Of a stretch of DNA of 64,000 nucleotides, positions 1-64,000 are shown piece after piece. The stretch is from Pseudohongiella sp. (GTDB lineage: Bacteria > Pseudomonadota > Gammaproteobacteria > Pseudomonadales > Pseudohongiellaceae). The translations under genes and the position numbers were made by a program. Position 1 is the first letter of the stretch. Every line of letters begins with the position of its first letter. Where the stretch lies: the NCBI RefSeq assembly GCF_011050365.1, contig NZ_DRFV01000003.1, positions 1 to 64,000 on the forward strand, in the 5' to 3' direction. The notes under the pieces are model-generated. The model was not told the origin of the DNA. It did no database searches and worked only from the letters and a program-made list of their open reading frames with translations.

Positions 1-298
1 CCGGCCCCTGACCCATCAGAGGGCTCCAGAGCATGGGGTGCATCGCCTCGAAGCGCATGCCGCGAGAGCCGATCACCCCAGGCTTTGGCGCCCGATCCAC
101 TGACCAAAGCCCGATCCACTGACCAAAGCCCGGCCCACTGCCCGGCCCCTGACCCATCAGAGGGCTCCAGAGCATGGGGTGCATCGCCTCGAAGCGCATG
201 CCGCGAGAGCCGATCACCCCAGGCTTTGGCGCCCGATCCACTGACCAAAGCCCGATCCACTGACCAGAGCCCGACCCACTGTCCGAGAGCCGATCACC
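1..298. repeat. 141-bp tandem repeat, two copies plus a partial third, with nested 19-bp repeats
   Basis: Bases 1-141 are repeated almost exactly at 142-282. A fragment of the same unit (CGAGAGCCGATCACCC) recurs at about 284-299. Inside each unit a 19-bp block (CCCGATCCACTGACCAAAG) occurs twice in a row, followed by a diverged third copy. The repeat array stops exactly where the stop codon of the minus-strand gene at 299 begins. The array may continue to the left of the window. One plus-strand frame stays open through it, but its proline-rich translation simply mirrors the repeat and I do not consider it a gene. The function is unknown. The array may be a spreading intergenic repeat or a structured 3' region of the neighbouring gene. 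Confidence 0.85.
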
Positions 299-541
299 CT
301 AGCTTTCGGACCCCGACCCACCGCCCTTGGCTCCCACCAACCTGGCCCGGCCCAACTGATACAACAACCGACCCAACACCAGCGCCCCCACAATCACCAC
401 AAACTGCCCCACGAACGCATTCGCCACCGAAATCGAGTCCGGACGGGTCATGATGAAGCCCAGATTCACCGCCGTCAGCAGCGCCGCCATCACGCAGACT
501 GCAGACAACACAAGACAGATAATACCGGTGATTTTTTGCAT
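299..541 (-). CDS. Small two-helix membrane protein, unknown function
   Basis: This encodes 80 residues. Two hydrophobic stretches, about residues 4-28 and 43-62, would make a two-pass inner-membrane protein with short soluble ends. The C-terminus is glycine/serine rich (GGGSGSES). The ATG at 541 is well supported by an AGGA ribosome-binding site about 7 nt upstream. The gene is divergent from the membrane protein gene at 674, with 132 bp between the starts. Its stop codon touches the 141-bp repeat array, so the Gly/Ser tail may have been shaped by the repeat. I do not recognise the family. Confidence 0.65.
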   Translation of the reverse strand: MQKITGIICLVLSAVCVMAALLTAVNLGFIMTRPDSISVANAFVGQFVVIVGALVLGRLLYQLGRARLVGAKGGGSGSES

Positions 542-673
542 TGCTGGTCCTCGCGATCAAGTTGACTACCTGATTCGGGATTATGGCAGTGTCCACAAGC
601 ACCGACAACTGGATCAACTGCGCGCGGGACGGTATGATCAGCACTCATTCGCACCACTAATATCTGGAATCCT

Positions 674-1111
674 ATGCTTGGCCAAGTGCTTATTACCTTG
701 CTGGTGATTGTCATCGCCGTGATCTTCCTGCGCCGACAACGCGCACAGCAGCGAGCATCCACCCGGGCACCCCAATCCAAATCACAGAAAGCTGATCCCT
801 GGCAGGGAAGAAACCGGCCGCACCAGATGCCACCCGCCCCCCTCGATAGCCGAGCGCCAATGGCCGGTAAAGTCAAAACCGTCCTGTGGCTGGTCCTGAC
901 CGGTATCGTCGTTGTCGGCAGCCTTGTCACCTACCTGCAATGGCAGGATCAACAGCGCCTGGTGACCGTGCTGCTGTACCGTGACGCCGATCAAAGCCCG
1001 GTCATTTACCGCGTTTCCAAGCGCAATATCGGTGATCGCAGCTTTATTACAGAAGATGGCACTCAAGTAACCGTGTCCGCCAATGAACGCATGGAGATCG
1101 TTGGCCTCTGA
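674..1111 (+). CDS. Membrane protein of unknown function with a C-terminal soluble domain
   Basis: This encodes 145 residues. A hydrophobic N-terminal helix (about residues 2-20) is followed by a basic, proline/glutamine-rich linker and a second helix (about 67-87). The C-terminal 55 residues are soluble and predicted to be beta-rich, containing TEDGTQVTVSANERMEIVGL. A GGA-type ribosome-binding site lies just before the ATG. The gene stands alone on the plus strand ahead of the esterase gene, and 150 bp separate them. No catalytic motif is visible. I cannot name a family. Confidence 0.6.
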   Translation: MLGQVLITLLVIVIAVIFLRRQRAQQRASTRAPQSKSQKADPWQGRNRPHQMPPAPLDSRAPMAGKVKTVLWLVLTGIVVVGSLVTYLQWQDQQRLVTVLLYRDADQSPVIYRVSKRNIGDRSFITEDGTQVTVSANERMEIVGL

Positions 1112-1268
1112 CACATTGTCAGTAACGGCCAGCTGTCGCCTTTTGAGCCCGCTTTGTCGCTTACGCCATGTTGCCGATGGGGATTCTGTTAAACTGGATT
1201 ACCTGAGATAACAGCGTCAGGCTCACCTCTGCCGTTTGTTTACACCCCGAATTCAGCGGAATTTTTTC

Positions 1269-1970
1269 ATGTTCATATGTCGTTACCTCACTCTGTGTTT
1301 GTTGTTGTTGCCAGCGCTGGCCGCTGCGCGCGATACCATCGTGGAGCTGGAAGATGGCAGTTCCGTGAAGGTATTCCTGTTTGAGCCCAGCAAAGAACAC
1401 GGTGATGGACCCTGGCCACTGTGCGTGTTGATGCCCGGCGGTGACGGTAACGAATATGTGGCGCGCGCTCAATTCTGGCTGGGCAAGGAGCTGGCAACCA
1501 GGGGCTGGATGATCGCGGTGCCGGTATCACCGACCAACACGCCATTTACCGGTGCCAACGGCCAGAAGATCCCCAAAGTCATTAGCCATCTGCAACAATC
1601 CCCGGATATTCTCCCGGGCAAAGCCCTGCTGGTTGGCGTCTCCACCGGCGGCAGTTCGGCCCTGGAGCTCGCAGCACAGCATCCCGAGCAATATTACGGT
1701 GTCGTTGCCGTCCCCGGCATGATGAAAGACTTATCCTTAATCAAAGACATGAAGCAATTGCCCATCTATTTGCGTGTGGCGGAAGATGACCTGTTTCGCT
1801 GGAACCAGAGTATGCCCGCGCTTGCCGACGCTCTCAGAGCTGGCGGCGCCCGCGTGGACGCAGCGCTGGTGCCTGACGCCCGCCACGTATTCACGCTGGA
1901 CTGGGAAAATCTGCACCCCTGGCTGGAATCTTTACCTACAACAAAAGAATACATTCACGGAGCCCAATAG
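1269..1970 (+). CDS. Secreted alpha/beta hydrolase (esterase-like)
   Basis: The protein is about 233 residues from the ATG at 1269. An upstream in-frame TTG at 1236 would add 11 residues ahead of the signal peptide and is less likely. The N-terminus is a signal peptide (MFICRYLTLCLLLLPALAAA). The mature part has an oxyanion-side loop (VLMPGGDGN), a nucleophile elbow GVSTGGS (G-x-S-x-G), an acidic residue in AEDDLF and a histidine in PDARHVFTLD. It therefore has a complete Ser-Asp-His triad on an alpha/beta hydrolase fold. The substrate cannot be read from the sequence. It probably acts in the periplasm on an ester or peptide. The gene is followed by the P-II gene after 107 bp and is not clearly co-transcribed with it. 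Confidence 0.75.
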   Translation: MFICRYLTLCLLLLPALAAARDTIVELEDGSSVKVFLFEPSKEHGDGPWPLCVLMPGGDGNEYVARAQFWLGKELATRGWMIAVPVSPTNTPFTGANGQKIPKVISHLQQSPDILPGKALLVGVSTGGSSALELAAQHPEQYYGVVAVPGMMKDLSLIKDMKQLPIYLRVAEDDLFRWNQSMPALADALRAGGARVDAALVPDARHVFTLDWENLHPWLESLPTTKEYIHGAQ

Positions 1971-2032
1971 CGCGGACAGCCTGCGTCACCGGGGCACGTG
2001 CGCTGGTGGTGCTTTTGTATGCGCCGTGCTAA

Positions 2033-2416
<384 letters not shown>

Positions 2417-2424
2417 GCTCTTCC

Positions 2425-2456
2425 GGCAGACAGCAGGTTTACGCCTGCTGCCTGTC
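2425..2456. terminator. Candidate stem-loop terminator between convergent genes
   Basis: A 13-nt arm at 2425-2437 (GGCAGACAGCAGG) pairs with 2444-2456 (CCTGCTGCCTGTC) with two mismatches, around a 6-nt loop. It begins 8 nt after the P-II stop codon and overlaps the last codons of the convergent thioesterase gene. There is no clear T-run, so intrinsic termination is possible but unproven. Confidence 0.4.
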
Positions 2457-2870
2457 GATAACCCGCAAGGTTACCAGTGCATACACCAGCTTATTGTCGT
2501 CCTCGTCAAAAAAAGTGACTGACACCAGGGACGTCGACCTTCCCTTGTTGATCAGCTCCCCCTGCAATCTCACTCTCGGGCCCAGCACCGGATCGAGATA
2601 ATCAATACGCATATTAATGGTTGTTATCCAGTAGTCCTCGCGTCGCGGGAACAGGGTCCGTATGGTGTACAACGCGACCATATCAACATAAGTGCCGGTA
2701 AAACCGCCAAACAGTTGTTGTCGTGGATTAAGCACCTTTCCCGGTATATGTGCGTCAATGTCGATGAGTCCTTCAGCCTCACGAATGATTCTCCAGTCGG
2801 GAGCTTCCAGCAGATCCCCGGCGCAGTGGCCCGGGCGCATGAAAATTGGTTGTTGTTCGTCCGCGCTCAT
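2439..2870 (-). CDS. Hotdog-fold thioesterase, PaaI-like
   Basis: This encodes 143 residues, typical of single-domain hotdog acyl-CoA thioesterases. The signature segment FGGFTGTYVDMVALY carries the glycine pair and the acidic residue on the central helix that define the PaaI/ComA-type active site. The C-terminal strands (GELINKGRSTSLVSVTFFDE) match the hotdog sheet. It would hydrolyse an acyl-CoA or aryl-CoA thioester in the cytoplasm; the substrate is not evident. It lies 12 bp downstream of the outer-membrane-like gene at 2883-3977 and is probably co-transcribed with it. It is convergent with the P-II gene. Confidence 0.8.
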   Translation of the reverse strand: MSADEQQPIFMRPGHCAGDLLEAPDWRIIREAEGLIDIDAHIPGKVLNPRQQLFGGFTGTYVDMVALYTIRTLFPRREDYWITTINMRIDYLDPVLGPRVRLQGELINKGRSTSLVSVTFFDEDDNKLVYALVTLRVIDRQQA

Positions 2871-2882
2871 ATGTTCCTTGCG

Positions 2883-3977
2883 TTAAAAATCGAAAAAGTA
2901 AATCTCAAGATTCAGCTGTACTCTGGGGTCCGGCTTCCAGTCATATTGATATTCGGCCAGCAGTTGCGGCACCAGCTCCAGTACCAGCCAGTCTTCATAG
3001 ATAGCTTTGCGATACACCATCTGTAAAAAATAATTGTCGACGGTTGCCACCGGCCGGTTCTGACCGATCAAACCCACCTCATAGGTCAGGGTCTCGCGCT
3101 CACCCAGTGCCTGGTAAAGTGCTACGGACTGGCTAAACTCGGTGAGGCGCTCGTCATGCTGGTAATTGACTTCGGACTCGATACGGAAATTCAGCTGTTC
3201 TGTCAGTATGCGGGTGAAAAATACGCGGGTGTCCTGACCCCATCCCTCATTGTTGTAATAGAAAATCCGGCTACTGAAACCGGCATACCAGTCATCACTG
3301 AGGTCAGCACCATAACGAACCCGGAAACGATAAAACGGATCCAGGGGAATCTTGGCGCGCATGCCGATATCGTGGTTAAAACGCCAGCCATTGCGTTCCG
3401 GGTGTTCGTAGCGGAAACCACCGGTAAAAGATGTCGTGGAGACGTTATTCAAGCGCTGGTCGCGCAAGGAGTCCCGCTCGGTATTTTCTGATTCAAATAT
3501 CAGCTTCCAGCGCTCAGTGGCGCGAGGCAAATCAACACTGCCGCCGATGCGGGCATTGGAATGGTAGGGATTGAAGCGACCGAAACGCTGGTTGATTCGT
3601 ATGCGCATGTAACTTTCATTACTGCGCTCACCGACACCTTCGCCCGCCAGCCAGTCATCAAGGTTACGACCAACAACAGAGACGTTTTTCGACACACCAT
3701 CGCGCCTCGCTTCCAGCCAACGCCAGGCGTTGCTGTGCTCTATTTCCGCCATGGTGCGTGTGAGAATATTGTCGACGGCGTTTGCAGCCGAAGTTGCTAA
3801 AGCGTCCTCATCGTCCTCCGCCTCGCCTGCACCAGCATCGTCGTTGGTGCTCTCGGTGAAACCTGCATCCGGCTGCGCGATGACGGACTCACTGGACAGC
3901 ATGCCTGCCAGCAGAGCCAGCACCAGAAAAAATGATGGCAGCATGGACCTGCGCATCAACGCGCCGGACGTTATCAT
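2883..3977 (-). CDS. Secreted, probably outer-membrane beta-barrel protein of unknown function
   Basis: The protein is about 364 residues from the ATG at 3977, which has an AGGA ribosome-binding site 5 nt upstream. Further in-frame starts exist upstream (4013) and downstream. A signal peptide runs to about ESVIAQ. An acidic low-complexity linker (DDAGAGEAEDDEDAL) and a predicted helical stretch follow. The last 260 residues are alternating amphipathic strands rich in Tyr, Phe and Arg, ending in YFFDF, a C-terminal aromatic typical of outer-membrane barrels recognised by BamA. No enzyme motif is seen. It is followed after 12 bp by the thioesterase gene. Confidence 0.65.
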   Translation of the reverse strand: MITSGALMRRSMLPSFFLVLALLAGMLSSESVIAQPDAGFTESTNDDAGAGEAEDDEDALATSAANAVDNILTRTMAEIEHSNAWRWLEARRDGVSKNVSVVGRNLDDWLAGEGVGERSNESYMRIRINQRFGRFNPYHSNARIGGSVDLPRATERWKLIFESENTERDSLRDQRLNNVSTTSFTGGFRYEHPERNGWRFNHDIGMRAKIPLDPFYRFRVRYGADLSDDWYAGFSSRIFYYNNEGWGQDTRVFFTRILTEQLNFRIESEVNYQHDERLTEFSQSVALYQALGERETLTYEVGLIGQNRPVATVDNYFLQMVYRKAIYEDWLVLELVPQLLAEYQYDWKPDPRVQLNLEIYFFDF

Positions 3978-4227
3978 CAAGATCCTGTTTTTGTTTGCGG
4001 CTGACTCTTGCACAATAGCTCCCCTGAAACCAATCCCTGTGCCAACACTACGAGCTGATCGTGCCAGTATCGCACCCGGCAGCCTGTGAATAAGTCGGGA
4101 TGACTAAAAGGCTACCTTGGAATCAGATTTCCGCCCCAGTGTAATCCAGTCGGGGCCGGGCAACCAGCAATTAGCCAAGAATTCCCGGCATTGCCTTTTT
4201 TCGTCATCTTTCCTCCATGATTGGAGC

Positions 4228-5193
4228 TTAAAGATGCGCCAACGGCATGTTGTGCTCAAGCACGTCTATCATCCATTCTGCACCGTGATGCAAAGGCTCC
4301 ACTGCCAGTAAAACCGCCAGGCCGGCGGCGGCAAACAGCGTCGCGATTTGCCAACGACTCAGCAACTGGCGACTGTCCAGGCGCAACAGTGCGTGGACGC
4401 GGCTCTGCAGGTCACTGCCATCAAAAGCCACGCCTTGCAGCGGCGCTGCAGAGCGACGCAACACACGTCCGACCTGCACCAGGGTCTGGGCAACCGACAA
4501 GGACCCGTATCGGCTCGCGGCGACGAAGTCACAGGACTGCTCACACAACAAGTGCAGATCATGCACCACAGACTGGCGCCAGACTCGTGGCAGAACCAGA
4601 CAGAACACACGACCGAGCAGGAGCCGGAGATTGTCCCGGCGCTTGCGGTGCGCCTGTTCATGGGCAAGAATGATGGCGAGTTCTTCAGACGAACAACCGC
4701 CCAGAAGACCTGTGCTGATATAGACACGGGGCCGCCACCAGCCCAGAGTAAACACCGCAGGCTCACTGGCGGCCAGCAAACGGTAACCCGCTTGACGCGA
4801 AGACAGCGCATCGAATTGTTTGCGCATGCGGATTCCGCGCCACAAGCTTTGTGCAAAATGCCAGGACAATGCCAGCGTGGCAACTACCGCCAGCGTGAAT
4901 CCACTCCAGACCAATACCCAGGTGCTGGTCGTGGGCACATGCGGTGCGCAGTCTCCGTGACAATGCGGGGCAAGCAGCAGGCCACCAAATGTCGGCACCA
5001 GCAACAACGAGGTAGCCAACAGACTCAGAATGAATGGCGCTGACCAGAGCAGCAGCAACAGCACACTGCCATGCGCCGGATGCAGGCGGAACAGAGTTGA
5101 CCGGATGAGGGGATAAAGGCCTCGCAGGATCAGTGTCAGCACCAGCCACAGAACTAACCAGATCAGACACAGCGTACCCAGAGTATTAATCAT
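4228..5193 (-). CDS. M56-family (BlaR1-like) integral membrane metalloprotease
   Basis: The protein is about 321 residues from the ATG at 5193. This start lets the gene overlap the BlaI stop by 8 bp, as usual in blaI-blaR pairs. Three N-terminal transmembrane helices precede the zinc motif HEQAH within IILAHEQAHRKRRDN, followed by the conserved EQSCDFVA segment. A final helix is followed by only about 20 residues. The penicillin-binding sensor domain of true BlaR1 is absent, and so is a TonB-type C-terminus. The likely role is to cleave the BlaI-type repressor encoded just upstream on an envelope signal. The inducing ligand is unknown. Confidence 0.85.
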   Translation of the reverse strand: MINTLGTLCLIWLVLWLVLTLILRGLYPLIRSTLFRLHPAHGSVLLLLLWSAPFILSLLATSLLLVPTFGGLLLAPHCHGDCAPHVPTTSTWVLVWSGFTLAVVATLALSWHFAQSLWRGIRMRKQFDALSSRQAGYRLLAASEPAVFTLGWWRPRVYISTGLLGGCSSEELAIILAHEQAHRKRRDNLRLLLGRVFCLVLPRVWRQSVVHDLHLLCEQSCDFVAASRYGSLSVAQTLVQVGRVLRRSAAPLQGVAFDGSDLQSRVHALLRLDSRQLLSRWQIATLFAAAGLAVLLAVEPLHHGAEWMIDVLEHNMPLAHL

Positions 5194-5662
5194 CCTGATC
5201 CCCTCCAACCCCAGCGTCGCTCTGCTGCGATTTCCTGAGCCTGATAAGGGCTTCCAGCTCATCCAGTGAAGCATCATCCAGATCGGAGGCGACCTGTACA
5301 AAGCTGCTCAGAATGGTTTCCATTCGCCCATCGTGCAACAGCTTGATAACGTCGCCGAGCATACGGCCGAGCAGATTACCGCGCGAAACCGAGGCATGGT
5401 AAGTAAAGGCATGTCCCTGCTTTATCCGGTCGACATAGGCTTTGCGAAACAGCCGCTCGAGCGTTGACTGAATTGTGTTCAGGCCAGGGGTACGTCGCGG
5501 CGGCGTCTGGGCGCACAGCGCTTCGTGTATCTGACGCGCATCAAGGTGCGGCCGCTGCCACAGTGCTTCAAGTACACGTAGCTCCAGCTCACCCAGATTA
5601 TGGCTTAAAATATTTGAAGAAGACCGCATTTTCAGTATCCGACGTCCGTATGGATTTCTCAT
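5186..5662 (-). CDS. BlaI/MecI-family winged-helix repressor
   Basis: This encodes up to 158 residues. An alternative ATG at 5629 gives 147 residues and begins closer to the usual BlaI N-terminus (GELELRVLEALW). The winged-helix region (LDARQIHEAL, GLNTIQSTLERLFRK, GHAFTYHA) and a C-terminal helical dimerization region are clear. BlaI-type proteins repress by binding dyad operators and are inactivated by proteolysis by an M56 partner. That partner overlaps this gene downstream. The gene diverges from the TonB-dependent receptor gene over 235 bp of AT-rich DNA, which makes that receptor a candidate target as well as autoregulation. Confidence 0.88.
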   Translation of the reverse strand: MRNPYGRRILKMRSSSNILSHNLGELELRVLEALWQRPHLDARQIHEALCAQTPPRRTPGLNTIQSTLERLFRKAYVDRIKQGHAFTYHASVSRGNLLGRMLGDVIKLLHDGRMETILSSFVQVASDLDDASLDELEALIRLRKSQQSDAGVGGDQDD

Positions 5663-5751
5663 CTTTCAACTCAACAATCGCGACTATTGCTCTTCGATAG
5701 TAGCGGCGTCATCTATATTCAATGTAGTCCTGATTTTGCGCAAATGCAAAA

Positions 5752-5776
5752 ACCGATAGCCCATCGGTGCTTTTTT
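5752..5776 (+). promoter_or_regulatory. Terminator-like hairpin in the blaI / TonB-receptor intergenic region
   Basis: ACCGAT (5752-5757) and ATCGGT (5763-5768) form a perfect 6-bp stem around AGCCC. The stem is preceded by a run of A and followed by GC and six T (5771-5776). The AT-rich stretch after it contains two TATAAT hexamers (5792-5797 and 5806-5811), possible -10 elements for the receptor gene at 5898. The hairpin could be an operator, a leader terminator or a terminator of an unseen short transcript. I did not find a clear BlaI-type TACA/TGTA dyad by eye. Confidence 0.35.
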
Positions 5777-5897
5777 ACCAAATAAAATCAATATAATCAA
5801 TATTTTATAATTCCACGATGTTTTCCCATTGTATCCTGTCTGTGTGACACATTTATCGCGACGCCAGGCGTCGATTCAACCTTTGAGGTACAACGTA

Positions 5898-7952
5898 GTG
5901 AAACAACCCGGACTATCGCAGTCGCTGGCGGCCGCAATTACTTTGATTTTAGCCAGTAACAGTATTGCAGAAGAAACCAATGCAGATCGACCGCAGGAAA
6001 TACTGGTATTCGGCAGCGACTTCAATCTCTCAGGCACCCCCGTCACTGCGGCCGAGGGTATCGTCTACGACAAGCAACTGGAACTACGCCCGGTTTCACG
6101 CACAGCTGAATTGCTGGAATTTGTACCCGGACTTATTGCCACTCAGCACAGTGGTGAAGGCAAGGCCAACCAGTATTTTGTAAGGGGCTTCAACCTGGAT
6201 CACGGCACCGATTTTGCCCTGCGCCTGGACGATATGCCGATCAATATGCCTACCCATGGTCACGGCCAGGGTTACGCCGACATTAACTTCATTATTCCCG
6301 AACTGGTCGATCGCCTGACTTACCGCAAAGGTCCCTATTATGCTGATGGTGGTGACTTCGCCACGGCTGGCTCGGCCGGGTTCCGCTATGCTGGCAGCCT
6401 GGAACAGGGCACGATGAACCTGACACTGGGTGAAAACGATTATCAGCGCCTGTTTCTGGGTGAATCATTCGATGTATTCGCCGGACAACTGACCTTTGCC
6501 GGCGCTATTACCCAGTACGGCGGCCCATGGCAGCGTGACCAGAACCTGGACAAGCGCAAGGCAGTGGTTAAATACCACGAAGCATCGCCTGAACGCGAAT
6601 GGAGCCTCACCGGCATGACCTATCTCAACGACTGGGATGCCACCGACCAGATCCCGCTGCGTGCAGTTGAAAAGGGCAGCCTCAGTCGCTGGGGCAATAT
6701 CGACCCCACTGTTGGTGGCGATTCCCGGCGCAACAGCCTGTCATTTGCCTGGCAGGAGAATCTGGGCGCTGATGATCAATGGAATTTCAGTGCCTACCTG
6801 ATGGACTACACGCTCGATCTGTTTTCCAATTTTACCTATTTCGCCAACGATCCGGTCCGGGGGGACCAGTTCCAGCAGGCTGATGACCGCCGCGTGGCGG
6901 GTTTTGAAACCGAGTACCGGCGCAACCTGCAAACCCGCATCCCCACCGAAATCACGGTGGGCTTCCAGAACCGCTACGATGACATCGACGTGGGCCTGTA
7001 CCAGACCGAACAGCGTGAAATATACAATACCGTGCGCGCGGACAACGTTGAGCAATCTCTCAACAGCCTGTACGCCTCCGTTCAACACCAGTGGACCGAT
7101 CGTTTCCGATCGGTGGCATCCGTGCGCGCGGATCACTATGATTTTGACGTCGCCGCCAACATCGCTGTCAACAGTGGCTCAGGCGACGACACCCTGTTCA
7201 GCCCGAAATTGAACCTTGTGTTCAGCCCGATGGACGGTCTGGAAACATTCCTCAGCGCCGGCCAGGGCTTCCACAGTAATGATGCACGTGGCACGGTGAT
7301 CAGTATAGACCCGGTCACCGGTGATGCTATTGACAGTGTAGACCCACTGGCCACGGCCCGCAGCTATGAAGCCGGGTTTCGCACCTCACTGATCCCGAAA
7401 ACGCAGCTCGCCGTTACCGCATTTACCATGCGCCTGTCGTCGGAACTGATTTATGTCGGAGACGCAGGCAATACCGAAGCCGTTGCCCCCAGCAAACGGA
7501 AAGGGTTTGAAATCAACGGTCTCTACTCCCCCACCGAGTGGTTGCTGTTTGATGCCGATGTCAGTTACACCAAAGCCCGACTGCGCGGCGTGGGTGTCGA
7601 CAACCGCATCGGCAATGCGGTCGAGCGCACGGCGTCAATGGGCATGATCGTGGATGACCTCAATAACTGGAGTGGTGGTATTCGCTTGCGTTATCTGGGC
7701 GAAGCGCCGTTGACAGAGGCGCGACTGCCGCGCTCCGAGTCGACCTTTCTGATGAATGCACAGACGACGTACCAGTTCACACCCAATCTGTCGCTAACAC
7801 TGGAACTGTTGAATGTGCTTGACAGCGATGACCGTGACATCACCTATTTTTATGAGTCACAACTGCCGGGCGAAGCTGCGCCGGTGGAAGATATCCACTT
7901 TCATCCGGTTGAGCCCCGCAGTGTGCGGATGAGCATTCAGGCCCGCTTCTGA
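5898..7952 (+). CDS. TonB-dependent outer-membrane receptor
   Basis: The protein is 684 residues from the GTG at 5898, which has a GAGG ribosome-binding site 9 nt upstream. A longer reading from a TTG at 5829 puts extra residues before the signal peptide. A signal peptide (about 25 residues, ending SIAEE) precedes a plug domain with FVRGFNLDHGTDFALRLDDMP-type TonB-receptor sequence and the histidine-rich THGHGQGY. A 22-strand-type barrel follows, ending in an aromatic residue (SIQARF). It imports an unknown ligand, perhaps a metal chelate, using TonB energy. The His-rich plug loop and a HFH near the C-terminus hint at metal binding, but that is weak. It is divergent from the BlaI/M56 pair, which may regulate it. 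Confidence 0.9.
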   Translation: MKQPGLSQSLAAAITLILASNSIAEETNADRPQEILVFGSDFNLSGTPVTAAEGIVYDKQLELRPVSRTAELLEFVPGLIATQHSGEGKANQYFVRGFNLDHGTDFALRLDDMPINMPTHGHGQGYADINFIIPELVDRLTYRKGPYYADGGDFATAGSAGFRYAGSLEQGTMNLTLGENDYQRLFLGESFDVFAGQLTFAGAITQYGGPWQRDQNLDKRKAVVKYHEASPEREWSLTGMTYLNDWDATDQIPLRAVEKGSLSRWGNIDPTVGGDSRRNSLSFAWQENLGADDQWNFSAYLMDYTLDLFSNFTYFANDPVRGDQFQQADDRRVAGFETEYRRNLQTRIPTEITVGFQNRYDDIDVGLYQTEQREIYNTVRADNVEQSLNSLYASVQHQWTDRFRSVASVRADHYDFDVAANIAVNSGSGDDTLFSPKLNLVFSPMDGLETFLSAGQGFHSNDARGTVISIDPVTGDAIDSVDPLATARSYEAGFRTSLIPKTQLAVTAFTMRLSSELIYVGDAGNTEAVAPSKRKGFEINGLYSPTEWLLFDADVSYTKARLRGVGVDNRIGNAVERTASMGMIVDDLNNWSGGIRLRYLGEAPLTEARLPRSESTFLMNAQTTYQFTPNLSLTLELLNVLDSDDRDITYFYESQLPGEAAPVEDIHFHPVEPRSVRMSIQARF

Positions 7953-7962
7953 CTTGGCATTG

Positions 7963-7992
7963 GCGCCGGCACAGCACCATCGGTGCCGGCGC
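7963..7992. terminator. Strong stem-loop between convergent genes
   Basis: A perfect 10-bp inverted repeat, GCGCCGGCAC at 7963-7972 and GTGCCGGCGC at 7983-7992, surrounds a 10-nt loop. It sits between the receptor stop (7952) and the convergent esterase stop (8003). There is no long T-run on either side. A bidirectional terminator is the natural reading. Confidence 0.5.
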
Positions 7993-8002
7993 TGATACCA
8001 TT

Positions 8003-8863
8003 CTAGTGTGCAGGCGCCAGGAAGCCTGAAATGTATTGCAAGGCATCACCCAGCGAACCACCCCAGGCGGCGAAATCATGGTCACCGTCGAAAATCCGTA
8101 ACTCGACGCTGTCCGCCTGATGCTCACGCAATGCCTGATAAAAACCGGCGGCGTGGTAGGCGATATCAAAGCGGTCATGGTCACCACTGTTAATATAGAA
8201 TGGAACTATGACACCTGACTGTTTGTAGTCATCAAACACTGACACCCAGTTCATTGAGCGCCACAACGCGGGATCAAATTCGCCATCGCGCTGAAAAATC
8301 GCAATACGCGTCGCCGATGAACTGGCTGGCGGTACCGGATCATAAACCGCCGGACTCAACGCTGCAGCTGCAGCAAACAATCCGGGAAAAGTCAGCGCGG
8401 CATTCACCGTGCCAAAGCCGCCGGCAGAATAGCCTGCAATCAGTCTGCCCTCGCGCGCATCAATACTGCGGTAGTTATCATCAATGTGCGGTATCAGTTC
8501 GGTGATCAACGCAGTCTGCGCAGATTCCGTGAGCGAGTCGGCCCACCAGAAGTTCGGGTCTGCCGGCATCACGATCAGCATTGGCGGCACCCTGCTTTCT
8601 TCTATTAACGCATCAACAGTCGCCTGCACCCGGCCGGCATCGACCCAACTATGCTCATCGCCGGCAGCGCCGTGCAACAGGTAGAGCACCGGAAACGATG
8701 CCGGCGAGCTGTGATACGCTTCAGGCGTGTACAAATTGTAGCTGTATTCACGCCCGAGGGTTGCCGAGGAAAAACTGTGATGCGTTACCGTACCGGCCAG
8801 CGCGATCGCCGGCGCCAGCCAGCAACCCATGACCAGCAAAACCAACAGCGCCAACCTGTGCAT
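8003..8863 (-). CDS. Secreted esterase, S-formylglutathione hydrolase/Esterase D-like fold
   Basis: The protein is about 286 residues from the ATG at 8863, preceded by AGGGTGAG as ribosome-binding site. Start codons further upstream exist to 8941. A signal peptide (MHRLALLVLLVMGCWLAPAI) is followed by a PF00756-type esterase domain. That domain has an oxyanion loop LLHGAAGDEHSW, a nucleophile elbow GYSAGG, an acid in NSGDHDRFD and a histidine in DGDHDFAAW. The domain is found in feruloyl and acetylxylan esterases, mycolyltransferases and siderophore esterases. With a TonB-dependent receptor beside it a siderophore esterase role is conceivable, but the genes are convergent, so this is speculation. 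It probably acts in the periplasm. Confidence 0.8.
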   Translation of the reverse strand: MHRLALLVLLVMGCWLAPAIALAGTVTHHSFSSATLGREYSYNLYTPEAYHSSPASFPVLYLLHGAAGDEHSWVDAGRVQATVDALIEESRVPPMLIVMPADPNFWWADSLTESAQTALITELIPHIDDNYRSIDAREGRLIAGYSAGGFGTVNAALTFPGLFAAAAALSPAVYDPVPPASSSATRIAIFQRDGEFDPALWRSMNWVSVFDDYKQSGVIVPFYINSGDHDRFDIAYHAAGFYQALREHQADSVELRIFDGDHDFAAWGGSLGDALQYISGFLAPAH

Positions 8864-8966
8864 GCTCACCCTGACGCCAGACATTGGCCGGACATTCAGC
8901 GTACCGCACATCGAACTGGCAGTTATTGCACTCATTATCACGCTCTCCGTCTTGTTGTTTGTTAAA

Positions 8967-10706
8967 TCACATAAAATCCATATCGCCGGCAGTCAGCCAC
9001 CACTTCCCCTGCAGCGTTTCAGCGGCAGGACCCTGCGTCCAGGCGTTGCAGGGAATATGAATGCCCGTGGGTTCGACATGAAGTGACGCTGTTCTCACAC
9101 GATGCAGTTGGCCTGCGCTCAACCACAACACCATGGGTCGCCCCGTGTCATGCCCATGCTGACTCAGAGCTATCAGCACCTGGGGCAAATCATCTGCCGA
9201 CGCTACCACGTCCATGATCAGCCTGTGCTCACCATGGTCGCGGGTCACCGCTATTGCATGACTGCCTGAGGGATGCGTCAGAACCAGAACATGATAGTCC
9301 AGGCCTGGACGCTGCGCGTACCGATAGTGCAGGTAAGCTGCGTCCCTGATACCAATAATGTCGTCAGCAAACGCCGGTGCCATCCGTTGCCACAAGGCGT
9401 CAGTCAATCCGCCGCTGTCGACCTCCGGGCCTGCCTGCGCGACGGTCCAGGCACCGGCGGCCGGCTCGCCATCGGCAGGATAGGATAAAGCCAGCAGTTC
9501 GTCGGTTTTACCGTACAACCCCAAACGTTGAGCAACGTGCATGGCCTTGATATTGGGAAAGCCGAAACCCAGCAGGTGCTCTGCAGTGTTGCCGGCATGC
9601 AACTCCAGCATGGTCGCAGCGGTAATAAAAAACAGACTGCGTTTGCTATAGAAGCTTCGGTGTTGCGGCAGCACCATGACATCACAGATCTGCAATGCTC
9701 GCGCGGGCCTGCCAAAGTACAGAATGTCACGACTGATGCCACCGTAATGGGCTACGGCCTCACCACGTTTGCACGCCACCACCGAATGTCCGCGTCCGTC
9801 ACCATATTTCCAATGCCAGAGTGACGCATCAAAACCGGTATCAAAACTGCGCTCAAACAAAACCTGAAAGCGCTCTGCGGGCATCAATTCCGCTGGCAAC
9901 AGGGTGACATCGCAGGCATCCATGCGAAACGCCAGCAGGGCATGGATATAGCGCCCGCGCTGACACTTGGCCAGATCATCAGCCATGGACTGGCGTAGCG
10001 CCAATAATTGATCTGTGGACAAACCGGTGCGTTGCGCCAGGGCAACGAGGTGCTGGTCAAACAGCGGCAGACAGTGTTCCAGCCAGCGGGCCACACTGCT
10101 GCTGACATCGTGATGCTGCGTTAATTCGAAACCGGCTCTGCCCGCCATATGCAGCACGTGGCTGAGTACCGGCAATGGTTCCGGCGCCTGAACAGAATCA
10201 TCACCGGTGAATTCTTCCAGTATCAGCAGTTGACCACCTGCTTTCAGCAAGCGACGGGCGTGTGCAAAAACTGTCAATGGCGACAGGTAGCGGGCACTGT
10301 TCTGCAGCACCAGCACATCAAAGCATTCGTCCGTCTCATAGTTTTGCAGGTCGGCCAGCACCAGGCGCGGCAGGGCGGCAGACGCGGTGTCGTGTTCGCA
10401 GAAACGTCTGCGCGCGGCGCTGATGGCCTGCTCACTGACGTCAATGGCTGTGACCTGATAACCGGCCCGGTCCAGCTCATATGCCAGCGCGCCGGTGCCG
10501 CAACCAATATCAAGCACGGTTGCCCCGGGCGCGGGCTCCAGCATTGCCAGCAACCGGGCCGCCATCGCCTGCTGCGCCCCGGTTACCGACAGGTCAGGCT
10601 CTGCCTGAGTACCGTAACTGAGAAAGTCGACATGACCAAAAGCCAGTTCCAGCAACTCGGCATATATATTCAATGGAAAAATCAGTGACTGTGGGGTCGT
10701 CTTCAT
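8967..10706 (-). CDS. Fusion of SAM-dependent methyltransferase and GNAT-type acyltransferase domains
   Basis: The protein is about 579 residues from the ATG at 10706. Residues about 35-200 form a class I methyltransferase with motif I VLDIGCGTGALAYEL and the acidic motif II residue in VTAIDVSEQ. Residues about 260-560 resemble a GNAT acetyltransferase, with FDASLWHWKYGDG, then CDVMVLPQHRSFYSKRSLFF as the acetyl-CoA-binding segment, and GFGFPNIKAM. The substrates are unknown; such fusions are often linked to surface polysaccharide or lipid modification. A TATAAT on the minus strand (10719-10714) lies only 8 nt before the ATG, and no ribosome-binding site is visible. The transcript may therefore be leaderless. 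It is divergent from regB. Confidence 0.75.
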   Translation of the reverse strand: MKTTPQSLIFPLNIYAELLELAFGHVDFLSYGTQAEPDLSVTGAQQAMAARLLAMLEPAPGATVLDIGCGTGALAYELDRAGYQVTAIDVSEQAISAARRRFCEHDTASAALPRLVLADLQNYETDECFDVLVLQNSARYLSPLTVFAHARRLLKAGGQLLILEEFTGDDSVQAPEPLPVLSHVLHMAGRAGFELTQHHDVSSSVARWLEHCLPLFDQHLVALAQRTGLSTDQLLALRQSMADDLAKCQRGRYIHALLAFRMDACDVTLLPAELMPAERFQVLFERSFDTGFDASLWHWKYGDGRGHSVVACKRGEAVAHYGGISRDILYFGRPARALQICDVMVLPQHRSFYSKRSLFFITAATMLELHAGNTAEHLLGFGFPNIKAMHVAQRLGLYGKTDELLALSYPADGEPAAGAWTVAQAGPEVDSGGLTDALWQRMAPAFADDIIGIRDAAYLHYRYAQRPGLDYHVLVLTHPSGSHAIAVTRDHGEHRLIMDVVASADDLPQVLIALSQHGHDTGRPMVLWLSAGQLHRVRTASLHVEPTGIHIPCNAWTQGPAAETLQGKWWLTAGDMDFM

Positions 10707-10756
10707 TCGGCGCATTATACGGTACAATGAGCAAAATAAGTAAAGCCGGGCCCGAC

Positions 10757-12070
10757 ATGACTAAAACTGGTACCACATGGTTGAACACCCTGCTGCGCGG
10801 CACCGACGGCGAATTACGCAGTGCGCCCCGTATCAGTTTACAACGCCTGCTGGTGTTGCGGACGCTGGTGATGATTACCGGTATTCTGGGCGCCATCGTC
10901 TTCGATTTCTTCTCACCCTTGCACTTGCCGGTCGGTCCTATCGTGGCGTTACTGACATGCATTCTGGCCTCACTGGCACTGGGTGTCTGGCGGGTCCGCA
11001 ATGCCACGCTGATCAACACACGGGAGCTGGCCGCGCACCTGGCACTCGACTTTGCATTCCTGACAGTCCTATTGATTTACACCGGCGGAGCCACCAATCC
11101 GTTGATCTCTTACCTGCTGGTATTGCTGGCGGTGGGCGCGACCCTGCTGAATCTGTTCTGGGCCAATATACTCGCGGCACTCGCTATCGTGGTATACACC
11201 CTGCTGTTACTGGTAGGTATTGCTACCGATCAGCATGCCGAGCACATGGTGCCCGACTTTCAGGTGCATCTGATCGGTATGTGGGTGACCTTTGTTGTCA
11301 GTGCCGTGCTGATCACGGCATTTGTCAGTCGCATGGCGCAGGCCATCCGCAGTCGTGAACTTACCCTGGCCAAAGCCCGCGAGAACGAGATGCGCAACGA
11401 GCAACTGGTGGCGATCGGCACACTGGCGGCAGGCACAGCGCATGCGCTGGGCACCCCCCTGTCCACCATGGCGGTGCTGCTGTCAGAACTGGATGAACAA
11501 AGCGAAGAACAATTGCGGGAACAGAGTGTCAAGGCTGATATCCATTTACTGCGCGAACAGGTCGTGCGCTGCAAGCATTCGCTGGATCAGCTGACCCGGT
11601 TTTACAACAAGAACGATCACAGTCAACCGGGCCAGCTTCGACTGAGCAATTTTGATGACGCCATACGTGACTACATCACCAATATTCACCCGGGCGCGAA
11701 GATAGATTTCAGCATGGATGCAGCCTGCAGCGAAGCACTGATTTCGGCAGACATTACCATCCGCCACGCCCTGATCAATATCATCGAGAATGCACTCAAA
11801 GCCGCCCGATCGCGCGTGTCGGTAGAGTATTATTGGGCATCACCACAACAAACTGATGTCGTGATGTCAGTCCAGGATGACGGCCCCGGTATTCCGCCGG
11901 AGGTGATGGAGAGCATGGGGGAACCCTTTATCTCGACCCGCAGTGACAGCATGGGCCTGGGAATTTTTCTGGCCAATGCCTCCATCCAGCGTCAGGGTGG
12001 TAGTATTGAAATGTTCAATGTCAGGGACGCCGGTGCCCGCACCGTAATCAGACTTCCGGTGAGTGTTTGA
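10757..12070 (+). CDS. regB: RegB/PrrB/RoxS-type redox sensor histidine kinase
   Basis: The protein is about 437 residues from the ATG at 10757. ATGs at 10727 and 10673 are also in frame but would overlap the divergent promoter or gene. Six transmembrane helices occupy the N-terminal half. The segment TGGATNPLISY (Gly at about 110) matches the RegB quinone-binding heptad, with Leu in place of the usual Phe. The H-box GTAHALGTPLS has the phosphorylated His at about 229. Cys at about 272 (VVRCKHSL) corresponds in position to the redox-active Cys265 of Rhodobacter RegB. The N, G1 and G2 boxes of the ATPase domain (NIIENALKAA, DDGPGIP, SMGLGIFLA) are intact. The kinase would sense respiratory redox state and phosphorylate the response regulator encoded right after it. 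Confidence 0.9.
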   Translation: MTKTGTTWLNTLLRGTDGELRSAPRISLQRLLVLRTLVMITGILGAIVFDFFSPLHLPVGPIVALLTCILASLALGVWRVRNATLINTRELAAHLALDFAFLTVLLIYTGGATNPLISYLLVLLAVGATLLNLFWANILAALAIVVYTLLLLVGIATDQHAEHMVPDFQVHLIGMWVTFVVSAVLITAFVSRMAQAIRSRELTLAKARENEMRNEQLVAIGTLAAGTAHALGTPLSTMAVLLSELDEQSEEQLREQSVKADIHLLREQVVRCKHSLDQLTRFYNKNDHSQPGQLRLSNFDDAIRDYITNIHPGAKIDFSMDAACSEALISADITIRHALINIIENALKAARSRVSVEYYWASPQQTDVVMSVQDDGPGIPPEVMESMGEPFISTRSDSMGLGIFLANASIQRQGGSIEMFNVRDAGARTVIRLPVSV

Positions 12071-12071
12071 T

Positions 12072-12608
12072 ATGAATAAGCAACTGATTCTGCTGATAGA
12101 AGATGACGCCGTGTTTGCCCAGGTCATGAGCCGCGCGCTCGAGCGACGTGACTATGCTGTTATTCATGCCAGTGACCTGGATGCAGCACGACTGGCCATC
12201 GCCAGTCACAGCCATGATTATGCCATCGTCGATCTGAACCTGGCCGGCCATTCGTCTCTGGAACTGATCCCGCTGCTCAGGGAAAAATGTCCCGCCAGCC
12301 CGATCCTGATGCTGACCGGTTATGCCAGTATCGCTACTGCTGTTGAAGCCATCAAGTTGGGTGCTGACAACTACCTGGCCAAACCCGCCGATGCCAACGA
12401 CATTCTCGCCGCCCTGACCTCTACGCCACAGTCCGAACAGTCTTCATTGTCAATTCAACAGCCGATGTCGGTCAGACGTCTGGAGTGGGAGCATATTCAG
12501 AAAGTGCTGAAGGAAAACGACGGCAATATCTCCGAGACGGCGCGCCAACTGAACATGCATCGACGCACACTGCAGCGCAAATTACAGAAAAAACCCGTTG
12601 CCGGCTGA
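12072..12608 (+). CDS. regA: RegA/PrrA/RoxR-type response regulator
   Basis: This encodes 178 residues from the ATG at 12072, one base after the kinase stop, so the genes are translationally coupled. The receiver domain has the acidic pair (EDD), the phospho-acceptor Asp at about 54 (IVDLNLAG), the Thr in MLTGYAS and the Lys in YLAKPAD. After a short linker, a Fis-type helix-turn-helix at about 140-175 (NISETARQLNMHRRTLQRKL) is almost identical to that of RegA/ActR proteins. It is expected to be the global redox regulator of respiration, and in some species also carbon or nitrogen metabolism. It is convergent with the DUF4345 gene. Confidence 0.92.
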   Translation: MNKQLILLIEDDAVFAQVMSRALERRDYAVIHASDLDAARLAIASHSHDYAIVDLNLAGHSSLELIPLLREKCPASPILMLTGYASIATAVEAIKLGADNYLAKPADANDILAALTSTPQSEQSSLSIQQPMSVRRLEWEHIQKVLKENDGNISETARQLNMHRRTLQRKLQKKPVAG

Positions 12609-12622
12609 CGGACGCGCCGGTT

Positions 12623-13024
12623 TCAGTGACTGCGCTTCAGGCAGAACCATGCAGCGATACTCAACACCAGCGCCAGCCATTCGCTGATATAGATCTGCAG
12701 TACCGTGGCATTGTAGGCCTGTTCCACCAATACTCCCCAACTGCGGGCAGCCACCAGGCCGGCATAGGTGAATACCAGTAATAGCACGCCTGCCGGCGCA
12801 TAGGGTTTGCGCAGTGCGCATACCAGCAGAAAAGCGCCAAAGGCGAGCATGAAACCACCGTATACCGACCTCAACTCTGTATACCCCATATCTGAGCGCA
12901 AATCGACGCCGACGACTTCAAACCAGCCCGCGACATCGGAGACAAATAACCACCCTACACCCAGGTAGATCAGTCCATTCAATGCCAGCAAGGCCGGGGG
13001 AAACAAACGAGCCAGTACATTCAT
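12623..13024 (-). CDS. DUF4345-like four-helix membrane protein
   Basis: The protein is 133 residues from the ATG at 13024, which has an AAGGA ribosome-binding site 7 nt upstream. The open frame extends further upstream but without membrane-protein character. Four hydrophobic helices and the segment MGYTELRSVYGGFMLAFG are characteristic of DUF4345. The function is unknown. It is convergent with regA. Confidence 0.75.
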   Translation of the reverse strand: MNVLARLFPPALLALNGLIYLGVGWLFVSDVAGWFEVVGVDLRSDMGYTELRSVYGGFMLAFGAFLLVCALRKPYAPAGVLLLVFTYAGLVAARSWGVLVEQAYNATVLQIYISEWLALVLSIAAWFCLKRSH

Positions 13025-13311
13025 CAGCAATTCCTTAAAATTCAGGGTATTGATTGCACTGCATGATCCAGATAATGACTTTTGGCACTCAGCGCAGGCA
13101 GATCCACATGGTATAACGTTTGCCGCAATGCTCTCCACCGAATTCGGGGACACAAGGTGATCCTCGGACATGCCGCAAACGTATAACAACAACTATCGGC
13201 CAGCATACCAAAAAGCGCGCCCGGTCGCCGCTTGGTGCATTGCATTGACAAAAACAGCGGATACACTACTCACACGCAAATGAAAGCAGTCACAAGCAAG
13301 CGGAGCCTGTC

Positions 13312-14436
13312 TTGAAAAAACAATATTTGGTAGCTATTGGCCTGGTCATCGTGATCGCGGCATGGATGTTGGTCCCACGAGGTGAGGATGATCGCGATGA
13401 GCGCTATGCCAGCACCGACAGCGACAGAACCGTGACCGCCATCGCCGATGATGGCTCTGCCAACGCTTCCTCGGCGGCAGACTTTACTGTCCGCGCCAAA
13501 CGCTCGCGCCTTGATACCTATACCCAGACGGTCAGTGTCCGCGGCCGGACCCAGGCCTTCCGTCTGGTTGACGTCCGTGCCGAAACCGCCGGTCGCGTAG
13601 TTGGCACACCCGCAGCCCGTGGCGCCCGCGTGCAGACCGGCGACGTTCTGTGCGAACTCGCCATCGACACCCGCGAGACTGACTTACAGGAAGCTCTGAG
13701 CCGCCAGGAACAGGCCCGCCTGGAGTACCAGGGCGGCCAGGATCTGTTCCAGCGCGAATTGATCTCTCGTTCGGCCCTGGCCCAGCTAAAGACCACTTAT
13801 GATGCAGCCATTGCTGCCGTAAGCCGGGCCGAGCTGACTCTCGAGCGCACCAAAATCCGGGCACCGTTTGATGGCATCGTGGAAACACGGGCCGTCGAAG
13901 TCGGCGCCTACATGGACATGGGCGGACAGTGCGCAGCATTATTCGATGACGATCCCATGTTATTGGTGGGACAGGTGCCGGAACAGGAGGTAAGCAAACT
14001 GGAAGTCGGTACCCGAGTGACCGGCATCATGGTGACCGGTGAACGAATCAGCGGGGAGCTGACTTATCTGGCCAGAGCAGCGGATCCGGTTTCCCGCAGC
14101 TACCGCATCGAAGTCCGGCTGGAACCGCAGCAAACGCCGATCCGTCAGGGCATCAGCACCGAAATATTGCTGGACGCTGCGCAGATCCGCGCACATCTGG
14201 TGCCACCGTCATCAGTGACACTGGATGATGCGGGCCTGATGGGCGTAAAAACCCTGAACAGCGACAACGAAGTTGAATTTCATCACGTACAGATTGTCGG
14301 TGAGAGCACCCGCATTGATGAGTCCGGCTTCTGGGTGACAGGTTTACCCGGTGAAGTCACCCTGATCACAGTCGGGCAGGAGCTGGTATTCGAGGGACAA
14401 ATCGTGAACGCCAATTTTGACTGGTCACAACTATGA
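13312..14436 (+). CDS. RND efflux periplasmic adaptor (HlyD/AcrA family)
   Basis: The protein is 374 residues from a TTG start supported by a GGAG ribosome-binding site 7 nt upstream. An N-terminal membrane anchor (YLVAIGLVIVIAAWMLVP) precedes the split lipoyl domain (VRAETAGRVVGTPAARGARV and RTKIRAPFDGIVETRAVEVG-type halves). These flank a short alpha-helical hairpin, and beta-barrel and membrane-proximal domains follow. It bridges the inner-membrane pump encoded downstream to an outer-membrane channel, which is not encoded here. Its stop overlaps the pump start (ATGA), so they are one operon. Confidence 0.9.
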   Translation: MKKQYLVAIGLVIVIAAWMLVPRGEDDRDERYASTDSDRTVTAIADDGSANASSAADFTVRAKRSRLDTYTQTVSVRGRTQAFRLVDVRAETAGRVVGTPAARGARVQTGDVLCELAIDTRETDLQEALSRQEQARLEYQGGQDLFQRELISRSALAQLKTTYDAAIAAVSRAELTLERTKIRAPFDGIVETRAVEVGAYMDMGGQCAALFDDDPMLLVGQVPEQEVSKLEVGTRVTGIMVTGERISGELTYLARAADPVSRSYRIEVRLEPQQTPIRQGISTEILLDAAQIRAHLVPPSSVTLDDAGLMGVKTLNSDNEVEFHHVQIVGESTRIDESGFWVTGLPGEVTLITVGQELVFEGQIVNANFDWSQL

Positions 14437-17400
14437 CATACATCAAAGCCGCCGTTTCTCACTCCAGGACCACGCTCAGTATATTTGCCGTCATCATTCT
14501 GGCAGGACTGGCAGCGTACCGCTCCATTCCGGTGGAATTGAACCCGGATGTCACGGTTCCGGTCATCATTACCACTATTATTCTGCCCGGTATTTCGCCG
14601 GAAGATGCTGAGCGCCTGTTGGCCAGGCCCAGCGAGATCGAACTGAACAATATTGATGGAATCACTCAGCTGCGATCATTCTCCAGCGAAGGCTCGGCGA
14701 CCATCATCACCGAGTTTGACGTCAGTTTTGACCCCGACCTGGCGCTGAATGATATCCGCTCGGCACTGGACCGGGCCAAAGCACGGTTCCCACAGAATAC
14801 CGAAGAGCCGTTGATCCAGGAGGTGTCGGCAGCAACTGTCCCGGTGGTGCAAATCGCGCTTGGCGGCGAAGGTGTGTCTGAACGCGTATTGTTGCGTATC
14901 GCTCAAACCCTGCAGCGTCAGATTGAAAATCTGCCCGAGATTCTTACCGCTGATACGATCGGCGCCCGCGAAGAGTTGCTGGAAATAATTGTTGATCCCT
15001 CAAAACTGGAAACCTACGGCATTACCAATCAGCAATTGGTGCAGGCCGTGTCTACCAACAACCGCCTGATCCCTGCCGGTACTCTTGACACCGGCAGTGG
15101 TGCTTTTTCGGTTAAAGTGCCAGGTCTGATCGAAACTGCCGATGACGTTTTCCAGCTGCCGATAGCGGCCAACGCCGACGGCGTTGTGGTGCTGAGCGAT
15201 CTGGCAGAGGTGCGCCGTACATTCAAGGATGCCGATCGTTACGCCTACGCCAATGGCGACCGCTCAATCTCGCTGGATGTACAAAAGCGCAAAGGCGCCA
15301 ACCTGGTAGAGGCGATGGATAAAATCGACCTGATTGTGCAGGACATGCGCACGCGCATACCGCCAGCTGTCGAGATCACATACCTGAACAACACCATCCC
15401 ACTGGTGATTGAACAGAACTCCGGACTACAGGGCAACATGGCAACGGCCATGGTACTGGTGCTGGTCGTGGTCATTGCCGCCGTTGGCGTGCGTTCAGGC
15501 ATTCTGGTCGCGCTGGCAGTACCGTTCTCGTTCTTCTTTGCTTTTATTATCATTTCCCTGCTCGGCTTCACCTACAATTTCATGGTGATCTTTGGCCTGT
15601 TACTGGGGTTGGGCATGTTGATCGACGGCGCCATCGTCATGGTCGAATATGCCGACCGCAAACTGGCTGAAGGTTACAACCGCAAGGACGCCTTCCAGGA
15701 AGCCACCAGCCGCATGTTCTGGCCAATTCTCGCCTCCACAGGCACCACGCTGGCCGCCTTCCTGCCGATGATGTTCTGGCCGGGTGTGGCAGGCGAGTTC
15801 ATGGGCTACCTGCCGGTGACCGTATTCGCGGTTCTGATTGGTTCGCTGCTTTACGCCCTGGTGTTTGCACCAACCATCGGCTCGCTGATCGGCGGCAAGA
15901 CCGGCGTGATGGCAGCAGGCGGTGGCAACCAGATAGGCAAGCTTGAAGAGACCCCGCCCGACGACATGCGAGGCATTGTTGGTATTTATGCGCGGATTCT
16001 GCGGATGGCTGTCCGGGCGCCCGGGCTGGTTGCCCTTGCCAGCGTGATCACCCTGGTCACCATTGTCTGGGCTTACCTTAATTATGGTCGCGGGGTCGAG
16101 TTTTTCACCAGCGTGGAGCCTGCGCAAACCCAGGTACAGGTATTTACCAGAGGCAATTATTCGCCGGAAGAGATTCGCGACATCATGCTTGATGTCGAGT
16201 CACGCATCGAGGATATCGGTTACTACAAAAGCATCGTGACTCAGTCTGGTGCCGGTCGCAGCATGGGCGGCGGCATGGGAGCAGCGCCTGACCTGGTAGG
16301 CACCATATTCCTTGAATTCACCGACCGGCGCGATCGTGACGTCAATGGCTTTGAAGTTGAAGAACTTTACCGCCAGGCAATTCAGGATATTCCGGGCGTG
16401 CGTGCGGAAATTTCGACACCTGAACAGGGTCCGCCCGTTGGCAAAGAGCTGCAAATGGAGTTCTATGGTGAGGATTTGCGCACGCTGATTGCCGAAGCCC
16501 GGCGAGTCCGCTCACATCTGGAGAATAATGTCGAAGGCCTGATAGATATCGACGACACGACACCGGTGCCCGGAATCGAATGGCAGATCACCGTTGACCG
16601 CGCACGCGCAGCAATGTCGGGCGCCAACATGACGGAAATTGGTACCGCCATCCAGTTATTGACCAACGGTGTCATGATGGGCGATTTCCGTCCTGATGAC
16701 AGCGAAGAAGAAGTTGAAATCCGTGTGCGTTACCCTGAAGAATATCGGGGTATCGAGCAAATCGACAATATCCGGATCAATACCGCCAGTGGCCTGGTTC
16801 CCATCAGCAGCTTTATTACCCGCGAAGCGCTGCCCGGTGTCAGCTCAATCCAGCGGGTTGACGGCAATCGGGTGGTTTACGTACGCGCCAACCCGGCGCC
16901 CGGCTACGTTACCAATAATATCGTGCAGGGCGTCGAACAGTGGATGGATGCCAACCCGCTGGCCCCTGGCATCGACTATCGCTTCCGCGGCGCCAATGAG
17001 GAGCAGGCCGAATCTTTCGCCTTCCTGCTCAGCGCCTTTGGTCTGGCTCTGGCACTGATGGCTATTCTGCTGGTGACCCAGTTCAACAGTTACTATCAGG
17101 CGCTGCTGATTCTGTCTTCTGTGCTTCTGTCTACAGCAGGTGTGTTATTGGGCCTGCTGACCACAGGCCAGACATTCAGCGTAATTCTGACGGGTGTCGG
17201 TATCGTGGCGCTCGCCGGTATTATCGTAAACAACAATATCGTTTTGATCGATACCTTCAACTATCTGCGCGCCAAACACATCGACTGGGATCTCCGGGAG
17301 GTGATCGTGCAGACTGGTGTGCAGCGTCTGCGCCCGGTGTTCCTGACCACATTTACTACCGGCTGCGGTTTGCTGCCGCTGGCAATGCACGTGTCAATTG

Positions 17401-17612
17401 ACCTGATAGGATCAGAAATCGAGATCGGTGGTCCGATTACATCGCAGTGGGTGAAACTGGCCAATGCAATCGTCTTCGGTTTGTCGTTCGCCACTATCCT
17501 GACCCTGATCGTGACGCCAGCCATGCTGGCACTGCCTGATCACCTGCGTCAGCGTCTCAGCCGAATCAGACGCATGTTCAGCAAACGGGAGAATGTTGCC
17601 GCAGAAGCGTGA
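14433..17612 (+). CDS. RND efflux pump permease (AcrB superfamily)
   Basis: The protein is 1059 residues, full length for an HAE1/AcrB-type pump. TM1 (TLSIFAVIILAGLAAYRSIP) is followed by the porter domain signature ELNPDVTVPVIIT. TM2-TM6 contain LIDGAIVMVEYADRK, in the position of the TM4 proton-relay region. A second porter domain and TM8-TM12 (NSYYQALLILSSVLLSTAGV, GIIVNNNIVLIDTFNYLR) complete the duplicated fold. It exports an unknown small molecule by proton antiport. It overlaps the adaptor gene by 4 bp. No regulator lies next to it. Confidence 0.92.
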   Translation: MTYIKAAVSHSRTTLSIFAVIILAGLAAYRSIPVELNPDVTVPVIITTIILPGISPEDAERLLARPSEIELNNIDGITQLRSFSSEGSATIITEFDVSFDPDLALNDIRSALDRAKARFPQNTEEPLIQEVSAATVPVVQIALGGEGVSERVLLRIAQTLQRQIENLPEILTADTIGAREELLEIIVDPSKLETYGITNQQLVQAVSTNNRLIPAGTLDTGSGAFSVKVPGLIETADDVFQLPIAANADGVVVLSDLAEVRRTFKDADRYAYANGDRSISLDVQKRKGANLVEAMDKIDLIVQDMRTRIPPAVEITYLNNTIPLVIEQNSGLQGNMATAMVLVLVVVIAAVGVRSGILVALAVPFSFFFAFIIISLLGFTYNFMVIFGLLLGLGMLIDGAIVMVEYADRKLAEGYNRKDAFQEATSRMFWPILASTGTTLAAFLPMMFWPGVAGEFMGYLPVTVFAVLIGSLLYALVFAPTIGSLIGGKTGVMAAGGGNQIGKLEETPPDDMRGIVGIYARILRMAVRAPGLVALASVITLVTIVWAYLNYGRGVEFFTSVEPAQTQVQVFTRGNYSPEEIRDIMLDVESRIEDIGYYKSIVTQSGAGRSMGGGMGAAPDLVGTIFLEFTDRRDRDVNGFEVEELYRQAIQDIPGVRAEISTPEQGPPVGKELQMEFYGEDLRTLIAEARRVRSHLENNVEGLIDIDDTTPVPGIEWQITVDRARAAMSGANMTEIGTAIQLLTNGVMMGDFRPDDSEEEVEIRVRYPEEYRGIEQIDNIRINTASGLVPISSFITREALPGVSSIQRVDGNRVVYVRANPAPGYVTNNIVQGVEQWMDANPLAPGIDYRFRGANEEQAESFAFLLSAFGLALALMAILLVTQFNSYYQALLILSSVLLSTAGVLLGLLTTGQTFSVILTGVGIVALAGIIVNNNIVLIDTFNYLRAKHIDWDLREVIVQTGVQRLRPVFLTTFTTGCGLLPLAMHVSIDLIGSEIEIGGPITSQWVKLANAIVFGLSFATILTLIVTPAMLALPDHLRQRLSRIRRMFSKRENVAAEA

Positions 17613-17921
17613 GTTTAAAATGGAACAGTTGTTCGATATCCGGGCGTAATTGTCAGGGGTAGTGACAGCAAACCAACGCTTTGCAACAATTTGTCACCAG
17701 CACTTTTTGCGAAAAGTGCCTGTGTTAGTATCAATACCAGTTTATGAGGACGCCCGTTGACGGACATCAGGCGGCCAACTCATGAACCCTCAAGACAGGC
17801 GGCGGAACGTCATTCTCTGTTCCCCCCTATCTAACAAGGGATAATATTCCGTTGTCTGTCTTGAACCCCTGCCCTGCCAACACCCAATTCAAGGCCCTGT
17901 GCCGGCTTTAATCCTGACGCG
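17613..17921. other. Intergenic region between RND permease and BatA/vWA gene
   Basis: No gene longer than 20 codons is convincing here. A 20-codon frame (ATG 17782) follows a weak GAGG. Two 9-nt arms, TCAAGACAG (17790-17798) and CTGTCTTGA (17856-17864), form a perfect inverted repeat 57 nt apart and enclose a C-rich stretch. They could pair in RNA as a terminator or small structured transcript. The flanking genes are convergent, so at least one terminator is expected. Confidence 0.4.
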
Positions 17922-20030
17922 CTAGCGATAGGTCCGGTTGGCGACCCAGGCTTCCAGCAGAAACAGTAACAACACTGTCAGCACTATCCACCACCAGATG
18001 CGCTGCGGCTGTTCCAGCTCGGCGATCAGTTGTGCCGTGCGCACACCGGCTGCGACACTGGGTGTGGTCTCCGGATTCAGGATCTGGTCATGCAGCACCG
18101 TCACATCCACCTGAGCCAGTTCCGCAGCCTCCGCCTCAATATTAACTGCAAAGTTGAGGCCGTTTTCGGTGCGCACAAAGCCCGGCATGCTGGCGCGATA
18201 AAACGGGTTGTCGGCGCTGACAGTTTCCGATGTACCATCCGGCACAACCACGTCAAGCTGTGCGGCACCGTCGGCAAATGCCGGGGTCAAATCAACCATA
18301 TCACCCACCAGCCAGGCACGCTGTTGCAGAGGAGGCTGAATCATATAGGTGAGCGTTTCATGGACAAACGGCAGATACAGCCCCTGCAAGGGGAAGTTAC
18401 TCCAACCCAGATCGAGTGGCGAGGTGACCAGCATGGTCCGGCCTTCGCCGACGGCACGCTCGAGCAACAGGGGATCACCGGAATCAAAGCGCATCAGCAC
18501 CTCGCCGCTGTCGACCGGTTCACTGCGCCAGTAGCCCTGAAAGCGCGCACTCCAGTCAACATCCAGCGGACGCAATGCCGGATGACGTCGGTCTACATCG
18601 GCAATCAGCAGATAGTCATTAGCCGCCAGCGTTTGTGCGCTGCCCAGTCTGCCCGGCGTCAGATTCGCTAACTGCTGATTAAAGTCGGTCGCGTCAACAC
18701 GATCACCCGGGGCCAGTAGCAAGCTGCCGCCACTGGTGACAAATCGTTCCAGTGCCTGTTGCGCTGCCCCGACGAAAGCGCCGGTGTTAAGCAGCACCAC
18801 CGCATCATGCTGATCAAGATCGGTTGCCTCAAACTCAGCCATGGTGACCTGAGTAACCGAGAACGGTGAGTTCTCCATGCCTTCCAGCGCGAGCACAAAC
18901 CAATGCGCCTCGTCATCGTACCAGTCTGTTGACGGGTCACCATTGACCACGAGTACACGCATCGCCGGCATGACATCGAGGCTGAAGTACCAGCGGTTAT
19001 CCAGATCAAATGTATCGCCGGCGAGCACCAGCTCACCGGTATAGGCACCACTGCCATCAAGCGCCAGCGGCAGCTCCAGCACAGTCTCGGAACGATCGCC
19101 CAGCTCAAACGGCCGTCGCTGCTGCGGCTCACCGTTGACCAGCAGCGCTACTTCACCGCGCTCCAGCAAAACACTGCCGGTACTGCGTACTCTGGCCAGT
19201 ACCTGTTGCGCTTCCAACAGCCCGGCATCGGCACTGTCCACAGCTTCTGTTTCGCCGCCCGGCGCCCCTGCCTCCCGGTTCATCGCGCTTGCCATCAGCT
19301 GCTGCGGCGCACGCACATCAATCAGGCTGAGGTTACTGCTACGCTCATCACCCACATTGACGCCGGAAAAGGAGACACCCGGTGCCAACATCCAGCCAGC
19401 ATCATTGTCGTCACTGTCGATTCCGCTCATGCCACTGGCCTGGAAATCCGATATCATCACGATGCTACGCTGCTCGTGGCGTGACTGTGTCAGCATGTCA
19501 TTGGCCAGTCTCAGCACAGGGAAGAATCGGACGCGCTCATACCCGGGGTCTGGCAAATTATCGATAAATGTGCGCAAGCTACTCAGATCGGTGGTCAACT
19601 CACGAACTGCCAGTGTCCCCTCGGCAAAACTGATGACGCCGGCTTCATCTCCGGCGGACAGGGTATCCAGCGCCTGCAACGCCTGTTGCCTTGCCTGCTC
19701 AAAGCGGTCACCAACCTGCATGCTCAGCGAGCTGTCAATCAGCAGCATGGTTGATTGTGGTTCCGCGTCCAGCAACTGGGCGATAGAACCCTGGTAAAAC
19801 AAGGGCCGGGCGAATGCGAACACCAACAGACAGATCAGCGCCGCGCGTAGCAGTAACAACAACCACTGCTGGATTTGCTGGAACAGAATCAGCTTCTTGG
19901 TTGTCTGCTTCAGAAAGCGCAATGACCCGAACATGATCTTGGGCGGGTTTTCGCGCCGAATCAGGTGAATCGCGATCGGTATCGCGGCAGCCAGTAAGCC
20001 AAACAGAAACAAAGGATTCAGAAAACTCAT
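17922..20030 (-). CDS. BatA/vWA-domain membrane protein of the MoxR operon
   Basis: This encodes 702 residues. The N-terminal 80 residues are a BatA-type membrane domain (NPLFLFGLLAAAIPIAIHL, then a second helix LLLLLRAALICLLVFAFARP). A von Willebrand A domain follows at about 90-260, with MIDAS residues DSSLS. A long periplasm-type beta-rich region then contains a GATase-like fold with LVVNGDPSTDWYDDE. A C-terminal helix (WWWIVLTVLLLFLLEAW) closes it. The DUF58 stop codon directly abuts this ATG (TAAATG). It is the last gene of the eight-gene operon. It probably forms a metal-dependent adhesion or assembly partner for the MoxR ATPase. Confidence 0.82.
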   Translation of the reverse strand: MSFLNPLFLFGLLAAAIPIAIHLIRRENPPKIMFGSLRFLKQTTKKLILFQQIQQWLLLLLRAALICLLVFAFARPLFYQGSIAQLLDAEPQSTMLLIDSSLSMQVGDRFEQARQQALQALDTLSAGDEAGVISFAEGTLAVRELTTDLSSLRTFIDNLPDPGYERVRFFPVLRLANDMLTQSRHEQRSIVMISDFQASGMSGIDSDDNDAGWMLAPGVSFSGVNVGDERSSNLSLIDVRAPQQLMASAMNREAGAPGGETEAVDSADAGLLEAQQVLARVRSTGSVLLERGEVALLVNGEPQQRRPFELGDRSETVLELPLALDGSGAYTGELVLAGDTFDLDNRWYFSLDVMPAMRVLVVNGDPSTDWYDDEAHWFVLALEGMENSPFSVTQVTMAEFEATDLDQHDAVVLLNTGAFVGAAQQALERFVTSGGSLLLAPGDRVDATDFNQQLANLTPGRLGSAQTLAANDYLLIADVDRRHPALRPLDVDWSARFQGYWRSEPVDSGEVLMRFDSGDPLLLERAVGEGRTMLVTSPLDLGWSNFPLQGLYLPFVHETLTYMIQPPLQQRAWLVGDMVDLTPAFADGAAQLDVVVPDGTSETVSADNPFYRASMPGFVRTENGLNFAVNIEAEAAELAQVDVTVLHDQILNPETTPSVAAGVRTAQLIAELEQPQRIWWWIVLTVLLLFLLEAWVANRTYR

Positions 20031-20924
20031 TTATGCGCTCCGGGTTCGCCGTGCCAGATACGAGGCCAATGCCTTGTCCAGTGGCTGCGAAGTGTTGAGC
20101 AGGCAATAATCAACGCCGCTGGTCTGGCAACGCTTGCGACAGTCATCCAGATAGGTATTCAGATTCTCCAGATACGCGTTGCGAATGGCGGCCGGCGACG
20201 TGATATGGGTTTCGGCTGTTTCCATATCAATAAATTCAGAGGATTCGTTAAAATTGAAATGCAGTTCCTGTTCGTCCAGCACATGAAACACAATCACTTC
20301 GTTACCCATCGCCCGCAGTTGCTGCAACGTACGAATACTGGCCTGCTCGTCTGCCAGCATGTCACTGATCAGTATCACCAGGCTCTTACGTTTTAACGTC
20401 ATCGCCAGCTCGGTGAGCGGGCGCACAATATCGGTTTTGGTGCCGGCAGTCAGCTCGTGCAGGCTGCGCAGAATCCGGATCAGATGCAGCTGGCGGGCTT
20501 TCGCCGGAATGTAATCACGTATCTTGTCATCAAAGGTAATGAGGCCTACTGCATCGCGCTGCCGCATGATGAAATAGGCCAGCGCTGACGCAAGCGTGCG
20601 CCCATATTCCAGTTTGCTCATGCCATCGGAGGCATATGACATTGAGGCGCTGCTGTCGAGCAGTATGTACGCGCGGACATTGGTTTCATCTTCATACTGC
20701 TTGATGTATAACTTGTCGCTGCGCCCGTACAGCTTCCAGTCCACATGTCGCATGTCATCGCCACGATAATAATGCCGGTAATCGGTGAACTCGACACTGA
20801 AGCCCCGCTTCGGGCTTTTATGCAGTCCGGCAATAAACCCTTCCACCACCACGCGCGCGCGCATCTCGAGATTGTCGAGCGTGGCCAGTACTGCCGGATC
20901 AATAAACGTGTTGCTCTGGGTCAT
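20031..20924 (-). CDS. DUF58 protein (vWA-like), MoxR partner
   Basis: This encodes 297 residues. The DUF58 signature (DYRHYYRGDDMRHVDWKLYGRSD) is followed by a vWA-like fold with DSSASMSY as MIDAS motif and VILISDMLADE. DUF58 proteins are the commonest genetic partners of MoxR AAA+ ATPases and are thought to be adaptors that present substrates to them. There is no signal peptide and no membrane helix, so it is cytoplasmic. It lies 61 bp after moxR and abuts the next gene. Confidence 0.9.
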   Translation of the reverse strand: MTQSNTFIDPAVLATLDNLEMRARVVVEGFIAGLHKSPKRGFSVEFTDYRHYYRGDDMRHVDWKLYGRSDKLYIKQYEDETNVRAYILLDSSASMSYASDGMSKLEYGRTLASALAYFIMRQRDAVGLITFDDKIRDYIPAKARQLHLIRILRSLHELTAGTKTDIVRPLTELAMTLKRKSLVILISDMLADEQASIRTLQQLRAMGNEVIVFHVLDEQELHFNFNESSEFIDMETAETHITSPAAIRNAYLENLNTYLDDCRKRCQTSGVDYCLLNTSQPLDKALASYLARRTRSA

Positions 20925-20985
20925 GCTGCATATCCTGCGGCCAGACGTGCCGGCGCTATGGTATTAAGAGTCAGGCCTGCGACTT

Positions 20986-22023
20986 TCACAGGCCGGGCTC
21001 TTTCACGGTCGCCACAACACGGCGTATCAACTCGTCCGGGGTGATACGTTCAGCCTCGGCGTGGAAGTTGAGCTGCAGTCGATGGCGCAGTACCGAGGGC
21101 GCCAGCGTGCGGATATCGTTGAATGAGACATTGTATCGACCATGTAACAGGGCCCGCACCTTGCCAGCCAACACCAGATTCTGCGAGGCGCGGATACCCG
21201 CCCCCCAGGTAACCCAATCCTTGACGAACTCAGGCGAGTTTTCATTCTGTGGGCGCGTTGCATGCACCAGCCGCACCGCGTATTGGATAACAGACTGTGC
21301 CGCCGGCACCTGCCTGGCAATCCTCTGAAAAGCAAGGATGTCTTCGCCGCTCAAGGGATGGGATACGGAGCGGTCAAAGTTGCGCGTGGTATTGCTGACC
21401 ACCATGACTTCTTCTTCCTCGGTCAGATACCCCAGTTCGATCTTGAACATGAAGCGGTCGAGCTGCGCTTCCGGCAACGGATAGGTACCTTCCAGTTCGA
21501 TCGGGTTCTGAGTGGCCAGCACAAAGAATGGTTCTGCCATTTTGTGAGTGACACCTGCTGCCGTCACCTGGCGCTCCTCCATGGCCTCCAGCAGGGATGA
21601 CTGGGTTTTTGGCGGAGTGCGGTTAATTTCGTCAGCTAACAGGATATTGGTGAAGATAGGTCCTTTGACAAAAACCAGTTTGCGTCGACCATCGTTCTCT
21701 TCAACAATTTCCGCACCCACAACGTCCGCAGGCATCAGATCCGGCGTGAATTGAATACGGCTGAAATTCAATTGCAGAATATCGGCAACAGTCTTGATCA
21801 ACAGCGTCTTCGCCAGACCCGGCACACCCGTCACCAGACAATGACCACCGGCGAACAGGGCAATCAACAACTCTTCGATGACAGCATCCTGACCCACGAT
21901 GACCTTGCGGATCTCGTGCACCATCTGATCCCGGCCCTGCTGCATTTTTTTCACCAGTGCCAGATCGTCCTGATCCTCCAGGCCTGCAGTCGGATGCTCG
22001 GTAATGATATCGGTGTCACTCAT
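20986..22023 (-). CDS. MoxR-family AAA+ ATPase
   Basis: This encodes 345 residues. Walker A is GVPGLAKT and Walker B is LLADEINR. Sensor 1 is LATQNPIE, and the arginine finger region is PLPEAQLDRFMF. A lid domain completes a standard MoxR protein. These ATPases act as chaperones that mature or activate vWA-domain proteins. Here three vWA-type proteins are encoded in the same operon. The ribosome-binding site GCAGGA lies close to the ATG, 15 bp after the DUF4159 stop. Confidence 0.93.
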   Translation of the reverse strand: MSDTDIITEHPTAGLEDQDDLALVKKMQQGRDQMVHEIRKVIVGQDAVIEELLIALFAGGHCLVTGVPGLAKTLLIKTVADILQLNFSRIQFTPDLMPADVVGAEIVEENDGRRKLVFVKGPIFTNILLADEINRTPPKTQSSLLEAMEERQVTAAGVTHKMAEPFFVLATQNPIELEGTYPLPEAQLDRFMFKIELGYLTEEEEVMVVSNTTRNFDRSVSHPLSGEDILAFQRIARQVPAAQSVIQYAVRLVHATRPQNENSPEFVKDWVTWGAGIRASQNLVLAGKVRALLHGRYNVSFNDIRTLAPSVLRHRLQLNFHAEAERITPDELIRRVVATVKEPGL

Positions 22024-22038
22024 GGTTTTGTCCTGCCT

Positions 22039-22971
22039 CTAGTGTGTATATGCGTAAATCAGATAATTGATACCCAGCCGGTAAGCTTCGTTGCTCATAC
22101 TGGTGGGATAGTATTCGTGGAAGGTGTGCTCCCAGCCATCTCCCATGTCGGAATTGAAACTGGCAACTACCATCACGCGGCCTGCATCATCCAGAATGGC
22201 ATGCACGGATGGTGGATAACGTGGATCGTCGAGCGTCACGCTGCCGTAGTCCCAGGTCACGGCGCGGCCAGGCACCTGCGCGACCTGATCAATATCGTAG
22301 AATATGCCAAAGATTTCATGATCCAGGTCCAGCCTTACCAGTTCGCGGTCCGGAAAAATCTTGGCGATCTCGATCAGGAAATCCTGATAATGTGCCTCCC
22401 CCCAAAAATCATCCAACATGACAAAGCCGCCACGCAGGGCGAATTCGCGCAGCGCAGCGACCTCGTCAGCGGAAAAATTAGGACCACTGCTCATGCCACC
22501 AATCGGCACCCGCTTCATCGTCATGTAGAGAAATATATGCTCAAACAGCTCCGGGTCAGTCAGGTCTATCCAGCGCGTGTTGTAGGTCTGAGCGTCAATA
22601 AAGGTATAGCGTTGCACACCTCGCATGAAGTTCTGCTCGGCGTCGGGGAAATCCGTGTCCCACCATCCCCCACGCCGGCCACGACCACCAGGGTAGTTTT
22701 CATAACGTCCCCGCAGCCAGGTAAATTCGGGGGTGCCCGGCCCCTCGGCTGATTGCTGGCCGGACGCCACCCCGGTATCCGGAAAGGCCTGGTTCTCCCG
22801 GCGGAAGCGACTGAAATCAAAATCCGGTGGCAGCGCGACGCCGGGCCTGGGCGATGGCTGCGCGTCTGTCGACGAGGGTTCCTGCGCCAGCGCCGGCAAG
22901 GCTGACAGTAACATCAGCGCGGTCAGCGCCGATCGCATCGTCAGTGAACTGAGTACTCGTCGCAGCCTCAT
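22039..22971 (-). CDS. DUF4159 secreted protein
   Basis: This encodes 310 residues. A signal peptide ends near LPALAQEP, and a Pro-rich linker leads to a DUF4159 domain of glutamine-amidotransferase-like fold. That domain includes FTWLRGRYENYPGGRGRRG, WWDTDFPDAEQNF and GGFVMLDDFWG. The usual amidotransferase Cys-His-Glu triad is not apparent, so it is likely a binding module in the periplasm. It starts 3 nt after the stop of the TPR/gluzincin gene and is co-transcribed with MoxR. Its role is unknown. Confidence 0.85.
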   Translation of the reverse strand: MRLRRVLSSLTMRSALTALMLLSALPALAQEPSSTDAQPSPRPGVALPPDFDFSRFRRENQAFPDTGVASGQQSAEGPGTPEFTWLRGRYENYPGGRGRRGGWWDTDFPDAEQNFMRGVQRYTFIDAQTYNTRWIDLTDPELFEHIFLYMTMKRVPIGGMSSGPNFSADEVAALREFALRGGFVMLDDFWGEAHYQDFLIEIAKIFPDRELVRLDLDHEIFGIFYDIDQVAQVPGRAVTWDYGSVTLDDPRYPPSVHAILDDAGRVMVVASFNSDMGDGWEHTFHEYYPTSMSNEAYRLGINYLIYAYTH

Positions 22972-22974
22972 GGC

Positions 22975-25695
22975 TCAGTCTTCCTCCTCACCAGCAACTG
23001 CCTGCAACAGGATACGCTGCGCTCTTTCATAGGTCGGCGCTGTTTCCAGCGCCCGCAGTATCGTCATCCGGGCATCGTCAGATTGACTGTTCTCCAGGTA
23101 GGCTTGCGCCAGATTGGTGCGAGCTGCCACCGGATCATTCTGGTCCAGCGTCAGCAGCACTTCATACTCCTGAACACTGCGCTCGGTATCGCCTTGTCGG
23201 GATGCCAGTTCAGCGTTTACGCGATGAATTTCCGGCCGGTAAGGATTCACCGCCAATGCCCGATCGATGTAGTACGCGGCCTGTTCCAGGTCACCACTGT
23301 CCAGTGCAAACTGCGCCAGAGTCATCGGTGCGTTATAGTCATGCTGCTGATTCTCCAGCATGATCGCCAGCTGCTCTCGCTGTGCTACCTCGTCACCCAT
23401 GGCTTCATAAATCTGAGCCAGCACCAGCGACGGACTGGGATAACCGGTATAGTCTGGCAGTAACTCATGCGCGGTGCGCAAATGCGTTATTGCCTCCGTG
23501 TAGGCTTCCTCACGGAACAATACGATACCGAGCTGCAAATGCGCCTGAAAATCACGCGGCTCACGTTGCACGCGACCCTGCATGTATTGTTTAAGAGACT
23601 CGCTGTTGTATAACTCGGCAAGTACGGCGCTGCTGTTCTCCCGGACGCCATGCCCGTGCCCCTCGCCTTCATCGGGACTGTCTTCGGCGTGGACGTAAAC
23701 GTTGATGTCCGCCACCCGCTGATCAATCCAGGCACGGAAACCGGCATCAAAGGTCTCCATATCAATGCCGAACACGTTAAAGAATTTTTCGCTTTCATCC
23801 TTGATCTCGGCGTACTCGTGGATCAGCGCAAGCAGGCTGTCAAAGCCGTATTGCTCGGCGATATACTCCACTACCAGGTAGGATTGAAAATAGGCGAAGC
23901 TCAAATCCGCATCGCTGTTGGCGCCGGTAAATCCGTCATTTAGGCTGCCGACCGGCAGCAGACGATCCTGTCGCACGGCACGGATCAGATCCAGGCCCTG
24001 ACGACGCCCCCACTCAGGTCGTCCCTGGCTCTCTTCCCAGGTGGAAATGCCCTCGGACAACCAGCGCGGCATACGATTTTGTGTCATCTGGAGGGTAAAC
24101 ACATGCACCAGTTCATGCCAGACAATTTCCTGCCAGTTGGCACTGAGCGTATCCGGCGAGATCAGGGTAACGACCTTGCCAAAACAGATACCTACCAAAG
24201 GCCCGATATCAGGTAAGCCGACTGAGCGTACCGCGAAATCTTCGGTGCGCTCAAATACCTGGATGACAACCGGCACCTCGGGTTCGAAGCCGTATTTGGC
24301 AACAAGCCGGTCCCAGCTGTCTTCCAGCAGCGGCTCCATGTAGGGCCACAGTACACGGGCGTCGCGCTGACTCATATTGACGCGGAAATGTTCACTCTCC
24401 AGTGTTGCGTACTCCTCCAACACATCGAACACCTGCAACATATTCGAAGTCAGGACATTGAACGGGTCGTTATCAAAGGCCTGTTCCAGATGCTGTTTAC
24501 CTTGATCTTCCTCCCCCAACCGCACCAGATTACCGCCCAGCACGGTGTGCGCATGCCAGTTGCGCGGGTCACGCTCGATAGCCCGGCGCGCATACTCCAC
24601 GGCCTCGGTGAAGCGATAATTGTTGCCCAGAAACTCGGCAATCGAGGCATAGAAATCGGCACTTTCCGGGCTGAAGGCGTTGACACGTTCGCGCAATCGG
24701 GCAAACTCCTGCATGTCATCATTCATCGCAGCGCGTGCCGCCAGCGTTGCCAACGCCGGAATGGACTCGGGATTGATCTCCAGTGCCTGAGCCAGAAAAC
24801 CCAGACCCTCGTCTTCACGACCATTGCGAAGCATCAGGTCACCGAAGGTTTGCAGTGCAGCGACACTTCTTGAATTGGCATCCAGCGCCCGACTCAGATT
24901 GCGCTCCGGACTTTCAATTCTGGCCAGGCCGGCCAGTGCTGGCGCGTACCGACGATTGATTTCCAGCGCTTCGTTATAGTTGATCTGAGCGTCCTGATCG
25001 TTAAACTTTTCCTGAAACAGGTCGCCCCACAACACCAGAGCCTCGAGATTGTTGCCATCCAGTCTGACCGCCTCACTGAACAGTGCATTGGCATCATGGA
25101 ACTCATCCAGTTGACGGGCGGCAACCGCCACCATGGCGACATCAGCAGAGTCGAACACCAACCCGCTGTCATAACGCGCCAGTGCAGCGTTGAACTGTAT
25201 ATCAGCGCTATCGCGATCTCCGCGCAGCGCCAGTACCAGACCATACTGCACCAGGGTCCGCACCGGCGGGTTCAGTTGTCCATCCACAACCTCAGCCAGC
25301 AAGACCTGGGCCTGTTGTGAACGGCCGGTCATGACATACAGCTCAGCCAGCCGGGTAGCAAGTTGCGGATTGTCGGCAGGCGACGTCACAGCTGGCTGCA
25401 ATACAGCCTCGGCCTGCCCATACTGTCCTGTTTCCATGTGTGCCCGACTCAGACCCAATGCTGCCTGAGTCTGAAAAAAGTCGTCATCAACTCTGTTGAA
25501 TACTTCCAGAGCCGCCAGATAGGAACCACGGAGCAGCAATTCATCACCGCGGTCCAGCAACTCCTGCGCCGATGGATTGAGGCCCGTGCCTGGCGCCTGC
25601 GCCAGGCTGTTTGCAGGTAGCAGAGCGACCGCCAGTGTCAGCATTAACACAGGGATCCGCAGGAAAGTCTTAAATGTCTGTTTAAGGCAATGCAT
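22975..25695 (-). CDS. Secreted TPR protein with peptidase MA-like (gluzincin) domain
   Basis: The protein is about 906 residues from the ATG at 25695, behind a GAGGA site. A signal peptide ends near LAQAP. At least eight TPR-like helical repeats fill residues about 25-460. A metalloprotease-like domain carries HELVH (VWHELVHVFTLQ) and, about 20 residues on, the expected third zinc ligand in WLSEGISTWEE. TPR repeats resume at the C-terminus, after a His/Gly/Glu stretch (EGEGHGHGVREN). It is likely a periplasmic protease or scaffold with an intact zinc site. Its start overlaps the end of the caspase-like gene by 14 bp. Confidence 0.85.
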   Translation of the reverse strand: MHCLKQTFKTFLRIPVLMLTLAVALLPANSLAQAPGTGLNPSAQELLDRGDELLLRGSYLAALEVFNRVDDDFFQTQAALGLSRAHMETGQYGQAEAVLQPAVTSPADNPQLATRLAELYVMTGRSQQAQVLLAEVVDGQLNPPVRTLVQYGLVLALRGDRDSADIQFNAALARYDSGLVFDSADVAMVAVAARQLDEFHDANALFSEAVRLDGNNLEALVLWGDLFQEKFNDQDAQINYNEALEINRRYAPALAGLARIESPERNLSRALDANSRSVAALQTFGDLMLRNGREDEGLGFLAQALEINPESIPALATLAARAAMNDDMQEFARLRERVNAFSPESADFYASIAEFLGNNYRFTEAVEYARRAIERDPRNWHAHTVLGGNLVRLGEEDQGKQHLEQAFDNDPFNVLTSNMLQVFDVLEEYATLESEHFRVNMSQRDARVLWPYMEPLLEDSWDRLVAKYGFEPEVPVVIQVFERTEDFAVRSVGLPDIGPLVGICFGKVVTLISPDTLSANWQEIVWHELVHVFTLQMTQNRMPRWLSEGISTWEESQGRPEWGRRQGLDLIRAVRQDRLLPVGSLNDGFTGANSDADLSFAYFQSYLVVEYIAEQYGFDSLLALIHEYAEIKDESEKFFNVFGIDMETFDAGFRAWIDQRVADINVYVHAEDSPDEGEGHGHGVRENSSAVLAELYNSESLKQYMQGRVQREPRDFQAHLQLGIVLFREEAYTEAITHLRTAHELLPDYTGYPSPSLVLAQIYEAMGDEVAQREQLAIMLENQQHDYNAPMTLAQFALDSGDLEQAAYYIDRALAVNPYRPEIHRVNAELASRQGDTERSVQEYEVLLTLDQNDPVAARTNLAQAYLENSQSDDARMTILRALETAPTYERAQRILLQAVAGEEED

Positions 25696-26725
25696 TATAT
25701 GTCCTCGTCCGGGTTGCCAGATCAATCAACAGGGCTTCCAGCCGGCGCCAGTATTCGTCCTCCAGGTAGTTCTGTTTTTGATTGCGCAAAATGAAAATCT
25801 CGCGTTCGATCGACTGCATGTCTGCGCGCAACGCCTGTGCCTGCGGTGACGTTTTTTCTTCCTGCGGGACGATCACATCAAGATAGGCAATTTCGGCCAG
25901 CAGTCCGTCCGCCTGGTTCGGTCCCGGCTCCCGGGAAAAAAGCCCATCACCGGTATCATCAAGCACTGCATTCTCGGTGGCCAGTCGCCCCTGCTCTTCA
26001 TACCAGCCCGCTACACGTCCCCGGGCATAATTGAAGATTTCCAGCACGGACACGCGGGCGTTGCGGTCCAGGTCGGCGGTGTGGCTTTGCAGACCTTCGA
26101 TCAGATAGCCGGGGAATATCGGATCATAGCGCTCAGAGGGCGAGCGTGTCGCCGATACCACAACGCGCCCTAATGCTGACAACTCGCGCGAGAACTCAAA
26201 GCTGGCACTGGTCGTGTTGATCACTACGATATCCTGCTCGGAGAACCCGTCCAGCATCGCCGCCAGATCGGTGCCGGTCATGTCAGGGCCCACGTTATTG
26301 AATTTGGCTGCGCCAAAAGTGCCGGAACCGTGACCGATCATAAACAATGTCACCTGGTCCCCTGCCGATACCTCCTGTTGCAGGTTCGCTAATTCCGCAG
26401 CGATGTCGTCCGCACGGGAGCTGCCGCTGACAGCTAAACTTCCGGGGCTCTGGCCGGCATCAAACAGTACGCGGATGTTGCCACTGCTGTATCCGTAATC
26501 ATCCCTCAGGGTGTCATGCAGGTCCCGCGTCCAGCGCAGAAAGCGCTCAGCTATTGCGTCAGACGCCGCTGCGCCAGTGACGATCACCGCGTACTTTTCG
26601 GTATTGACACTTTGCTGAAACCACGGCGTGCTCTCGTCATCCGGCAACTGCGCCTGCAGAGACAATCCCGGTGACAATACCAGCAGCGCCGCCGCGCAAA
26701 CCTGGTAGACAAAACGCCAGTTCAT
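25682..26725 (-). CDS. Secreted caspase/legumain-like (clan CD) protein, probably lacking the catalytic Cys
   Basis: This encodes 347 residues. A signal peptide (to about SLQAQ) precedes an alpha/beta domain. It has KYAVIVTGAAASD as first strand and TLFMIGHGSG, whose His at about 131 matches the catalytic His of C13/C14 peptidases. The strand VVINTTSASFEFSREL follows at about 160-175. In active clan CD peptidases the nucleophile Cys sits at the end of this strand (as in DACxSG); here the position reads Asn-Thr-Thr-Ser, with no Cys. A C-terminal coiled coil follows (about 290-345). It may be a pseudo-enzyme or use Ser/Thr. It is joined to its neighbours by 4-bp and 14-bp overlaps. Confidence 0.72.
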   Translation of the reverse strand: MNWRFVYQVCAAALLVLSPGLSLQAQLPDDESTPWFQQSVNTEKYAVIVTGAAASDAIAERFLRWTRDLHDTLRDDYGYSSGNIRVLFDAGQSPGSLAVSGSSRADDIAAELANLQQEVSAGDQVTLFMIGHGSGTFGAAKFNNVGPDMTGTDLAAMLDGFSEQDIVVINTTSASFEFSRELSALGRVVVSATRSPSERYDPIFPGYLIEGLQSHTADLDRNARVSVLEIFNYARGRVAGWYEEQGRLATENAVLDDTGDGLFSREPGPNQADGLLAEIAYLDVIVPQEEKTSPQAQALRADMQSIEREIFILRNQKQNYLEDEYWRRLEALLIDLATRTRTYNALP

Positions 26726-29025
26726 GACAGCCCCCGGTAACGTCGTGCCATCCAGTCCAGGCTCATCAATGCAATCAGCAGCGCCAACAACCAGGGTTTA
26801 TCCCAAAGATCTTCCTGTACCTCCATTGAGTAGGCTCCGGGCGAATGTTCAATGTCATCAACCAGTTGTTGTATCTGCGGCAGACTGTAATAACGTCCGC
26901 CACTGGCCTCTGCGATACGACCAAGCATACCGCTGTCGAGCCCGGCGTTGTTGTACTCACGCAGCGACGGAGTCACCACAAAAGCCGCCTGCTTCTCGGT
27001 CTCGATGCCCGTGCCGGCAGCACTGGCCACATCAACCAGCACACGATAGATACCTTCCGAATCAGCCGTGAACTGGCTACGGTAAACACCATCCTCACTA
27101 ATATCCCAGCTCATGGCAACATCACTGACGTCCCCCAGCGGGTCGGTTCGCTGCAGATACAACGACGCATTATTGTCAGGTTCATAGCCGGCGTCCAGGA
27201 CAGTGGCACTGACGTTTACCCGGTCACCCTGGTTATAGAATGCTCTGTCGAAATCAATGGTTACCCGCTCCGGGGCGTCCTGCGCCAGCCAGCGCAGACT
27301 TTGACGCCAGATTCGCTGATGTGAGTCATCATCGGAGGGCATCAGCATCTGCCAGCGCCAGGTGCTGGCTGTGGTCAGCGCCATGCTGCGCCCGCTGCCA
27401 TAACGTTGTGTTGCCAGCACCGGCACCGCCTGATTCTGATACTGCAAAATGGGATGCTCGAGCAGCACACTGGCACCGGGTTTGGGCCTGCCGGTGACAT
27501 AAACGCCCTGCAATGCCGGCATTTCGCCCCACAGGCGGCGATTGACAGCATCGTCGCTGTCCAGTCGCAGCAATGCTGCAAACTCCCCGGCCGATGTCAG
27601 TCGAGGGACGAAAAGCTCTCCGGTAGCGTGATTACCGCGCCGGATACCTCCCTGCAAAAACGTCGGCAACACCTCACTTCGCACCGGCGTCACTGGCAGG
27701 ATATCGCCAAGAACGGTATCGGCAAACGTATCATCGAGCATGCCCGCGACCAGCAGACCACCGCCGCGTTCAGCAACAAAGTCCTGCAACAGGGTCAATT
27801 GCTCATCGCTGAAAAAGTCCCGGTCAATATCACCCATGACGATGGCCTGGTACTGATACAGGTCTTCAGCAGTTTCAGGGAAACCATCACTCAGTTCGGT
27901 AGAGGTATTGATACCCTGCCGATAGAAACGGCCGGGGCCCGTTTGCAGATAGGATGCCAGGCGCAGGCTTTCATCACCTTCGGCCGCACGGCGAATGAAT
28001 TTGAATTCATTACGCGGATGTCCGTCAACATACAGAATATTCAGCGGCGGCCGTTCGCTATTGTCGACCAGAAACTGGTAGCGGTTGTTCTGCAGGATGA
28101 TCTCCTCATCAAACTCGTCGACCTGCAATTCGTAAAGAATCGGCTCGCGGCGCTCAGGCGAGATTTCCAGCTCATATCGACGACTGCTACCATCGGGTCC
28201 CAGCAGGACGGTTTGGGAAGCAACCTCGGTCTCACCATCCATAACCCGCAGGCGCACAGAACGTCCGGCAAACCCCCGCTGCGCCAGATTCACCTGCACA
28301 TCAAACAGGGTGTTATCCAGAATGGTACTGGCGGCGCTCACTTCTGTGATAGCGATATCCTGTGGAATCTGGGTCTGCCCGACACCCACCGTAAAAATCG
28401 GCACTTGCTCTGCACCGAATTCACGGGCGCTGGTCAACGGGTCGGCGCCGGCATTATCGGCACCATCACTGATCAGCACAACGGCACTCAGTGGCAGACC
28501 ACCCAATTGTTCTCTCACCTGACGCAGCGCCTGATCCAGCCGGGATGCATTGCCGGCGGCGGTCAGCTCGTCGGCACCGGAGATTCGTCGTGCCTGACTG
28601 TTGAAAGCAAAGGTTCGCACCTGATAACGCTGGGACAGAGGTGCCAGAATGCCATTGTCGGCATACAACTCGTCGGCGATAACGTCACGTCGACGTTGCT
28701 GACCGGCCAGATCAGGGATCTGCATGCTCTGGGAGTCATCTACCAGGACCGCGAGGTAAGTTTCCTGCGGATTGACCTGCCAGGTGGTAATAACAGGGCG
28801 CAGCAACATGAACAGCAACACCATGGCTATCAGAGAGCGCAGTGTGACCAGCAATGCTTTCCAGCGCGGCGTCAGCGGCCGGGTGGTTTTGCGATACAGT
28901 AGCCAGACCACAACTGGCAAAGCCATGAAAAGCAGGGCTGCCAGCAAGGGATGCGGGCCATAGGCAAAGGAAAACTGTCCGTTCCGGATCGCTTCCATGG
29001 TGCTGGCATCAAGAAAAAAACTCAT
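26722..29025 (-). CDS. vWA-domain membrane protein with GATase-like region
   Basis: This encodes 767 residues. Two N-terminal helices (about residues 26-45 and 57-80) precede a vWA domain with MIDAS DDSQS and VVLISDGADNAG. Ig-like beta domains follow. A GATase1-like segment (NILYVDGHPRNEFKF, ERGGGLLVAGMLDD) comes next, then more beta structure and a C-terminal helix. Topology predicts most of the protein in the periplasm. The stop overlaps the caspase-like gene start (ATGA). It resembles the BatA/vWA protein at the operon end and is probably an ancient duplicate serving the same complex. Confidence 0.83.
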   Translation of the reverse strand: MSFFLDASTMEAIRNGQFSFAYGPHPLLAALLFMALPVVVWLLYRKTTRPLTPRWKALLVTLRSLIAMVLLFMLLRPVITTWQVNPQETYLAVLVDDSQSMQIPDLAGQQRRRDVIADELYADNGILAPLSQRYQVRTFAFNSQARRISGADELTAAGNASRLDQALRQVREQLGGLPLSAVVLISDGADNAGADPLTSAREFGAEQVPIFTVGVGQTQIPQDIAITEVSAASTILDNTLFDVQVNLAQRGFAGRSVRLRVMDGETEVASQTVLLGPDGSSRRYELEISPERREPILYELQVDEFDEEIILQNNRYQFLVDNSERPPLNILYVDGHPRNEFKFIRRAAEGDESLRLASYLQTGPGRFYRQGINTSTELSDGFPETAEDLYQYQAIVMGDIDRDFFSDEQLTLLQDFVAERGGGLLVAGMLDDTFADTVLGDILPVTPVRSEVLPTFLQGGIRRGNHATGELFVPRLTSAGEFAALLRLDSDDAVNRRLWGEMPALQGVYVTGRPKPGASVLLEHPILQYQNQAVPVLATQRYGSGRSMALTTASTWRWQMLMPSDDDSHQRIWRQSLRWLAQDAPERVTIDFDRAFYNQGDRVNVSATVLDAGYEPDNNASLYLQRTDPLGDVSDVAMSWDISEDGVYRSQFTADSEGIYRVLVDVASAAGTGIETEKQAAFVVTPSLREYNNAGLDSGMLGRIAEASGGRYYSLPQIQQLVDDIEHSPGAYSMEVQEDLWDKPWLLALLIALMSLDWMARRYRGLS

Positions 29026-29044
29026 TATGTTGGTGCTGAATCAG

Positions 29045-32000
29045 TTATTCGACTGGCTCAACTGCGCTCCTGTTTTCTGACAATGCCCGATAATATGCCT
29101 CAACCAGGCGTCGATACTGATCCGGAATGTCTTCTTCCGACACGGCATACAGGCGGCGCGTGATCTGCGCCAGTTCCGCACGGGCACGAAGATCACTCTC
29201 CAGCTCCACCAGGGGCTGTAACAGGCCGCGTAAAAGTTCCGGCTGGCTCATGAACGCTTCCAGCGACTGCTCAGTGATGTCTGAGCTGATGGAGCGGGCG
29301 TTGCCCCACAATGCTGCTTCTCCCGGTTCCGGAATCGCGCCACCCAGACCGGCCTGATCTGTGGCCGCCTGCCCGCCTGCACCGGCACGCTGTCCCCGCC
29401 CGCCGGCCTGTTGTCCCTGCTGCGCGCCGGGCTGTTGACCTGGCTGCTGGCCAGCCACCTGCTGACCTCGTTGCTGCGAGCCCGCCTCTCCCTGCTGGCC
29501 CGCGCCCTCCCGGGCCTGGTCGAGCTGCCGGGTTAATTGCTCGGCCAACGCCTGCGACCGCGACAGCCGGTCACGCAGTTCCGAGATCGACTCGTCACCC
29601 TGTCCACCGGCCGCGCGTGCATCAATTTCCTGTTGCAGCGACTCAAGTTGTTCACGCAGTGCACTGGCATCGGCTGCCGCCTGCATCAGAGCCTCCGTAC
29701 CCGATTCACCGTCTGACTGAGTGCCCGGGTTCAGTGCCTGCAGGTTTTGCCCAAGCTCGGCCAGGGCATCAGCGACCTCCTGCTCAATATCGACCGCGAG
29801 ATTCACCATGCCATTGCGTAGCACGCGATTGCCGGTATCCATCTGTTCACGCAGCGGTCTGATAGCGCGACTGGCCTGCTGCGCCTGCGATAACAACTGC
29901 TGTTCATCATTACCGGCCCGCGCAATAACAGCACGTAACATCCGCTCCAGCTCCTCCAGCTCTTGCCGGTTACGTTGCTGCTGGTTTAGCAGTGACTGCA
30001 CATCTTCGTTGTTGGCGACGTCCTCGCGTGACTGCCCCACACCCTGTTCCCGGCCCAACTGCGCCAGCGCCTGCTGCAACTGTCGTTGTTGCTGAATCAA
30101 CTGCTGTCCTCGCTCTGACAGGTTCTGCGCGAGCTGATTGGTGGAATTACCTGGCTGTTGATCCATCTGCCGTTGCTGTTCGCGCAGGCTTTCCAGCGCG
30201 CGCTGACTGCGCGCTGCAGCCTGTGCCGGCGTTTCGGCCCGGGCCGCTTCCTGCATCTGCTGCAGTGCGCGCTGCATCTGGCTTTCCTGCTGCGCACCGG
30301 ACTGGCCCTGCTGGCCTTGCTGGCTCTGTTGGCCCTGCTGCTGCCCGCGCGACATTTGCTGATCCAGTTGCGCCAGTTCATTGCCCAACTGTTCCTGCTC
30401 CCGGCGCAATCGTTCCAGTTCCCGTCGGCGCTGCTCTTCGGTCATATCCTCCATGCGTCGCGATAAATCGCGTTGCGCACGGGTCAGACTTTCCTGGCGC
30501 CGCGCCAGCTCCTCAAGTCGGCTGGCCTCTTCGCTGTTGTTCTGGCCACTACTGGCTTGCCGGGGCGTTTCGTATCGATTCTCGTTCTGCCCCATCTCCA
30601 TATCAAACAGTTCCTGCAGATCTTCGCGCTCCTGCTGGGCGCCGCCGCCCCCACCACCGCCTGCCGTGCGTTGAAAATTGACGTCAGTGCGATTGATTTC
30701 TGCTTCCGCTCGCAGCACCAGTTGCAAAGCCTGTTGCTCGGGCACCATGGCACTGGTCAGTGCCGCCTCGTCCAGTTCAGTGGCAGCCAGCTCCATCTGC
30801 GCTATGGCGTTGCGCAAAAAAGTCACCGCATTGGCGTAGGTGTCATCCGCAAAATCGATTCTCTCTGACAGCCGCTCAATGGACATCCCGGCACGTTCCA
30901 CGGCATCGCGTTGCGACTCGGCAATCACGGCCACATCATCGGCAAACTGTTGTGGCTCCAGCTCCATCTGATTCTGACGAAGGCGCCAGGTCGCAGAAAT
31001 AATATCCTTCTGCAATGTTACCAGCGCGCTGCTGTCGCCACCGCCGGCACCACCGCCGCCGCCACCCTGCTGACCACCGCTGGCGCGGCGAAACTCCTGA
31101 TCAGTGGGCACCACCTGCAGAAAATAGATATCTGATACCACAGACTGGGCACCGTCCAGACCGTTGTTGTCAGCCAGCGTCATGTAATAGCTGATAAAGT
31201 CTCCCGGCTGTACCGTCAGGTCCTCCATGTAGATCATCTGGTTGCCGGCGATGCTTCGCGTTTGCGCCGGCGGTAAAAAGTCGACAGCTACTTCGTCACG
31301 GCCAACCACACTGTAGTGCAGGGTGAACTCGCTCAGACCATAATCGTCACTGGCTTCGACTTCCAGAACCACCTCTTCCAGTGGCATCACGTCCTGATCC
31401 CGGCCAGGACTGTGCAAGGCAAGCTCAGGCGGCTGATCTGCAATCGCACGGATATAAAATACATCCGGATCTTCGGTCTCCAGGTTATCGAAATCTGTCG
31501 CAAGAATCCGGTAGGTGGTATCGCTGGTCACGGTAAATGTAGCGGTGCCACTGATGCCGTCAATGCTGACAGGTTCCGTCATGTCATCGTCAAACACCAC
31601 TTGCGCCTGCTGCACCGCTTTGTTGAAGGCCAGATCCAGAGTAACCCGGGTGCCTTCAGGCACTACCATGTCACCGGCATCTTCCTCGCTGTAGTTCTCG
31701 ATCCCGGTATACTCAGGGAAAGTGTAGGCCACATCAATCTGCTCCGCGCGCGGCAGGTCATAAAGGCTGATGCGATACTGCCGGCTACGCTGCTCACCGT
31801 CATGTTCGACGCTGACGTAGTACTCGGTATCTTCCTCGACAGCGGGCATGTAGTAACTAAAGGCGGCGCCGTCACTGCCAGTGCCATCGCGGCGCATGGA
31901 AACGTCATACCAGTTAAGTTGATCAGTCTGCATGCGCAGACTGACATCCTCCGGCGACGCATTCTCGATGCGCACAATGATGGTCGCCTCGCGTCCACGC

Positions 32001-32680
32001 TGCATGCGGATATCGCCCGGCTCAACCACAATATTCATCTCTGCCGGTGGTTGAGCACTGTCTTCGACAGCCGGCAACGCAACTTCCTCGCCACCACGGA
32101 ACGGCCACAACAGTTGTCCGCCGGCGCGCAGCAAGGCATCGGAGCTGACAAAAGCGATCAGGGTTACCAGCGCCACGGCGCCGGCGGTAGCCAGTGTCAG
32201 GAGCGGCAACCGTACATCTGACACCTGCGCCAGTTGTTGCTGCTGCGCCTCAAGATGGACATCGGCATCAGCCCACAACTGACGCACGAACTGGACCGAC
32301 ACCCCCGCGTCTGCGGCTGACTTTTCATCACTGGAGAATTCCAGTGACGTTAACAAACGCTGCTCCAGATCCGGCATTCTGGATTCAACAAACCGCGCCA
32401 GTTGCCTGTCGTCGGCGCGCAGACGCCGCAATGCCGCTACGTAACGCCAAAGTAATAGCGCTGCGACGGCGCCGAAACAGATAAAAAGCAGGGTTTGCAA
32501 GACAGGTGAAGGGGGCAACCACAGGCTGACCACGCTCAGGGTCAACAGCAAGACCACGATGCCGGTCAGCATCAGGCTGGTCTGCTGCAACATGCTCAGC
32601 AGGCGTCGCCGGCGACGCACCGTGGACAGAGTCGCACGCAATTTTTCGATTGTGGTTTTTTCCAACTTGGACAACGACAT
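29045..32680 (-). CDS. DUF4175 membrane protein with long Gln-rich coiled coil
   Basis: The protein is about 1211 residues from the ATG at 32680; an upstream TTG at 32710 is less likely. Two helices near the N-terminus and a third at about residue 150 (LLTLATAGAVALVTLIAFVSS) anchor it. A beta-rich, presumably periplasmic region (about 190-500) is followed by two glycine runs (GGQQGGGGGGAGGGDS and GGGGGG). The last 600 residues are Gln/Glu/Arg-rich coiled coil, closing in a conserved helical C-terminus. This matches DUF4175. It is the first gene of the MoxR operon and probably its large structural subunit. Confidence 0.85.
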   Translation of the reverse strand: MSLSKLEKTTIEKLRATLSTVRRRRRLLSMLQQTSLMLTGIVVLLLTLSVVSLWLPPSPVLQTLLFICFGAVAALLLWRYVAALRRLRADDRQLARFVESRMPDLEQRLLTSLEFSSDEKSAADAGVSVQFVRQLWADADVHLEAQQQQLAQVSDVRLPLLTLATAGAVALVTLIAFVSSDALLRAGGQLLWPFRGGEEVALPAVEDSAQPPAEMNIVVEPGDIRMQRGREATIIVRIENASPEDVSLRMQTDQLNWYDVSMRRDGTGSDGAAFSYYMPAVEEDTEYYVSVEHDGEQRSRQYRISLYDLPRAEQIDVAYTFPEYTGIENYSEEDAGDMVVPEGTRVTLDLAFNKAVQQAQVVFDDDMTEPVSIDGISGTATFTVTSDTTYRILATDFDNLETEDPDVFYIRAIADQPPELALHSPGRDQDVMPLEEVVLEVEASDDYGLSEFTLHYSVVGRDEVAVDFLPPAQTRSIAGNQMIYMEDLTVQPGDFISYYMTLADNNGLDGAQSVVSDIYFLQVVPTDQEFRRASGGQQGGGGGGAGGGDSSALVTLQKDIISATWRLRQNQMELEPQQFADDVAVIAESQRDAVERAGMSIERLSERIDFADDTYANAVTFLRNAIAQMELAATELDEAALTSAMVPEQQALQLVLRAEAEINRTDVNFQRTAGGGGGGGAQQEREDLQELFDMEMGQNENRYETPRQASSGQNNSEEASRLEELARRQESLTRAQRDLSRRMEDMTEEQRRRELERLRREQEQLGNELAQLDQQMSRGQQQGQQSQQGQQGQSGAQQESQMQRALQQMQEAARAETPAQAAARSQRALESLREQQRQMDQQPGNSTNQLAQNLSERGQQLIQQQRQLQQALAQLGREQGVGQSREDVANNEDVQSLLNQQQRNRQELEELERMLRAVIARAGNDEQQLLSQAQQASRAIRPLREQMDTGNRVLRNGMVNLAVDIEQEVADALAELGQNLQALNPGTQSDGESGTEALMQAAADASALREQLESLQQEIDARAAGGQGDESISELRDRLSRSQALAEQLTRQLDQAREGAGQQGEAGSQQRGQQVAGQQPGQQPGAQQGQQAGGRGQRAGAGGQAATDQAGLGGAIPEPGEAALWGNARSISSDITEQSLEAFMSQPELLRGLLQPLVELESDLRARAELAQITRRLYAVSEEDIPDQYRRLVEAYYRALSENRSAVEPVE

Positions 32681-32881
32681 AGGCGGCTCTGCTGTTCGTG
32701 AATGAGTCAACGATAGCGCATGCAGTCGCTCTTTCCGTGAGCATTCCCTGGCTGTTGATCTGGTATCGCCTGTGACCTAACTATCCCATTAAGCGACCGG
32801 ACAACGCAAGCAAATCTGTCCGCGCCTGGTTTCCATCTGACGCATGCGGCTTATGTACTTTTCCGGCTGCCCCACGGTCGC

Positions 32882-33487
32882 TTACGGCAACTTTATAATT
32901 CCTTCAAATGGCTGATAATAATCAGAATTCTCTGGAAAAACATGTATATCCGCATGACGCATGTCAGTACACAGGCGCGTCACTGAATTGTAGTGTGCGA
33001 TGCTGCGCAAGGTATGCGACGTCGGGTTCGGCAACCGGATCGTGCCGGCCTCGTGCAACGCCAGTGCAATGCGCGGCGTCAGCCACTGGTAGTCGAGAAT
33101 CTCGTCATCATCTACCACAATCTCCACCGGTGTGTGCAAGGGGCACAAAAAAAACCAAGTGGCATAACGCCGCGGCAAGCCCATGGGCGTCGTCCAGTGG
33201 GCAATGTGGATAAGCTCCGACGGCGCTATGCTGAGTCCGGCTTCCTCACGGGTCTCACGAATTACGGCGTTGATGGCTGCCAGATAATCCTGTTTGCGCC
33301 GGTCTCCCCCATGCTGCGGATAATCTGCGCTTTGCGACGGATAGTCCCCGGGATCCACTTTGCCACCTGGAAACACCCAGGCCCCGCCCTCAAACTTCAG
33401 TTTGGTATTACGCAACAGCAACAGTATTTCAACATCGTCTTCGGCCTCACGCACCAACACGACCGTGCTTGCAGGACTGGGGATCAT
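32882..33487 (-). CDS. Nudix hydrolase, NUDT19/CoA-pyrophosphatase-like
   Basis: This encodes 201 residues. The Nudix box is split: FPGGKVDPGD, then about 22 inserted residues, then AVIRETREEAGL with the metal-binding REtrEEaGL helix. That spacing is typical of NUDT19/NUDT8-like enzymes that act on CoA and acyl-CoA. This fits the acyl-CoA synthetase gene two genes upstream on the same strand. It would hydrolyse the pyrophosphate bond of a nucleotide-linked substrate in the cytoplasm. It is the last gene of the probable acyl-CoA synthetase/GST/Nudix operon, 45 bp after the GST gene. Confidence 0.85.
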   Translation of the reverse strand: MIPSPASTVVLVREAEDDVEILLLLRNTKLKFEGGAWVFPGGKVDPGDYPSQSADYPQHGGDRRKQDYLAAINAVIRETREEAGLSIAPSELIHIAHWTTPMGLPRRYATWFFLCPLHTPVEIVVDDDEILDYQWLTPRIALALHEAGTIRLPNPTSHTLRSIAHYNSVTRLCTDMRHADIHVFPENSDYYQPFEGIIKLP

Positions 33488-33532
33488 TGGAATGCCTCTC
33501 TGTTTCTTATTCTTTTACGGTCAGCAACCGGA

Positions 33533-34159
33533 TCACATCGTGGCTTTCTGTGCTGCGCGGATAGCTTTGACACTGTCACGCTGCTCCATTAGCGCCAGCA
33601 GTTCGCGTATACCCGGTTCAGTGCTGAATACATCCCAGTCCAGGGCTTTTTTTGTCACCCGGGTTACCAGCCCGACACTGAACAGAAAATAGAAATCTGC
33701 ATAGGTCATCAGATTTCCGCCGATATATGGCGAATAATCCGCCAACCGGCGCAAGGCGGCAAACCCCTTTTGTAGTTCTTTACGTACGGACTCCTTTTCT
33801 GTATCACTGGCGGGCTTGCCAAAGAACACATCACCGTAGAGCCGGCGCGCAGGCAATTCGATATACAGTTCCAGATAACGGATCAGCTCCCGGATCTTGG
33901 CTTTTTCAAACGGGTCTTCGGGATAGAAAGCAGGGCCCTGACCCAGATCGTGCAGGTAATCAATGATAACTTCGGTTTCCGTCAGAAACCCCTGCCCGGT
34001 TTCCAGACAGGGTACCTTGCCCATCGGGCTACAGGACAGGTAATCGCTCTCCTGCGATGGCCGCACCAGCACTTCTTCAAACGCCATGCCCTTTTCCAAC
34101 AAGGTCATTTTTACCATATTGTAATAATTGCTGATCGGAAACCCGTATAACTTGATCAT
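33533..34159 (-). CDS. Glutathione S-transferase family protein
   Basis: This encodes 208 residues with the two-domain GST layout. The thioredoxin-fold N-terminus (IKLYGFPISNYYNMVKMTLLEKG) has the cis-Pro in MGKVPCLET and the ETEVIIDYL glutathione-binding segment. The all-helical C-terminal domain follows (YIGGNLMTYADFYFL). The catalytic Tyr/Ser cannot be assigned with certainty; Ser or Tyr at about 10-13 are candidates. It lies between the acyl-CoA synthetase (20 bp upstream) and the Nudix gene. Confidence 0.85.
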   Translation of the reverse strand: MIKLYGFPISNYYNMVKMTLLEKGMAFEEVLVRPSQESDYLSCSPMGKVPCLETGQGFLTETEVIIDYLHDLGQGPAFYPEDPFEKAKIRELIRYLELYIELPARRLYGDVFFGKPASDTEKESVRKELQKGFAALRRLADYSPYIGGNLMTYADFYFLFSVGLVTRVTKKALDWDVFSTEPGIRELLALMEQRDSVKAIRAAQKATM

Positions 34160-34179
34160 TTTCCTGCTCCCTGTGGATG

Positions 34180-35739
34180 TTATTTTAATTTGTGTTTCAG
34201 CACCTTACCGGATGGCGCCGTGGGCAACTGAGCCATGAACAGTATTCTGGATGGCCGCTTGTAAGCCGTCAACAAGGGCTTGATGAAAGCCTGCAACTCG
34301 ACCTCTGTCAGATCGCTGCCGGCGGCGCGCTGCACCCAGGCGACCACTTCCTCATTGCCGTCCCGTGGCTGCCCGACCACAGCACACAATAGCACTCCCG
34401 GATGTTTTGAGATAACGCCTTCCACCTCTGGCGGGTAGACATTAAAGCCCGAGTGAATAATCAACTCCTTGCTGCGCCCGGCGATATGGACATTGCCGGC
34501 TTCATCCAGTCGCACCAGGTCACCGGTATTCAGGTATCCCTCTGCATCCAGCGCTGCGGCTGTCGCCTGCGGGTTGCGGTAATAACCCAGCATAATATTG
34601 GGGCCTCGGATATGCAGCTCCCCGACCTCACCTGACGCCACCGGCTTGCCATCAACGTCCAGCAGTCGCGACGTAAGCCCGGGCAGCAGGCGTCCGACAC
34701 TGCAGGATGCCAGCGGCTCGCTGTAGCGCACCTGACAAATGGTAGGCCCGCTTTCAGTCATACCGTAAGCATTCAACAAAGGCATGGCAAACAGGGCTTC
34801 TGTTTTTTCCTTGATCGCAGGATCCAGCGGCGCACCACCACTGTACATGAAACGCAAGGGCGGCATGTCAGCAGGCCCAAGTCCTTCGGCACGCGCATGG
34901 TCGACCAGCCTGGCAAACATCGCCGGCACGCCGAACACGCCGGTGATGCCATGCTCACGCATGGTTATCATCGCCGTCGCCGGCTCGAAGCGATCGGCCA
35001 GCACCAGTTCGGCACCGACATAGACCGAGGCCAGAAACACCGCCGCCAGCCCGAACACATGCGATACCGGCAACACCAGATAAACCCGGTCATCGGCACG
35101 CAGTCCCCGCAGGGCGCTGCTGACCGCAGCAACATACAGCACGTTGCGATGGGTCAACATGACCCCTTTCGGATCTCCGGTGGTCCCGGTGGTATAGATC
35201 AGGGTAAAAACACCTGCGTCGATCAGGCTGGCCTCCTCCGGCCTTGCCGGCACCGGCATGGGCCGCACGCCAACATCACCTGCGCCCAGTTCCAGCATAA
35301 AACTGTCGCTCAACGCGGCGAACGGCTGCCAACGCTCCATGGCGGCCGCGGAATCAAGGAAGTACAGCAGCAGACGCGGTTCACAGTGCTGTCGAATCCG
35401 GTCAAGCTCGGACTCCGCCATGCGGGCATTCACCACCACCGGCCAGGCGGATAATTCACTCAGCGCGAGAATGGTTACGACCAGCGGCACACAGTTCTCA
35501 TTAATCAGCATGACCCGGTCACCGGCTTTGACGCCGGCGTCCTGCAACGTTTGCCGAGCTGCACACACGGCATCAGCGAACTGACCATAGTTCAGTGCCC
35601 GCCCCAAATGATCACGCACTGCCGGTGCCCCCGCATTGCGCCGGGCATGCTGCATCAAGGCATCACTGACTCGTGCCGGCAGACACTCAAGCAGCGCTTG
35701 CGGCGATTGACCCAACAGCCGTTCGTCATTAGATTGCAT
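34180..35739 (-). CDS. Acyl-CoA synthetase (class I adenylate-forming enzyme)
   Basis: This encodes 519 residues. The P-loop YTTGTTGDPKGVMLTH, the A5 motif LNAYGMTESGP, the A7 motif GYLNTGDLVR, the A8 hinge IHSGFNVYPPEVE and the catalytic lysine region APSGKVLKHKLK are all present. It activates a carboxylate to acyl-AMP and transfers it to CoA. Chain preference cannot be read. It stands 11 kb from the NRPS, in an operon with GST and Nudix genes, so I do not link it to peptide synthesis. It is divergent from the DUF3524 glycosyltransferase gene. Confidence 0.92.
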   Translation of the reverse strand: MQSNDERLLGQSPQALLECLPARVSDALMQHARRNAGAPAVRDHLGRALNYGQFADAVCAARQTLQDAGVKAGDRVMLINENCVPLVVTILALSELSAWPVVVNARMAESELDRIRQHCEPRLLLYFLDSAAAMERWQPFAALSDSFMLELGAGDVGVRPMPVPARPEEASLIDAGVFTLIYTTGTTGDPKGVMLTHRNVLYVAAVSSALRGLRADDRVYLVLPVSHVFGLAAVFLASVYVGAELVLADRFEPATAMITMREHGITGVFGVPAMFARLVDHARAEGLGPADMPPLRFMYSGGAPLDPAIKEKTEALFAMPLLNAYGMTESGPTICQVRYSEPLASCSVGRLLPGLTSRLLDVDGKPVASGEVGELHIRGPNIMLGYYRNPQATAAALDAEGYLNTGDLVRLDEAGNVHIAGRSKELIIHSGFNVYPPEVEGVISKHPGVLLCAVVGQPRDGNEEVVAWVQRAAGSDLTEVELQAFIKPLLTAYKRPSRILFMAQLPTAPSGKVLKHKLK

Positions 35740-35776
35740 AGATTCTCCGAATTAAAACCAGCCAGTGGTCCGCCTC

Positions 35777-37015
35777 ATGCCAGTCACCCGCTCAACCGCC
35801 AGCACCCGTCCGTCCGTCAACACCGGCCGCCGCATTCTTTTATTGAGCGCTTATGATGCATACAGTCACCAGCAGTGGCGGGACACGTTATGCGACATGT
35901 TTCCTGACGACCAGTGGACCTGCCTGAGCCTGCCACCGCGTCACTTCGCCTGGCGCGTGCGCGGCAACAGCCTGACCTGGGCATTTAACCACCGCCAGAC
36001 GCTGACTGACAACTACGACCTGCTGGTCGTGACATCACTGACCGACCTGAGCAGTCTGCGTGGTTTGGTACCGGCACTGGCGCGCTTGCCGACATTGGTT
36101 TATTTTCATGAGAATCAGTTCGTTTATCCCGCCAGACCAACCCGGGCAACGACCCCGGCAGCCGATGCCACACAACGCAGCAACCAGATCAATGCACAAA
36201 TAACCAGCCTCTACACCGCTTTGTGCGCAGATCACATTGCCTTCAACAGCGACTGGAACCGCCGCAGCTTTTTCGACGGACTCGAGTCATTGCTGAGCAA
36301 ATTGCCTGACCATGTACCGCCCGACCTGCCACAGTCCTTAAGGTCAAAATCATCTGTACTGCCAGTACCATTGCCCGATCAATTGTTTGCCGGTAGTTTT
36401 CACAATAACAGTGACACAAGGCGCCGTCACAACGTTGCAGATGACCTGCAGCTGGCCTGGAATCATCGACACGAATACGACAAAGGCCCGGAGCTCTTGC
36501 TTGCCATTGTCCGGCAGCTGGTCGGGCAAGGTTTTCCGTTTCGCATGCATCTGCTGGGGCAACGTTTTCGCGGTGAACCTGATGAGTTTCCGCAGATCCG
36601 ATCACTGCTTGCTGCCCATTATGCTCATCACAACATGACACCCGGCCTCGATGCCTGGCTGCCATCACGCGATGAATACGAGGGCGTTTTATCGAACTCT
36701 GACATCGTGTTATCCACCGCCTTGCATGACTTTCAGGGCCTATCGGTACTCGAGGCAATGGCCAGAGGATGCGTACCGCTGGCGCCCGCCGCACTGGCGT
36801 ATCCTGAGTACATCAATCCCGAGTGCCTGTATTCAGTGGCAGGACTGACCGTGGCGGAGCAGGCCGTGTCCGCTTGCGAAAAAATCACCACATGGCACCG
36901 GCAGTGGCAAAATCCCCGGACCTGCCGCCCTGACATTGATATTCGCCGGTTCAGCGCCGGGGCCATGCATGAAGCCTGGAAAACCCGCATGGAAGGTATC
37001 ATGACCGGGGCCTGA
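35777..37015 (+). CDS. DUF3524 glycosyltransferase, tRNA-queuosine mannosyltransferase family
   Basis: The protein is about 412 residues from the ATG at 35777; a GTG at 35765 is also possible. The N-terminal DUF3524 block is clear: ILLLSAYDAYSHQQWRDTL, LPPRHFAWRVRGNSLTWAF, LVVTSLTDLSSLRGLVPAL and PTLVYFHENQFVYP. A GT-B C-terminal domain follows, with NHRHEYDKGPELLLAIV and the EAMARGCVPLAP nucleotide-sugar motif. The family includes human GTDC1/QTMAN, which mannosylates queuosine in tRNA-Asp. The bacterial members are presumed tRNA-modifying glycosyltransferases. It is divergent from the acyl-CoA synthetase gene by fewer than 40 bp. Confidence 0.82.
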   Translation: MPVTRSTASTRPSVNTGRRILLLSAYDAYSHQQWRDTLCDMFPDDQWTCLSLPPRHFAWRVRGNSLTWAFNHRQTLTDNYDLLVVTSLTDLSSLRGLVPALARLPTLVYFHENQFVYPARPTRATTPAADATQRSNQINAQITSLYTALCADHIAFNSDWNRRSFFDGLESLLSKLPDHVPPDLPQSLRSKSSVLPVPLPDQLFAGSFHNNSDTRRRHNVADDLQLAWNHRHEYDKGPELLLAIVRQLVGQGFPFRMHLLGQRFRGEPDEFPQIRSLLAAHYAHHNMTPGLDAWLPSRDEYEGVLSNSDIVLSTALHDFQGLSVLEAMARGCVPLAPAALAYPEYINPECLYSVAGLTVAEQAVSACEKITTWHRQWQNPRTCRPDIDIRRFSAGAMHEAWKTRMEGIMTGA

Positions 37016-37103
37016 AAATGCTTGTCGCCACAATGCCTACACGCTAAAGTTGTGCCCATTAAAGAATCACGACAAGCAGTATCGAACGACTCGGGGAGTA
37101 TCC

Positions 37104-38171
37104 ATGCGGTTAACACACATCAAGAATCTGGCTGTATTGCTCGGCACACTGTTGCTGCCATTGACTTTGTCTGCACAGGACACAGATGAGCAGGCCACCG
37201 GTGATGAACAGAATGAGGCTGCTTTTCAGAGCTGGCTGACAGAGTTTCGCGAGGATGCGCTGGCGCGCGGCATCAGCGCCAGCACCCTCGACAGCGTGTT
37301 GCCGACGATCAGACAGCAGCGTCAGGCTGTGCAGGCTGACCGCAGTCAGGCTGAATTCGTCAATACCTATGAACGCTACCTGCGCCGGGTGAATGCATCC
37401 CGCATAGAGGCGGGCAAGGATCTGATGGCGGAGCACGGCGACATGATCCGCGAGGTCTCTGCCGGGTACGGCGTGCAGCACCGTTTCGTGGTAGCCATTC
37501 TTGGACTGGAAAGCAACTATGGCAGCTTCCCTATCACCGAACCGCTGTTCAGTGTCATTGCCACATTGGCCTTTGATGGTCGTCGGGGAGAGATGTTCCG
37601 CAATGAGCTGTATGCCGCGCTGGAGATCGTGGACAAGGGTTATGCCACGCCGGAGATGATGAAAAGTTCGTGGGCAGGCGCATTGGGCATTGTGCAGTTC
37701 ACGCCAAGCAGCTTCCTGCGCCTGGCGGTTGATCACGATGGCGATGGCCGTATCGATCTGTGGACCATGGGCCCGGACGTCATAGCATCCGTGGCCAACT
37801 ATCTGAGCTCAACCGGTTGGCGTGATGATCAGACCTGGGGCCGGGAAGTAAGCCTGCCGTCGGGTGGTGAGCAATCGTTGCCGGCACCGCAAAGCGCGGG
37901 CATGACGCCGGAGGCACAATGCCGTTCGTTTCAGAGCATGGGTGCCTGGCGTCCACTTAATGACTGGCAGCAGCTGGGTGTGCGCCGGGCCGACGGCAGT
38001 GATCTGCCGACGCGAAACCTGCCGGCGGCGCTGTTGATCGGTGATGAGGGTGACGACAAGGGCTACCTGGTGTACCGCAACTTCTGCTCCATCATGCGCT
38101 ACAACCCGGCCTTCCGCTACGCCCTCTCCGTCTCCCTGCTCGCCGATGCCATAGACGATATCCGCGACTGA
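37104..38171 (+). CDS. Lytic murein transglycosylase, MltB-like (family 3)
   Basis: The protein is about 355 residues from the ATG at 37104, which has a GGGGAG ribosome-binding site. A signal peptide (to LSAQD) precedes a family 3 lytic transglycosylase domain. It contains the catalytic Glu in GLESNYGSFP, WAGALGIVQFTPSSF, DGDGRIDLWTMGPDVIASVANYL and, near the end, the C-terminal peptidoglycan-contact region YLVYRNFCSIMRYN. There is no lipobox, so it is soluble or secreted rather than a lipoprotein. It cleaves glycan strands of peptidoglycan with anhydro-muramic acid formation. Confidence 0.9.
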   Translation: MRLTHIKNLAVLLGTLLLPLTLSAQDTDEQATGDEQNEAAFQSWLTEFREDALARGISASTLDSVLPTIRQQRQAVQADRSQAEFVNTYERYLRRVNASRIEAGKDLMAEHGDMIREVSAGYGVQHRFVVAILGLESNYGSFPITEPLFSVIATLAFDGRRGEMFRNELYAALEIVDKGYATPEMMKSSWAGALGIVQFTPSSFLRLAVDHDGDGRIDLWTMGPDVIASVANYLSSTGWRDDQTWGREVSLPSGGEQSLPAPQSAGMTPEAQCRSFQSMGAWRPLNDWQQLGVRRADGSDLPTRNLPAALLIGDEGDDKGYLVYRNFCSIMRYNPAFRYALSVSLLADAIDDIRD

Positions 38172-38248
38172 CGTCCCGGTCTATTTCGTAAGATAATGCT
38201 CCGTTCGGCCATATACGGTTAGAAGATTTCGATGGGGACGCAGGCCGA

Positions 38249-38400
38249 GCTTGGGTATCGTCTTCCGGAGACGCCCGTGAACCTTATCTGACCGCCATGG
38301 AGGGCGGAAATGCAGGTTTTGCAGGAGCAAAAACCGGCCCTGGGGGGCTCGGTGACAACCGTCCAAGGGTTGTCAACGCTCCTCCAGACGATACCCAAGC
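38249..38400. repeat. Palindromic intergenic element A (152 bp, 15-bp perfect end repeats)
   Basis: GCTTGGGTATCGTCT (38249-38263) is repeated inverted at 38386-38400. Between the arms lie two inner hairpins: CCGCC/GGCGG near 38291, and GACAACC/GGTTGTC at about 38354-38374. Read on the minus strand, the interior contains CGAGCCCCCCAGGG and GGTTCACGGGCGTCT. The same blocks occur in the same order on the plus strand in element B. No coding sequence is present. The element follows the MltB-like gene by 77 bp. Confidence 0.75.
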
Positions 38401-38492
38401 CCGGCCAGCTCGTGCCAGATTCTACTATCAATGGGCATCATCAGACTTCGCATTCGCAAGATCTTAATTGCCAGAATCCTGCACGAGCACTT

Positions 38493-38601
38493 CGGGTGGT
38501 GGGTGGCGGCTTGAGTAGCGTATGCGACCCTTGGACGGTCGCATCCGAGCCCCCCAGGGATGGGTTCACGGGCGTCTACGAAAGCCGCCACCCACCACCC
38601 G
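38493..38601. repeat. Palindromic intergenic element B (109 bp, 20-bp perfect end repeats)
   Basis: CGGGTGGTGGGTGGCGGCTT (38493-38512) and its exact inverse at 38582-38601 flank a 69-bp interior. The interior has a hairpin (GCGACC/GGTCGC around CTTGGAC), then CGAGCCCCCCAGGG, then GGTTCACGGGCGTCT. It shares this core, in opposite orientation, with element A, while the outer arms differ. No transposase or target duplication is evident. It resembles a non-autonomous or REP-like element family. Confidence 0.75.
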
Positions 38602-38630
38602 GAGGGCGTCCAGAAAAGTTTTTTAGATAG

Positions 38631-38658
38631 TTAGCGGTTAGCGGTTAGCGGTTAGCGG
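38631..38658. repeat. 7-bp microsatellite TTAGCGG, four copies
   Basis: TTAGCGG is repeated four times without interruption, 5 bp before the end of the MltD-like gene on the minus strand. A T-rich stretch (GTTTTTTAG) precedes it at about 38619-38627. The copy number is a possible site of slippage. No function is evident. Confidence 0.9.
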
Positions 38659-38662
38659 AAAA

Positions 38663-40897
38663 TCAGACATCATCGTCGCGTGAAACGACCGGGAAAACGA
38701 TTTCCTGCCCGACGCGCACACGACTGAAATCCAGCCCCGGATTGTACTGCCGCAACAACCACAACGGCACCGAATAACGCTGCCTCGCTATGCTCGCAAT
38801 ATTCTCATTCACCGCCAGCTCATGACGCGCCAGATCCTGAATACGGTAATTGCGGAAAAAATTCTCCTGCTGCGCTACATGGAACTGCCGACGACGCAGT
38901 TCAAACTCATCCTGATCGATCTGACTGAAGTCCAGACGTAGCCGCTCGCCAATGATCAAAGGTTGACCGAAGCTCAACCGGTTGAGGTTGCGCAGTGATT
39001 GTGTCGGTATATCCAGCCAGTCAGCAAAGTGACCAAGGGTTTCCGAGGCCTGAATTTCAACAGTCGCGTTACTGCCCACCGAATAGTCTGACGGATCTGC
39101 TGACAGCGCTCGTATTGCCAGCTCATTACCTGCGCTGACGCTCAGATCCGGCTCTACAGCCAGGTCATCTGCCGCTTCGTCCGACATGACCTGCACCACC
39201 AACCGATCGCCATGGATTTGCGCATCATATTGCGGCGGCCCCATCAGGCCAGAACCCGATGCATCAGCGGTCTGCGGCAATACCACCGGCTCATCTATGG
39301 TTCGTTGATCCACCGCCGAATTGTAAGCTGCTGTTGTCAGTTGCGGCTCATCACCGGTGGGTATCCGCAGCGCCTGACCGGCATAAATACGATGCGGGTC
39401 CGTGATCCCGTTCAAGCGCAGAATATCCGACTCACTGACACCCATCTGCGCCGCAATCAGCGACAACGTGTCGCCGGCACGAACACTGTAGCTGCCATCT
39501 GCTGTGGCCACTGCAGGCTGCAGCTCTGGCGTGGATGCCTCTGACGGACCTGACGCGAGGGTCTGTGTCGCCATATTGGTATCATGTGGCAGCAGCAGCG
39601 TTTGCCCGATCTGGATACGATGCTGATTGTCGAGTTGATTTAATGCCACCAACTGGCCAATGGACGTATCAAAGCGACCGGCAATGGCAGACAGGCTGTC
39701 GCCACGCTGTACAACGTAATTCACATCCGGGGTCTGATAGGCAAACATCTGTTCCGCCGGGATACGCTCAATCAGGGTCGCCAGCGGCGCATCAATCGAG
39801 TTCCGTTGCACTTTGACGGTGTAGCCTCGCGGGATACGTTTGCCACCCTGCCACACTACCGGCCGCAATGCCGGATTATCAAACCGCAGTTGTTCCAGCG
39901 TCACACCCATGGACCTTGCCAGCGTATCCGCTTCGATATAGGCCTCCAGCTCGAACTCATCATATTCCGGCGCCGCGTCCAGATGCAGCAACCCGAACAG
40001 CGCCTGCGCCCGGCGCTCGACATCCAGCACCGCGAGGAACTGTGGATAGAAGTTGCGCGACGCGAAGCCAAACGCACGACCGTCATAGTTGGCGATAATA
40101 TCCTCAATCCGGTTGCTGCCGACTTCACGCACGGCACGCGCCAGGCCGCCGGCGCCATGGTTATAGGCCGTCAATGCCAGCGGCCACTGGCCCAGCAGAT
40201 TGTAATTGTATTCCAGCAGACTCATTGCCGCATGCGTGGCAACATAGGGATCCATGCGCTCATCCACAACATTGTCGATACGCATGAAGCGTTGCCCGGT
40301 CGCACGGATGAACTGCCACATGCCGGCAGCATTGGCATGCGAATAAGCGCCGGGATGAAAAGAGGATTCAACATGCGGCAAGGCGCCGAGCTCAACCGGC
40401 AAACCGCGCTCGGTGGCTATCCGGTTGATGTGCTCGCGGTAGGCACCAGAACGAATCAGGCCTTCCACAAACCGGTCGGATTGCCCCAGCTGAAAGCGCA
40501 CATTGTTCGCCGCTGCGGCTAACTCTGTGTTACTGACACCGGCCGGCCAGGCATCCAGGGTTTGTTGCTGGGTCAGGGTCAGATCGGTGCGTTTGCCCGT
40601 CGCCAGCACCTGCAGATCTTCGACGATGCGGTTGCGAAACTGTTCGATCTCCCGGCGATTATAGTCGACCTTGCGGTAGACCACGGCCAGATTGCGGGCA
40701 TCGTGCAAAAACCCGCTGTCAGTATCGACTTCAGTATATACACGCGTCCAGAAACCGATGGCCGGCTCCAGTTCTGCTGGTCTGGGCAACGCCTCAGACT
40801 GAGCCTGGACCGGGCCTGCCGACAGCGACAGCAAGCCCAGCAGGCCTAAAAAACACCCTAAAGCATATCGATGCAGGCTTGTTTTTATCATCAGCAT
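38663..40897 (-). CDS. mltD: MltD-like lytic transglycosylase with LysM repeats
   Basis: The protein is about 744 residues from the ATG at 40897 (or 40891). A signal peptide ends near GPVQAQ; I see no lipobox Cys. The SLT family 1 domain at about 160-330 has the catalytic Glu in LPHVESSFHPGAYSHANAAG, then GMWQFIRATG and AYNHGAGGLARAV. Two good LysM repeats (YVVQRGDSLSAIAGRF, YSVRAGDTLSLIAAQMG) and two weaker ones near residues 620 and 700 bind peptidoglycan. E. coli MltD has about 450 residues with two LysM, so this is an enlarged form. It is a periplasmic murein-cleaving enzyme. Confidence 0.9.
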   Translation of the reverse strand: MLMIKTSLHRYALGCFLGLLGLLSLSAGPVQAQSEALPRPAELEPAIGFWTRVYTEVDTDSGFLHDARNLAVVYRKVDYNRREIEQFRNRIVEDLQVLATGKRTDLTLTQQQTLDAWPAGVSNTELAAAANNVRFQLGQSDRFVEGLIRSGAYREHINRIATERGLPVELGALPHVESSFHPGAYSHANAAGMWQFIRATGQRFMRIDNVVDERMDPYVATHAAMSLLEYNYNLLGQWPLALTAYNHGAGGLARAVREVGSNRIEDIIANYDGRAFGFASRNFYPQFLAVLDVERRAQALFGLLHLDAAPEYDEFELEAYIEADTLARSMGVTLEQLRFDNPALRPVVWQGGKRIPRGYTVKVQRNSIDAPLATLIERIPAEQMFAYQTPDVNYVVQRGDSLSAIAGRFDTSIGQLVALNQLDNQHRIQIGQTLLLPHDTNMATQTLASGPSEASTPELQPAVATADGSYSVRAGDTLSLIAAQMGVSESDILRLNGITDPHRIYAGQALRIPTGDEPQLTTAAYNSAVDQRTIDEPVVLPQTADASGSGLMGPPQYDAQIHGDRLVVQVMSDEAADDLAVEPDLSVSAGNELAIRALSADPSDYSVGSNATVEIQASETLGHFADWLDIPTQSLRNLNRLSFGQPLIIGERLRLDFSQIDQDEFELRRRQFHVAQQENFFRNYRIQDLARHELAVNENIASIARQRYSVPLWLLRQYNPGLDFSRVRVGQEIVFPVVSRDDDV

Positions 40898-41113
40898 AAT
40901 CCACAAAACTCTCAGAACGGTCGACAAAATGCTAAATCGGGCAACTGTCAATCAATCCAGTCGCCGACTATAGATACAAGATAGCGGGTAGACAAATACA
41001 TTATTGCCTGATCTTGCCCGCGCCAACGCACCCTGTCAACTCCAGCCAGCGCCCGGGAGATTATGAACTCGCAGTCCCGCGCCGGATATTCGCGCACAGG
41101 ATATTGTCAGCAA

Positions 41114-42343
41114 TCAAAGCGAATATCTGACACTGATGACGGTATGGGCCTGCTGCGCGTCGAAACCCGAGAAAGCAGGATTCTCGGCATTCTGTGCAAA
41201 AACGTTGGACGAGACCAGCATCTCGAAGTGGGCGCTGACCTGCCATGCAAGCTCAACATCCAGCTCGAACCTGTCGATCACCACTGGCGTGTTCTGTATT
41301 TCGGTTTTGTTGTAGCTGGGCCCCATTCTCAGGGACATATTCGGGGACAATGACCATGCACCACCCAAAAAGATGGTCTCATCAAAAATACCACCCGAAT
41401 TAGGAATATTGGTTTCATGGAAGCTTCTGTCAGCAGAAAAAACCAGTGTAAGGTTGTCACTCGCAGTATAGTTCAACCTGCCGCTGCCCACCCAGGCCTT
41501 CTCGATATCGGGTATTGTTGCGCTTTTGAAGCGTTGCGTGAACCGGAAGATATCCACATCACCCGAAAAACTGCCAATCTGATACTCAGCCCCGACACCA
41601 TAACGATTCTCGTCGGAATTGCGATTCGCCAGTGTCGGTGAAGTCCTAGATTCGTATCTGACAGACTGAGTGCCACCAAACAGGAAAGCCCTTCCCCAGC
41701 CGAAGTGACGGCCTGCCAGCAGGATATAATCGCGCTCCGACCGGTCAAGAGCGTCACTCTCAAACCCCGTTGTTGTCCGGGACTCGACCTCGTCATTGCG
41801 ACCCATGATATTGGCGAAGTAACGGGAATTGTCGATTTCGAAAATTGCTTCGACGCGCTGGTTTTGCTGCACACCGCTGGTAAAATTGTTGAGCTGCTCC
41901 GATTGGCTTTTTCCCAGTATGTCCTCTTCATTGATGACCAGCAGACGCAGGTTGGTCATCTCGGAGGTCACGAAACGACCAAAAACGGTCGCATTGGTCA
42001 CGTCCAGATCCATATCCTGATAGGCATCATCGCGAAAATCCTGCGTGAAATGTTCCAGCGTACCGATAATCAGGTGGCGCTCTGCGCTCGACGTCACTGA
42101 GGTCGACAACCCCAGCTGGGTCGCTTCGGAACTCAGGTGGCTCGCATCCCGATAGACATTATTCGTTGTCATCAGGCCGGCGGTCACGTCGGCGTTAAGA
42201 TGAAGTGAACCCAGCGCCCTGCCTTCTGGTTGCGGAAAACCGGCCGGAACCGGAATATCCTGAAAATGAGCACTTTGTGCGCTCACACTTTGCGCCAGAC
42301 CAATCAGCAATGGCACAAATACGGCTTTGAAGGGTGATTTCAT
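41114..42343 (-). CDS. Outer-membrane beta-barrel protein, unknown function
   Basis: The protein is about 409 residues from the ATG at 42343. Alternative starts reach 42388. A signal peptide ends in SVSAQ. The mature protein is almost entirely amphipathic beta strands with short turns, ending in an aromatic-hydrophobic strand (HTVISVRYSL). This fits the BBP2-like outer-membrane barrel proteins often found with exopolysaccharide or exosortase loci, but none of those genes are here. The substrate is unknown. It is transcribed in the same direction as MltD, 216 bp upstream of it. Confidence 0.7.
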   Translation of the reverse strand: MKSPFKAVFVPLLIGLAQSVSAQSAHFQDIPVPAGFPQPEGRALGSLHLNADVTAGLMTTNNVYRDASHLSSEATQLGLSTSVTSSAERHLIIGTLEHFTQDFRDDAYQDMDLDVTNATVFGRFVTSEMTNLRLLVINEEDILGKSQSEQLNNFTSGVQQNQRVEAIFEIDNSRYFANIMGRNDEVESRTTTGFESDALDRSERDYILLAGRHFGWGRAFLFGGTQSVRYESRTSPTLANRNSDENRYGVGAEYQIGSFSGDVDIFRFTQRFKSATIPDIEKAWVGSGRLNYTASDNLTLVFSADRSFHETNIPNSGGIFDETIFLGGAWSLSPNMSLRMGPSYNKTEIQNTPVVIDRFELDVELAWQVSAHFEMLVSSNVFAQNAENPAFSGFDAQQAHTVISVRYSL

Positions 42344-42421
42344 GAAATATACGGCCTCTCGGGACATTCTCGGTAGAGGAAAAGACAAGGGATCCGGCAG
42401 GACACAGTCAAAAGCGCCTGT

Positions 42422-42603
42422 TCAGGTACTTTTTTTCACCGGTGCAGGTGAGGATACCAGCAGCACCAATCCCACTATGACAGGGGAAACAAGCAATGAG
42501 AAAGTAAATACGCCGGAAACCCGATGGCACGATTTCGCCCCAAAAAACCGACAACGGCACTCACACAGACATAGATTATGAGTAAAAGCGGGTCAAACAT
42601 CAT
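42422..42603 (-). pseudogene. Small membrane protein gene broken by a single-base frameshift
   Basis: An ATG at 42603 with a GGAG ribosome-binding site 8 nt upstream opens a frame. It encodes MMFDPLLLIIYVCVSAVVGF, then LGRNRAIGF, and then runs into a stop. Shifting frame at the GGGTTTCC run (42515-42522) restores a second hydrophobic helix (SGVFTFSLLVSPVIVGLVLL) and a sensible end (SSPAPVKKST) at 42422. One base is missing at this point. The joined protein would be about 60 residues, with two helices around a GRNRxIGF loop typical of short two-pass proteins. It is either a real pseudogene or a sequencing error. Confidence 0.65.
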
Positions 42604-42640
42604 TGTCCAGACTCCATGCAAGCACAGTAATTGAACAGCA

Positions 42641-42669
42641 AACTGCCCTGTACAAGGTACAGGGCAGTT
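42641..42669 (-). terminator. Perfect 13-bp hairpin downstream of the DUF697 gene
   Basis: AACTGCCCTGTAC (42641-42653) pairs exactly with GTACAGGGCAGTT (42657-42669) around a 3-nt loop. It lies 64 bp past the DUF697 stop and 37 bp before the start of the frameshifted gene. The following T-run on the minus strand is short (TTTGCTGTT). It is most likely the terminator of the DUF697 gene. Confidence 0.6.
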
Positions 42670-42733
42670 GTCATCACACGACAGCCTTCAGAAATGCTGG
42701 CCGCCTGGCGCAAGCCGCCAGACACAAGCCAAA

Positions 42734-43234
42734 TCAGGCCTTGGCAGTTTTGGCAGTAAACTCGTTCTTCAGGTCGTCTTTTACCTTGTCGACGTCAAAG
42801 TTCGACAGCGTGCCGCCACCTTCAAAGTGATTAACAAAAACTTTTCCCACCGCATACGTCGCCGCTGCACCCAGGGCACCCATGCTTACACCACCGGCAA
42901 AAGAACCCAGACCAGGGATAATCTTGACCGTTGTAAAAGCAAACGGCGCCGCAAGGCCTGCCGTTGTCAGTGTACCCAGCAGAGTTGCAACTGTGGTCTT
43001 GATGGCTTCCTGCTTAACAGTTTTACCGTAAAGACGTGTCAGATCGCTGACCATTTTTACCTGGACGGCAGCGAGCCCGGCAAGATCGACGTAAGGCACC
43101 GGTATGAAACCCGCCGCAGCGCTCCACTTGCATTTGTTGGAAATAATTGCTGACGCCTGGTCCAGGCGTTCCGCTTTCTCAGCCATTTGCGCTTCTGTCT
43201 CGGTATCGATGTCGGTTTCGGTCTTGGTAGCCAC
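42734..43234 (-). CDS. DUF697 family membrane-associated protein
   Basis: This encodes 166 residues from a GTG start with an AGGAG ribosome-binding site. A Thr/Glu-rich N-terminal tail precedes the DUF697 core, which has two hydrophobic hairpin segments. The first is SAAAGFIPVPYVDLAGLAAV; the second is the Gly/Ala-rich LGSFAGGVSMGALGAAATYAVG. DUF697 proteins are often fused to or beside GTPases or TerB-like proteins; neither is found here. Function is unknown. A strong hairpin follows the gene, so it is probably monocistronic. Confidence 0.75.
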   Translation of the reverse strand: MATKTETDIDTETEAQMAEKAERLDQASAIISNKCKWSAAAGFIPVPYVDLAGLAAVQVKMVSDLTRLYGKTVKQEAIKTTVATLLGTLTTAGLAAPFAFTTVKIIPGLGSFAGGVSMGALGAAATYAVGKVFVNHFEGGGTLSNFDVDKVKDDLKNEFTAKTAKA

Positions 43235-43405
43235 GTTACACTCCTTATGAAATAATTTGCTGGTTAACTGTCAATTGGGCGACCGCACTTTCTCTTTCGG
43301 CCGCTTCTGTAACTTTGGGACGCTTTTATCGAATTTGGCGCAGGCCAGAATGCTAATCCAGCATATATTCCTTATTGCACTCTGTGCTACCCAAGTATCC
43401 TAAAT

Positions 43406-44326
43406 TTAAACCCGGGATTCAAGTTCTTTCTCTATTCGTGTAACGCCGGTTTCACTTGCTGCATTTTGAATGAATTGTGCGATCAGGGCAGCACTTTTAA
43501 CCGGATTATCCAGCATCACAGCATGCCCTGCCCTGGGCACAACAGAGAGTAAGCCGCGATCACCCAGCACCTGCACCATCTTCAATGCCAACGAATGCTC
43601 GAGAATCGACGATGCCTGACCACGAACTATGTGAACCGGCAGCGTAAGCGCACCAAGTGCTCTCCATAGCCGCACGCTCAACTCCCCTTTTTCCTTGTCC
43701 AGGCGCCGGAACTCCGGACTTTTATGCCAGATGCCGGGCGTGAAAGCCGGATCGGTCTTGGTCATGAGCCTGCCCCGCTTAACACGCAAGCCAAAACTGG
43801 CGAGACGGGCCAGCGCCTCGGTGTCCGCCATCACGTAAATACGCGCCAGACAATCAAGGTATGCCTGAACATCGGCGTGATGTTCAGGCAACTGCATGAC
43901 ATCATTGACCAGTCGTTCTCCTGCCTCCGGACTGACCTCCGGGCCGGCATCAACAATCGTGAGCGAGGTCACCGAATGATGCATTGATTCCAGTGCCAGA
44001 ATCGCTACTCTGGCACCCAGGGAATGACCCACGATATGCACTGTGGCATCGCCCAGACTTACCAGAAAGTCCTGCAAATCTTCGGCGAGCTGCCAGTGTG
44101 AATACTTCCGCGCCGGGTCCCAGTCCGAATCCCCATGCCCGCGCTGATCCAGCGCCAACACATGATGCTTCGCCTGCAACGCCCCGACCAGCCCATCCCA
44201 TACATGTGCATCGTTGGTAAAACCATGCAGCAGAATGCAATAGCTGGCACTTTCCGCTTGTGTGCAGGGATGGCTGAGGTAGTGTAACCGCAGGCCATCC
44301 CTGGCCCGGAAAAATCGACTTTGCAT
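43406..44326 (-). CDS. Alpha/beta hydrolase, last gene of the NRPS operon
   Basis: This encodes 306 residues without a signal peptide. Oxyanion loop LLHGFTNDAHVWD, DQRGHGDSDWDP, nucleophile elbow VGHSLGAR (Ser), acidic residue in IVDAGPE or the later loop, and catalytic His in PRAGHAVMLDNP are present. It begins 3 nt after the serine hydrolase stop, so it belongs to the NRPS operon. In that context it might act as an external thioesterase that releases or proofreads T-bound chains. It is longer than typical type II thioesterases (about 240 residues), and its sequence is closer to general esterases or epoxide hydrolases, so this role is only a hypothesis. Confidence 0.8.
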   Translation of the reverse strand: MQSRFFRARDGLRLHYLSHPCTQAESASYCILLHGFTNDAHVWDGLVGALQAKHHVLALDQRGHGDSDWDPARKYSHWQLAEDLQDFLVSLGDATVHIVGHSLGARVAILALESMHHSVTSLTIVDAGPEVSPEAGERLVNDVMQLPEHHADVQAYLDCLARIYVMADTEALARLASFGLRVKRGRLMTKTDPAFTPGIWHKSPEFRRLDKEKGELSVRLWRALGALTLPVHIVRGQASSILEHSLALKMVQVLGDRGLLSVVPRAGHAVMLDNPVKSAALIAQFIQNAASETGVTRIEKELESRV

Positions 44327-44329
44327 GCT

Positions 44330-46438
44330 TTACTCGGTGCCGTAAAGAATGTCGAGGATGCCTTCCAGCATCACCTGATTAACATCGGAAATGTGAATAC
44401 TGCCATCGGGGTTGGATTCCGTCAGCAGAGTTCTGTTCAACAGCACAGCCATCGCCCTGCCGGTGCCAATGACATCATTGGGGTTGCGATAGTGATACTG
44501 CCAGGACGCATCATAGCCAACGATCTGTCCTCTGTGGCCGAACACCTGCAGACCCAGATCCTGCACCACCCCCTGCAACATATTGATGCTTTCACCGAAT
44601 GCGCCTTGCACCTCGAACGGCTCGCGCATCAACGCCTGGGTGGCAGGACTCATCAATTGTCCTTCCATCACGGCATTGGCCCATTTCACCAGATCGGCCG
44701 CGGTCGAAATCATCGCACCCGAACCCATCGTATAGGCGGGATCGGTGTTGGTTCTCTCCACGTCCGTGTGAGGGAAGCCGAACAGATCTGCTACGAACGG
44801 CCCCTGATTGTCGGCCCAGTTAACATAACCTCGCGCGTACGTGCCCTCCAGCTTGAGTTCACCCGGCGACGGTACCACGGTATCTGTCAGACCCAATGGC
44901 TCGACAAACCGGGTACGAATTTCATGCTGCCAGCTATTTTGAGTCACCATTTCGGCGATTTCCTGCAGCAGCACATAGTGTGTATTGGAGTAATTCCATT
45001 TCTGGCCGGGCTCGTTCACCAGATAGGGTCGGTCAGCCGTGGCATTGTTTCTGGCAAAGGCTGAATTGATGGAGGCTCCGATATCGACCAGTTCACCCGG
45101 TGCATAGACAAAACCCGGCATACCGATATAACGCACGAACCACAGATCAGTCATGCTCGGTTCAACATCCATGGTGACGCCGAATGCGCGCTCGAAGTCC
45201 GGGAACTCATTGGTGAAACTGAAAATACCCGCCGTATGGTTCAGCAGCATTTTGATTGTGGTCACATCACCGCTGGGAAATTTGCCGGGGAAAAACTCGG
45301 ACAGCTTCTGGTCGAGACTCAATTTGCCCTCGTCTACCAGTTGCATGATCAACATACCGGTAAAGGACTTGGTGGCACTGCCGATTCTGAACTTGTGCTT
45401 TGGCGTCAGCGCCTCACCTGTCTGGGTATCAGCCACACCTGCTGCGGTGTGCCAGATTTCACCGTTAGGCAGTTCAATTGAAAGCGCAACACCGGGGATG
45501 GACTTCTGTTGCAGACGCGACAGCATGTAGCTCTGGATTTCCAGTTTCTGGAAATTGATTTCCGCTGCGTCCGCAGTGTAGCTCACCGCATCGGCATTGG
45601 CACCTTTGGCCGCCGTCGCGAGCGCCGAGTACTGACTGCTAAAACTGCCCGACGCAAGATTTGTGGCCGCCAGTGGATCAGCAAGTACCTGCTTCATTGA
45701 GGCTGTGAGCTGAATACCGTTGACGCTGTTGTGGTCAGCGTCCAGCAGACCCAGCACCTGTAACGAACGTGAGTACGCCGGGTCGTTTTCGCCCTGCGCA
45801 AACAATGAGGCATAGGTGCTGGTTGTTGAAGCGGTCACCGAAACCTGATTACCCAGTCCAAGCGCTCCGATACTGAAAGCAACGGGACTGCCCTCAACGC
45901 CATAGAACCTGCCCTGGGAATCGGTCACACCTGCCCTGGTGCCGGACACGTAATCAAGCCCGGCCACCGGAACAGACAACTTGCCGGGCGTCACCGGCCA
46001 GAGGTTTTTCAGCTGAAACTGCGGCGCCGACCCTGTGATAGAAAATGACGCATCCATCTCCGCGGCGTAGTAGCGGCCGTTCATTGCAAAGACAGGAATG
46101 CTCAGGGTGTTGCCCGCCAATCGCGCCGCGTGATCATGATAACTGTCCGGCGTTCCGGCCGGGCCGATCAGGTTGGAGTCAGACACCTGCATAACTTCGG
46201 GCCCGGAGGCGGAAACCAGGGTCAACTCCACGCTGTACAGGTCGCCCCCGAAAGCCAGTTCCGGCAGCACAATACTGCCATTGGCAAATTCCGGTATTTC
46301 CCTGCCATCGACGCTGTCAGCATGAGCGCCACTGCCCGCCAGCGCTGCCCACAGTAAAACCAGCGATAACATAAACGGCTTGCCGTCGACTTGACGCAGT
46401 CGCTGCCTGCGATTGGCAATGATCGAAAAAGTTTTCAT
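44330..46438 (-). CDS. Secreted serine hydrolase of the beta-lactamase/PBP (S12, PF00144) family with extra N-terminal domain
   Basis: The protein is 702 residues from the ATG at 46438, with an AGGA site 6 nt upstream. A signal peptide follows (FMLSLVLLWAALAGSGAHA, cleavage near AHA-DS). Residues about 45-320 are a beta-rich domain I cannot name. The C-terminal 380 residues are a class C beta-lactamase-like fold with SxxK (GSATKSFTG), YxN (YSNTHY) and HxG (FGHRGQ) motifs, so the active site is intact. It lies 35 bp after the NRPS stop. Family members include D-aminopeptidases, ClbP-type prodrug peptidases and the PBP-type cyclases (SurE) of TE-less NRPSs. The signal peptide favours a periplasmic role such as maturation or self-protection. 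Confidence 0.85.
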   Translation of the reverse strand: MKTFSIIANRRQRLRQVDGKPFMLSLVLLWAALAGSGAHADSVDGREIPEFANGSIVLPELAFGGDLYSVELTLVSASGPEVMQVSDSNLIGPAGTPDSYHDHAARLAGNTLSIPVFAMNGRYYAAEMDASFSITGSAPQFQLKNLWPVTPGKLSVPVAGLDYVSGTRAGVTDSQGRFYGVEGSPVAFSIGALGLGNQVSVTASTTSTYASLFAQGENDPAYSRSLQVLGLLDADHNSVNGIQLTASMKQVLADPLAATNLASGSFSSQYSALATAAKGANADAVSYTADAAEINFQKLEIQSYMLSRLQQKSIPGVALSIELPNGEIWHTAAGVADTQTGEALTPKHKFRIGSATKSFTGMLIMQLVDEGKLSLDQKLSEFFPGKFPSGDVTTIKMLLNHTAGIFSFTNEFPDFERAFGVTMDVEPSMTDLWFVRYIGMPGFVYAPGELVDIGASINSAFARNNATADRPYLVNEPGQKWNYSNTHYVLLQEIAEMVTQNSWQHEIRTRFVEPLGLTDTVVPSPGELKLEGTYARGYVNWADNQGPFVADLFGFPHTDVERTNTDPAYTMGSGAMISTAADLVKWANAVMEGQLMSPATQALMREPFEVQGAFGESINMLQGVVQDLGLQVFGHRGQIVGYDASWQYHYRNPNDVIGTGRAMAVLLNRTLLTESNPDGSIHISDVNQVMLEGILDILYGTE

Positions 46439-46473
46439 AAGCAGTCCTTCCCATAACGATGGTGGATAAAAAA

Positions 46474-49400
46474 TCATACGCGCGCAAATTTGCGCCGCAC
46501 CCTTTCCCAGCAAGCCCGCATGGTACCGGACTCGAATACGACTGCAGACCATGCTACCTGTATTTCCAGTGCATTATCTACAACATAAAACTCCATATGC
46601 AACGGCACATCGACCGGAGACGTCGACGCCATCGCCCCGTCAAAAACCCTGCCCGTCAGCGTGTACAGATCGTCCGGGTGCTGACTGTTGGTAAATTCCC
46701 CAAGATAATTAAAGCTCACCAGCGCGGGCAATGCCTGGTGCAATTCAGCTTCGGCAGCCACGCAGGCAAACACATCCGGCTGCGACCGGGTATCGGCTTG
46801 CAAGGCCTGATGAGCGTGCTGCAGCGCGTCAGGCCCGGCAAAGAGTTGCGGCGCGAGATTGAGCAGCCGGGCACGTGTCAGCCAGGCGACCTGACGAGAC
46901 AAGTCCAGCGAGCCGTCACGGCCATGACTTTCCACCAACAGTGGAATTTCTTCAACTGGCAGCAGGCCGCCAAGCTCACTCAATGTTGTCGCCAGCAACA
47001 TGTCCTGCAACCTGAACTCGACCTGCTGTGCGGCAGACTGCCGGTGCAGGGATTCGCACAAAGCCGCCAGTTCATTAGCAGCAATTCGCAAATGCAGCGT
47101 GTGCAACTCATTGTGCAAGCCACAATCCGGCGCCAGCGCAGCCGTCGTTGCCACAGCTTTATGATACGCATCGGAAGCTGTCTGCTGTGCCGATAGCAGT
47201 TCCGCAGAACGCACATCTGCCACTTCCCGTAGTAAATGGGGTGGAGACAGACGGGCGAGCCCGGTCTCGCCTGCCAGCAAGGCCTGCGTCAGCGCGTTCA
47301 GGTCGGCAATCAGCGTGCGCAGTGAAACCCAGTCCGCGACAAGATGGTGCAACGCCAGCACCACCGACTCGCTGTCGCCATCAGGCCCCTGTACCAGGAT
47401 GCCACGAACCAGAGGCCCTGCTTCGAGTTCAAAGGGGCGACAGGCCAGTGCTTCGATAGCAGACTGGTCTGCCTGCAGGTCGGCGGAAGCGCCACGACGA
47501 TAGCAAGTGAGCACGTCAGCCAGGTTCAGCGTCTCCTGTATTTCCTGCAACCATTGTCCATCCAGCATATAAAAACGTGCACGCAGGGAGTCATGATGCT
47601 GTATCAACGCTGTCATGGCCTCCGCCAGCACGCTTTGCGACACCCCGGCGGTGACCTTCAATTCAGTAACAATGTGGAAATGCCGGGCCGCTTCAGTGCT
47701 TCTGGAACCCAGAAACCAGCGCTGCACCGGCAGCAACGCAACATCGCCGACAAGTGCTTCCCTGAAGTGCCCTGAATCCTGCCATGGTGTTAATGTACCG
47801 GCCATTTGCATCAATAGCGGAAACGCAAAGAAGTCTTTCAGCTCACAGGTATAGCCAGCTGCCCGGATGCCACTGAGCACCTCAAGCGCCTTGATTGAAT
47901 CGCCACCGAGGGTAAAGAAATCGTCATGGCACCCGACACGCTCCGCACCCAGCACACGACACCAGATTTGTGCCAGTACCCGCTCCGCATCCGTCGCGGG
48001 TGGGACAAACGCTGTGCCCGGTCCGGTGGCAAGCGCCAGCAGCGTGCCGCGCTCCACCTTGCCGGCGGCAGACAGCGGAAACCTATCCAGCAGCACCACC
48101 GAACCCGGCAGCATATGTCGGGGCAGGGATCTCCCCAGCGCCGCAATAATGGCAGACCTGAGTACATCGCGGGCGTCCTGCTCCCGCCCCGTCACGCAAT
48201 ACAGCAGCAGACCCAGCTGTGGATGTAATAGCGCCAGCGCATCATCGACGCCGTCCACCTGGCGCGCAGCATGTTCAATTTCGCCAGGTTCGATACGGTA
48301 ACCGCGGACCTTGAGCTGGGCGTCCACGCGCCCGGCAAATTCAAGCAGGCCGTCATCGCGCCAGCGTACAAGATCCCCGGAGCGGTACCAGCGACGCTGC
48401 AGGCCATCCGTCTGCGCAGCAACACTGAGCGTAGTGAATTTTTTTGCGCTAAGCTCGGCGGCGCCGTAATAACCCTGGCCCAACGTTTCGCCGCCAATGT
48501 ACAGCTCACCTGTCGCGCCCACAGGCACCCGCGAACCCGACGCATCGCGCACGGTCAACATGACTCCTGGCAGAGGCTTGCCTATGGGTACGCCAAAGGG
48601 CCATTCATCGTGCTCATTAACCCGGTAAACAGATGCGCACACAGAGGTCTCCGTCGGGCCATACGCATTCATTACGCGCAAGGTTTTTGCGTAATGCCGC
48701 AGATCCTCGCCAATAGCTGCATCACCTGCCGTCACCAGTACACGCAGCGCACCCAACGCTCGCTTGTCGAGTGCACGCAAAAATACCGGCGGCAAGGTGA
48801 TCACGGTGACTGCCTTTTTGTCCAGCCATTGCATGAAGATGTCGATGTCATTGCGCGCCGCATCCGGCGCAATTGCCAGCGATGCACCCGTGCCCAGCGC
48901 GAGAAACACTTCTGACAAAGAAGCATCAAAAGACAGTGCAGCAAATTGCGCACAGACGTCGTCGCCGTGCACGTCGAACGCCGGAATCTGTTGTCGGATC
49001 ATTGCCGAAAATGCCGCATGCGAAATCTGCACACCTTTGGGCTTGCCTGTCGAGCCGGAGGTGAAAATCATGTAAGCGATGGCGCGGGTATCCACGCTCA
49101 TGCCGCCCGCAGCACCCGGACCTGCCCCGCTTGCGTTATCCGCGTAACGAATATGCTGCAGATTCTGTTGCCGCTGCTGCAACTCGGCAGCCAGATCAGC
49201 TCCTTCCTGATCGGTGCTCAGCAGCATATCCACCGAACCTTCGCCAATAATCAGCAGCAGACGGTCCAGCGGATTGCTGAGATCCAGAGGTATATAAATG
49301 GCACCCGCCGCCATCGTTCCCAGCAGTGCCGCAACGCTGCGAACGCTGCGCCGGCCGATGACGCCGACGTGCACCTGTTTACGCACGGAACTCTTGCAGG

Positions 49401-52400
49401 AACGCTTGCCGGAACTCTTGCCAGAACTCTCACCGGCACTGTCGGCGGGCCGCGCCGCGTGCAACAGATTGGCGATGCGTTGCATTTCGCTTTCCAGCTC
49501 CGCATAAGACCAGTCACTGTCGGCATCGCTGATTCTGCCACTGGCATTGGCAGCAGCACGTCTGAATAGGTCCGGCAGCAGGTCTTGTTCGGCGTCAGAC
49601 CGCTGACTGAACAGAGCATCGCCTTCGAATGCCTGCACACATGCAGCGTCACTGTCATCCAGCCAGGGAATGTTCACCAGCGTTTCGCTGTGACTGCCGG
49701 TCAGGCCATTCAGCGTTTGCCCGAGACAGCGCAAAATCAATTCGATGTTGGCCCGGGAATAGATGACATTGTCGTATTCCGCAAGTAATCTCAGCCCCCC
49801 GTCCGCCGCCGGAAACGCGCTGACGGTAAGATCGTACTGGCTGGTGGTGGACGCAACCGGATGCACTTCGGCGACATGCGCGCCGAACCGGAGATCCTCT
49901 ACGTCGGTATTCTGCAGCACCAGCAACACATCAAAGAGTGGTGTTCTGCCCGGGTCCCTGACCAGATCCAGGTTTGCGACAATAGTGTCGAATGGCACAC
50001 CCTGATGTGAAAGACAGTCGTTTACTTCTGCCGCTACGGCAAGCAGGAATCTGTCCACCCGGTCATCCAGCGCCAGCGTGGCTCTGAGCGGCAGAATATT
50101 AACAAAAAAACCGATTACTGATTCGAGTTGAGGATGCCGCCTGCCGGCCACTGCGGTGCCTATACAGAAGTCCTGTTGCCCGCTGAGCCGGGCGAGCACG
50201 AGCTGCAGAGCAGCGAACAGGCCACTGAAATCACTGACGCCCATAGTGGACAGCTGGCGTGAAAAGCCAGTCCACACGGCTGGCTCAATGTCGATGTGAA
50301 CCGAAGCGCCTGCACTTTGCATCAGCGCCGGCCGCGGCCCTGAGGCCGGCAGTTGCAACACCTCTACCGGGCGAGCAAAGTGCTCCCGCCAGAACTGCAC
50401 GGCGTCAGCGCCGGCTTCCGACGCCAGCCAGTCGAGCTGCCAGCTGGCGAAATCCCGAAACTGCAGGCGATCTGCGGGGACACCGTCCGCGGCCTCATCC
50501 GGGCACTGATCTTCACTGAAGGTCTGATACAGTCGGGTGAGCTCTCTGGAGAATATCCCCATCGACCAGCCGTCACTGATAATGTGATGCATGGTGATAA
50601 AAAGCACACTGCCGCCGGATGTCAGTTCGCCAGCCGCAATGCGCACCAGCGGCGCCGTACTCAGATCGAAAGCCAGCCCGTTGAGTTCCTGCGCCGTCGC
50701 CTGCAAATCCGCTTCATTCAGCGCAGCCTCGAACCAGTACACGCGACTGTTTTGTGACGCATGGTCATTATTTGATGCCTGACTTGCTTGCCCGGAATCC
50801 GACAGTGGCGCGAGGGGCATCACCAGTTGTCTGACTCTGCCCCGGGCGTCCTCGCGGAAGCATGTACGCAGCGACTCGTGTCGCACCAACAGGGCATGCA
50901 ATGCGCTATCCAGCGCCCGGTGGTTGATACTGCCAGCGACCGTCAGCGTGGCATGCATGTGTAACGGCGAGGGGCCGGCAGCACGAAGCTGCTCCAGCAT
51001 CCACAACCTGGACTGGCCGGGCGAGACCGGGTAACTGTCTGCCTCGGGCAAGGCCTGCAAAACAGGTTCCGTCGCCGGCGTCCCATCGGCATTCAGAACG
51101 TTGACATCAATTGCTGCTGCCAGTTCGGTTAACGTTGGATTACTCTGCAAATCGCGGAAATCCAGCGTCAATCCGAAATGCGCGGCAATGCGCGAAAACA
51201 GCATCATGGCCTTCAGGCTGTGTCCGCCCAGATCGTGAAAGCTGTCTTCGCGGTAGATATCGGACTGCCCCAGTAGTTCACTAAAGAAGCCGGCCAGCGC
51301 CACCTCTGTCGCCGTCACCGGCAGTGTCCTTGCTGCGGCCTTGCTTGCAACGCGATCGGTCTGCTGAATGACGGCCTGATGCTGCAACTCATGCAGGATG
51401 GCCGCGCCGGAGTTCAGCGTGCTGGCAAGCTGTTGATAATAGCGGGACATGCTAGCGGACGATTGCCCGGCAGTTGTGCTGACTCGTGCTCTCTGGTGCG
51501 CATCAGGTGCTTCGCCGTGACCGGCGTCCGGAGGCGTCAGCGCCTGTGTTTCTGCGCTGTGTGCCGGCGCCACTGCACTGTCTTCGGCGCCCGGCTGCCA
51601 GTGCCCGGCATCGGACACCTCCAGACGGTATTGGCTGTCAGTGGTACCCTGCCGCAGCGCAAAAGGTGTGCTTGTGATGCTTTGCAGGAATTGCAGCGCC
51701 GGCGTATTACGCGCCAGTTTGACGAAATCCACACGCAGTGCCCCGACGCCGATAGCCTCAGCCTCCTGCGCAAGCTGGCGCAGGATGGTATGTTCCACAC
51801 CACGGCCCAGCACACGACAACTAAGCATAAAACCGAAAACGCTCCAGACATCAATGCCACGGCGAATGAAAACACTGCCGGTCAAACCATACTTTCCATA
51901 TTTGTCGGTCACACTGACACAACGAATATCGATGTCCGGCTCCTGCAGTAACGCGCCCAGTTCAGCCTCGGTATAGCGGATTCCGGTGGTATTGAACTGA
52001 TTCGTCCGCTGGGACAATTGCGCCACCCGCGGTAACTCGTCCTGCGCCAGCGTGTGCATGTCAACGCGGATATCCAGTGACAGCAGAAAATCGGCATAGC
52101 TAGCGGTTGTCTTTCTTACGCTGGCGCGTTGCAGCTCTTCGGCATACATGCGGGCGCGCGCTGTATCCTCACGCGTGGCAGCGCGGGCATCAAGCAACCA
52201 GAGGTGATTGAGGAAATCCTCGCGCTCCTGCGCCGGCGGCAACTGTATAGCCAGCACACCAGGACAGGCCGCAAGTACCTGTTCACACTCCAGCGGGCTG
52301 TCATCAATGAAGACGAAACTGTCAAGGCCCAGAGACAGATCTTCGGCCAGTGTCAGAATACTCTCCGACTTTGGTCGCCAGCCGGCACACACCCGCGTCA

Positions 52401-55400
52401 GGTGCGCCCAGTGCAAGGGCATATCGCGCTGTTCGAACACTGCGCGCACGTCGTCCTCGTTGTTCTTGGTCGCCAGGCAAATCAGCGCACCGGCTGCGCG
52501 CGCAGCCAGCAATTGTTGCTGCAGGCGGATATGCACCGCATCAAGGCGGATGCCGTCCACACCCTCTTCACCGACAATGCCACCCCATAGCGTGTCGTCG
52601 GCATCAACGATGTACACTTTGACCGGACGCCTGCCCTGCTGATCGCACAACCTTGCGAGTCTGTTTGCCAGCGCCGCAAAGAATTCCTCGGCATAAGGGA
52701 TATCGCCAAACACAAGTTCGGGGGGATAACAGACCTGCTTCAGGTCATAGGTATCGGCGAGATTTTCCAGACTCAACACTTCCGCATTGTGCATACCTGC
52801 GAGTGCATCAGCCGCATACGCAGTAAACTCAAGGTACAAGGCCCAGTCACCGTCCTGCGAATAACCGTTTTGTCCATAACAGTCGGGCCACGGGCAGGGC
52901 ACAAAGTACAGGCGGCTGTCCGGACAGGCGCGCGAATAGGTGACCAGCGCCGCAGTAAGCTCCGCCAACTGGTCGGCAGCGGTGGACGCCAGTACCTGAC
53001 CGTTTTCATCTGTGACCGGCCGCCACAGCACCACATGCTGCTGAGGATGCAGGCGTCTGAGTCGTGAGTCAGGATTGATCAGCTCCTGCACACTCTGATC
53101 GTATGGCAGCTGCGTGACGGCCCCGGAATGGCCACTGACATATTCGTGATACTGTAGCAGCCCGATAAGGCTGTCCGCCGTAAAATTCGCGGAGACAGTC
53201 CAGCCTGCTGCCGCGTCCTGAGCCAGCGCAGCAGGCGACTGCTGGCCGTCCAGCAAGGCAGCGAGCAAAGCGCACAGATCTGTGCCCATGGCGTGCAGCC
53301 TGTCCTCTAGATACAGACTGCCATCGGCGACAAACCGGAAGCTGAGGTCCTTTGCCAGCGGTGCCACGATCAGGCCAAATTCGAAGTGCATTGGATCGAA
53401 TATTTCCTGCGGCTGCCATTGCCAGCGCGCCGCGTCTGCATCAGACACAGGGTAGTTTTCAAACACCAGCGCGTGTGTCACCAGGCCGGCGCGGGCTGGT
53501 GTCAGCGTCTGAATTTCCGCCAGCGTCAGGTGGCCAAAACTCATGCTATCGGCAAATTGTTGCGCAGTTTCGCGTACCTGTTCAGCGAACGTCGCCGCAT
53601 TGGCTGTCTGAATGCGCACAGGCAAGGTATTGATCAGCATGCCTGCGATGGCGCCGACACCGGCGAGATCAATGTCGCGCCCGGCTACGGTGGCACCAAA
53701 CACCACGTCATCGCTGCCGGTCAGGCGGCCCAGATAGACGCCCCACAATGTCTGAACAACGGCGTTAAGCGTGAGTCCCTGCTGCTCACACCAGCTTAAC
53801 AGTCTGGCATGCAAGGCTTCCCCGGTACGAGTTTCGACAAACAGCGGACTCGGTTCATCGGCGGGTAGTCGCGGCAGATGCGTAGGCACGTCACTGCGGC
53901 TTTGATAATCACCCAGTAACTGCTGCCAGTAGTCGCGCGCCCGCACCGGCGACTGCCGGCCCAGCCACTGGAAATACGCCCGCATGCCGTTGGCCGCGTT
54001 GCCGTCACCGCCACGGGCCTCGCCAAAATACAGCGCTTCCAGCCGTTGCAGCAATAACGCGCTGGTCCAGCCATCGAGCGCCATATGATGGAAATCGATG
54101 ATGAGCTCAAAACAGTCCGCGTTAATAAAGACCAGCGTGAGACTGAACAGAGGGTCATGTAACAGATCACGTGGCCTGCTGCGCAACGTCGCGCGCAGGC
54201 GGGAAAGTTCATCCTCGTGCCGGTCGTTAGCAACACCCGTGTCGACAGAGTTGTCGATATACTGATAATTTCCCGACCGTTCACAAAAGACGATCTGCAG
54301 CAGGTCGCCACTCGTCGTCTGCGCAAACCCGGTTCTCAGCGCCTGGGTTTCCGCAACCAGGGCCTGCACGGCGGCGGCGAACCGTTGTTCATCAAGTGGC
54401 TGCTGCAGACGCAGGGCAACCTGGTCCTGATAGGCTGTCGGGTGGGTCGCACAATGCAGCCACATGCCCGCCTGCATCCCAGTCAGTGGCAATATTTCTT
54501 CGACGCCGGCGGCAGGCAATTGCAACGCCGCAAGCGTGGCGTCAAGCTCGGCGAGCGACGCAAAAGCAACCAGGCTGTCGGACAGCGAGAGCAGGCACTG
54601 ATCTGTGTCACTGTCATCCCTATTGCCAGTCGACAGAGCCTGCAAACGGGTTAGCAGCGCGCCAAGCTCAGTACGCCAGGCGGCGGCGAGCGCAGCAAGA
54701 CCCGCTGACGAGTGCGGATTCTGACCACGCAGCATCAGTTCCAGCTGGCCATCGGTGATTCGCGCCAGCACGTCGAGTCTGAAGGGTTCAACGACAGCGT
54801 CACCATGATCATTGCCGGCTGGCTCATTTGCCGGAGCCAGCCAGACATCCTGATCCGTGCCGCTCTCGCCCAGATAATTGAAGCTCAGCTGCGGTCGCAG
54901 GGTCAGCGTCTGCCGCACGTCATCGTCTTTATAGAAACGCAGTGGCAGATAACTGAAACCTTTGGCCGGCAGCCGCCTGATGCTGTCCTTCACTTCGCGG
55001 TAAAGATCAAGCTGCGATTTATCGCCACCGGCAAACACAAAGGGATACAGCGAGGTGAACCAGCCCAACGTCGAACTGCAATCACCGAGACCATCAACTG
55101 CTTCCCGGCCATGACCCTCCAGCGATAAAACGCAGCCAGCATGAGTCAGCGTGCTCTGCCAGGCGCGGATGAAAGCCGCCAGCAATACTTCCTGCGGCGT
55201 CATGCGGAGCAGCGTTGCGCTGAGCTGCAGCAGCGTCCGGGTCTCGCGCTGTGGCATTGTGTGTACTGCGCTGTCGCGCTGTATCTGTTCATCGGCAAAC
55301 AGTTGTTGTTGTCCGGCAATAATCTGTTTGCCGTGAGCGACGACCTCCTGCCAGTAGCCAAGATCACGATCCAGTGCGCCGTTTGCCACCGCCGCCTGTA

Positions 55401-58400
55401 ATTGCGCGGACCAATTGATGATGCCAAGTGCTTCACGGACTGGATTCCGGGCAGTGCTGGTTGCGTCGATGTGCCCTTCAGGCGTCGCTGTGCCGCGCTG
55501 CGCGGCCAGATGGCGTTGATACAGGCGCTCAAGGTTCTGGGCAAACAGACGCCCGGACACTTCATCTGCAGCAAGATGATGAACCACCACCGCCAGATAG
55601 CTGGTATCGGCCTCCGCTGCTACGCCGACCGCGAGCAGCACCCCAGCTTGCAGGTCTATGGCCTGTTGCAGTTCCAGCCAGCACTGCTGGCGAGACTGCC
55701 CCGCCTCGACGGTTCGCAACACATAACTGCCGGTACCTCTTATGCTTTGCACTTGGGTATCAGCATCGAGCGTCAGGCGCAGAGCCGGGTGTAATTCCAT
55801 TAGCTCGTCGAGCACCCTGCGCAGGACGTTGAGGTCAACGGGTTCGGCGATCCTGAACACGCTGGACAGATTAAAATGATCAACAGGTGGGCCGCATTGC
55901 TCCAGCCACCAATGCTGGGTAGGGCTCAGCGGCCCGGATTGCAACGCTTCTTCACTCGCGACAACGGCTGTCACCGCCGCCGTCGCGGCGAGGCCGGCGA
56001 GCGTCTCCGAGGCAAAAATATCTTTCAGCGTGAAGTGATAACCGCTGGCACGGGCCTGCGACACCAGCTGAATGGCGCGGATCGAATCGCCGCCCAGGGA
56101 AAAGAAGTTCGCCTCGCGATCTATCGTCAGTGCGGCACTTCCTGTCAGCCCGAGCACCGCGGCATACAGGCTCGCCAGATCCTGTTCCGCTTTTCCGTGC
56201 AGTTGCCCGGCAGGCGTATCGCCGGTATCCGTATCTTCCGGCAATGGCAGCGCGTTGACGTCGACTTTGCCACTGGCGTTTAGCGGCAGACGTTCAATGT
56301 GCACGATTTTCGCGGGCAACATGTAATTCGCCACGCTGCCTTTTAATGCCTCACGCACCACCCCGACTGTGCTGCCGATTGCGCCTGGCCCCACCAGCCA
56401 GGCCACCAGCTCACTGCTGCCCGCCGCGCCGCGTGCCTGCACAAATGCATCCAGGACGCCGGGCAAGGACCGCAAGTGGTGTTCCACCTCACCGAGTTCA
56501 ACGCGGAAACCGCGTATCTTCACCTGCCTGTCGTTGCGGCCCAGAAACACCAGTTCACGATTGTGGTTCCATTTGGCGATATCGCCCGTCCGGTAAAGCC
56601 TGCCGGCACCGGCTGGCAGAAAAGGGTCCGCCAGGAAAGCGGCAGACTGGTCGCTGCGCCCGGCATCCTGCGGTGTCAGGTAACCACGCGCGATGCCGTC
56701 GCCGCCGCACACTATTTCTCCCGGTACGCCGATGGGCACGGGGCGCATATCGGGGTCCAGCAGATAAATGCGGCTATTGGCAATCGGCCTGCCTATGGGG
56801 ATGGTTGCCAGTGCCAGGTCATCCACGGCAACCCGGTGCCAGGTGGAAAAGGTGGTGTTTTCAGTAGGACCGTACACGTGCAGTAATTTTAAACCATGCT
56901 GCCGCTGCAGTATTTTCCTGACGTGCTCGACGGAGATTTTTTCGCCACCGGTGAGCACGGTTTGCAGTCGATCAAACGCCCCGGCACTGTTATCAACCAG
57001 CTGGTTGAACAGCCCCGTGGTCAAAAAGGCAGTATCAATCCGGTAATGCTCCACCAGCGTGTGAAATTCATGTACTTCAAGCAATGTCGTGCCAGCCGGA
57101 ATACAGACACAGCCGCCGTTCAGCAATGCGCCCCAGATTTCAAAGGTGGCCGCATCGAAGGCCAGCGAGCCCGTCAACAAAACGCGCTCGTTTGCCCGGA
57201 CCTGATGATAATCTGTATTGCACACCAGCCTGAGCACGGAGCGCTGTTCGATCAGCGTTCCTTTGGGTATGCCGGTTGAGCCGGAGGTAAACATCAGATA
57301 GGCCGGCTCCGGAACTGCATCAGCCGTTGTTTTGCCAGCGTCGCTTCGCAACGGCAGTACCTTGCCGGCGATGTTTGAAGCCGTCGCCACGCCTGCCTCG
57401 CCAGAAATGAGCAAGGCATCGGTATCAAGCAATGTCACATCCAGTTGCTGAAGCGCCGGAATGCGTTCAGTCTCCGCAAACAGCAGCGGCACTTCACCTG
57501 CTGCAATCACGTCACCGATCCGCTCCACGGGCGTATTGGCGGCCAGCGGCACGTAAACGCAACGGCTTTTCAGAATGGCGAGTATCACGATCAGAGCGCG
57601 TTCATCTTTTTCCAGCATCAGCGCGATGTGACGACCCGGCTGATGTGCCGGATGCTGCAACAGCATTTGCGCCAGTTGCCCGGATCGCTGATCCAGTTCA
57701 AGGTAGCTAAGCTGCGCATCCCCGGCATGCACTGCGATTGCGTCGGGACTACGCTGCACGACCTTGCGGAACTCCTCGACAAGCGAAGAATCCTGCGGAT
57801 ATGGCCTTGCGGTCGCGTTCACCTGCTCCAGCAATAAACGCTGATCTGACTCGCTCTGCAGTGCCAATTCACCCATCGGGCGTGTCGGATGCCGTGGTAG
57901 CGCACCGGCCAGTAAGCGCCAGGCATCACACAATCGCCGGGCGGTCGCGTGAAGGATCACGCTGGTGGCATACTCCAGATCAAGTCGCAGGCTGCCATCG
58001 CTCTGCTTCTCAACATGAAAGGTCAGATCCACCTTGCTGTAGGCCTGCGGTATTCGCAGTGACCGACCCACGCTGTCATGTCCGGCGCCGTCGCTGAAGC
58101 TCAGCGCCAGGTCGTCCGCCGCCGTGAACCCAAGCATGACGTCATACAATGGTGACCGGCTCGGGTCTTTGGCGAACCCAAGCTCCGTTACCAGTTCATC
58201 GAACGCCAGGCCCTGATGCTGGAAGCCCTCCAGCACGCGGCGACGTACCTGCGTCAGCAGTTCCGGGAAAGTCTGCTTGCGATCCACAGCCTGACGCAGC
58301 GCAATGGTGTTGACGAACGGGCCCACGACCTTGTCAAACTGCGCGCCGGGGCGACCGGCCACCGGCGTTCCCAGAGTGACTTCACCGACATTGGCAAAAC

Positions 58401-59316
58401 GTGCCAATAGCAGTTGCACCAGCGCCACCAGTCCCATGGTCAACGTAGCATTGTGTGTATGGCAGAGGGTCTCGAACGCAGCAGCATCCGACGCTGGCAG
58501 CGTTGCCGTAACAGAACTGCCGCGAAAATCCTTGCTCACCGGCCGCGGCAGGTCCAGCAAGGCATCGAGTGTTTCCGGCGCGCTGGAGAAAACGTTTTTC
58601 CAGTATGCCCTCGCCTTGCCGGTATCCGCACGGCGTTCGTGGTCAACAAAATCCCGGTATTGCAGCGCTGCCGGCGCCGCTTGATCACCGGCAATCGCAG
58701 GGCCTGCGACCAGCGTATCGTCCTCGTAGTACTGCGCCAGCTCCCATACCATATGGGTAATCGACAGGCCATCGCAGACGCTGTGATGAATGACCACAAC
58801 AAGCCCCGTCTGCCCGGCATCCGCCGCGCAATAAATCACCCTGAGCAACCAGTCCTGTTGCAGATCAAACGGCCGGACAGCTTCGGCGCTGGCCAGTTGC
58901 TGGAGCTGTGTTGCCACGTCCTGCTCAGGAACCAGCGTATGCTGCTGCAGTGTCCACCCGCCAACAGCGCGCGGAACCTGGAACAATTCGTCGTCCTGCT
59001 GAACGAAAGAGGAACAAAGCACTTCGTGGTTGGCCAGCAGCCTGCGCCAGGCACGCTGTAGTCGCTCCCGATCCAGACCCCTGTCGAAAGTAAATGCAGA
59101 GGCAATATTATAGGCGGCACTGGCTTCACTACCGAGCTGAGACAAAAGCCAAAGACGGCGCTGTGCCAGACTCAGCGGATAACGCGAGCCGGCGGGCGGG
59201 CGCCCCTGTTGCTGACCCCGCTGTTCACGCAACCGGGCAATCTGCTGCACCAGCGCCGTGCGCTGTTCGGGCGACAGTTTTTCCAGACGTGTTTTGAGTG
59301 CCGCATTGTTGTCCAC
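46474..59316 (-). CDS. Non-ribosomal peptide synthetase, C-A-T-E / C-FkbH-T / C-A-T-E, no thioesterase
   Basis: This encodes 4280 residues from a GTG start 2 nt after the upstream NRPS stop. Domains, with approximate residues: C1 30-480 (HHSVCDG at 177). A1 495-1015 (YLMFTSGSTG at 672); its pocket residues read DAFFLGVTFK, as for Ile. T1 (GGDSIRA, 1078). E1 1100-1550 (HHLAADEVS 1245, EGHGRE 1399, FNYLGES 1479). C2 1590-2030 (HHMALDGW 1743). A full FkbH domain 2040-2565 (DADDTLWGG 2237, SCRVLGRG 2496). T2 (GGHSLKA, 2699). C3 2760-3200 (HHIISDGW 2909). A2 3240-3755 (MIFTSGSTG 3415); pocket DASTVAAVCK, as for Tyr. T3 (GGDSIKA, 3806). Terminal E2 to the end (HHLVADWVS 3990, ESHGRDG 4128, FNYLGEF 4203). 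T domains before E domains read GGDS, the others GGHS, which supports the assignment. The second module has no A domain: FkbH enzymes load a glyceryl unit from 1,3-bisphosphoglycerate onto a carrier. No TE or reductase domain follows. Confidence 0.95.
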   Translation of the reverse strand: MDNNAALKTRLEKLSPEQRTALVQQIARLREQRGQQQGRPPAGSRYPLSLAQRRLWLLSQLGSEASAAYNIASAFTFDRGLDRERLQRAWRRLLANHEVLCSSFVQQDDELFQVPRAVGGWTLQQHTLVPEQDVATQLQQLASAEAVRPFDLQQDWLLRVIYCAADAGQTGLVVVIHHSVCDGLSITHMVWELAQYYEDDTLVAGPAIAGDQAAPAALQYRDFVDHERRADTGKARAYWKNVFSSAPETLDALLDLPRPVSKDFRGSSVTATLPASDAAAFETLCHTHNATLTMGLVALVQLLLARFANVGEVTLGTPVAGRPGAQFDKVVGPFVNTIALRQAVDRKQTFPELLTQVRRRVLEGFQHQGLAFDELVTELGFAKDPSRSPLYDVMLGFTAADDLALSFSDGAGHDSVGRSLRIPQAYSKVDLTFHVEKQSDGSLRLDLEYATSVILHATARRLCDAWRLLAGALPRHPTRPMGELALQSESDQRLLLEQVNATARPYPQDSSLVEEFRKVVQRSPDAIAVHAGDAQLSYLELDQRSGQLAQMLLQHPAHQPGRHIALMLEKDERALIVILAILKSRCVYVPLAANTPVERIGDVIAAGEVPLLFAETERIPALQQLDVTLLDTDALLISGEAGVATASNIAGKVLPLRSDAGKTTADAVPEPAYLMFTSGSTGIPKGTLIEQRSVLRLVCNTDYHQVRANERVLLTGSLAFDAATFEIWGALLNGGCVCIPAGTTLLEVHEFHTLVEHYRIDTAFLTTGLFNQLVDNSAGAFDRLQTVLTGGEKISVEHVRKILQRQHGLKLLHVYGPTENTTFSTWHRVAVDDLALATIPIGRPIANSRIYLLDPDMRPVPIGVPGEIVCGGDGIARGYLTPQDAGRSDQSAAFLADPFLPAGAGRLYRTGDIAKWNHNRELVFLGRNDRQVKIRGFRVELGEVEHHLRSLPGVLDAFVQARGAAGSSELVAWLVGPGAIGSTVGVVREALKGSVANYMLPAKIVHIERLPLNASGKVDVNALPLPEDTDTGDTPAGQLHGKAEQDLASLYAAVLGLTGSAALTIDREANFFSLGGDSIRAIQLVSQARASGYHFTLKDIFASETLAGLAATAAVTAVVASEEALQSGPLSPTQHWWLEQCGPPVDHFNLSSVFRIAEPVDLNVLRRVLDELMELHPALRLTLDADTQVQSIRGTGSYVLRTVEAGQSRQQCWLELQQAIDLQAGVLLAVGVAAEADTSYLAVVVHHLAADEVSGRLFAQNLERLYQRHLAAQRGTATPEGHIDATSTARNPVREALGIINWSAQLQAAVANGALDRDLGYWQEVVAHGKQIIAGQQQLFADEQIQRDSAVHTMPQRETRTLLQLSATLLRMTPQEVLLAAFIRAWQSTLTHAGCVLSLEGHGREAVDGLGDCSSTLGWFTSLYPFVFAGGDKSQLDLYREVKDSIRRLPAKGFSYLPLRFYKDDDVRQTLTLRPQLSFNYLGESGTDQDVWLAPANEPAGNDHGDAVVEPFRLDVLARITDGQLELMLRGQNPHSSAGLAALAAAWRTELGALLTRLQALSTGNRDDSDTDQCLLSLSDSLVAFASLAELDATLAALQLPAAGVEEILPLTGMQAGMWLHCATHPTAYQDQVALRLQQPLDEQRFAAAVQALVAETQALRTGFAQTTSGDLLQIVFCERSGNYQYIDNSVDTGVANDRHEDELSRLRATLRSRPRDLLHDPLFSLTLVFINADCFELIIDFHHMALDGWTSALLLQRLEALYFGEARGGDGNAANGMRAYFQWLGRQSPVRARDYWQQLLGDYQSRSDVPTHLPRLPADEPSPLFVETRTGEALHARLLSWCEQQGLTLNAVVQTLWGVYLGRLTGSDDVVFGATVAGRDIDLAGVGAIAGMLINTLPVRIQTANAATFAEQVRETAQQFADSMSFGHLTLAEIQTLTPARAGLVTHALVFENYPVSDADAARWQWQPQEIFDPMHFEFGLIVAPLAKDLSFRFVADGSLYLEDRLHAMGTDLCALLAALLDGQQSPAALAQDAAAGWTVSANFTADSLIGLLQYHEYVSGHSGAVTQLPYDQSVQELINPDSRLRRLHPQQHVVLWRPVTDENGQVLASTAADQLAELTAALVTYSRACPDSRLYFVPCPWPDCYGQNGYSQDGDWALYLEFTAYAADALAGMHNAEVLSLENLADTYDLKQVCYPPELVFGDIPYAEEFFAALANRLARLCDQQGRRPVKVYIVDADDTLWGGIVGEEGVDGIRLDAVHIRLQQQLLAARAAGALICLATKNNEDDVRAVFEQRDMPLHWAHLTRVCAGWRPKSESILTLAEDLSLGLDSFVFIDDSPLECEQVLAACPGVLAIQLPPAQEREDFLNHLWLLDARAATREDTARARMYAEELQRASVRKTTASYADFLLSLDIRVDMHTLAQDELPRVAQLSQRTNQFNTTGIRYTEAELGALLQEPDIDIRCVSVTDKYGKYGLTGSVFIRRGIDVWSVFGFMLSCRVLGRGVEHTILRQLAQEAEAIGVGALRVDFVKLARNTPALQFLQSITSTPFALRQGTTDSQYRLEVSDAGHWQPGAEDSAVAPAHSAETQALTPPDAGHGEAPDAHQRARVSTTAGQSSASMSRYYQQLASTLNSGAAILHELQHQAVIQQTDRVASKAAARTLPVTATEVALAGFFSELLGQSDIYREDSFHDLGGHSLKAMMLFSRIAAHFGLTLDFRDLQSNPTLTELAAAIDVNVLNADGTPATEPVLQALPEADSYPVSPGQSRLWMLEQLRAAGPSPLHMHATLTVAGSINHRALDSALHALLVRHESLRTCFREDARGRVRQLVMPLAPLSDSGQASQASNNDHASQNSRVYWFEAALNEADLQATAQELNGLAFDLSTAPLVRIAAGELTSGGSVLFITMHHIISDGWSMGIFSRELTRLYQTFSEDQCPDEAADGVPADRLQFRDFASWQLDWLASEAGADAVQFWREHFARPVEVLQLPASGPRPALMQSAGASVHIDIEPAVWTGFSRQLSTMGVSDFSGLFAALQLVLARLSGQQDFCIGTAVAGRRHPQLESVIGFFVNILPLRATLALDDRVDRFLLAVAAEVNDCLSHQGVPFDTIVANLDLVRDPGRTPLFDVLLVLQNTDVEDLRFGAHVAEVHPVASTTSQYDLTVSAFPAADGGLRLLAEYDNVIYSRANIELILRCLGQTLNGLTGSHSETLVNIPWLDDSDAACVQAFEGDALFSQRSDAEQDLLPDLFRRAAANASGRISDADSDWSYAELESEMQRIANLLHAARPADSAGESSGKSSGKRSCKSSVRKQVHVGVIGRRSVRSVAALLGTMAAGAIYIPLDLSNPLDRLLLIIGEGSVDMLLSTDQEGADLAAELQQRQQNLQHIRYADNASGAGPGAAGGMSVDTRAIAYMIFTSGSTGKPKGVQISHAAFSAMIRQQIPAFDVHGDDVCAQFAALSFDASLSEVFLALGTGASLAIAPDAARNDIDIFMQWLDKKAVTVITLPPVFLRALDKRALGALRVLVTAGDAAIGEDLRHYAKTLRVMNAYGPTETSVCASVYRVNEHDEWPFGVPIGKPLPGVMLTVRDASGSRVPVGATGELYIGGETLGQGYYGAAELSAKKFTTLSVAAQTDGLQRRWYRSGDLVRWRDDGLLEFAGRVDAQLKVRGYRIEPGEIEHAARQVDGVDDALALLHPQLGLLLYCVTGREQDARDVLRSAIIAALGRSLPRHMLPGSVVLLDRFPLSAAGKVERGTLLALATGPGTAFVPPATDAERVLAQIWCRVLGAERVGCHDDFFTLGGDSIKALEVLSGIRAAGYTCELKDFFAFPLLMQMAGTLTPWQDSGHFREALVGDVALLPVQRWFLGSRSTEAARHFHIVTELKVTAGVSQSVLAEAMTALIQHHDSLRARFYMLDGQWLQEIQETLNLADVLTCYRRGASADLQADQSAIEALACRPFELEAGPLVRGILVQGPDGDSESVVLALHHLVADWVSLRTLIADLNALTQALLAGETGLARLSPPHLLREVADVRSAELLSAQQTASDAYHKAVATTAALAPDCGLHNELHTLHLRIAANELAALCESLHRQSAAQQVEFRLQDMLLATTLSELGGLLPVEEIPLLVESHGRDGSLDLSRQVAWLTRARLLNLAPQLFAGPDALQHAHQALQADTRSQPDVFACVAAEAELHQALPALVSFNYLGEFTNSQHPDDLYTLTGRVFDGAMASTSPVDVPLHMEFYVVDNALEIQVAWSAVVFESGTMRACWERVRRKFARV
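49387..49446. repeat. 12-bp minisatellite inside the Tyr A domain, encoding a Ser/Lys-rich insert
   Basis: Four copies of a GGAACTCTTGCC-like 12-mer (49387-49398, 49399-49410, 49411-49422, 49423-49434) and a fifth degenerate one keep the frame. They encode GESSGKSSGKRSCKSS on the minus strand. The insert falls in a surface loop between the first helix of the A domain (IANLLHAARP) and the strand VHVGVIGRR, where a few residues are usual. It is an in-frame expansion. Confidence 0.8.
51620..53200 (-). other. FkbH-like glyceryl-transferase/phosphatase domain embedded in the NRPS
   Basis: This is residues about 2040-2565 of the 46474-59316 NRPS. The order is that of full-length FkbH proteins. An SGNH-like N-terminal part (HVVLWRPVTDENGQV, LYFVPCPWPD) comes first. 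A HAD part follows with the nucleophile motif VYIVDADDTLWGGIVGEEG, LICLATKNNEDDV and DSFVFIDDSPLECEQV. A C-terminal part has LSQRTNQFNTTGIRYTE and FMLSCRVLGRGVEHTIL. The conserved Cys of the SCRV segment is a candidate for the glyceryl-carrying residue reported for FkbH-type enzymes. It sits between a C domain with intact HHxxxDG and a T domain, where an A domain would normally be. Confidence 0.92.
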
Positions 59317-59318
59317 GT

Positions 59319-62300
59319 TTACCTGCCCTGCCCCTTGTCTGTTACATCGGCGAGCAGCGCTTCGAGCGCATCCAGATCGAGATCGTCGACATCGATATCC
59401 GACAGCACGGCATCAATATCATCCGCTGGCGGCGATGCAACAGCTCCATTGGCCTGACACAGTGTCGCCTGCTGGCGTGGCGTGGGAAACTCAAAAACGT
59501 CAGCCACACCGAGACTCAGTCCAAACCGGGTTTGCAATACATCGACCAATGTCAGCGCTTTCAGGCTGTGCCCGCCAACATCGAAAAAGTTGGTATGCGA
59601 ATCAACCTTTTCATGCTCAAGCACTTGTTGCCAGGCGCTGATGATATTGGCCTCAACATCGTCTGCCGGCTCCGTCTCGGGCGCCGTTACCACACTGAAC
59701 GGATCGGGCAGCGCCGCGCGATCAATCTTGCCATTGGTGGTCATTGGCAGCGCATTCAGCCATAGCGTGTATGAGGGAATCATGTAGTCCGGCACCCGGG
59801 TCGATAGCCACGGTCGCCACTGCACAGGGGCAGCCGTTTCGTCACCGACCAGATAGGCGACAAGTTCCGTACCATGCGTATTCTCGGTCGCAATCACCAA
59901 TGCTTCGGCAACGCTCTGGTGCATCTCAAGACATCGCGCGATTTCCTCGCATTCAACGCGGAAGCCGCGGACCTGCACCTGATGATCGTTGCGGCCCTGA
60001 TAAACCAGGCCAAGCTCCATACTGATATAACCAACATCGCCTGACCAGTAACAGCGCTCTTTTCCTGCCGCTTCCAGGGAGGCAAATTTGCGTGCCGTCA
60101 GTTCCGGCCGGTTCAGATACCCCATGCCGACACCGCTACCACCCACTACAATTTCACCTGCGATACCCGGCGGTTGTAGCTGGCCGTAACGATCGACTAT
60201 CCACACGCGGGTTTCCGGCAGCGGTCGCCCGACCAGGTTCAGTCGTGAGCCGTTTATGATGTCCTCTTCGTTGACTTCCCGGTAGCTCACATGGACGGTG
60301 GTTTCAGTAATACCGTACATGTTCACCAACTTGACGCGACTGGTGGGGAATGCGTCAACCCATGTCTGCAACCGGTTGCAGGCGAGTGCGTCACCACCGA
60401 ATACAACCAGACGCAACGCCGCCAGACCAGCGCCCGCTTTACCCGACGCGGCTTGCTTCTTCAACACGGCTTTGCTGAACTGGTAAAACGCCGCCGGCGT
60501 CTGATTCAGCACGGTGACGTTGTTGCGCGCCACAAGCTCTGCAAAAGACTCGACATTGCGTACTTCGGTCGCAGCCGGAATCACCAGCGTGCCACCATTG
60601 ACCAGGGCACCGTACATTTCCCAGACTGAAAAATCGAAGCAGAAGGAATGCGCCAACACCCACACGTCATTGTGATCGAAGTCGAAGTCGAAGTCCTCGT
60701 TGCGCAACAGGCGCACCACATTGCGATGAGAAATTTCGCAGCCTTTGGGCTGTCCTGTAGAACCCGAGGTATAAATTACATACGCCGCCGTGTCCGGTGT
60801 TAGCGCAGGCAGCGTGACAGGCTCGTCGGTGGCTGATGCCATGTCAGTGACATCGACACTGTTGACAGCAAATGCTACGGCCGGCATATCAGCAGTCGTC
60901 AGCACCAGCGCCGCCCCGCTGTCTTCGACGATAAAGCGTAAACGTTCTTCCGGATAAATCGGATCCAGCGCAACGTAACTGCCACCTGCCGCCAGCACTG
61001 CCAGCATGCCAACAATCATATCCCGGTTACGTGGCAACCATAGCGCCACGCGCCGACCTGACGCGAAGGCGTCACTTTGCAACAGCCCGGCAGCAACACG
61101 CTGCACGTTTGCATTGAGCTCTGCATAACTGATACTGCCCAGATCATCGCGCAGTGCGACTCTGTCGCCATGGCGATTGACGGCTTGCTGATACAACGCG
61201 AACAGACTCGTGTGTGTCGGATATGCAGACTGTCGACCGTTCCATTGATCGGAGAGCCAGCTGCTTTCCGCCACTGTCAGCAGGTCCAGTGAGGTCAGGG
61301 CCTGATCCGGCGTCTGCACTAGTGCTTGCGCAAGGTGGGCAAAATGCTCTGCCAGATGTTCGATCTGCCGGGCAGGATAAACCGACGCATCAAACATGAA
61401 CGTGGCCTCAAGGCCTCCATCTGACGGCACAATGACCAGGTTCAACGGCAGGTCTGTGCGCTCAAACGCCCGGATGTCAGAAATACCGACAGTGGCTGCA
61501 TTATCAGACTCGCCACTGCCGCGCAGCGCCGCGTCCATCGGATAATTTTCCAGCACCACCAGATGATCGAACAGCGGTTCGCGCGCAAGCAGATCCGGTG
61601 CTGCCGCCTGAATCTCGGCCAGACTCAGATATTCGTGGCTGCGACCGGCGTTGGCCTGCTGCTGAACCAATACCAGCGCGTCGTTGGCAGTCATCCCGGG
61701 GACCAGTTGAAACCGTACCGGCACGGTATTGATAAACAGGCCAACAGCACGATCAATGCCTGCGATTTCCGGCGGCCTGCCTGACACCACAGTGCCGTAC
61801 ACCACATCGGCGCTGTTGGTGAATCTGGCCAGCAATACTGCCCAGGCCAGCCTGATCACGCTGCTGATAGTTGCATTGTGTGACGCACCCCAGGCCTGCA
61901 TATCCGTCGCCAGACGGGCAGACAGTTGCACGGTGTGGCGTTGCAGTTGATAGCTTGTGTCGGCGCTGCTCGTATCCGGCTGCGGCCAGGGCAACAAACG
62001 GGTCGCTCGCTCGACACCGGCCAACAGTGTCGACCAGTAGCCAGCAGTGGTGTCCCTGTCCCGACTGGCCAGCCAGCGGAAGTAATCCAGATTCAGCCTG
62101 TCATGCGTCGCATCAGCAGCAATAATGTCCGTTGCGGGCGCGTCTGTCTCCGCGTAACAGGACAGCAGACTGTCGAACAGAATGCCGACACACCAACCGT
62201 CCATGATCAGATGATGGTGCGTCCAGATAACATGCACCTTGCCGTTTACTGTGGGGTCTGATTTTTGTTTTCGCTGCGTTTTACGTTTGCGCTGCGGCTT

Positions 62301-64000
62301 TTGTAGCGTGAACAATTGCACCCGCATCAGCGGCGGCTGCTTGATATCGAATTGCAAGAGCTGATCGGCTGCCCGCGCCTCGTCAATCACACGCTGCTGC
62401 TCCGATGACGATAACGTGCTCAGGTCGTGACACACCACCGGCAGCGTCACCTGCGTCCTGATCAATTGCGCGGTACGACCATTGCTGCCGACCACAAACG
62501 CAGCCCGAAGCAACGGAAATTCCACGAGCAGGCGCTGGAAAGCGGTCGCCAGCTTGTCAGCGTCGACACCATGCAGGGTAAAATCCACCTGTTCGAGGTA
62601 GGCCAGATCATCCGGCTTGCTGCGGGCATGGTAAATCAGCCCGCTCTGCATCGCAGTAATGGGCAGAAGATTGTCGACATCGCCGCGCTCGACAGCATTC
62701 GCGCGGAGCAAGCCAAGATAATCGTCCAGAGACCAATCGGCTTCGACGAAATCGACCGGTGCTAGTGCGACCGGGGCCGTCAGCTTGCGGCAGACAGAAA
62801 CCAGGTCCTGTGCCTGCTGCCGGAATGCCGTCAGGATACTCGCCAGCGTATCCTGGCCGACCAGCGCCGCATCCGCGGATAGCGACACATGCAAACCGGC
62901 ATCATCAGCGAAACAGACAAACTCCAGCGGTGGCAGCAGGCCCAGTTCACCCATGCGATCGCCTGCCGGCGACTCATCGAGGATGGCAAAATCGTTGTCC
63001 GGATGATGTTTGAAGCGCCCTAAATAGTTAAACGCAAACTCGGGCGCGAACGCCGACAAAGCTTCATGCCGAAGGACATACCTGAGCACGCCGTAGCCAA
63101 CACCCTGCTCCGGCACGCGTTGAGTCCGCTCACGGATACGCTCAAGCTTCGCTGTCCAGTCACCATCCGGGCCCGCGTCGGGCGTGACTATGCTCAATGG
63201 GTATGCTGATGTCATCCAGCCCAGCGTTGTCGAGAAATCAGCGTCGGCGTAGCGTTGTGCTCTGCCGTTGGATTCCATCAGCACGGTGACGACATCGAGT
63301 TCAAATACTCGCGCCACAGCTTCTGTGAACGCGGCCAGCAGCAGATCACTACCCCTGCTGCGGAAGTATTGGTGTCCGGTGGCAAGCAGAATCTCGGCCA
63401 CTTCAGCGTCAAGACTGGCGGCAAGATGCAAGCGTTGTTGCCGCGCCGATTGTTCTGCGATTTGATCCGGGTTACCAGCGCCCAGGACTGTTCTGGCGTC
63501 CGCCAACACTGACTTCCAGAACGGAACTTCCAGTAACGCTTTATGCCTGGCATCTTCGTCATGCAGCGCGCTGGCGAACTGACGCATGGTGGCGCTTGCA
63601 GGCAAAGTCCGGAGCGTGTGTTTTTCCCCGATATCTTCCCATAGCTGAGCCCACTGCGTTTGCAACAATTTCCACGACACTGCATCGACGACAAAATGAT
63701 GGAATGCCACCAGAGCTTTGCTCTCTGCCTCCGTATGCACCAGCACGACTCTCAGCAAAGGACCTCCCTGCAGTCTGATGTCGCCGCGCGCCGACTCAGC
63801 AACAGCATCAGGCGTCCATCCGGTATCGGCTTCCGAGCAATGGACCACCGCATCGTTCGCCGTGTCAGGCTGCGGACGACCGTCACGGTCTGCGATCAAC
63901 GCCCGGACCTCCCGGAACACACTGTGCTGGCTGGCCCAGTGTCGGCAAAGCGTATCCAGTTGTGCCAACGTCATCCGGTCAGGTAAACGTACCCAGGCAG
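59319..64000 (-). CDS. Non-ribosomal peptide synthetase, 5' end beyond the window: (...)E-C-A(Thr)-T
   Basis: The frame is open to the right edge; an internal Met at 63974 is not the start. About 1560 residues are visible; numbers count from that Met. The first domain is the C-terminal part of an epimerization domain (HHFVVDAVSW 91, ESNGRAQ 232, GYGVLRY, FNYLGRF 314). A C domain follows (HHHLIMDGW 585), with a basic insert (PQRKRKTQRKQKSDP) just before its active-site strand. The A domain (VIYTSGSTGQPKG at 1066-1078, NGKID 1410) has pocket residues DFWNVGMVHK. This differs from the canonical threonine code DFWNIGMVHK only by Val for Ile. A T domain (GGHSLKAL, Ser about 1472) and an acidic tail (DIDVDDLDLDALEALLAD) complete it. 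The tail probably docks with the next synthetase. The stop is 2 nt before the GTG of the following gene, so translation is coupled. Confidence 0.95.
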   Translation of the reverse strand, partial: AWVRLPDRMTLAQLDTLCRHWASQHSVFREVRALIADRDGRPQPDTANDAVVHCSEADTGWTPDAVAESARGDIRLQGGPLLRVVLVHTEAESKALVAFHHFVVDAVSWKLLQTQWAQLWEDIGEKHTLRTLPASATMRQFASALHDEDARHKALLEVPFWKSVLADARTVLGAGNPDQIAEQSARQQRLHLAASLDAEVAEILLATGHQYFRSRGSDLLLAAFTEAVARVFELDVVTVLMESNGRAQRYADADFSTTLGWMTSAYPLSIVTPDAGPDGDWTAKLERIRERTQRVPEQGVGYGVLRYVLRHEALSAFAPEFAFNYLGRFKHHPDNDFAILDESPAGDRMGELGLLPPLEFVCFADDAGLHVSLSADAALVGQDTLASILTAFRQQAQDLVSVCRKLTAPVALAPVDFVEADWSLDDYLGLLRANAVERGDVDNLLPITAMQSGLIYHARSKPDDLAYLEQVDFTLHGVDADKLATAFQRLLVEFPLLRAAFVVGSNGRTAQLIRTQVTLPVVCHDLSTLSSSEQQRVIDEARAADQLLQFDIKQPPLMRVQLFTLQKPQRKRKTQRKQKSDPTVNGKVHVIWTHHHLIMDGWCVGILFDSLLSCYAETDAPATDIIAADATHDRLNLDYFRWLASRDRDTTAGYWSTLLAGVERATRLLPWPQPDTSSADTSYQLQRHTVQLSARLATDMQAWGASHNATISSVIRLAWAVLLARFTNSADVVYGTVVSGRPPEIAGIDRAVGLFINTVPVRFQLVPGMTANDALVLVQQQANAGRSHEYLSLAEIQAAAPDLLAREPLFDHLVVLENYPMDAALRGSGESDNAATVGISDIRAFERTDLPLNLVIVPSDGGLEATFMFDASVYPARQIEHLAEHFAHLAQALVQTPDQALTSLDLLTVAESSWLSDQWNGRQSAYPTHTSLFALYQQAVNRHGDRVALRDDLGSISYAELNANVQRVAAGLLQSDAFASGRRVALWLPRNRDMIVGMLAVLAAGGSYVALDPIYPEERLRFIVEDSGAALVLTTADMPAVAFAVNSVDVTDMASATDEPVTLPALTPDTAAYVIYTSGSTGQPKGCEISHRNVVRLLRNEDFDFDFDHNDVWVLAHSFCFDFSVWEMYGALVNGGTLVIPAATEVRNVESFAELVARNNVTVLNQTPAAFYQFSKAVLKKQAASGKAGAGLAALRLVVFGGDALACNRLQTWVDAFPTSRVKLVNMYGITETTVHVSYREVNEEDIINGSRLNLVGRPLPETRVWIVDRYGQLQPPGIAGEIVVGGSGVGMGYLNRPELTARKFASLEAAGKERCYWSGDVGYISMELGLVYQGRNDHQVQVRGFRVECEEIARCLEMHQSVAEALVIATENTHGTELVAYLVGDETAAPVQWRPWLSTRVPDYMIPSYTLWLNALPMTTNGKIDRAALPDPFSVVTAPETEPADDVEANIISAWQQVLEHEKVDSHTNFFDVGGHSLKALTLVDVLQTRFGLSLGVADVFEFPTPRQQATLCQANGAVASPPADDIDAVLSDIDVDDLDLDALEALLADVTDKGQGR

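Follow-up and report, generated by a model that had tools for sequence, protein, structure and literature searches.

The window, which is the whole stretch of 64,000 nucleotides of Pseudohongiella sp. DNA analysed here, contains on its minus strand a single open frame (46474..59316) for a nonribosomal peptide synthetase (NRPS) of 4,280 amino acids. From the domain matches and a C-domain tree, the order C-A-T-E-C-FkbH-T-C-A-T-E was read. The first module comprises C1 (57832..59184; domain match and tree), A1 (56257..57771; domain match), T1 (55987..56169; GGDS motif and domain match) and the epimerization domain E1 (54577..55941; motifs HHLAAD and FNYLGE, and tree). C2 (53182..54504; motif, tree and species comparison), the FkbH region and T2 (51106..51300; motif and domain match) follow, and the protein continues with C3 (49660..51042; domain match and tree), A2 (48022..49602; domain match), T3 (47797..47979; GGDS motif and domain match) and a terminal E2 (46477..47742; domain match and tree). 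A domain scan of the NRPS found no A domain between C2 and T2. No thioesterase match was obtained in the NRPS protein, and the frame closes with E2 after T3.

An earlier note on this DNA had described a C-FkbH-T module, and a C domain with an intact HHMALDGW, a complete FkbH domain and a GGHSL-type T domain were indeed found where it had placed them (HHMALDG at residue 1743, DADDTLWGG at 2238, SCRVLGR at 2499 and GGHSL at 2697). Its limits needed correction: the end given for the module (51620) cuts off the T domain, which the note's own text counts in, and the FkbH region carries in addition an N-terminal extension (NEX-like, 52633..53154, spanning probably residues 2055-2228 or thereabouts) in front of the core (51673..52623, residues 2232-2548; profile and alignment), which holds the HAD phosphatase and acyltransferase parts. 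A D-Ile module before and a Tyr module after FkbH had also been proposed, and both agree with the codes of A1 (DAFLLGVTF(K), Ile/Val-like) and A2 (DASTVAAVC(K), Tyr-like), which, like the other A-domain codes in this work, were read by hand with position rules.

The preceding NRPS, P0005, spans positions 59319-69209 of contig C3, and its part in the window (59319..63998, minus strand) consists of the end of an E domain followed by C-A-T, according to domain matches. The A domain in this part has a Thr-like code (DFWNVGMVH(K), by hand), the code of the first A domain of the line was read as DAILTAEVV, and P0005 also carries an aminotransferase domain (PF00202). On the other side of the synthetase, likewise on the minus strand, lie P0003 (44330..46552), a serine hydrolase of the beta-lactamase family (PF00144, with SATK, YSN and HRG motifs), the alpha/beta hydrolase P0004 (43406..44326) and a DUF697 protein (42734..43234), the last of which is found within the genus only in genomes with the cluster.

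The FkbH core matched the profile TIGR01686 (FkbH) with 285.1 bits at a curated cut-off of 146.65. In an alignment of 81 domains, all 34 columns with at least 90% identity carry the common letter in the FkbH of the window, so the loss of key residues that would have spoken against a working domain was not seen. Among these columns are D2238, D2240, T2242, N2285, K2316, D2338, D2339, R2430, Q2440, C2500 and R2501; the HAD motifs and the SCR cysteine, which we take to be catalytic, are thus retained. In four of four species comparisons, the FkbH core had the lowest dN among the large domains, with dN/dS of 0.067-0.086; three of these comparisons had some other domains at dS saturation. The active-site letters checked in C2, FkbH and C3 were identical across the five species compared. 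A structure prediction from five sequences gave a mean pLDDT of 52.2, which is too poor for use.

An NRPS-embedded FkbH was present in 8 of the 59 genomes of the family, that of the window included. The whole domain order was found in six of them (the window and the relatives G002, G007, G012, G014 and G053), although the tree assigned the last domain to E only in the window, G007 and G053, and the other relatives gave a weak match there; in G005 and G039, the same order is interrupted by contig ends. Chance motif matches were rejected on the profile score and the conservation, and are excluded because relatives have the whole order. Further away, C-FkbH-T-C-A(Tyr-like)-T-E was seen again in distant Pseudomonadota, and a scan of genome contigs with two narrow peptide patterns gave six loci. 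By feature names, no C-FkbH NRPS was found with tblastn in plasmids, either among the best 40 of 118 records or among the best 60 of 2,554, and the best FkbH match among the plasmid records listed was an exopolysaccharide locus.

A C-domain tree, which the earlier note had suggested for placing C2 relative to ester-forming C domains, was built with the window, G007 and G053 as the only Pseudohongiellaceae rows (G520 and G524 were left out) and contained none of the named characterised ester-forming C domains, such as those of the LCL/SgcC5 type. C2 stood apart from C1 and C3 and grouped, at support 99/90, with the C domain located after E in P0005. This is as expected for a D-donor C domain, a label that depends on a single after-E type represented by two rows. 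In the larger supported group around C2, ten C domains are not preceded by E in their own proteins. Characterised ester-forming C domains are mostly reported as LCL, which speaks against an ester made by C2. The grouping of C2, by few references, with an after-E C domain is an addition of this work, as are the recurrence of the module order in distant Pseudomonadota and the hydrolase gene beside the synthetase. The tree also ruled out a single origin of all C-FkbH pairs, with the C domains before FkbH in G125 and G269:C133 adjoining their own C domains after FkbH (100/100) at a distance from C2. In G687 and G470, the C domains before FkbH fell at yet other places.

FkbH had been held in the earlier note to occur only as a stand-alone protein or at polyketide loading sites, which is overturned by cystomanamide, vioprolide and corramycin. 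Nor is the order without a described example, as had been supposed, and the arrangement is not new in kind. The published table of the cystomanamide synthetase gives (C-A-PCP-E)(C-C-A-PCP)(C-A-PCP-E)(C-fkbH-PCP)(C-A-PCP-E-TE) for Asn-Asn-Phe-GA-Tyr (PMC9581180), encoded by ctm of Cystobacter fuscus (Etzbach 2014, via PMC9581180). By this description, the two lines share the module order C-A-PCP-E, (C-)C-A-PCP, C-A-PCP-E, C-fkbH-PCP and C-A-PCP-E, in which C-FkbH-T stands after a C-A-T-E module and is followed by another such module for Tyr. The predicted GA-Tyr end is also common to both, and a 3-amino fatty acid may be, given the aminotransferase domain of P0005. In contrast to cystomanamide, the residues before GA do not read as Asn-Asn-Phe here but as an unassigned one, a Thr-like and an Ile/Val-like one, a second C in module 2 is missing, and no TE domain follows the last E. 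Vioprolide has a C-FkbH-T module with an ester to glycerate (PMC8949500, PMC10099666), but there it is module 2 after FAAL-ACP with a fatty acyl donor, whereas here it follows an NRPS module with E. Corramycin shares C-FkbH-T, again as module 2 after FAAL-ACP, with a glycerate proposed to be methylated (PMC10099666). In Flavobacterium sp. Leaf82, an FkbH-like domain replaces A in module 5 of 7, by prediction only, and the line has a SulM-type TE (PMC11298585). The aeruginosin-type suomilide, dysinosin and varlaxin also have FkbH in an NRPS with glycerate, but in a loading module (PMC8609519, PMC6520454, PMC10143770).

It is very probable that the window encodes an elongation module with FkbH in place of an A domain, in a cystomanamide-like hybrid PKS/NRPS lipopeptide line. 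An acyl-AMP ligase (read here as a FAAL) would start the fatty acid, and two PKS modules with the aminotransferase domain would turn it into a 3-amino, perhaps 2-hydroxy, acyl chain, to which a D-residue, then Thr and then D-Ile/Val would be added. FkbH would take D-1,3-bisphosphoglycerate, remove the phosphate and load glyceryl on T2; C2 would link the D-Ile/Val carbonyl to a glyceryl hydroxyl as an ester, C3 would form an amide between the glyceryl carbonyl and the amine of Tyr, and E2 would convert Tyr to D-Tyr. Glyceryl on T2 and an ester made by C2 are the best reading of the sequence: this mechanism, already put forward in the earlier note, agrees with the architecture and the published vioprolide account, and both loading and ester are predictions. 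With such a module, an ester could be placed predictably in the middle of a nonribosomal chain, which would be useful for engineering.

The identity of the acid cannot be fixed from sequence alone, and lactyl is reportedly loaded by FkbH in bryostatin. A radical-SAM enzyme has been proposed to C-methylate the glyceryl unit of corramycin (PMC10099666), but in cystomanamide the equivalent module yields GA (PMC9581180). As no methyltransferase family was among the Pfam matches of the NRPS either, another three-carbon acid or a glycerate methylated later is improbable here. Modules are sometimes skipped in NRPS lines, but that the chain passes from T1 directly to the Tyr module, past an inactive or skipped C-FkbH-T, is very unlikely given the constraint on the FkbH core and C2, the checked letters kept in C2, FkbH and C3 of five species, and the recurrence of the module pair in distant genomes.

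Beside the proposed glyceryl module, the hydrolase P0003 attracts attention. In 13 of 15 loci, two of which are spread over split contigs, a gene for a serine hydrolase of the beta-lactamase family adjoins the synthetase gene. This count left out the large-frame FkbH proteins of G687, G470, G104, G098, G123, G267 and G373, which are fragments or of other architecture. The gene set is common to distant Pseudomonadota, several of which also have SPFH, DUF697 and hydroxymalonyl-ACP genes. P0003 has a signal-like N-terminus; its listed ATG overlaps the end of the NRPS, and translation may in truth begin some 38 codons further in, with the ATG of MKTFS. Of 10 homologues, six, that of the window included, had a signal-like hydrophobic segment above the threshold, with G002, G012 and G495 below it though alike by eye and the G520 row a cut fragment.

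The position of the gene suggests that a tail is cut off after export. Tentatively, glyceryl-D-Tyr might be a detachable tail, tied on as an ester by a D-donor C domain and cut, at the ester or at a D-residue, by a putatively secreted S12-type hydrolase. If so, this would explain why GA and Tyr are present in cystomanamide B but absent from cystomanamide A (PMC9581180), would give the beta-lactamase-family gene a testable role, and would make FkbH modules a general route to a cleavable joint in nonribosomal products. In the titles and abstract starts of the literature covered, which was mostly outside subscription journals, no report of C-FkbH-T beside a PF00144 hydrolase was seen, and among the five papers listed for this genus and gene clusters, no title or abstract dealt with such a product.

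P0003 might also merely travel with the cluster and serve self-protection or general peptidoglycan work. This, too, is a tentative reading: its nearest solved structures are DD-peptidases, and a protective role is conceivable for the accompanying SPFH and DUF697 genes, but its homologue is the only PF00144 gene found in G269, G495, G520, G501 and G524, which makes a general role unlikely. It is rather doubtful that P0003 is a trans-acting release enzyme like SurE of surugamide, a PBP-type thioesterase, instead of a maturation enzyme. The line closes with E and has no TE domain, and P0003 belongs to the beta-lactamase family, but the signal-like segment hints at export, and a secreted enzyme would be unable to reach the carrier-bound chain.

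The cluster holds two FkbH proteins, as in tetromadurin (PMC7489565). The other one lies outside the window in a hydroxymalonyl-ACP operon (P0010-P0007, contig C3 72229-75614) of FkbH, ACP and two dehydrogenases, in the gene order bafAI-bafAIV of bafilomycin (PMC3679948), with which no O-methyltransferase gene was seen. This operon concerns the PKS part and not the NRPS module. That the embedded domain is a recent copy of the stand-alone FkbH was ruled out, since a long branch (100/100) unites all 14 stand-alone rows. The 20 NRPS-embedded rows grouped weakly (77/100), together with 8 other rows.

The synthetase gene of 12.8 kb (46474-59316, minus strand) forms a single open frame of 4,280 aa, in which five condensation-family, two AMP-binding and three carrier stretches were matched by Pfam and one FkbH domain by NCBIfam (TIGR01686, residues 2232-2548, 285.1 bits). 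Profile matches together with a tree yielded the domain order C-A-T-E-C-FkbH-T-C-A-T-E and confirmed the proposal of an earlier note that a C-FkbH-T module lies inside the line of this nonribosomal peptide synthetase (NRPS). The interval proposed for the module, 51620..54500, covers the second condensation domain (C2) and FkbH; the second carrier domain (T2; 51106-51300, minus strand) falls just outside. The FkbH domain is also complete, as had been suggested: 107 FkbH domains in the loci at hand were reduced to 81 by dropping contained copies, and the window protein carries the common letter at all 34 columns that were at least 90% identical in their alignment. A low-confidence structure prediction added no information. 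Judged from the sequence, loading of glycerate and formation of an ester bond at C2-FkbH-T2 are plausible.

The view that no well-described example has this order could not be upheld. Cystomanamide synthetase is described as (C-A-PCP-E)1-(C-C-A-PCP)2-(C-A-PCP-E)3-(C-fkbH-PCP)4-(C-A-PCP-E-TE)5, and its product carries the residues Asn-Asn-Phe-GA-Tyr (GA, glyceric acid) on a 3-amino-9-methyldecanoyl chain (PMC9581180). As far as the available part of this source goes, the order in the window cluster is the same, including the Tyr after glycerate, and only cystomanamide has an extra C domain and a TE domain. FAAL-ACP-C-HAD-T was described for both corramycin and vioprolide (PMC10099666), and an FkbH-type case was predicted in a Flavobacterium synthetase (PMC11298585). 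Thus, going by the accessible sections of these papers, the module is not new in kind.

FkbH was present in 12 of the 95 genomes searched, own genome included. It lies in a large NRPS frame in 8 of 59 family genomes (6 of 15 in the genus), which are all such cases among the 95, and the same eight also contain a stand-alone FkbH; in the FkbH tree, the embedded domains are distant from the stand-alone ones. The whole domain order was found in the window, G002, G007, G012, G014 and G053, and the copies of G005 and G039 are broken by contig ends. Relatives of the region occur in six loci of named records, three from Pseudohongiella MAGs and three from unclassified gammaproteobacterial MAGs. A-domain codes, with positions read by hand, are identical before FkbH in all six of these and vary after FkbH at one position (V or I); among the five species seen, the Thr-like code varies at one position (V or I) and the first code likewise (I or L). 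Between the window and G012, the FkbH core had a dN/dS of 0.067; the values for C2, A1 and the linker that follows FkbH were 0.114, 0.121 and 0.358. Against G002, G007 and G053, where dS was saturated for some other domains, the ratio for the FkbH core was 0.070-0.086; in each of these comparisons the dN of the core was below that of every other large domain, some short T domains being lower.

Further C-FkbH-T-C-A-T-E proteins were sought in 369 and 398 genomes. Complete ones of 2,614-2,766 aa were found in G269 (contig C75), G495, G520, G501 and G578, all five with a Tyr-like last A domain (code read by hand), and incomplete ones in G524 and G541. Divergent FkbH domains in frames of 2,067-2,082 aa were also observed in three gammaproteobacterial genomes of 1.4-1.6 Mb (G373, G267 and G123; loci L050, L052 and L053), and a G267 locus (L113) has the order FkbH-C-A.

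A C-domain tree, as suggested in the earlier note, was built from 79 C and E domain sequences; the program warned of long branches, and one Rhodococcus E domain was misplaced. In this tree the C2 domains of the window, G007 and G053 cluster with the after-E C domain of P0005, the preceding NRPS (99/90), and next with the pre-FkbH C domains of G269 (C75), G495, G501, G578 and G541 (96/79). All these belong to a supported group of 20 rows (98/92), with C1 and C3 outside; half of the group (10/20) are plasmid NRPS C domains not after E in their own protein. Within the limits of a tree with only two after-E reference rows, both from this cluster type, C2 resembles D-donor C domains, and most ester-forming C domains are said to group as LCL in the part of the source available (PMC12304814). 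In G125 and G269 (C133) the pre-FkbH C domains follow ACPs and are placed elsewhere in the tree than C2, and C-FkbH pairs thus arose more than once. The G125 protein (L069, 73-13899) reads KS-KR-five ACPs-C-FkbH-T-C-A-T plus a last domain grouping with E; G269 C133 has a similar layout split into two frames (L070, 3476-12850).

Beside the NRPS gene lies P0003, a probably secreted PF00144 serine hydrolase (44330-46552, minus strand). The SxxK and YSN motifs are kept in all ten aligned homologues, and the third motif is HRG or HPG. A signal-like segment exceeded the hydrophobicity threshold in six of the ten (window, G014, G007, G053, G501 and G269); G002, G012 and G495 were below it, though similar by eye, and the G520 row is a fragment. 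In G495 and G501 a cysteine follows the signal-like segment, lipoprotein-like by eye. The best PDB matches were D-alanyl-D-alanine carboxypeptidases (R61), an alkaline D-peptidase and a D-amino acid amidase; the peptidase of the colibactin pathway, ClbP, was also among the matches.

A PF00144 gene stands beside the synthetase in 13 of 15 loci, in 11 of them on the contig of the FkbH domain. These include all eight Pseudohongiellaceae loci, whose genomes hold 11-21 PF00144 matches each (in G005 it is beside the NRPS end on a split contig). In G269 (C75), G495, G520 and G501 the adjoining gene is the sole PF00144 gene found in the genome, and in G524 the sole one adjoins an A-T-E end located on a different contig. 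None was seen in G578 and G541, genomes 77% and 84% complete whose synthetase touches the contig end or stops about 0.4 kb short of it. The stretches read of G125 C18 and G269 C133, whose pre-FkbH C domains are of the other kind, also showed none, and the single PF00144 gene of either genome is on a different contig.

An ester linking glycerate to a D-residue would suit a secreted hydrolase that acts on D-residues. According to the sections available, GA and Tyr of cystomanamide B are absent from cystomanamide A (PMC9581180), and hydrolysis removes the fatty acid of vioprolide (PMC10099666); the absence of GA and Tyr looks like a cut at that place. Taken together, these points raise the tentative and rather doubtful idea that glyceryl-D-Tyr is a tail removed after export by the probably secreted hydrolase beside the synthetase. 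No TE domain follows the terminal E domain of the NRPS, and the chain could be released by the alpha/beta hydrolase P0004, by a hydroxyl of the glyceryl unit or by a trans enzyme.

The genome measures 3.63 Mb; its contig C3 begins with the 64-kb window, and the cluster extends beyond this stretch. Upstream of the NRPS and reaching out of the window are P0005 (ACP-aminotransferase-C-A-T-E-C-A-T), P0006 (KS-AT) and P0011 (AMP-ligase-ACP-KS-AT-DH-KR-ACP). Outside it, at 72229-75614 of contig C3 (L003, 14230-17615), are genes for a stand-alone FkbH (P0007), an acyl-CoA dehydrogenase, an ACP and a 3-hydroxyacyl-CoA dehydrogenase. By analogy, the genes for P0010 to P0007 would form an operon making hydroxymalonyl-ACP; their order is that of bafAI-bafAIV of bafilomycin in the accessible part of PMC3679948, and no O-methyltransferase was seen among the cluster genes read. 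With the embedded domain, the cluster thus has two FkbH enzymes, as does that of tetromadurin (PMC7489565, as far as available).

A DUF697 protein is encoded in the window (42734-43234, minus strand) and an SPFH protein after P0011 (L004, 5588-6592); ORFs read by eye as a phosphopantetheinyl transferase and an ABC exporter are also present there. SPFH and DUF697 homologues are beside four of the seven distant synthetases (G495, G520, G524 and G541), and hydroxymalonyl-ACP genes are in the stretches of G495, G520 and G524, with Pfam confirmation for G495 and for the SPFH gene of G524. None of these genes was seen in the stretches read of G269 (C75), G501 and G578; the stand-alone FkbH of the latter two is on other contigs. 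Within the genus, P0003, DUF697 and SPFH genes were searched at cut-offs of 1e-60, 1e-10 and 1e-30. All three were found in every one of the six cluster-bearing genomes and none in the other nine, two of which are only 85% and 72% complete. As linked genes travel together, this distribution speaks for cluster membership and not for function. Elsewhere in the window, genes for BatA/VWA, DUF58, MoxR-type AAA, DUF4159, TPR and DUF4175 proteins (17922-32710, minus strand) read as an ordinary MoxR/Bat-type operon.
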